Shown here one piece after another: positions 1 through 22,452 of a stretch of DNA of 22,452 nucleotides. The notes below the pieces were generated by a model, which worked only from the letters and a program-made list of their open reading frames with translations, was not told the origin of the DNA and made no database searches. Position numbers and translations under genes: made by a program. Numbering within the stretch: position 1 is the stretch's first letter; each line of letters opens with the position of its first letter. The stretch comes from a virus. The stretch is from IMG/VR virus record IMGVR_UViG_3300050123_000189, positions 1 through 22,452 of that record. One strand, given 5' to 3'.

Positions 1-114
1 TATAATTATAATGAAGTCGTCGCATATTTTATCTTGTATCTTTAGATATGCGTTGACAACTTTCAAATAGCAGAAATTGAAATATACTTTGAACAGTATG
101 AACGCTTTATATGA
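1..114 (+). pseudogene. C-terminal remnant of a degraded gene
   Basis: Read from base 1, the plus strand gives a coding-like stretch with one internal TAG (bases 43-45). The second half reads VDNFQIAEIEIYFEQYERFI and ends at TGA (112-114). The charged and aromatic composition looks like a real protein tail. It has no start inside the window and carries an in-frame stop, so I read it as the decayed 3' end of a gene that begins off the left edge. The family is not recognised. It sits next to another decayed gene, so this margin looks like eroded accessory DNA. Confidence is low because the stretch is short. Confidence 0.3.
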
Positions 115-175
115 GTTTTTTTACATATTATTATTAGAAAATAATAATTCAAATAATCTATTGGAGGATTAATTT

Positions 176-544
176 ATGGATTTGAGTTATTGTGCAATTA
201 ATATTTATGAGCATCTAAAAATAAAGTACATGGTTATTTAAAGCCAGAAATTGTTTCGATTTCAATTATGCAATCTGATGAAACAGTTTGGTTAGAAACT
301 ATTGAAATTGAAATGGTTGAAGGCTTTGAAAAGAAACTGTTAGAAGGATAGACTTAAATTTTATAACTAATGATGAAGAGGATGAAAATTTGCTTTTTGA
401 TTTAAAAGTTTCAATAGAAAAAATACCAAAATATTTATTGAAGAATTCTCTCCAGTTTCTATTATTAATACTACTGAATTATTTAACGATAATGCTTGTG
501 AAAAAATAAGCAAAATATATAATATTTTCGGAATAGATAAGTGA
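176..544 (+). pseudogene. frameshifted small gene, about 120 codons originally
   Basis: A ribosome binding site (TTGGAGGATTAATTT) precedes ATG 176, but the frame closes after about 21 codons. Coding sense continues in the other plus frames: frame of 176 to about 225, then the frame ending at TAG 349-351 (segment KVHGYLKPEIVSISIMQSDE), then the frame from 351 (DLNFITNDEEDENLLFDLKV), then the frame from 434 (FIEEFSPVSIINTTELFNDN) ending at TGA 542-544. Three single-base shifts join these into one acidic soluble protein of about 120 residues. No family is recognised. The intact RBS and the regular tail suggest recent inactivation. Sequencing error is possible but would need three independent errors in 350 bases. 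Confidence 0.6.
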
Positions 545-606
545 TTGTCTGTGATAAACTTGAAATACAAAGCAACTAAAATACCACATATTTAGGAGGT
601 TTTATA

Positions 607-1674
607 ATGGGTGGTAAGTTTGAATGGCAGAAATTCAAGGATGTGGATTTGAACGATGACTTTTTCACATCACTGAAAGAGGATTATAATGAGTTTCCTG
701 TTTGGTTTAAGAAAAAGAGCGATTCAGAAGAACATGCTCTAGTTTTTAATGATGAACAAGGGGTAGGTTCGTTTGTCTATTTGAAAAGAGAAAATGAGAT
801 AATTGAACTACAGGATAAAACCTTACCAGCCACACCTCGTGTGAAAATTGGAACGTTAAGACTAGCAGAAAGGTTTAGAGGCATGAGGCTTGGAGAGGGT
901 GCTTTGGGTGTTTCTCTTTGGAAATGGAGAGATGAAAAAGCTGAGGATATCTACGTGACTGTCTTTGAAAAGCATATAGAACTTATAAACCTCTTTGAGC
1001 GGTTTGGCTTGAAATGCGTTGGTATGAATAAACGAGGCGAGCGCGTATATTTAAAGAGCCGCAACAATATTGATTATAGTAATCCTTATAAAGCTTTTCC
1101 TTTTATTCGAAATGACTTCATCAAGGCAGGATTAATACCTATATTTGAGAGATTTCATGATAGGCTGTTTCCTTATTCGGAACTTACCGGAAGGAAGCGT
1201 GATATAGAAGAGCAAACTGCGGGTAACGGAGTTACTAAGGTTTACGTCGGGACACCATACACAGCGATGCATTATGAAGTTGGAGAACCGGTTGGAATCT
1301 ATCGTATATATGAAGGGGACACTGGCAAAACATATAAATCAGCAGTGACATCCTATTGCACTATAACCAAAATGGATATAATACGTGACAACGGAAGAGA
1401 TAATATTAGCCTTGAAGATTTTGTTAAAAACGCTGGAAACAAAACAGTTTTTACTCCTGAGGAATTGACAAGTATCTATGCACAAAGAAATGTTGTAATG
1501 CTAGAATTAGTTTATAACGGTTTCTTTGGTAAAGGTCATAATGTAAATCATAAGAATTTAAATGATCAAGGTTTATTTACTACTCATCCTTATAACTTGG
1601 ATTATACAAAAGAACAATTTGTAAAAATATTAGGAATGGGTGATGTCGATGTGCAAAATGTTATTATCAATTAA
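607..1674 (+). CDS. GNAT-like acetyltransferase with an unassigned, possibly PUA-like, C-terminal domain
   Basis: The product has 355 residues. ATG 607 follows a clear AGGAGG site. Residues 80-140 look like a GNAT core: a beta strand (VKIGTLRLAERF), a pyrophosphate-loop-like R-G-M-R-L-G-E-G (91-98) that would hold acetyl-CoA, and the LINLFERFGLKCVG segment (126-139) typical of the last GNAT helix and strand. Residues from about 205 to the end are a separate domain with VGEPVGIYRIYEGDTGKTYK (about 225-245) and a late strand-rich part, which resembles PUA-fold (ASCH/EVE-like) domains; this is inference. The gene overlaps the ASCH gene behind it by about 30 bases, so the two are probably translationally coupled and act together. 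The substrate is unknown. An RNA or modified-nucleotide target would fit two PUA-like domains. Confidence 0.7.
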   Translation: MGGKFEWQKFKDVDLNDDFFTSLKEDYNEFPVWFKKKSDSEEHALVFNDEQGVGSFVYLKRENEIIELQDKTLPATPRVKIGTLRLAERFRGMRLGEGALGVSLWKWRDEKAEDIYVTVFEKHIELINLFERFGLKCVGMNKRGERVYLKSRNNIDYSNPYKAFPFIRNDFIKAGLIPIFERFHDRLFPYSELTGRKRDIEEQTAGNGVTKVYVGTPYTAMHYEVGEPVGIYRIYEGDTGKTYKSAVTSYCTITKMDIIRDNGRDNISLEDFVKNAGNKTVFTPEELTSIYAQRNVVMLELVYNGFFGKGHNVNHKNLNDQGLFTTHPYNLDYTKEQFVKILGMGDVDVQNVIIN

Positions 1675-2017
1675 TCCCGAACACGTGGATAACATAATGA
1701 GTGGTATCAAAAAATATGAATTCAGAAAAGTTCTGTGTAAAGCTGGGGTTGATAAAATTGTTATTTATTCCACTTCACCTATTATGCGTGTTGTCGGGGA
1801 AGCAGAGGTTTTGGGCGTAATAGTAGATTCACCCAACAAAGTATGGCAATTAACGGCTGAATTTTCTGGCATAACCAAAGGCTTTTTTGATTCATATTTT
1901 CAAAGCAAAGAAAAAGCCGTAGCATATAAGCTTGGCAAGGTGAAAAGATACAAAAAACCGCTAACACTTGCTGATATCGGAATAAGCTTTGCACCACAGT
2001 CCTTTATTTATATTTAA
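1643..2017 (+). CDS. ASCH-domain protein
   Basis: This is a protein of about 124 residues. The N-terminus has the ASCH signature LLSINPEHVDNIMSGIKKYE followed by FRK, then a strand with IVIYSTSPIMRVVGEAEVLG. ASCH domains have a PUA-like fold, and characterised members act on RNA or modified nucleosides. Three starts are possible: GTG 1640, ATG 1643 and ATG 1649. I chose ATG 1643 because AGGA at 1632-1635 lies 7 bases upstream; ATG 1649 would match the usual short lead-in of the family better. The start lies inside the upstream acetyltransferase gene, and a strong terminator follows 10 bases after the stop, so the two genes form one closed transcription unit. Confidence 0.85.
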   Translation: MSMCKMLLSINPEHVDNIMSGIKKYEFRKVLCKAGVDKIVIYSTSPIMRVVGEAEVLGVIVDSPNKVWQLTAEFSGITKGFFDSYFQSKEKAVAYKLGKVKRYKKPLTLADIGISFAPQSFIYI

Positions 2018-2027
2018 AACATTGAAA

Positions 2028-2061
2028 CAGATCATAGAATTTAACTATGATCTGCTTTTTT
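2028..2061 (+). terminator. intrinsic terminator of the GNAT-ASCH unit
   Basis: A perfect 10-bp stem, CAGATCATAG (2028-2037) with CTATGATCTG (2045-2054), closes a 7-base loop and is followed by CTTTTTT. It lies 10 bases after the ASCH stop codon. Confidence 0.92.
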
Positions 2062-2248
2062 GATGCTTTTTAATAGCTATTCAACATTGGGCAATGTCCA
2101 AAAGAATTAAAACAACTTCCAATTTATTAAAAAGCAATTCTTTGATAATATTTTTTTTGAGTAATAATATGATTTGTTCTTATTTATCAGTAAAAAATAT
2201 TCAAACCCTTTATTATTAACATAAAATTAAATTTTTAATCAAAATATA
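2062..2248. other. AT-rich intergenic stretch without a gene
   Basis: This interval contains only short, stop-riddled frames on both strands. It has long A and T runs and no recognisable RNA gene. It separates the GNAT-ASCH unit from the Com-like gene and may hold upstream elements of the promoter at 2249. Confidence 0.5.
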
Positions 2249-2276
2249 TTGACAAATTTAATTTTTGTGATAAAAT
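2249..2276 (+). promoter_or_regulatory. probable sigma-A promoter for the Com-like gene
   Basis: A consensus -35 TTGACA (2249-2254) is followed by a 16-base AT-rich spacer and TAAAAT (2271-2276). Transcription would start near 2283 and give a leader of about 185 bases that includes the long hairpin at 2337-2438. Confidence 0.6.
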
Positions 2277-2336
2277 AATATTACCTTTAGAAGAAATATT
2301 TGCTAAAGATATTTATTTGATAAAGTGAATTATCGC

Positions 2337-2446
2337 AAAACCTATATACATATGCAAACAAAAAAGAGATTCTAAGAATTATAAGTGAAATTTTTCGCTA
2401 TAATTCTGCTCATTTGTTTATATATGCATATAGGTTTTTTATTTTG
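2337..2446 (+). promoter_or_regulatory. long near-palindromic leader hairpin with U-tract
   Basis: The outer arms are 2337-2362 and 2413-2438 (for example ACCTATAT with ATATAGGT). They pair over about 26 positions with two mismatches and one wobble. Inside, a second stem pairs AGAATTATA (2375-2383) with TATAATTCT (2399-2407) and extends with GTGAAA/TTTCGC after a bulged A. The right arm runs into TTTTTTATTTTG (2435-2446). The Com-like gene's RBS starts only about 10 bases later. In RNA this would be a rod of about 100 nt resembling an intrinsic terminator placed inside a leader, so attenuation is plausible. A short mobile palindrome (MITE-like) is the alternative. Confidence 0.6.
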
Positions 2447-2469
2447 TCTAAATTTAAGGAGGAATGACT

Positions 2470-2793
2470 ATGGTAAAAGAAGAAATAAGATGTAAGCACA
2501 GTCAAAGGATTTTCGATGTTTATGATGGTTCGCATTTAAACATCAGAATCAAATGTAACAATCGCAAATGCAAATATAAATCCATCTGTGAAAAAGAAGA
2601 GTCGATTTGCATTGGTCAGTTTGATAATTTACCGGCACTTAAATATATTCCTCGGAAATGTCCTGTCTGTGGACGCATAGTCTTTGATGCATCAACAAAC
2701 AGCTTCGGAAAGGTAGAAATTAAATGTACCCACTGTAATCAAATCGTTAACATACTAATCGGCGATGCTAAAAAACCCGCTTCTGCGGCATAA
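2470..2793 (+). CDS. Com-like double zinc-ribbon protein
   Basis: The product has 107 residues. I start at ATG 2470, which lies 7 bases after AAGGAGG (2456-2462); ATG 2464 is only one base from that site. The C-terminal half carries C64-P-V-C67 and C86-T-H-C89 with the spacing and hydrophobic pattern of phage Mu Com (IRCKNCNK..IEIRCPRCKRHI). The N-terminal half is a diverged copy (IRCK at 6-9, RIKC at 26-29, C34, C40, C47). Mu Com is an RNA-binding translational activator of the DNA-modification gene mom; that function is only a suggestion here. The gene stands alone between a long leader hairpin and a terminator, directly upstream of the structured leader of the sigma-like gene. Zinc binding is likely. 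The real target is unknown. Confidence 0.72.
   Translation: MVKEEIRCKHSQRIFDVYDGSHLNIRIKCNNRKCKYKSICEKEESICIGQFDNLPALKYIPRKCPVCGRIVFDASTNSFGKVEIKCTHCNQIVNILIGDAKKPASAA
2777..2788 (-). terminator. possible minus-strand terminator in the 3' end of the Com-like gene
   Basis: CCGC TTCT GCGG is preceded by a run of A on the plus strand (2770-2775). Read on the minus strand this is a short GC-rich hairpin followed by a T run. No minus-strand gene that it would serve was found, so it may reflect only the coding sequence. Confidence 0.3.
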
Positions 2794-2856
2794 CATTGAG
2801 AACATATTTCTTTTACTGAGCAATCTGAGCATAGGAAAAATCCTATAGCTACTAAG

Positions 2857-2896
2857 CGCCAGACAAGAACTTAACGGTTTTTGTTTGGCGTTTTTT
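2857..2896 (+). terminator. intrinsic terminator after the Com-like gene
   Basis: CGCCAGACAA (2857-2866) pairs with TTGTTTGGCG (2881-2890) with one wobble, and TTTTTT follows (2891-2896). A smaller hairpin, ATAGGA AAAA TCCTAT (2831-2846), stands just before it. Confidence 0.85.
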
Positions 2897-2923
2897 CATT
2901 TTTATAAAACTAAATAAATCATA

Positions 2924-3062
2924 CCGAGCAACGGAGTCGAATGTGAACTACCAAATAGCCGGATGAGTTACTAAACGAAAGTTTGTAATTTGTCCGGCTG
3001 TTTTGCGTTTAGTAACCATTCGGCTCTTTTTTTGTTTGCACGACTCCTCTCGGATAACGAGA
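2924..3062 (+). promoter_or_regulatory. structured two-state leader RNA with an intrinsic terminator
   Basis: Outer stems pair CCGAG (2924-2928) with CTCGG (3049-3053), GGAGTCG (2933-2939) with CGACTCC (3041-3047), and TGTGAAC (2942-2948) with GTTTGCA (3034-3040). Inside, the segment 2957-2977 has two possible partners. It can fold locally: AGCCGGA (2957-2963) with TCCGGCT (2993-2999), plus TTAC and AAAC pairing with GTTT and GTAA around a GAAA tetraloop. Alternatively GTTACTAAACG (2967-2977) pairs perfectly with CGTTTAGTAAC (3006-3016), extended by AGCCGGATG with CATTCGGCT, followed by CTTTTTTTG (3026-3034), which is an intrinsic terminator. TCTCG (3048-3052) can also pair with CGAGA (3058-3062) beside the RBS. 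Attenuation of the sigma-like gene is inferred; no known riboswitch class was recognised. Confidence 0.65.
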
Positions 3063-3076
3063 AGGAGATAACAAAA

Positions 3077-3505
3077 ATGGATTGGTATATAAGAATCGGC
3101 AAAGAGCTAGTACCTGTAACCGAAGAGGTTCACAAAGAGTATTACAAAATGGCAAGGCGTGAACGGTATATGGAAAATGATATCAAAGTTGGGCGCATTG
3201 AAATAAAGAACGAAAAACCCACATTTATATCAAGCAAAGAGGACTCTATGCAGCGTTTAATGGAGTTAGGTGCTGATTTTGAAGATGAGATTTCTTTAGA
3301 AGATATTATTTGTGATAAAGCCACGCTTGTTATTTTACAGCAAGCAATGGCAGAGTTGAACCAACAAGAACAGGAGCTTATACAAGCTATCTATTATAGA
3401 AATCTTACTACAAGAGAAATATCAGAACAAGAAAATGTATGCCAAACCACAATTGTTAAAAGACATAAAAAGGCGTTGGAAAAGCTAAAAAAATATTTTT
3501 TATAA
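3077..3505 (+). CDS. sigma-70-like regulatory protein (region 4 HTH)
   Basis: The product has 142 residues. The frame is open from 2990, but AAGGAGAT at 3062-3069 is correctly spaced only for ATG 3077, which gives MDWYIRIGKELVPVTEEVHK. The N-terminal part is a charged linker common to small sigma-like proteins of Firmicute phages and conjugative elements. Residues from about 85 to 140 form a region-4-like helix-turn-helix (LNQQEQELIQAIYYRNLTTR, then EISEQENVCQTTIVKRHKKA). Sigma region 2 is missing, so it probably acts as an accessory or partial sigma factor at early phage promoters. Its mRNA leader contains the two-state terminator described upstream, so its synthesis is probably controlled by premature termination. 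Confidence 0.8.
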   Translation: MDWYIRIGKELVPVTEEVHKEYYKMARRERYMENDIKVGRIEIKNEKPTFISSKEDSMQRLMELGADFEDEISLEDIICDKATLVILQQAMAELNQQEQELIQAIYYRNLTTREISEQENVCQTTIVKRHKKALEKLKKYFL

Positions 3506-3584
3506 AATCGGTGTTCAACCCACCCTCCCCATTGGCTAGTAAGTGAAGGGATTAATTCTCTATCAGAAAAGAGGAGGTAACCGA

Positions 3585-3764
3585 ATGAATCACAAAGTAA
3601 AAGTTGTTGGCCAAGATATGCAAGAAGAAATGGTTGGTGTGCTCACGGCTATAAGCATTGTTTCAAAAAGGCTTGCTGCAAGAATATCACAGCTTGATGA
3701 AAACAATGATGAAGATCAAAAAAACAAAAGTAAGTCACCACCTGGGAGCGAGGTGAAAACCTAG
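3585..3764 (+). CDS. small phage hypothetical protein
   Basis: The product has 59 residues, starting MNHKVKVVGQDMQEEMVGVL. GAGGAGGT at 3571-3578 is 6 bases before ATG 3585, so the longer open frame from 3543 is not used. The middle is an amphipathic helix (MVGVLTAISIVSKRLAARIS) and the tail is polar and probably disordered. The stop TAG shares its G with the GTG start of the next gene (TAGTG), indicating translational coupling. No function is known. Similar short proteins lie ahead of the replication genes in many Firmicute prophages. Confidence 0.65.
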   Translation: MNHKVKVVGQDMQEEMVGVLTAISIVSKRLAARISQLDENNDEDQKNKSKSPPGSEVKT

Positions 3765-4123
3765 TGAAACTAATTTTTATTTGCTCACCTTTTTCCGGTG
3801 ACATAGAGCGAAACACAGCAAAGGCAGCGAATTATTGCAGATTTGCATACAGCAAGAACGTAGTCCCATTCGCACCACATTTACACAATCTCCGGTTTCT
3901 TGATGAGAGCATATCTGATGAGAGAAATGATGGAATTAAGCTTGGAATTGAAATATTAGCAAAAGCAGATGAACTGTGGTGCTTTGGTGAAAAGTTTACT
4001 GAGGGTATGCAAGTAGAACTTAGATATGCAATTGAACATGACATACCAATTAAGTATTTTAACAGGATATGTGAGGAGGTAAAACCCTATGAGCAAAATT
4101 ATACTGACACTTGCAGTTGTTGA
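3764..4123 (+). CDS. DUF4406/DUF7768 nucleoside-deoxyribosyltransferase-like protein
   Basis: The product has 119 residues and a GTG start at 3764; GAGGTG (3750-3755) lies 8 bases upstream. The sequence begins MKLIFICSPFSGDIERNTAK and continues with VPFAPHL, FLDES, a DELWCFG strand (about 70-76) and a GMQVELRYA helix. This pattern is seen in the nucleoside 2-deoxyribosyltransferase-like fold of DUF4406-type phage proteins: an S-P-F/Y loop, a bound nucleotide site and the late G-M-x-x-E motif whose Glu corresponds to the catalytic one in the superfamily. It may act on nucleosides or nucleotides during phage growth; the substrate is not known. The 3' end overlaps the next gene by 35 bases. Confidence 0.78.
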   Translation: MKLIFICSPFSGDIERNTAKAANYCRFAYSKNVVPFAPHLHNLRFLDESISDERNDGIKLGIEILAKADELWCFGEKFTEGMQVELRYAIEHDIPIKYFNRICEEVKPYEQNYTDTCSC

Positions 4124-4385
4124 AGATTTAAGAACCCTAGCTAATAGCGTGGAGGCACTTGCCAATGCAATTCAAGAAAATGGATTACCTGAAGCGCCCA
4201 CGTCAAAGGGTTCAAAGTCTGTACCATTAACCCTTGAACAAGTCCGAGCGGTTTTAGCTGCAAAATCCCAAAACGGTAAACAACCAGAGGTCAAGTCTCT
4301 CATTACAGAGTTTGGAGCAACAAAACTCACGGATATTGATCCATCAAAGTATGAGGAACTTCTGAAAAAAGCGGGTGAAATTTGA
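4089..4385 (+). CDS. phage hypothetical protein with conserved C-terminal helical domain
   Basis: The product has 98 residues. GAGGAGGT (4073-4080) is 8 bases before ATG 4089. The N-terminal half is a helix (VEDLRTLANSVEALANAIQE) and a Pro/Ser-rich linker follows. The C-terminal part (TLEQVRAVLAAKSQNGKQPE, then VKSLITEFGATKLTDIDPSKYEE in parts) is a small helical module I recognise from many phage proteins, sometimes mislabelled in databases as an rRNA biogenesis protein. It begins inside the preceding gene and its TGA overlaps the ATG of the DUF2800 gene, so it belongs to the same operon. A link to replication or recombination is suggested only by position. Confidence 0.72.
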   Translation: MSKIILTLAVVEDLRTLANSVEALANAIQENGLPEAPTSKGSKSVPLTLEQVRAVLAAKSQNGKQPEVKSLITEFGATKLTDIDPSKYEELLKKAGEI

Positions 4386-5521
4386 TGTCTGACCACGCAT
4401 TACTCTCCGCTTCCAGTTCTCATAAATGGCTACATTGTACTCCGTCGGCTAGGCTTGAGGAGCAATTTGAAAACACCACTAGCGTGTATGCATCCGAGGG
4501 TACTGCTGCTCATGCACTTGCCGAACATAAACTGAGGTCATATTTGGATATTAAAAGTAAAAAACCCGTAAGTGAGTTTGATGGTGAAGATCTTGAATAT
4601 TATACAGATGTTTATGTGGATTATGCCTTTGAGCAAATCCAGAACGTAAGGCAAAGTTGCAAAGACCCTATAGTCTTAATCGAGCAAAAACTGGATTATT
4701 CACATTATGTTCCCGAGGGTTATGGTACAGGTGACCTTGTAATTGTAGCTGATGACACACTTGATATAGTTGATCTCAAATTTGGTAAAGGTGTGGCAGT
4801 ATCTGCCGAGGATAACCCTCAGATGAAACTATATGCACTAGGTGCATTGGCACTGTTTGATAGCCTTTATGATATTAAAACAGTCCGTATGACTATAGTG
4901 CAGCCAAGGCTTGAGAGTATCTCGACCTGTGAAATTGCCAATCAAGAACTAACTAGGTGGGCAGTAACAGAATTAAAACCTAAAGCTCAGCTTGCCATTA
5001 ATGGTGAAGGCGATTTTTGCTCAGGTGAACATTGCAGATTTTGCAGAGCAAGGCACACTTGCCGGGCAAGAGCCGAGGAACATTTGGCACTGGCACAATA
5101 TGACTTTAAACTACCTGCACTGCTTTCCAATGACGAAATCGCAGAAATATTGACAGTTGCTGATAGGCTTTCCACTTGGGCGAGTAATGTTTATTCATAT
5201 GCTACTGATTTAGCAATAAATGAAGGCAAAGAATGGACGGGGTTTAAACTCGTTAAAGGTCGCAGCAATCGCAAATACACAGATGAAGCCACAGTAATTA
5301 AGGTCTGTACTGAAAATGGCTACTCAGACATTTACAAGCAGTCACTCAAAGGTATTACTGATATGGAGAAGATGCTTGGTAAAAAACAGTTTAACACGAT
5401 TCTTGGTAACTTGGTAGAAAAGCCGCAGGGCAAGCCGGCCCTCGTTCCAATTACTGATAAAAGGCAAACTATCACATTAAATAATACGGCTATAGCCGAT
5501 TTTAAGAAAGATGAGGATTAA
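4385..5521 (+). CDS. DUF2800 protein, Cas4/RecB-like PD-(D/E)XK nuclease
   Basis: The product has 378 residues. ATG 4385 overlaps the preceding stop (TGATG). The N-terminus LSASSSHKWLHCTPSARLEE and SEGTAAHALAEH match the opening motifs of the RecB/Cas4 nuclease family. The active-site series is present: D117 in GTGDLVIV and D130-L-K132 in IVDLKFGKG, followed by a conserved Q-M-K-L-Y-A-L helix. Cys212, Cys217, Cys220 and Cys226 lie close together (FCSGEHCRFCRARHTC); Cas4-like enzymes use four cysteines for an iron-sulfur cluster, and these may serve here. The gene is immediately followed by the DUF2815 gene, the usual pair in Firmicute phages. A role in end-processing during phage replication or recombination is likely but inferred. 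Confidence 0.88.
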   Translation: MSDHALLSASSSHKWLHCTPSARLEEQFENTTSVYASEGTAAHALAEHKLRSYLDIKSKKPVSEFDGEDLEYYTDVYVDYAFEQIQNVRQSCKDPIVLIEQKLDYSHYVPEGYGTGDLVIVADDTLDIVDLKFGKGVAVSAEDNPQMKLYALGALALFDSLYDIKTVRMTIVQPRLESISTCEIANQELTRWAVTELKPKAQLAINGEGDFCSGEHCRFCRARHTCRARAEEHLALAQYDFKLPALLSNDEIAEILTVADRLSTWASNVYSYATDLAINEGKEWTGFKLVKGRSNRKYTDEATVIKVCTENGYSDIYKQSLKGITDMEKMLGKKQFNTILGNLVEKPQGKPALVPITDKRQTITLNNTAIADFKKDED

Positions 5522-5525
5522 TATT

Positions 5526-6065
5526 ATGGAAAACAACAAAACAAAAGTGGTAACTGGTAAGGTTCGTTTCAGCTATGCAAACATTTGGGAACCTAAATCA
5601 ATCAATGGCGGTGATGAGAAGTATGGCGTTTCTCTTATCATCCCAAAGGCAGATGCAAAGGCACTTGCTGAAATAAAGGCTGCTATTGAAACTGCAAAGC
5701 AAGACGGTAAGGCAAAGTTTGGTGGCAAAATACCTTCTAACTTAAAACTTCCACTTCGTGATGGTGATGTTGACCGTCCCGATGATGACGCATACAAAAA
5801 CAGCTACTTTATTAATGCAAACAGCAAAGACAGGCCCCAGGTAGTAGATAAAAATGTGAAACCTATTTTAGACCCAAATGAAGTGTATAGTGGTTGTTTT
5901 GGTAGAGCTTCGATTACATTTTATGCCTTTAATCAGAACGGAAATAAGGGTATAGCTTGTGGATTGCAGAATTTGCAGAAGCTTACTGACGGTGAACCAC
6001 TGAGCGGTCGCAGCAGAGCAGAAGATGACTTCACAACTGCTGATGACGATGATTTCTTATCATAA
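5526..6065 (+). CDS. DUF2815 single-stranded-DNA-binding-like protein
   Basis: The product has 179 residues. I start at ATG 5526, 8 bases after GAGGA; the in-frame ATG 5511 lies inside the DUF2800 gene and lacks an RBS. The protein opens with KVVTGKVRFSYANIWEPKSI and contains KYGVSLIIPKAD, the hallmark of DUF2815, an OB-fold family grouped with T7 gp2.5-type SSBs. The C-terminus is strongly acidic (EDDFTTADDDDFLS), as in SSBs that recruit partners through an acidic tail. It sits between the Cas4-like nuclease and the polymerase and shares one base with the polymerase start (TAATG). It probably coats single strands during phage DNA synthesis. Confidence 0.87.
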   Translation: MENNKTKVVTGKVRFSYANIWEPKSINGGDEKYGVSLIIPKADAKALAEIKAAIETAKQDGKAKFGGKIPSNLKLPLRDGDVDRPDDDAYKNSYFINANSKDRPQVVDKNVKPILDPNEVYSGCFGRASITFYAFNQNGNKGIACGLQNLQKLTDGEPLSGRSRAEDDFTTADDDDFLS

Positions 6066-8002
6066 TGAGAACGCTTGGAATTGATATTGAGACCTATAGT
6101 AGTGTTGATTTAGTTAAGTCGGGGGTATATGCGTATACCTCCGCCCCTGACTTTGATATTCTGCTGTTCGCATACGCTTTTGATGATGAATTGATAAAAA
6201 TTGTAGATTTAGCAAGCGGAGAGCAGCTTCCATGTGAAATACTCAATGCATTAACAGATAATTACATTATTAAGACAGCATTTAACGCGAACTTTGAAAG
6301 AACGTGTCTTTCTAAATATTTGAAACAGCAGTTTTTTTCTGTCTCATGGCAGTGTACTGCGGTGCAATCGGCAATGCTTGGACTTCCACTCTCCCTTGAT
6401 GGAGTCGGTCGAGTTTTAGGACTTGAGCAACAGAAAATGAAGGAAGGCAAAGATTTAATTCGATATTTTTGTGTACCTTGCAAGCCTAATAAAACAAACG
6501 GTGAACGAACTAGGAACTTACCGCATCATGCTCCAGATAAATGGGAAATATTCAAAACCTATTGTAAACGTGATGTTGAAGTTGAGCGACACATTAGAAA
6601 CAAACTTTTGAAATATCCTATCAGCAAAAACGAACAGATAATATATATCCTTGATCAGCAGATAAATGATAAGGGTGTTCTTGTTGATATGCAACTGGTA
6701 GCAAAAGCGATTGACTGTGACAAGTTACACAAGATTGATAACATATCAGAGGCTCGAAGGCTTACAGGACTTGACAATCCTAACAGCGTAGCACAACTCA
6801 AAGCGTGGCTGCTTGAAAATGGTGTAAAAGTGGATTCATTATCTAAAAAAGCTGTTGCTGACCTTGCAAAAGAATCCGACGGTGAGGTTGAACAGCTTCT
6901 TAACCTAAGGCTACAGCTGGCTAAAACCTCAATCAAAAAATATGAAGCAATGGAACGGTCGGTATGTCCTGATGGAAGAGTTAGAGGCCTGTTTCAGTTT
7001 TATGGTGCAAATAGAACCGGAAGATGGGCAGGGCGTTTGGTACAGGTGCAAAATCTCCCACAAAATCATCTTGCCGACTTGGAACTTGCAAGAAATCTAG
7101 TAAAACAAGGTTGCTTTGATACACTGGTACTTTTATTTGATAATGTACCAAATGTTTTATCTGAAATTATCCGCACTACATTTATCCCTAAACCCAACCA
7201 CAGATTTATTGTATCAGACTTTTCTGCTATTGAAGCAAGGGTTATAGCTTGGCTTGCTGGTGAAAAGTGGCGCATGGACGTGTTTGCAACTCATGGAAAA
7301 ATATATGAAGCATCTGCAAGCCAAATGTTTAAAGTGCCGATTGAAGAAATAACAAAAGGCTCACAACTAAGACAGAAAGGTAAAATAGCAGAACTTGCTC
7401 TTGGATACGGTGGCTCTGTTGGAGCACTTACAGCTATGGGTGCACTTGATATGGGTGTAGCTGAAGAAGAACTTCATTCACTTGTAGCAGCATGGAGGCA
7501 GGCAAATCCAAATATTACAAAGTTGTGGTGGAATATTGATAAAGCTGCAATTAAGGCAGTAAAGGAAAGAACTGCTGAAATAGTTGGTAGAATAAAAATC
7601 TATTATGAAAGTGGTATCTTATTTATCACTTTACCTAGCGGACGTGAGCTTTCATACATTAAGCCAAGAATTGAGCTAAATAAATTCGGTCGTGAAGGTA
7701 TTACCTATGAGGGTATTGGAGTCACAAAAAAGTGGGAACGCATAGATACCTACGGGCCTAAGCTTGTAGAAAATATTGTTCAGGCAACCGCAAGGGATTT
7801 ATTGGCTGATGCTATGGTCAATGTAGCAAATAAAGGTTATGAAATAGTGATGCATTGCCATGATGAAATTATTGCTGAAGTCCCTTTGGGTTTTGGCTCA
7901 GTTGAAGAAATGTCAAATATAATGGCTTTGCCAACTGCTTGGTCTGAAGGACTCCCGCTACGTGCAGATGGATTCGAGTGTTCGTATTACAGGAAGGACT
8001 AA
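6065..8002 (+). CDS. phage family A DNA polymerase with 3'-5' exonuclease
   Basis: The product has 645 residues and lacks the 5' nuclease domain of bacterial Pol I, as is usual for phage enzymes. The proofreading domain shows D7-I-E9 (Exo I), TAFNANFER (Exo II) and Y166-C-K-R-D170 (Exo III). The polymerase domain shows NRTGRWAGRLVQVQNLPQ, motif A D385-F-S-A-I-E-A-R392, motif B R436-Q-K-G-K440 with LGYGG, and motif C H599-D600-E601. All catalytic carboxylates are in place. In motif A the usual DYS(Q/G)IE reads DFSAIE, a common phage variant. It is coupled to the SSB-like gene by a one-base overlap and is the core of the replication module. Confidence 0.96.
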   Translation: MRTLGIDIETYSSVDLVKSGVYAYTSAPDFDILLFAYAFDDELIKIVDLASGEQLPCEILNALTDNYIIKTAFNANFERTCLSKYLKQQFFSVSWQCTAVQSAMLGLPLSLDGVGRVLGLEQQKMKEGKDLIRYFCVPCKPNKTNGERTRNLPHHAPDKWEIFKTYCKRDVEVERHIRNKLLKYPISKNEQIIYILDQQINDKGVLVDMQLVAKAIDCDKLHKIDNISEARRLTGLDNPNSVAQLKAWLLENGVKVDSLSKKAVADLAKESDGEVEQLLNLRLQLAKTSIKKYEAMERSVCPDGRVRGLFQFYGANRTGRWAGRLVQVQNLPQNHLADLELARNLVKQGCFDTLVLLFDNVPNVLSEIIRTTFIPKPNHRFIVSDFSAIEARVIAWLAGEKWRMDVFATHGKIYEASASQMFKVPIEEITKGSQLRQKGKIAELALGYGGSVGALTAMGALDMGVAEEELHSLVAAWRQANPNITKLWWNIDKAAIKAVKERTAEIVGRIKIYYESGILFITLPSGRELSYIKPRIELNKFGREGITYEGIGVTKKWERIDTYGPKLVENIVQATARDLLADAMVNVANKGYEIVMHCHDEIIAEVPLGFGSVEEMSNIMALPTAWSEGLPLRADGFECSYYRKD

Positions 8003-8005
8003 CAT

Positions 8006-8185
8006 ATGAGAAGAATAAGCTATTTTAACAGTGAAGGGTATTCAGATCCTACCGCATACCAAGCTTTAAAAAATATCATCAAAAAGGAAGGCGTAGAACA
8101 TGATCATATCAGTCGCAAACTCAAGAAAAGAAAAGTTATGGAAAAGCATAGAGATGACGTGGGAAGATTTTCTGAAAAGGGTTAG
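8006..8185 (+). CDS. small conserved phage protein following the polymerase
   Basis: The product has 59 residues: MRRISYFNSEGYSDPTAYQA, then a basic tail (SRKLKKRKVMEKHRDDVGRF). The EGY-x-DPTAY motif is one I know from small proteins between polymerase and primase-helicase genes in Firmicute phages; in some relatives it leads into a DUF4406-like protein. ATG 8006 is only four bases after the polymerase stop, with AGGAAGGA upstream at 7991-7998. The last 86 bases overlap the primase-helicase gene in another frame, which is long for an overlap, so the true stop or the start of the next gene could differ. Function unknown. Confidence 0.6.
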   Translation: MRRISYFNSEGYSDPTAYQALKNIIKKEGVEHDHISRKLKKRKVMEKHRDDVGRFSEKG

Positions 8186-10499
8186 TTTAACTCATAAAAC
8201 TGCCGAGAGTGTTGACGAATACAAGAAACTGCCCAAGCCTAAACAGGATGACATCAAGGATGTGGGTGGATTTGTAGGTGGTAAATTAAAAGATGGCAAA
8301 CGTAAAACTGGCAATGTTGAATTCCGCTCGATTTTAACGCTTGATATGGACTATGCATCTGAAAGCATATGGGAACAAATCACTATGCTTTTTGACTTTA
8401 CTTGCTGTATCTATTCTACCCACAAGCATATACCCGAAAAACCAAGGTTCAGATTAATAATTCCACTATCAAGAACCATTACAGCAGATGAATATTCAGC
8501 AATTGCAAGAATGGTGGCCTCCGACATAGGCATTGAAATGTTTGATGATACTACGTATGAGCCTTCAAGACTTATGTATTGGCCATCTACATCCAGTGAT
8601 GGAGAGTTTGTTTTTGAGAAACAGGACAGTGTGTTTTTAGACCCTAGTATTGTGCTTTCAAGGTATAAGAACTGGCACGATACAAGTGAGTGGCCTATTT
8701 CATCAAGGCAGACAAGCATTGTAAAACACAACCTCAAAGCACAAGCCGATCCACTTGAAAAGGACGGGATTGTTGGGGCGTTTTGTAGGTCATATAGCAT
8801 CGAACTTGCAATCGAAAAATTCCTCGCGCATATTTATGCGCCTAGTATACTGTCTGAAAGGTACGACTATATTCCTGCCGACTCAACTGCCGGTGTCCTT
8901 ATTTATGATAACAAATTTGCATATTCACATCATGCAACAGATTCTGCTTGCGGAAAGCTTTGCAATGCCTTTGATTTGGTGCGAATTCATAAGTTTGGTG
9001 AACTGGATACAAAAGTTGATGAGGACACTCTCCCTTCAAAGTTACCATCATATAAGGCAATGCAAGAAATATGTGTTAAAGATGAAGCTGTAAAAAAGCA
9101 ACTGGCCATTGAAAGGCAAGCTCAAGCTACTAACGATTTTAATGTTACTGAGGATAAAGATTGGCAGATAAAACTAGATGTCGGTAAAAATGGTGAGGTA
9201 ATAAATAATCTTAAAAACCTCATTATTATACTTGAAAATGATTCAAAATTGAAACCCATTGTATTTAATCAGTTAAGTGATGGAATGGAGATTAAATCAG
9301 AGAGCCTCTGCGGCATTGAAATTCCATGGAAACACCCTAATAAATTTTGGCGAGATGCTGATGATGCACAGCTGATGTCATATATAGACTTGACCTATGG
9401 TAACTTTTCAGCAAGAAATTATGACATTGCAGTCACCAAGGTTACCGATGACAGATCTTATCATCCCATCCATGAGTTTATTGATAGCTTGCCGAAATGG
9501 GATTGGACAAAGCGCGTAGATACACTCCTTGCGGATTATCTTGGTGCTACAGACAGTAAATATGTTCGTGCAGTTACCCGTAAAACCCTGTGTGCTGCAA
9601 TATCCCGTGTGCTAAACCCTGGTTGCAAATTTGATTCTATGTTAGTTCTTAACGGTCCCCAAGGTGGCGGTAAAAGTACATTCATTGCAAAACTTGGTGG
9701 CGAGTGGTTTTCCGACAGCCTAAGCCTATCTGATACCAAGGACAAAACTGCTGCTGAAAAGCTGCAAGGCTACTGGATTTTGGAGATTGGTGAGCTTGCC
9801 GGACTGAAAAAAGCCGAGGTGGAAACCCTCCGCAGTTTTCTCTCTCGACAAAATGATATATATAGAGCCAGTTTCGGAAAACGCGCCACTCCCCATTTAA
9901 GACAGTGCGTTTTCTTTGGCACAACCAATGCGGAAAAAGGATACCTCCGTGACACCACGGGAAATCGCCGCTTTTGGCCTGTTAGAACACCAGGAGGTGG
10001 AGAAAAAATGTCGTGGCAGCTGACGCATGAGGATGTTTTGCAAATATGGGCAGAAGTTCTTGTATATGTTGAAGCAGGCGAAAAACTCTACCTTGATAAT
10101 TCAATGGAACAACTAGCAAGGACCGAACAACGTGAAGCTATGGAATCTGACGAGCGTGAAGGCTTGGTTCGAGATTACCTTGAAACACTGCTTCCTACAG
10201 AATGGCCAAAAATGGATTTGTATGAGCGTCGTGCCTTCTTCTCCGGCAGTGAATTTGGTGAGAGCAGCCGAGTTGGAACAGTTAAACGTACATCCATTTC
10301 CAATATGGAAATATGGTGCGAGTGCCTTGGTAAGGACAAGACTGCTCTCAAGCGAACCGACAGTAACGAACTGTCTGCCATTATTGCACGTATTGGTGGT
10401 TGGAGCGCACTGGTGAAAAAGGAACGAATTCCAATCTACGGTCAACAGTGGCTTTATGTTCCAAAGGATGTTACAAGAGATGATTCCAGTAACAGTTAA
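8100..10499 (+). CDS. primase-helicase, VapE/D5-like with AEP-like N-terminus
   Basis: The product has 799 residues. The N-terminal region resembles an archaeo-eukaryotic-type primase: D82-M-D84 in LTLDMDYAS, H108 in YSTHKHIPEKPRFRLIIPL, and PSRLMYWPS. The C-terminal half is the VapE (PF05272-type) P-loop ATPase: Walker A G519-P-Q-G-G-G-K525-S-T, Walker B ILEIGEL (560-566), sensor FFGTTN, and arginine motif G621-N-R-R-F-W-P. It should prime synthesis and unwind the template for the phage polymerase encoded upstream. ATG 8100 is supported by AAGGAAGG 8-15 bases before it, inside the small preceding gene. The fused primase-helicase, polymerase and SSB together suggest replication largely independent of the host primosome. 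Confidence 0.92.
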   Translation: MIISVANSRKEKLWKSIEMTWEDFLKRVSLTHKTAESVDEYKKLPKPKQDDIKDVGGFVGGKLKDGKRKTGNVEFRSILTLDMDYASESIWEQITMLFDFTCCIYSTHKHIPEKPRFRLIIPLSRTITADEYSAIARMVASDIGIEMFDDTTYEPSRLMYWPSTSSDGEFVFEKQDSVFLDPSIVLSRYKNWHDTSEWPISSRQTSIVKHNLKAQADPLEKDGIVGAFCRSYSIELAIEKFLAHIYAPSILSERYDYIPADSTAGVLIYDNKFAYSHHATDSACGKLCNAFDLVRIHKFGELDTKVDEDTLPSKLPSYKAMQEICVKDEAVKKQLAIERQAQATNDFNVTEDKDWQIKLDVGKNGEVINNLKNLIIILENDSKLKPIVFNQLSDGMEIKSESLCGIEIPWKHPNKFWRDADDAQLMSYIDLTYGNFSARNYDIAVTKVTDDRSYHPIHEFIDSLPKWDWTKRVDTLLADYLGATDSKYVRAVTRKTLCAAISRVLNPGCKFDSMLVLNGPQGGGKSTFIAKLGGEWFSDSLSLSDTKDKTAAEKLQGYWILEIGELAGLKKAEVETLRSFLSRQNDIYRASFGKRATPHLRQCVFFGTTNAEKGYLRDTTGNRRFWPVRTPGGGEKMSWQLTHEDVLQIWAEVLVYVEAGEKLYLDNSMEQLARTEQREAMESDEREGLVRDYLETLLPTEWPKMDLYERRAFFSGSEFGESSRVGTVKRTSISNMEIWCECLGKDKTALKRTDSNELSAIIARIGGWSALVKKERIPIYGQQWLYVPKDVTRDDSSNS

Positions 10500-10506
10500 G
10501 TAGTCC

Positions 10507-10721
10507 GTAACAAAATTCGCCTGTTCCAACGATACAAAATTCAAGCCTTGGAACACCCCTTGGAACAGGCGGTAGCTCCTTATGTACCAGTTAATTTCAC
10601 AACTTTGTTACTGGTGTTACAAGACTTTTATAATAAATATAATTCTATCTCTTTATATAGTAGTAATACCCGCAAACGCACGATTGCGCGCGCATAAGAC
10701 TTTTTGGTTCTTGGTAACAAA
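10507..10721 (+). repeat. cluster of dyad and direct repeats after the primase-helicase gene
   Basis: GCCTGTTCCAA (10519-10529) is the exact inverse of TTGGAACAGGC (10560-10570). CCTTGGAAC occurs twice directly, at 10546-10554 and 10558-10566. GTAACAAA occurs at 10507-10514 and 10714-10721, and inverted (TTTGTTAC) at 10604-10611. The interval has no open frame of note. It may be a regulatory or origin-like site inside the replication module, or a hairpin affecting mRNA stability; there is no poly-T after the main stem, so it is not a standard terminator. Confidence 0.5.
10605..10634 (+). promoter_or_regulatory. possible sigma-A promoter for the VRR-NUC/helicase genes
   Basis: TTGTTA (10605-10610), an 18-base spacer and a perfect TATAAT (10629-10634). 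The -35 is weak, and read-through from upstream genes is also likely. Confidence 0.35.
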
Positions 10722-10739
10722 GCAAAAGGAGATAAATAT

Positions 10740-11021
10740 ATGAGAGAAACAACTATTGAGGGGTCACTTGTCAAAGCAGTCAAAGGCATGGGTGGTCTTG
10801 CACTGAAGTTTACATCACCAAGTTTTGATGGAGTGCCTGACCGCTTGGTGCTCTTTCCTCATGGAAAGGCTTGCTTTATAGAACTTAAAGCACCAGGCAA
10901 AACAATACGTCCTCTGCAAGAAAAGCGTAAAAGGCAATTTGAAGAATTAGGGTTTAAAGTTTATTGCATAGATAAAAAAGAACAGATTGGAGGTGTACTT
11001 GATGAAATTGAAAAAGGATGA
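10740..11021 (+). CDS. VRR-NUC domain nuclease
   Basis: The product has 93 residues. ATG 10740 follows AAAAGGAGAT with good spacing; an upstream in-frame start at 10704 lacks a site. The VRR-NUC core is complete: E7 in the first helix, P33-D34 in GVPDRLVLFP, E48-L-K50 in FIELKAPG and Q60 in RPLQ. Stand-alone VRR-NUC proteins of phages are PD-(D/E)XK nucleases, with structure-specific activity shown for some. The gene overlaps the helicase gene by 20 bases, a pairing often seen in Firmicute prophages, which suggests a joint role in resolving or processing branched replication intermediates. Confidence 0.93.
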   Translation: MRETTIEGSLVKAVKGMGGLALKFTSPSFDGVPDRLVLFPHGKACFIELKAPGKTIRPLQEKRKRQFEELGFKVYCIDKKEQIGGVLDEIEKG

Positions 11022-12375
11022 TATGCATGAGTATCAAAATTACTGTACTGAAAAGATAATAGAAAATCCTGCATTTGCTCTTTTGCTTGATATGGGACTT
11101 GGAAAAAGTGTTATTACACTAACTGCAATATGGCTTTTGCTTTTTGACTATTTTGAAATATCAAAGGTGCTTGTAATTGCACCACTTCGAGTGGCTCAAG
11201 ATACTTGGAGCAGAGAATGTGAAAAATGGGAGCATTTAAGTGGTCTCAGAATTTCTAAAGTATTAGGAACAGAAAAAGAAAGAAGAGCAGGCTTGATGCG
11301 AAAAGCTGATCTGTATATCATAAATCGTGAAAATGTAGAGTGGCTTGTAAAGTTCCTTATCGATAACAAAATAAATATGTTTGACATGGTGGTCGTTGAT
11401 GAACTTTCAAGTTTTAAATCACATACTGCTAAAAGATTTAAGGCGCTTAGAAAATTGAGACCAAGTTTTAAAAGGATAGTAGGACTTACCGGTACTCCTG
11501 CTCCAAACAGCCTGCTTGATTTATGGAGTGAAATAAATCTCCTTGATATGGGTGAAAGGCTCGGTCGATTTATCGGTAATTACAGAAATGAGTATTTTAC
11601 ACCGGATAAACGCAATCAACAAGTCATATTCAGCTATAAACCAAGAGAAGGTGCAGAGGCATTAATTTATAAAAGAATTTCTGATATCTGTGTCAGCATG
11701 AAGGCCTGTGATTATCTGCATATGCCGGAGAGAATTGACAACAACGTAGAAGTTCAGATGTCAGAAAACGAGTATGCCTTATACCAAAAGTTAGAAAGTG
11801 AAATGTTATTACCGTTTGCCGATGGTGATATAGATGCAGTAAATGCAGCAGCACTTTCAAACAAATTATTACAGATGGCAAATGGTGCAGTTTATGATGA
11901 ATTCAAGGCAGTGAAGACAATTCACAGCAAAAAGCTTGATGCTTTGGAGGATTTAATTGAATCGGCTAACGGAAAACCTGTACTTATCTTTTATGCATAT
12001 AAGCACGACAAGTCAAGAATATCAGAAAAATTTAAGGTGACTGAAATCTTAACAATCGAGGATATTTCAAAGTGGAATAATGGTGAAATACCAATAGCAA
12101 TTGCACACCCCGCATCTACAGGACACGGTTTAAACTTACAAGCAGGTGGTTCGACGGTTATTTGGTTTGGATTAACCTGGAGTTTGGAATTATACCAACA
12201 AGCAAATGCAAGGTTATGGCGACAAGGTCAAAAGGATACAGTTGTAATTCATCATATTATTGCCAAAGGCACGATTGATGAAGACGTTTTAAAAGCTTTG
12301 AGCAACAAGGAAAACACACAAATCGCTTTGATTGAAGCAGTGAAAGCGAGGATTGGGGGCGTAATGCATGACTAA
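11002..12375 (+). CDS. SNF2-type DEAD-like helicase/ATPase
   Basis: The product has 457 residues from ATG 11002, which lies 7 bases after GGAGGT (10989-10994). ATG 11023, preceded by AAAGGATGAT, is a possible alternative. Superfamily 2 motifs appear in order: HEYQ near the start (Q-like), Walker A LLLDMGLGKS with K35, motif Ia VLVIAPLRVAQDTW, motif II VVVDELSSFKS (DELS in place of DEXH), motif III GLTGTPAPNSLLDLW, motif V STGHGLNLQAGG and motif VI QANARLWRQGQ. It is half the length of chromatin-type SNF2 proteins, which is normal for phage members. It should move along or remodel duplex DNA, probably with the VRR-NUC nuclease. Confidence 0.93.
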   Translation: MKLKKDDMHEYQNYCTEKIIENPAFALLLDMGLGKSVITLTAIWLLLFDYFEISKVLVIAPLRVAQDTWSRECEKWEHLSGLRISKVLGTEKERRAGLMRKADLYIINRENVEWLVKFLIDNKINMFDMVVVDELSSFKSHTAKRFKALRKLRPSFKRIVGLTGTPAPNSLLDLWSEINLLDMGERLGRFIGNYRNEYFTPDKRNQQVIFSYKPREGAEALIYKRISDICVSMKACDYLHMPERIDNNVEVQMSENEYALYQKLESEMLLPFADGDIDAVNAAALSNKLLQMANGAVYDEFKAVKTIHSKKLDALEDLIESANGKPVLIFYAYKHDKSRISEKFKVTEILTIEDISKWNNGEIPIAIAHPASTGHGLNLQAGGSTVIWFGLTWSLELYQQANARLWRQGQKDTVVIHHIIAKGTIDEDVLKALSNKENTQIALIEAVKARIGGVMHD

Positions 12376-12766
12376 ACAGGAATTATCACAGCTTTATTAC
12401 TTGAATAGAGAAATCGAGGAATTAAAACACAGAATTGCAGAACTTGAGTGGGCTGCCACTTCTACTAATTCAACAATAACCGGAATGCCTCATGTAAGTG
12501 GTGCTACAGATAAGATTGGTAAATATGCAGCAGAGATTGCAGATTTAAAAGAACTGCTGGAGCTTAATCTGAAAAAATGCTTTTATGAACTTAATCGGTT
12601 GAACCGGTACATAGAAAGCGTTGAGGATGCGCAAATGCGGTTGATTTTAAGTTTGAGATATGTTAATGGTTTGAGCTGGCAGCAGATAGCGTTTAGCATT
12701 GGTGAACATGATGAGCAGTATCCAAGGAGAAAGCATAATAAATTTTTGAGTAATAATAAAACTTGA
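12368..12766 (+). CDS. DUF1492/ArpU-like late transcription regulator
   Basis: The product has 132 residues and overlaps the helicase by 8 bases. The N-terminus is a long coiled coil (ELSQLYYLNREIEELKHRIA). The C-terminal part is a sigma region-4-like helix-turn-helix (VEDAQMRLILSLRYVNGLSW, then QQIAFSIGEHDEQYPRR). Proteins of this size and layout at the end of the replication module switch on late genes in Firmicute phages (ArpU/RinA/Xpf-like group). The last four bases fall in the first copy of a 34-bp promoter-like element, so this protein may act on DNA at its own 3' end and at the second copy in front of the HNH gene. That regulation is inference. Confidence 0.8.
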   Translation: MTKQELSQLYYLNREIEELKHRIAELEWAATSTNSTITGMPHVSGATDKIGKYAAEIADLKELLELNLKKCFYELNRLNRYIESVEDAQMRLILSLRYVNGLSWQQIAFSIGEHDEQYPRRKHNKFLSNNKT

Positions 12767-12796
12767 CGAAAATGATGAATTGCCTGTTCTAAAATA
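12763..12796 (+). promoter_or_regulatory. late-promoter-like element, copy 1
   Basis: TTGACG is followed by AAAATGATGAATTG, six bases and CTAAAATA (TAAAAT 12790-12795). It matches copy 2 at 13928-13961 at 29 of 34 positions. GACGAAAAT-GATGAATT is a 9-bp tandem half-site just upstream of a -10-like hexamer. The distance from TTGACG to TAAAAT (21 bp) is too long for plain sigma-A, which suggests an activator-dependent promoter. Confidence 0.5.
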
Positions 12797-12861
12797 GGAT
12801 TATTAAAAAAAGAGTAAAAAGGATACCACTGTAAAGGGCTCACTTTAACTGCTTGTTAAGA

Positions 12862-13779
12862 TTACCCGATCAAAATATGAAAATAATTAAAAATCAGTCC
12901 TATTGACAAAGATGATGTATTAGCAATAACAGTATATAATGCAAGCTTTGGTTTGGAAATATATTTAAATAACAAAATGTATGCCACAAATTCAGAAATG
13001 AAAACAAATATTTCACCAATAATTATTGCGTTAGCGTAACTCAATCCACTAAAAGTAATTAATGCAAAAAGTAATATTTGAGTAGCAATGTTGACAATGA
13101 CAATTTTCCAAAGTGGTCTTATTTTGAAGGGAATGGCAATCAAAGTTTCTATTACGGTTGATATTACCATTCTTATTAAAAATGCCAAAATAACCAAGGC
13201 CGAAAGATTAATGGCACTAACCAAATATCCACGATAATATTGTTCAAATTCTATATTTGGTGTTGTGCTACTTGCATCGTAATCAACTCTACGAGGAAAG
13301 GTATTATTAGTGGTCGATAGTACACTTACGGCATCAGAAACCTTTAGAACATTTCCGTCCTTGTCAAGCAGAGCAATTTTAATAGACTTAGTTATTGTAC
13401 TAATAGGCTTGTTGCTGTTATCAAGTTGAATAATTCCACTCATAACTGAATCACGTGAGATACTTGGGTATGATTTTATGTTTTTACAATGAAAAGATAT
13501 ACTCACATACCCATTTTGATTGTAAGCTACAATTGGTGTTGAACTGTTAAAGCCATATGTAACTGCATTGGAAGTATTTAAATCAGTATAATATTTGTTG
13601 CTTGTACTGATTTTGATTAGTATATCAGTATATTTGACATTGGAATCTGTGTTGGTTGCATAAGAATAAAAATAACTCGGTGGTGCAGGAGAATCAGCAT
13701 AAGCAACAAATAGCGGTGTAAAAAAAGAAGCAAGAATAACAATTACAAGAATAGAAAATAATCTTTTAGCCTTTTGCAT
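12862..13779 (-). CDS. secreted/membrane protein of unknown function (moron-like cargo)
   Basis: The product has 305 residues on the strand opposite to all other genes. Residues 1-28 are a signal peptide (basic start, LFSILVIVILASFF, likely cleavage after AYA-D29). An extracellular Ser/Thr/Asn-rich region of about 155 residues follows. Four hydrophobic helices come next (about 187-216, 223-244, 250-272 and 278-300). The end segment, with a polar T-V-I-E in helix 1, N-I-A-T-Q in helix 2 and A-N-T-S-S in helix 4, resembles a clostridial family of signal-peptide plus four-helix proteins of unknown role. It has its own minus-strand promoter and an AGGT site before ATG 13779. Its place between two copies of a late-promoter element suggests inserted cargo expressed from the prophage, perhaps altering the host envelope. 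Confidence 0.8.
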   Translation of the reverse strand: MQKAKRLFSILVIVILASFFTPLFVAYADSPAPPSYFYSYATNTDSNVKYTDILIKISTSNKYYTDLNTSNAVTYGFNSSTPIVAYNQNGYVSISFHCKNIKSYPSISRDSVMSGIIQLDNSNKPISTITKSIKIALLDKDGNVLKVSDAVSVLSTTNNTFPRRVDYDASSTTPNIEFEQYYRGYLVSAINLSALVILAFLIRMVISTVIETLIAIPFKIRPLWKIVIVNIATQILLFALITFSGLSYANAIIIGEIFVFISEFVAYILLFKYISKPKLALYTVIANTSSLSIGLIFNYFHILIG

Positions 13780-13827
13780 AGATTATACCTCGCACTTTAT
13801 AATAATTGGGATCTAATATATAGTACC

Positions 13828-13856
13828 ATTATAAATCTGGAAATTATAGAAGTAAA
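13828..13856 (-). promoter_or_regulatory. sigma-A promoter of the membrane-protein gene
   Basis: On the minus strand, TTTACT, a 17-base spacer and TATAAT lie about 50 bases before the start codon. The -10 is perfect and the spacing optimal. It would work without phage late factors, so the gene could be on during lysogeny. Confidence 0.6.
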
Positions 13857-13927
13857 TAGATTTACATTCAAAATTTATATCAACTTATTAATATGTACAG
13901 TGAATAAAGCTAAAATCAATTAAAAAG

Positions 13928-13961
13928 TTGACGAAAATGACGAATTGAATATGCTAAAATA
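13928..13961 (+). promoter_or_regulatory. late-promoter-like element, copy 2
   Basis: TTGACGAAAATGACGAATTG, six bases and CTAAAATA (TAAAAT 13955-13960). Here the 9-bp tandem (GACGAAAAT-GACGAATT) has identical GACGAA cores. It stands 80 bases before the HNH gene and points toward the modification and packaging genes, so it is the best candidate for the late promoter. The probable regulator is the DUF1492-like protein. Confidence 0.55.
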
Positions 13962-13986
13962 ATAGCATAGAAAATATATCATAAAG

Positions 13987-14020
13987 CGTCTGCTGTAATA
14001 ACAGTAGGTGTTTTTCTTTT
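13987..14020 (+). terminator. leader terminator/attenuator before the HNH gene
   Basis: CGTCTGCTGT (13987-13996) pairs with ACAGTAGGTG (14001-14010) over 10 bp with three G-T pairs, an AATA loop and then TTTTTCTTTT. It lies between the late-promoter-like element and the HNH start, so late transcripts must read through it. This could be an antitermination point. Confidence 0.6.
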
Positions 14021-14040
14021 GTCTTAAAGAGGTGAAACCT

Positions 14041-14394
14041 ATGCCATACAAACCCTTAAAACCCTGTAAACATACTGGTTGTGCTAACCTAACAGCATAC
14101 GTCTTTTGTGAGGAACACCAATCGTTACACACCAATCACAGATCAAATGCCACAGAACGCGGCTATGACAGCAGATGGCGTAAAGCAAGAAACATATTCT
14201 TAAAGGCACATCCTTTGTGTACTGAGTGCTTAAAGCAAGGAAAGGTAACGCAAGCTACTGTTGTTGACCATGTTGTTCCTCACCGAGGTGATAAGGTTTT
14301 GTTTTGGGATGAGTGCAATTGGCAATCACTCTGCAAGAGTTGTCATGATAAAAAGACGATGACAGAGGACAGACACCAAGCGTACAAATTCTAG
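14041..14394 (+). CDS. HNH endonuclease
   Basis: The product has 117 residues. ATG 14041 follows AGAGGTGA; the longer frame from 14008 overlaps the leader terminator and is rejected. An N-terminal zinc knuckle uses C9, C14, C23 and H26. The HNH domain has C60-x2-C63, catalytic D76-H77 in VVDHVVPHRGD, N93 in CNWQSLC, and C98-x2-C101-H102. In HK97-like phages an HNH endonuclease next to the terminase genes helps cut the genome ends for packaging. Here it is separated from the terminase by a block of about 5.9 kb, though all genes have the same direction. Confidence 0.92.
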   Translation: MPYKPLKPCKHTGCANLTAYVFCEEHQSLHTNHRSNATERGYDSRWRKARNIFLKAHPLCTECLKQGKVTQATVVDHVVPHRGDKVLFWDECNWQSLCKSCHDKKTMTEDRHQAYKF

Positions 14395-14520
14395 CCCCCC
14401 AGGGGTGGTCAAATCGCTACAGTTAGCCATTCAAACGACCGTTGCCCCCTCTCACACGAATTTTCGCAGAATTTGATAAGGGGGGTAGCCAAAAATCGCA
14501 AAATTCAATAGGTAAACGCA
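14395..14520 (+). other. non-coding stretch after HNH, possible cohesive-end (cos) region
   Basis: This stretch of about 125 bases has no gene. It opens with CCCCCCAGGGG and contains GCCCCCT (about 14444-14450) opposite AAGGGGGG (about 14479-14486), with an A/T-rich core between them. G/C runs with a GGTCAAATCGCTACAG-like segment are what I have seen after HNH genes in HK97-like phages, where cos often lies. In many relatives terS follows directly; here accessory genes follow. This is a positional inference only. Confidence 0.3.
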
Positions 14521-14555
14521 GTAGCTACAAGGGTTTGTGGCTACTTTTATTTTGT
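14521..14555 (+). terminator. intrinsic terminator before the modification genes
   Basis: GTAGCTACAA (14521-14530) and TTGTGGCTAC (14535-14544) form a 10-bp stem with one G-T pair and a GGGT loop, followed by TTTTATTTTG. Confidence 0.75.
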
Positions 14556-14584
14556 CCCAAACCCATGTAACGGAGTAATGCCAA

Positions 14585-14914
14585 ATGATAAACAGTGATA
14601 AAGATAAAATACGGCAACTTAGGCTCGAAGGTATTGGATATAAAGGGATTGCGGCTAGTCTTGGTATCAGTCGCGACAGTGTTCGCAGTTTTTGCAAACA
14701 TAACGGTCTTGAGGGCAATTCATCTGTCGTTTCTTTAAACTATCAAGAAAACAAAAACCGCAATAAGATTTGCACCAATTGTGGTAAGCCTTTAAAGCAG
14801 AAAAGACTGGGGCGCAATAAACGTTTTTGCAGTGACAAGTGCAGGCATAGTTGGTGGCACTCATTTTCACAAATAAAAATACAGTTTCTGAAAGGCGAAG
14901 AAGATGGAGTTTAA
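14585..14914 (+). CDS. HTH plus zinc-ribbon regulatory protein
   Basis: The product has 109 residues. GGAG at 14572-14575 is 9 bases before ATG 14585. Residues 5-42 form a sigma-like or resolvase-like helix-turn-helix (KIRQLRLEGIGYKGIAASLG, then ISRDSVRSFCKHNGL). Residues 60-90 form a zinc ribbon with C63-T-N-C66 and C82-S-D-K-C86 (KICTNCGKPL, RFCSDKCRHSWW). Similar HTH-zinc proteins stand ahead of DNA methyltransferase genes in Firmicute phages and conjugative elements. The gene overlaps the ParB-methyltransferase start by 11 bases. It may regulate the modification genes; that is inferred. Confidence 0.75.
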   Translation: MINSDKDKIRQLRLEGIGYKGIAASLGISRDSVRSFCKHNGLEGNSSVVSLNYQENKNRNKICTNCGKPLKQKRLGRNKRFCSDKCRHSWWHSFSQIKIQFLKGEEDGV

Positions 14915-16127
14915 GAAAATTCAAATAGATAGTTTAATCCCTGCTGAATATAATCCACGAAAAAAGCTTAAACCTGGGGACGAAGAGTTTGAAAAAATCA
15001 AGAACAGCATAAAAGAGTTTGGATATGTCGACCCCATTATCGTAAATAAAGATTTAACAGTTATTGGTGGACATCAGAGAATATCCGTTTTAAAGGAACT
15101 GGGATACACAGAGATTGATTGCGTTGTAATTGAAATTGATAAAACAAAAGAAAAAGCATTAAATATAGCACTCAATAAAATCAGCGGTGAGTGGAATAAA
15201 GAACTACTTGCGGATTTAATCAAGGATTTACAAAGCATAGATTATGATATCGGCTTCACAGGCTTTGACCCTCCTGAGATTGATGCGTTATTTAATGAGT
15301 TGTTTCCTAAAGGCGTAAAAGAAGATGGCTTTGATGAGCCACCACCGGAAAATCCTATCTCAAAACAGGGTGATGTTTGGCTGCTTGGTCGCCACCGCTT
15401 GGTTTGTGGGGATAGCACTAAACTTGAAACCTACAAACTCCTTATGGATGGTAAGTCTGCAAATTTAGTTGTAACTGATCCCCCTTACAATGTGGCATAT
15501 GAGGGAACTGCTGGGACTATCCAAAATGATAATATGGATGATAAAAAATTCTATGAGTTTCTTCTGAACTCATACAAAGGTATGTTTGAAAGCTTAACGG
15601 ATGGCGGTTCTATTTATGTATTTCATGCTGACCGTGAAACCGTTAATTTCAGAATGGCTTTTAAAGAGGCAGGTTTCTTTTGTCATCAAACTTGTATTTG
15701 GGTTAAAAACTCACCGGTGTTGGGGCGTTGCGATTATCAGTATAACCATGAGCCGGTTCTTGTTGGTTGGAAGCCAACTGCCGGGCATAAGTTTTATGCT
15801 GACAGGAAGCAACGTACTACTTGGAACTTTGACAGACCCACAAAATCAAAATATCATCCAACTATGAAACCAATAGCTTTAATGGCTTATCCTATTGTTA
15901 ATTCAAGCCTCACCAATTCAATTGTCCTTGATCCATTCGGTGGAAGCGGTTCAACTCTGATCGCATGTGAGCAGACCGACAGAATCTGCTATACCATAGA
16001 ACTTGATGAAAAGTATGCAGACGTTATCGTGAAACGATATATAGAGCAAGTTGGCAGCGAAGAATGTGTGTTCCTTTTAAGAGATGGGATCAGAGAAAAG
16101 TATTCTGAGGTGAAGACTAATGAGTAG
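14904..16127 (+). CDS. ParB-like/DNA methyltransferase fusion (beta-class, N6A or N4C)
   Basis: The product has 407 residues. Residues 1-110 are a ParB/sulfiredoxin-fold domain (IPAEYNPRK, GYVDPIIVNK, VIGGHQRISVLKELGY). Residues 155-400 are an amino-methyltransferase with D192-P-P-Y195 (catalytic motif IV) placed before F345-G-G-S-G-S350 (SAM-binding motif I), the beta-class order. The sequence alone does not separate N6-adenine from N4-cytosine. No restriction endonuclease gene is adjacent, so it is an orphan enzyme that probably protects phage DNA from host restriction or affects packaging or regulation. The ParB part may recognise DNA or use CTP, as in other ParB folds; this is speculative. 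It overlaps the cytosine methyltransferase by 8 bases. Confidence 0.93.
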   Translation: MEFKKIQIDSLIPAEYNPRKKLKPGDEEFEKIKNSIKEFGYVDPIIVNKDLTVIGGHQRISVLKELGYTEIDCVVIEIDKTKEKALNIALNKISGEWNKELLADLIKDLQSIDYDIGFTGFDPPEIDALFNELFPKGVKEDGFDEPPPENPISKQGDVWLLGRHRLVCGDSTKLETYKLLMDGKSANLVVTDPPYNVAYEGTAGTIQNDNMDDKKFYEFLLNSYKGMFESLTDGGSIYVFHADRETVNFRMAFKEAGFFCHQTCIWVKNSPVLGRCDYQYNHEPVLVGWKPTAGHKFYADRKQRTTWNFDRPTKSKYHPTMKPIALMAYPIVNSSLTNSIVLDPFGGSGSTLIACEQTDRICYTIELDEKYADVIVKRYIEQVGSEECVFLLRDGIREKYSEVKTNE

Positions 16128-18066
16128 TTTAACCCTTGGCTCTCTTTTTGATGGCAGCGGCGGATTTCCGCTTGGTGCAATACTTAACGGGATCACCCCG
16201 GTATGGGCAAGTGAAATTGAGCCTTTTCCAATAAGGGTAACCACAATAAGGCTGCCTTTTATGAAGCACTATGGAGATATATGCAAAATAAATGGTGCAG
16301 AAATAGAGCCTGTTGATATCATAACGTTTGGATCGCCCTGCACTGATATGTCCGTTGCAGGTAAAAGAGCCGGACTTGGCGGTACACAATCAGCACTATT
16401 TTATGAAGCCATCAGGGTTATTAAAGAGATGAGGTGTAAAACAAATGGTAAATACCCACGTTTCATTGTGTGGGAAAACGTGCCGGGTGCATTTTCAAGC
16501 GGAAAAGGTGACGATTTCAGAGCAGTCCTCCGTGAAATCGTCAAAATCAAAGAGCAAACCGCTGATGTTCCTATGCCTCAGAAATGGTTGTCAGCAGGTG
16601 AAATCGTGGGAGATGGTTTTTCTGTTGCCTGGCGAACAATTGATGCCAGGTTTTGGGGAGTCGCCCAACGCAGGCGTCGTATCTACCTTGTCGCAGATTT
16701 TGCAGACAGCAGTGCCGGAAAAATATTATTTGAGTTCGAAGGCTTGTCAGGGTATACTCCGCAGAGCATCAAGCCGTGGCAAACAACTGCCGGAAATGCT
16801 GAAGAATGCATTGGAACGCCACTCAGCTTTGAACCGGGAGCCGCATCAAGATTAGACGGGCATTATTGGCAAGATAGCACTTGCACTCTTCGTGCAGATA
16901 TGGGTGATAACCAATTAGCTGTTGCAATAGAAAATCATCCGACCGACAGTAGAGTAAATCTTGATGACAGCGGAACAGTTCAAACCCTTACTTCTCGTAT
17001 GGGTACTGGCGGCTGCAATGTACCGCTTGTTATGGGTGAAAGATTACAAGGGTTGCCTATCTCCGAAAACTTGGCACAAACCTTGCTCGGCACTGATTAT
17101 AAAGGTGTTCAGTGTGTTTTTGAAGCAGTTCCGCAGACTCTAAAAATACGTTCCGGCTGTGAAGGCAATCTCTGCGGAGGGAACGATGGCAAAGGAGCTT
17201 TGGTTCAAGATAACATATCCTCAACCCTATCCTGCAATAACGGCCAGACTGTTTTTGTGCCCAAGGTTTATGGCATTTGCTCCGATGGCAGCAACTCAAT
17301 GAAATCAGATAATCCCAACAGCGGCATTTATGTAGCTGATACCAGCAGAACCCTTGACGGCAATGGCGGTAATCCGTCTTGCAATCAAGGAGGCATGGCT
17401 GTAGTTTCTATTCAGGGCAGCATGATAGGCAGAGATGATAAAAACGGGCCGCAAGGTGATGGACTTAATGAAGATATAAGCTTTACGCTGAATACAATTG
17501 ACCGTCATGCTGTGGCATACAGTTTAGACAGAGCAAGTTATAACCAGGGCAAAAATGCTCAGCTTGATATAAGTATTAGCGAGGAACAGGCACAGACCCT
17601 TATTGCAAAGGGGTCTCATGCAGTGGCTCAACCGGCAAGCTTTTATCCTCAACTGAAAGCCGAGAGTCAATGTTTCAGACAGGATGGAACAGCAAACACC
17701 CTTGTAAATGGTACGAACCCCGGTTATCAAAATGGAATAGTTGAACCTGAATATACGGTTAGGCGGCTGACACCTACGGAATGTGCTTTGCTTCAAGGCT
17801 TTCCGACTGATTGGTGCAGTAATCTTGAAACAAAAGAACCATCTGAAGCAGACATTGCTTGGTGGTCAGATGTTTTTGAAACACACCGTAAAATAACCGG
17901 CACAAGCTCAAGACCAAAAAACAGAAATCAGATTATAAAGTGGTTGAAAAATCCTTATTCTGATGCTGCAGAGTACAAAATGTGGGGCAACGGAGTGGCA
18001 CTTCCCTGTGTTTGCTTTGTACTTGCCGGGATTGCATGGGCAGCAAACCTTGATATGAACCCGTAA
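16120..18066 (+). CDS. C5-cytosine DNA methyltransferase with repeat-rich target-recognition region
   Basis: The product has 648 residues, against about 330-450 for typical family members. Motif I is LTLGSLFDGSGGFPLG; motif IV has catalytic C74 in FGSPCTDMS; motif VI is W118-E-N-V; motif VIII is AQRRRRIYLVADF; motifs IX and X are PTECALLQGFPTDW and WGNGVALPCVCFVLAGIAW near the end. Between about residues 215 and 545 lies an enlarged region in place of the target-recognition domain, holding at least eight copies of a short x-T-L pattern (CTLRADMG, QTLTSRMG, QTLLGTDY, STLSCNNG, RTLDGNGG, FTLNTIDR, QTLIAKGS, NTLVNGTN), most followed by a V- or A-containing strand. The target sequence cannot be read from the protein. 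Together with the upstream enzyme it probably protects phage DNA from host restriction. Confidence 0.95.
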   Translation: MSSLTLGSLFDGSGGFPLGAILNGITPVWASEIEPFPIRVTTIRLPFMKHYGDICKINGAEIEPVDIITFGSPCTDMSVAGKRAGLGGTQSALFYEAIRVIKEMRCKTNGKYPRFIVWENVPGAFSSGKGDDFRAVLREIVKIKEQTADVPMPQKWLSAGEIVGDGFSVAWRTIDARFWGVAQRRRRIYLVADFADSSAGKILFEFEGLSGYTPQSIKPWQTTAGNAEECIGTPLSFEPGAASRLDGHYWQDSTCTLRADMGDNQLAVAIENHPTDSRVNLDDSGTVQTLTSRMGTGGCNVPLVMGERLQGLPISENLAQTLLGTDYKGVQCVFEAVPQTLKIRSGCEGNLCGGNDGKGALVQDNISSTLSCNNGQTVFVPKVYGICSDGSNSMKSDNPNSGIYVADTSRTLDGNGGNPSCNQGGMAVVSIQGSMIGRDDKNGPQGDGLNEDISFTLNTIDRHAVAYSLDRASYNQGKNAQLDISISEEQAQTLIAKGSHAVAQPASFYPQLKAESQCFRQDGTANTLVNGTNPGYQNGIVEPEYTVRRLTPTECALLQGFPTDWCSNLETKEPSEADIAWWSDVFETHRKITGTSSRPKNRNQIIKWLKNPYSDAAEYKMWGNGVALPCVCFVLAGIAWAANLDMNP

Positions 18067-18204
18067 TATACACAACTATACCCCAATAACTGCTGTGTTT
18101 TTATACTATATGTAGTGCATAATTGTCTGGATATATACCCTATATAGAGTTAATATGTGTATACCGAAAGGGAAAAAGCACACTTTATAAAGGGGAAAAG
18201 GACA

Positions 18205-19113
18205 ATGAAAAGCCAATCAGTAGGAATCGAAATTGAGATGACTTGCATTACAAGAGCAAAAGCAGCAAGCGTTATTGCAAAATACTTACATGGCACAATT
18301 GAAAAAACCTGCGATAGTTATGACACTCACAAAATCATAGCACCAGACTGTAGAACATGGAAGATTGTGAGTGATGCAAGCATTAAAACCATGAAAAAGC
18401 AAGACGGGGAACTTGTTTCAGCAAGCGGGTTGTACAGCGTAGAACTTGTTAGCCCAATTCTTAACTACGATAACGACATAGAAACCTTGCAGGAAATAAT
18501 CAGACTGCTTAGGAAAGCAGGAGCGGTCAGCGAAAGCTACCTGCAATGCGGCATTCACATTCACATAGGAGCGCAAAACCATACTCCGAACACCTTAAAG
18601 AACCTTATAAACCTTATGGCAAGCAAAGAAGATCTGATTTACAAAAGCTTAGAGGTTGACCCTGTCAGAATGAGATATTGCCAAAAGGTCAATGAGGATT
18701 TAATTGAAACAATCAACAAGAAAAAACCACAAACCCTTTCACAACTTGCAGACCTTTGGTACAGCGGATACAGCAGAGAAAGCAGAGAACGCCATTATCA
18801 TTCAAGTAGATACCATGGAATTAATTACCATAGCATATTTACAAATGGAACGATTGAGTTTCGGTTTTTTAATGGGTGCCTACACGCTGGCAAGATACGC
18901 AGTTGGATTGTTTTCTGCATGGCGGTAAGCCACCAAGCACTAACCCAAAAGTCAGCGAGTGCCAAACGTACCCACACGGACAATGAAAAATATACTTTTA
19001 GGTGCTGGCTTTTACGATTGGGCATGATTGGTGATGAGTTCAAAAATTGCAGAGAGCATTTGATGGCTTCGCTCAGCGGAAACTCAGCCTGGAAAACCCT
19101 AAGAGCAGCTTGA
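18205..19113 (+). CDS. amidoligase family protein
   Basis: The product has 302 residues. ATG 18205 follows AGGGG at 18191-18195; the in-frame GTG 18157 has no site. The order SVGIEIEMT (5-13), VELVSPIL, C115-G-I-H118-I-H120-I-G, and R220-F-F-N-G-C with HAGKIRSW matches the amidoligase family described with the glutamine synthetase-like COOH-NH2 ligases, in which the first Glu residues and the two His bind metal-ATP. Such enzymes form an amide between a carboxylate and an amine; the substrate is unknown. A gamma-glutamylcyclotransferase and a cysteine-rich small protein follow, a trio known from phages and conjugative elements, so a peptide-like amide on a protein, cell-wall or DNA-linked group may be made and cleaved here. 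Confidence 0.88.
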   Translation: MKSQSVGIEIEMTCITRAKAASVIAKYLHGTIEKTCDSYDTHKIIAPDCRTWKIVSDASIKTMKKQDGELVSASGLYSVELVSPILNYDNDIETLQEIIRLLRKAGAVSESYLQCGIHIHIGAQNHTPNTLKNLINLMASKEDLIYKSLEVDPVRMRYCQKVNEDLIETINKKKPQTLSQLADLWYSGYSRESRERHYHSSRYHGINYHSIFTNGTIEFRFFNGCLHAGKIRSWIVFCMAVSHQALTQKSASAKRTHTDNEKYTFRCWLLRLGMIGDEFKNCREHLMASLSGNSAWKTLRAA

Positions 19114-19121
19114 AACAGCAG

Positions 19122-19155
19122 AGCCTGTGAGGGGCAGCAACCCCTCACATTGGCT
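19122..19155 (+). terminator. strong intergenic hairpin between amidoligase and cyclotransferase genes
   Basis: TGTGAGGGG (19126-19134) pairs perfectly with CCCCTCACA (19141-19149) around CAGCAA. AGCC (19122-19125) adds four pairs with GGCT (19152-19155) across a TT bulge. Only TTTAT follows, so termination would be partial; mRNA processing or attenuation is also possible. Confidence 0.55.
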
Positions 19156-19179
19156 TTATAAAACTAAAGGAGTAGTAAT

Positions 19180-19635
19180 ATGCAAACGAAAACAAAAATA
19201 TATGGGGCGTATGGTTCAAATATGAACCTCCAGCAGATGAAAAACCGCTGTCCAAATGCCAAGATTATCGGTAAAGGTACTCTTGAAAATTACAGGCTGA
19301 CCTTTAGGGGTAATTATAAAGGCGTAGCAAATATTGAGCCCTGTGTGGGCAGGAATGTGCCAATCGTTCTGTGGGAGATAACCAAAAAATGTGAAACGGC
19401 ACTTGACCTTTACGAAGGTTACCCTACCCTATATATAAAGGAACAGGTTGACGTTACTGTGAATGGCAAATCTATAAAGGCTATGTTTTATGTAATGGCT
19501 GATGAATATACCAATATGGTTGCAAGCCCTACAGAATATTATTTTAATGTTATTGCAAAAGGGTACGTTGACAACGGTATTGAATTAAAACCGCTTCAAA
19601 TAGCATATTCTGAATGTTTATCTGAATTGTATTAA
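19180..19635 (+). CDS. gamma-glutamylcyclotransferase-like (AIG2/GGCT fold) protein
   Basis: The product has 151 residues, the normal size of the fold. The signature glycine loop is Y8-G-A-Y-G-S-N-M15, and the probable catalytic Glu is E79 in DLYEGYP. GVANIEP and the late YFNVIAKGY helix also fit. The family cleaves gamma-glutamyl amides by cyclising the glutamyl group to 5-oxoproline. Next to an amidoligase it may remove or trim an amide product of that enzyme; this pairing was noted in comparative work on amidoligases, but the substrate is not known. AAAGGAG lies 7 bases before ATG 19180, and a strong hairpin separates it from the amidoligase. Confidence 0.9.
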   Translation: MQTKTKIYGAYGSNMNLQQMKNRCPNAKIIGKGTLENYRLTFRGNYKGVANIEPCVGRNVPIVLWEITKKCETALDLYEGYPTLYIKEQVDVTVNGKSIKAMFYVMADEYTNMVASPTEYYFNVIAKGYVDNGIELKPLQIAYSECLSELY

Positions 19636-19647
19636 TGCGGAGGAAAT

Positions 19648-19854
19648 ATGGATAAATTTTTTACACAAAAAACGTGTGATAGATGCAGCGGCGACTTAGA
19701 GGGTGGCCGCATTATGTCAATGTTTAATACCGACTGCATTTGTCTTGCCTGTTGTGAAAAGGAAAAACTAGAAAAGGATTATGACAAGGCGGTAAAAGCT
19801 GACCATGAGCAAATAAAAAAGGGCAATTATAATTTCAAAGGTATAAAAGGCTAG
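19648..19854 (+). CDS. cysteine-rich small protein linked to amidoligase loci
   Basis: The product has 68 residues: MDKFFTQKTCDRCSGDLEGG, then RIMSMFNTDCICLACCEKEK and a charged tail ending NFKGIKG. C10-x2-C13 and C30-x-C32-x2-C35-C36 form a probable zinc site. Almost identical short proteins follow cyclotransferase genes in other gut Firmicute elements, by my recognition of the RxMSMFNTDCIC core. It starts 12 bases after the cyclotransferase stop, with GGAGG at 19638-19642. Function unknown; a partner or substrate of the amidoligase/cyclotransferase pair is a fair guess. Confidence 0.78.
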   Translation: MDKFFTQKTCDRCSGDLEGGRIMSMFNTDCICLACCEKEKLEKDYDKAVKADHEQIKKGNYNFKGIKG

Positions 19855-19935
19855 AACAAATATTCCCATTTGTCTATGCTTTCAGTTTTATAGTGTGTTT
19901 TTTCAAACTCGGTAAATTTTATTGAGAGGGCATCA

Positions 19936-20124
19936 ATGATGAATGAAAAAGAGTTTGCAGAAGTTTTACATGAAGCACTTATACTTTACATGGAGGATGG
20001 CTTAAGCGAAGTCAAAGAGGTAAAGACCTTTAAGAATGCCGGAGTTGTTGGGTTAAGTGATGGATTAATGGTTAGAACCAAGGATGGCAGTGAGTTTCAA
20101 TTGATAATTATAAGAAGCATTTAG
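19936..20124 (+). CDS. small hypothetical phage/element protein
   Basis: The product has 62 residues: MMNEKEFAEVLHEALILYME, then VKEVKTFKNAGVVGLSDGLM and VRTKDGSEFQLIIIRSI. It looks like a helix followed by a four-strand sheet. Short proteins with this ending (a GL-V-R-x-x-DGSEFQL pattern) are frequent in Firmicute mobile elements, with no known role. GAGAGGG at 19924-19930 is 5 bases from ATG 19936 and 8 from ATG 19939, so the second ATG may be the true start. A strong terminator follows. Confidence 0.65.
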   Translation: MMNEKEFAEVLHEALILYMEDGLSEVKEVKTFKNAGVVGLSDGLMVRTKDGSEFQLIIIRSI

Positions 20125-20144
20125 TTAAAAGTTGATAATACCGC

Positions 20145-20173
20145 AAAAGAGCTTACGTAATGTAGGCTCTTTT
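20145..20173 (+). terminator. intrinsic, probably bidirectional, terminator before terS
   Basis: AAAAGAGCTTAC (20145-20156) pairs with GTAGGCTCTTTT (20162-20173) with one wobble and a GTAAT loop. The A and T runs on both sides allow termination in both directions. Confidence 0.85.
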
Positions 20174-20271
20174 GATTTATAAATATAAACGCAGGCACTG
20201 AAATTGCAGGATTTATGAGATTAAGTGTGCAAATTGTTTCCAGATTCAATCTGGGGGAGGAGGTGATACCT

Positions 20272-20757
20272 ATGGCGCAAAGAGGGCGTAAGCCGAAGCC
20301 TACGGCAGTAAAAGTTCTGGAAGGCAATCCCGGTAAACGAGAACTGAATAAAGATGAACCAAAGCCTCAAAAAAAGGCACCGAGATGCCCTGCATGGCTC
20401 GATCCTGAAGCTAAAAAGGAATGGCGAAGAGTTGCAAAGCAGTTAGAACAGCTTGGTGTTTTAACTGAAGTGGATATGGCGGCATTTGCAGGTTACTGTC
20501 AAGCCTATGCACGATGGAAAGAAGCAGAAGAGTTTATAACAAAGCACGGAACAATTGTTAAAACTCCATCGGGGTACTGGCAGCAAGTGCCACAGGTATC
20601 AATCTCTCAGACCTATCTTAAAATCATGGGCAGATTTTGCGAGCAGTTCGGTTTGACACCATCTGCAAGAAGCAGAATTGTTGCTGAAAACGGCCAATCC
20701 GATAAAAATGACCCTATGGAGTTTGTCTTGTATAACGGAGGTAAAAAGATTGTATGA
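20272..20757 (+). CDS. terS: terminase small subunit (P27 family)
   Basis: The product has 161 residues. GGAGGAGGTGAT at 20255-20266 fixes ATG 20272; the longer open frame from 20215 is not used. The protein starts AQRGRKPKPTAVKVLEGNPG and continues KRELNKDEPKPQ..APRCPAWLD, EAKKEWRRVAKQLEQLGVLT and the DMAAFAGYCQAYARWKEAE helix, all hallmarks of P27-type small terminases of HK97-like phages. It binds the packaging site and loads the large subunit. Its 3' end contains the ribosome site of the large-subunit gene. Confidence 0.94.
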   Translation: MAQRGRKPKPTAVKVLEGNPGKRELNKDEPKPQKKAPRCPAWLDPEAKKEWRRVAKQLEQLGVLTEVDMAAFAGYCQAYARWKEAEEFITKHGTIVKTPSGYWQQVPQVSISQTYLKIMGRFCEQFGLTPSARSRIVAENGQSDKNDPMEFVLYNGGKKIV

Positions 20758-22297
20758 TGAAGCAAAAGCACAACATGTTATAAACTTTATCAACTGCCTA
20801 AAGCACACGAAGGGTCAGTGGCATGGAGTGCCGTTTGACCTGTTGCCTTGGCAAGATAAAATTATTCAAGATATATTCGGTAATGTTAAAGACAACGGTT
20901 ATCGTCAATACAATACTGCGTACATTGAAATTCCAAAGAAAAATGGGAAATCTGAACTCGCAGCAGCAGTCGCCCTATATATGACCTGCGGTGATAACGA
21001 ATGGGGTGCCGAAGTGTATGGATGTGCTTCAGATAGACAGCAAGCTTCCATTGTCTTTGATGTTGCTGTAGCCATGATAGACCAGTGCCCGGCACTCAAG
21101 AAAAGAATAAAACCGATCATGTCAGTAAAAAGGCTTGTTTATAAGCCAACCAACAGCTTTTATCAGGTGCTTTCAGCTGAGGCATATACAAAACATGGGC
21201 TGAATATCCATGCAGTTGTTTTTGATGAACTTCATGCCCAACCAAACAGAGAATTATTCGATGTCATGACAAAAGGCTCCGGCGATGCTCGTTTACAACC
21301 ACTCTTTTTCCTGATCACTACAGCCGGTACTGATAGAAATTCAATATGCTTTGAACAGCACCAAAAAGCGGTTGATATACTTGAGGGTCGCAAGATTGAT
21401 TCGACTTTCTACCCGGTCATTTATGGGATTGATGACAATGCAGAGTGGGGTGACGAACACAATTGGTACAAGGCTAATCCATCACTTGGACACACTATTG
21501 ATATAGAAAAGGTGAGAAACGCTTACCTCAGCGCAACTGAAAACCCTGCAGAGGAGAATATATTCAGACAATTGCGGTTAAATCAATGGGTCAAGCAATC
21601 TACTCGCTGGATGCAGATGGATAAATGGGATAAATGCGATTCCAAGATTGATATTGATAATTTAAAAGGCAGAGAATGCTTTGCTGGTCTTGACCTTTCA
21701 AGTACAACAGATATAACAGCATTTGTTCTAGTCTTTCCACCACGCACCGAGGCTGAAAAATATATAGTCCTCCCCTACTTTTGGATACCTGAAGACAACC
21801 TTAAACTTCGTGTAAGGCGCGACCATGTACCCTATGATTTGTGGGAAAAGCAAGGATTCATAAAAACTACAGAAGGAAACGTTGTTCACTATGGATTCAT
21901 AGAAGCATTTATTGAAGAACTTCATACAAAATACAACATAAAAGAAATAGCATTTGACCGCTGGGGCGCAGTTCAGATGGTTCAGAACCTTGAAGGCATG
22001 GGATTTACTGTTGTCCCGTTCGGTCAGGGCTACAAGGATATGTCTCCACCTACAAAAGAACTCATGAAACTTACACTTGAAAAGAAAATAGCGCATGGAG
22101 GCAACCCTGTACTTCGGTGGATGATGGATAATATTTTTATAAAAACTGACCCTGCCGGAAATATAAAACCTGACAAAGAAAAAAGTACTGAAAAAATTGA
22201 TGGCGCGGTTGCTTTGATAATGGCACTGGATAGATCAATCAGGCATCAAGGAAATATTGGAAGTGTGTATGATGAAAGAGGGATTTTGGTATTGTAA
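20750..22297 (+). CDS. terL: terminase large subunit (HK97-type ATPase/nuclease)
   Basis: The product has 515 residues from a TTG start at 20750. CGGAGGT (20736-20742) is 7 bases before this TTG, and MYDEAKAQHVINFINCLKHT then matches the usual start of the family; the open frame from 20678 would overlap terS with no site. The ATPase has P62-K-K-N-G-K67-S and Walker B VVFD159-E160-LHAQ, with ITTAGTD as coupling segment. The nuclease has D315 in FAGLDLSSTTD, D403 in IAFDRWG and D484 in KIDGAVAL. It cuts concatemers and pumps DNA into proheads. No portal gene follows in the remaining 155 bases. Confidence 0.95.
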   Translation: MYDEAKAQHVINFINCLKHTKGQWHGVPFDLLPWQDKIIQDIFGNVKDNGYRQYNTAYIEIPKKNGKSELAAAVALYMTCGDNEWGAEVYGCASDRQQASIVFDVAVAMIDQCPALKKRIKPIMSVKRLVYKPTNSFYQVLSAEAYTKHGLNIHAVVFDELHAQPNRELFDVMTKGSGDARLQPLFFLITTAGTDRNSICFEQHQKAVDILEGRKIDSTFYPVIYGIDDNAEWGDEHNWYKANPSLGHTIDIEKVRNAYLSATENPAEENIFRQLRLNQWVKQSTRWMQMDKWDKCDSKIDIDNLKGRECFAGLDLSSTTDITAFVLVFPPRTEAEKYIVLPYFWIPEDNLKLRVRRDHVPYDLWEKQGFIKTTEGNVVHYGFIEAFIEELHTKYNIKEIAFDRWGAVQMVQNLEGMGFTVVPFGQGYKDMSPPTKELMKLTLEKKIAHGGNPVLRWMMDNIFIKTDPAGNIKPDKEKSTEKIDGAVALIMALDRSIRHQGNIGSVYDERGILVL

Positions 22298-22323
22298 TAT
22301 AATACAATTTTGTATTGTAAAAC

Positions 22324-22352
22324 GAATACTAATACTCATTAGTGCAATAATA
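22324..22352 (+). promoter_or_regulatory. possible sigma-G-like promoter
   Basis: GAATA (22324-22328), a 17-base spacer and AATAATA (22346-22352) resemble the forespore sigma-G pattern (gnATA ... cATnnTA) in the short gap before the spore-photoproduct-lyase-like gene. B. subtilis splAB is expressed from sigma-G. The match is partial. Confidence 0.25.
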
Positions 22353-22371
22353 GTTATTAGGGGGTGTGTAT

Positions 22372-22452
22372 TTGTATCCAGATAAAATATTTTATGAACC
22401 ATTAGCCCTAACATATGAACTTGGCAAGTCCTTAAAAGATAAGTTTCAAGAA
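22372..22452 (+). CDS. partial gene, N-terminus like spore photoproduct lyase
   Basis: This is a 5' fragment of 27 codons running off the right edge, starting at TTG 22372 with GGGGGTG at 22360-22366. It reads MYPDKIFYEPLALTYELGKS, then LKDKFQE. The arrangement Y-E-P-x-A-L-x-Y-x-L-G-x-x-L-x-D-K-F matches the N-terminus of bacterial spore photoproduct lyase (SplB), the radical-SAM enzyme that reverses 5-thyminyl-5,6-dihydrothymine in germinating spores. The radical-SAM CxxxCxxC motif would lie beyond the window. If right, this is a chromosomal-type sporulation gene directly after terL, with no portal gene between. The fragment is short, so the identity is tentative. Confidence 0.55.
   Translation, partial: MYPDKIFYEPLALTYELGKSLKDKFQE

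Follow-up and report, generated by a model that had tools for sequence, protein, structure and literature searches.

Mu Com binds the mom mRNA near a hairpin that masks the start and activates translation (PMC6483171). The leader analysed here lies in a 22-kb viral fragment (22,452 nucleotides, referred to below as the window) and resembles the Com/mom system in several respects. In both cases a small Zn-ribbon protein with four cysteines, judged here also by the PHROG matches of its relatives, is encoded directly upstream of the target RNA, and the leader of this RNA contains a hairpin that masks the Shine-Dalgarno sequence (SD) or the start. The mom target GAAUGCCUGCGAGCAUCCCACGGAG (PMC6483171) and the conserved core of the leader, CCGAGCAACGGAG, both contain CGAGCA and ACGGAG, which we regard as a lead and not as a test. 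In contrast to the mom mRNA, the leader described here is equipped with intrinsic terminators and a predicted antiterminator, and the genes downstream of it are sigma-like, HTH or primase-like, the mom gene being absent. The published Com motif, CC(N)2-3GAG located in the loop of a hairpin, was not found in the core, which contains CCGAG (spacing 0) in a paired strand (P0, see below) and not in a loop. Since the motif spacing and the target gene differ, we do not file this leader as a Com/mom system.

The similarity to lambda N/nut concerns the logic only, namely that a small protein, the first product of the same RNA, would let the polymerase run past terminators and on into the following genes. 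The candidate protein is, however, a Zn-ribbon and not N-like, and the switch would rely on mutually exclusive RNA pairings at terminators close by. The RAT/BglG, PyrR and TRAP leaders share with the leader in question a terminator and an antiterminator that are mutually exclusive, the antiterminator overlapping the 5′ arm of the terminator. They differ from it in the RNA core, of which one copy would disarm two terminators here, and in the additional features of the present leader: an SD lock, a phage-encoded Zn-ribbon as the candidate effector, and the lack of an Rfam match. Riboswitches with transcriptional platforms are similar in the presence of a compact conserved core, in a terminator competing with it for one strand, and in the occurrence of tandem copies, but the genes controlled here suggest no ligand, and the core appears to co-evolve with a protein gene.

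Exclusive pairings in the leader

All features of the leader are encoded on the plus strand. The minimum free energy (MFE) of the segment 2920-3062 is -56.2 kcal/mol, as compared to -31.2 ± 3.6 kcal/mol for shuffled sequences (z -6.97), and none of the 200 dinucleotide shuffles was equally stable. The upstream part of the leader contains two nested helices that are predicted to form the antiterminator. The 5′ strand of the outer one, P0 (2920-2929; CAU-a-CCG-a-GC, with two bulged A, at 2923 and 2927), pairs with the switch segment GCCGGAUG (2958-2965) and in this way encloses the hairpin P1 (2933-2952; GGAGUC...GaACUaCC), in which the bulged A at 2950 is conserved. In its general form the core can be written as UACCGAGCAAC-[GGAGY...RCUaCC]-AAAUR-GCCGGAUG. 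The first terminator, T1 (2957-3004), is a hairpin with a GAAA loop, formed by 2957-2976 (AGCCGGATGAGTTACTAAAC) and 2981-2999 and followed by GTTTT; in nearly all members it has the form RGCCGGAU...AUCCGGCY with a T-rich tail, and the base of its 5′ arm is the 3′ strand of P0. The second terminator, T2 (3006-3033), recognized by MFE folding and swap tests, consists of a 3′ arm (3006-3026) and TTTTTTT (3027-3033). In one of its two forms, which is the MFE fold, this arm pairs with the 5′ strand and loop of P1 (2934-2943), enclosing T1, and in the other it pairs through 3006-3025 with the 5′ arm of T1 (2957-2976) in a 20-bp stem. Further downstream, the anti-SD segment CGACUCCU (3041-3048) can pair with 2933-2939, and a hairpin within 3041-3067, formed by 3044-3052 with 3058-3067, covers the SD AAGGAG (3062-3067). 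The 5′ strand of P1 is a hub, being a partner both for T2 and for the anti-SD segment.

As the 3′ strand of P0 is the base of the 5′ arm of T1, P0 and T1 are mutually exclusive. P0 occupies the 5′ arm of T1, and P1 occupies the strand that T2 needs, so that a single fold would disarm both terminators.

An earlier sequence-only reading of the window had covered the terminator half of the leader and interpreted it as a two-state attenuator or riboswitch-like control built around the local GAAA hairpin. All the pairings that it described, i.e., the local hairpin, the long alternative stem, an outer pairing, and a hairpin beside the ribosome-binding site, could be found in the letters, the outer one as two blocks (2924-2928/3049-3053 and 2933-2939/3041-3047). 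The competition between pairings was confirmed and is co-maintained in homologues, which supports control of the proposed kind. The assignment of states was not upheld: the local hairpin is the terminator T1, and the antiterminator is predicted to be P0/P1. The latter was absent from the earlier reading, as were a divergent copy of the element at 2809-2893 and the gene of the Com-like Zn-ribbon at 2464-2793.

Covariation in homologues had been named in that reading as a check. In the case of P0/P1, 97.4% of the alignment cells are paired (53 distinct sequences), and the covariation score is 0.165, as compared to 0.078 ± 0.007 for shuffles and to at most 0.047 when the pairing is slid. The alignment pair 5-51 is AU in 42 cases, GC in 4, CG in 3, GU in 2, and UG in 1, with one exception, while the pair 21-34 of P1, with its Y/R covariation, is CG in 25 and UA in 24. 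Compensatory changes in P1 occur in five divergent members; stems such as GGCAC/GUGaCC, GGCAA/UUGaCC, GGAAC/GUUaCC, and GAAGU/ACUaUC keep the bulged A. A divergent compensatory form of P0, CCUaGC/GCAGG, is also present. The base pairs of T1 are complete (8/8) in 68 of the 70 elements, with a mean of 6-7 T within the next 9 nt. T2 is found in roughly half of the members, the window among them, and the T run of T1 is shorter in this class (3.9 vs. 6.1, the automatic class rule misassigning a few members).

Competing pairings were evaluated by swap tests, in which the duplex energy of each leader's own two strands is compared to that of permuted partners, the permutation ignoring kinship. The z values obtained were -7.2 for T1, -5.4 for P0, -6.3 for the T2 3′ arm with the P1 strand, -10.0 for the same arm with the T1 5′ arm, -5.1 for the SD hairpin, which is co-maintained in the two-terminator class, and -4.7 for the P1 strand with the anti-SD segment. 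Control strand pairs of the same sequences gave +1.4, +1.1, and -0.9, i.e., null values. Both competing pairings are thus supported in homologues, and at the level of sequence comparison P0, P1, T1, T2, the alternative long pairing, and the SD hairpin are each backed by compensatory change or by co-maintained pairing.

When prefixes of the window were folded, those ending no later than 2992 gave P0 and P1, and those reaching 2998 or beyond gave T1, the 3′ arm of which has then emerged. The core alone folds as P0 and P1 in 57 of 67 elements. Averaged over 67 elements, the computed energies favour T1 over P0/P1 by about 12 kcal/mol, which suggests that termination would occur by default and that something must hold P0/P1. 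The interpretation of the leader as a transcription attenuator, in which terminators are opposed by a mutually exclusive antiterminator, is well supported by these comparisons.

The segment 2809-2893 is probably a second, divergent tandem copy of the element (covariance model R1, see below: 14.4 bits, E 0.015). It contains a P0-like pairing CUGaGC...GCCAG and a terminator of its own, detected by a terminator scan as a hairpin at 2854-2893 with 18 pairs and a T-rich tail. The P0 of this copy (CUGaGC/GCCAG) differs from that of the main copy by a compensatory change.

Relatives of the leader and the adjacent genes

A blastn search identified one phage record with the leader, that of a Ca. Heliusvirales phage, where it occupies the same position ahead of a sigma-like gene. 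A search pattern derived from the sequences of the window and of this phage (GAGCAACGGAG, 8-16 nt, CTACCAAAT) matches 38 IMG/VR stretches, to which looser patterns add more, and 42 genome contigs, mostly of Clostridia and Negativicutes; two of the latter (L080 and L087) are chance matches that lack the context. As patterns were used for the collection, the invariance of the pattern letters is partly imposed, and the variable columns are free of that effect. The covariance model R1, a search with which is free of the pattern-letter constraint, finds more divergent members in two classes of genomes, in 11 of 391 for one class and in 8 of 200 for the other (E <= 1e-3). One R1 match (L111) turned out to be a false positive in coding sequence without the proper context. 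The search of plasmids for the element gave no match. The possibility that the element is a repeat or mobile DNA was rejected, as it has a single copy per record in eight phage records tested and a constant position in the operon.

No family of Rfam 15, including the T-box and known riboswitches, matched at the gathering threshold either the window or the elements in 18 other loci, and relaxed Rfam scans of the element region gave chance-like matches only. RF02929, considered as a candidate for the DUF2800 RNA motif, was dropped, as it is algC. In the open-licence literature we found no description of this leader RNA. The sequence-only reading, which had recognized no known class, was right in this respect: the leader is a member of an RNA family that is absent from Rfam and occurs in IMG/VR phages and in the genomes of Clostridia and Negativicutes. 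Elements nearly identical to those of Clostridia phages were also found in contigs binned to unrelated organisms, namely, in an archaeon MAG (L064), a Bacteroidota MAG (L083), and a Desulfobulbaceae MAG (L086); these are probably misbinned phage contigs. In six loci (L034, L045, L048, L049, L066, and L067) the core with its terminator is present in two or three tandem copies per operon, L066 having three of them ahead of one operon.

The gene directly upstream of the leader in the window (2464-2793, with an ATG start at 2464 or 2470) encodes a small Zn-ribbon protein with the Com-like motif CPVCGRIVFD...VEIKCTHC, which is the candidate trans-acting factor. Its relatives match best PHROG 6417, 'translational regulator' (3e-8 and 1.7e-8), and also gpCom, phrog_13819 (3.8e-6); the protein of the window itself matches weakly, with only phrog_5602 at 8.5e-4. 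Pfam Zn_ribbon_Com is the top match of one relative, with 20.9 bits, below the cut-off of 22.9. A tblastn search of the phage collection with one Zn-ribbon protein gave no match, which leaves Mu Com reachable through profile libraries only. The protein of the window has two Com-like repeats, of which the first is degenerate, while most of its relatives have one.

By an automatic rule, a Zn-ribbon gene is directly upstream of the element in 59 of 70 cases; the exceptions include elements at the end of a contig and cases of variant cysteines, and a few elements are without a visible Zn-ribbon. Among 150 genomes of one class, eight are Zn-ribbon-positive (E <= 1e-8), and seven of these also contain the element; two Zn-ribbon loci without the leader (L151 and L153) were found as well. 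That the RNA almost always lies beside the gene of a Zn-ribbon resembling an RNA-binding regulator suggests that the pair probably acts together as a switch.

The first gene past the leader in the window (3077-3505) encodes a sigma-70 region-4-like protein (Pfam Sigma70_r4, 1.8e-10; NCBIfam sigma70-ECF, 7e-12), as the sequence-only reading had proposed. Its role as the constant partner of the switch is not upheld by the comparison. The downstream gene is variable: the sigma-region-4 proteins are only about 20% identical to one another (median of all pairs), in three loci (L037, L051, and L074) HTH_11/DeoR-like proteins are encoded instead, primase genes take this place elsewhere, and in L095 the element is followed directly by an early-operon protein. 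The Com-like Zn-ribbon, in contrast, is constant. Searches with the sigma-like protein yielded two close relatives only, in viral contigs. With unrelated proteins encoded downstream of related elements, the sigma-like protein was rejected as a constant partner.

Distance matrices of the core and of the Zn-ribbon are correlated (Mantel r 0.50, 0/2000 permutations; r 0.53, 0/5000, after the removal of doubtful ORFs), whereas those of the core and of the downstream protein are not (r -0.01 and 0.05). As the Zn-ribbon gene and the core are neighbours, co-inheritance alone would yield some correlation, but the downstream gene is about equally close and shows none. The comparison thus shows that, as far as sequence distances can tell, the core co-evolves with the upstream Zn-ribbon gene rather than with the downstream gene.

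Behind the leader, the early replication operon of the window (4382-12375, plus strand) comprises the gene of DUF2800, identified by Pfam, followed by DUF2815-like, PolA-like, primase/helicase-like, VRR-NUC-like, and SNF2-like ORFs, identified by eye. The DUF2800, DUF2815-like, PolA-like, VRR-NUC-like, and SNF2-like genes belong to the nine that make up the core of Ca. Heliusviridae, phages reported in >90% of participants (PMC9226167). The element heads the DUF2800-DUF2815-PolA early operon also in related phages, which is in agreement with the earlier suggestion that it may be the entry switch for the early genes. The operon-head position, like the exclusive pairings and their conservation, is shown by comparison of sequences.

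Proposed gating of the early operon

A candidate early promoter-like site on the plus strand (2249-2276; TTGACA-16-TAAAAT, with TG preceding the second hexamer) matches the consensus at 11 of 12 positions and has the top score of a consensus scan of 1-13000, in which promoter-like sites overall are not commoner than in shuffles. The early promoter may correspond to this site. Transcription would then probably start upstream of the Com-like Zn-ribbon gene and afterwards reach the leader, where the nascent RNA is predicted to fold first into the antiterminator, P0 with its two bulged A around P1. Unaided, T1 would displace P0, as the energies suggest, transcription would end at T1 or T2, and the replication genes would stay off. 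If the antiterminator were held, P0 would take the T1 5′ arm and P1 the T2 strand, allowing the polymerase to enter the sigma-like gene and the replication operon. The likeliest holder is the Com-like Zn-ribbon encoded just upstream, and with the Zn-ribbon in this role the switch would constitute a relay from immediate-early to early genes, similar to that of lambda N. By analogy to the action of Mu Com on the mom mRNA, the Zn-ribbon may also open the SD-masking hairpin. One consequence of the pairings counts against this explanation: the formation of P1 leaves the anti-SD segment available for masking the SD, and antitermination by itself would give no translation.

We consider it rather likely that the leader is a protein-gated transcription attenuator combined with a translational lock at the entry of the phage early operon, the Com-like Zn-ribbon being the likeliest gate. 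The Zn-ribbon would bind the core, and its binding would favour read-through and perhaps also translation. A wider proposal is more tentative, and we rate it somewhat below an even chance. It assumes a new family of phage RNA-protein pairs, in which an early Com-like Zn-ribbon would bind a bulged-A antiterminator in its own transcript, disarm two overlapping terminators, and free the ribosome site. Clostridia phages, including the relatives of Ca. Heliusvirales, would thus gain an N-like temporal switch from a local RNA rearrangement. If correct, this would explain the gating of the replication operon in widespread temperate gut phages, indicate a likely RNA target for the Com-like Zn-ribbon proteins, which are widespread but lack annotation, and broaden the known role of this family from the control of translation to the antitermination of transcription. 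The RNA itself is a family to be added to those of Rfam.

A metabolite- or ion-sensing riboswitch would have the same switch architecture and by construction needs no protein. P0/P1, with the internal loop AAC/AAAUR and a bulged A, would be the aptamer, T1, T2, and the SD hairpin the expression platform, and the Zn-ribbon gene a mere neighbour. The compact conserved core with a terminator and the tandem copies in L034, L048, L066, and L067 are in line with such a function, and a metabolite or a host protein could just as well be the ligand of the internal loop with its bulged A. Nevertheless, the divergence of the core follows the Zn-ribbon gene and not the regulated gene, the genes under control, phage regulators and replication genes, have no metabolite in common, and the element is found only with phage early operons, which makes a riboswitch improbable. 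About equally improbable is the action of the Zn-ribbon as a repressor that favours termination or SD masking in a negative feedback limiting early expression. The association data would be identical, and the P1 state does free the anti-SD segment for SD masking, but termination needs no help in view of the stability of T1 relative to P0/P1, and Mu Com is an activator (PMC6483171).

The presence of a conserved core near terminators, where an early operon begins, might also recall HK022 put-like processive antitermination, with the core acting directly on the polymerase and the hairpins being plain early terminators. We find this very unlikely: a put-like site would not need P0 to be complementary to, and to covary with, the T1 5′ arm, and each of the eight phage records tested has a single site. 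Moreover, terminator-like sites in 1-13000 are not commoner than in shuffles (10 vs. 8.7), and none of those on the plus strand inside the early operon is strong. Least credible are plain terminators insulating the Zn-ribbon gene and kept by recent descent without regulation, which would account for the strong hairpins and T tracts but not for the co-maintained exclusive upstream pairings, the conserved bulged A, and the SD hairpin, nor for the scan that found no strong promoter-like site between T2 and the operon.

Diverged leaders and other genes of the window

Among 196 genomes of another class, one (G118) has eight Zn-ribbon loci (L125 and L132-L138) without a significant R1 match. In these loci a diverged leader built on the same plan, bulged A included (UCUgGC-a-CAG-a-GC ... 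GGGAG...CUCaCC ... GCCUGGCAGA), comes after the Zn-ribbon gene, and then a terminator and a primase-like gene follow. A pattern for this diverged class is present in four more phage contigs. Among L139-L142 and the loci of G118, units of about 7.5 kb recur tandemly in one contig, the copies at L141 being 7510 bp apart and 92% identical over 1.7 kb. Each unit contains the genes of the Zn-ribbon and of a primase-like protein and the diverged leader; inspection by eye adds a capsid-like ORF and the gene of an IS110-like transposase. The units may represent a small phage or satellite arrayed in tandem. A third leader variant, located behind a divergent Zn-ribbon gene in L127 and L128, comprises a P1-like hairpin ending with CUACC, AAGCACCG, and a long terminator; an antiterminator pairing is not obvious in this variant.

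A subset of phages, L002 (1281-1390) and, in the same place, L018, L035, and L063, contain a small basic ORF that ends with ...SALSQTKPSPKKK and separates the Zn-ribbon gene from the element. GNAT-like and ASCH-domain genes (weak Pfam matches) are located upstream in the window, at 607-2017, and an ASCH-like gene recurs about 2 kb ahead of the element in relatives (upstream parts of L005 and L018). On the minus strand of the window, the region 12862-13779 encodes a protein of 305 aa in which a signal peptide and several transmembrane stretches can be seen by eye; this gene runs opposite to the early and late genes and is cargo-gene-like. Two adjoining DNA methyltransferase genes are located at 14904-18066, one of the ParB-N6/N4 type according to Pfam, and the other C5-looking, with a long middle region.
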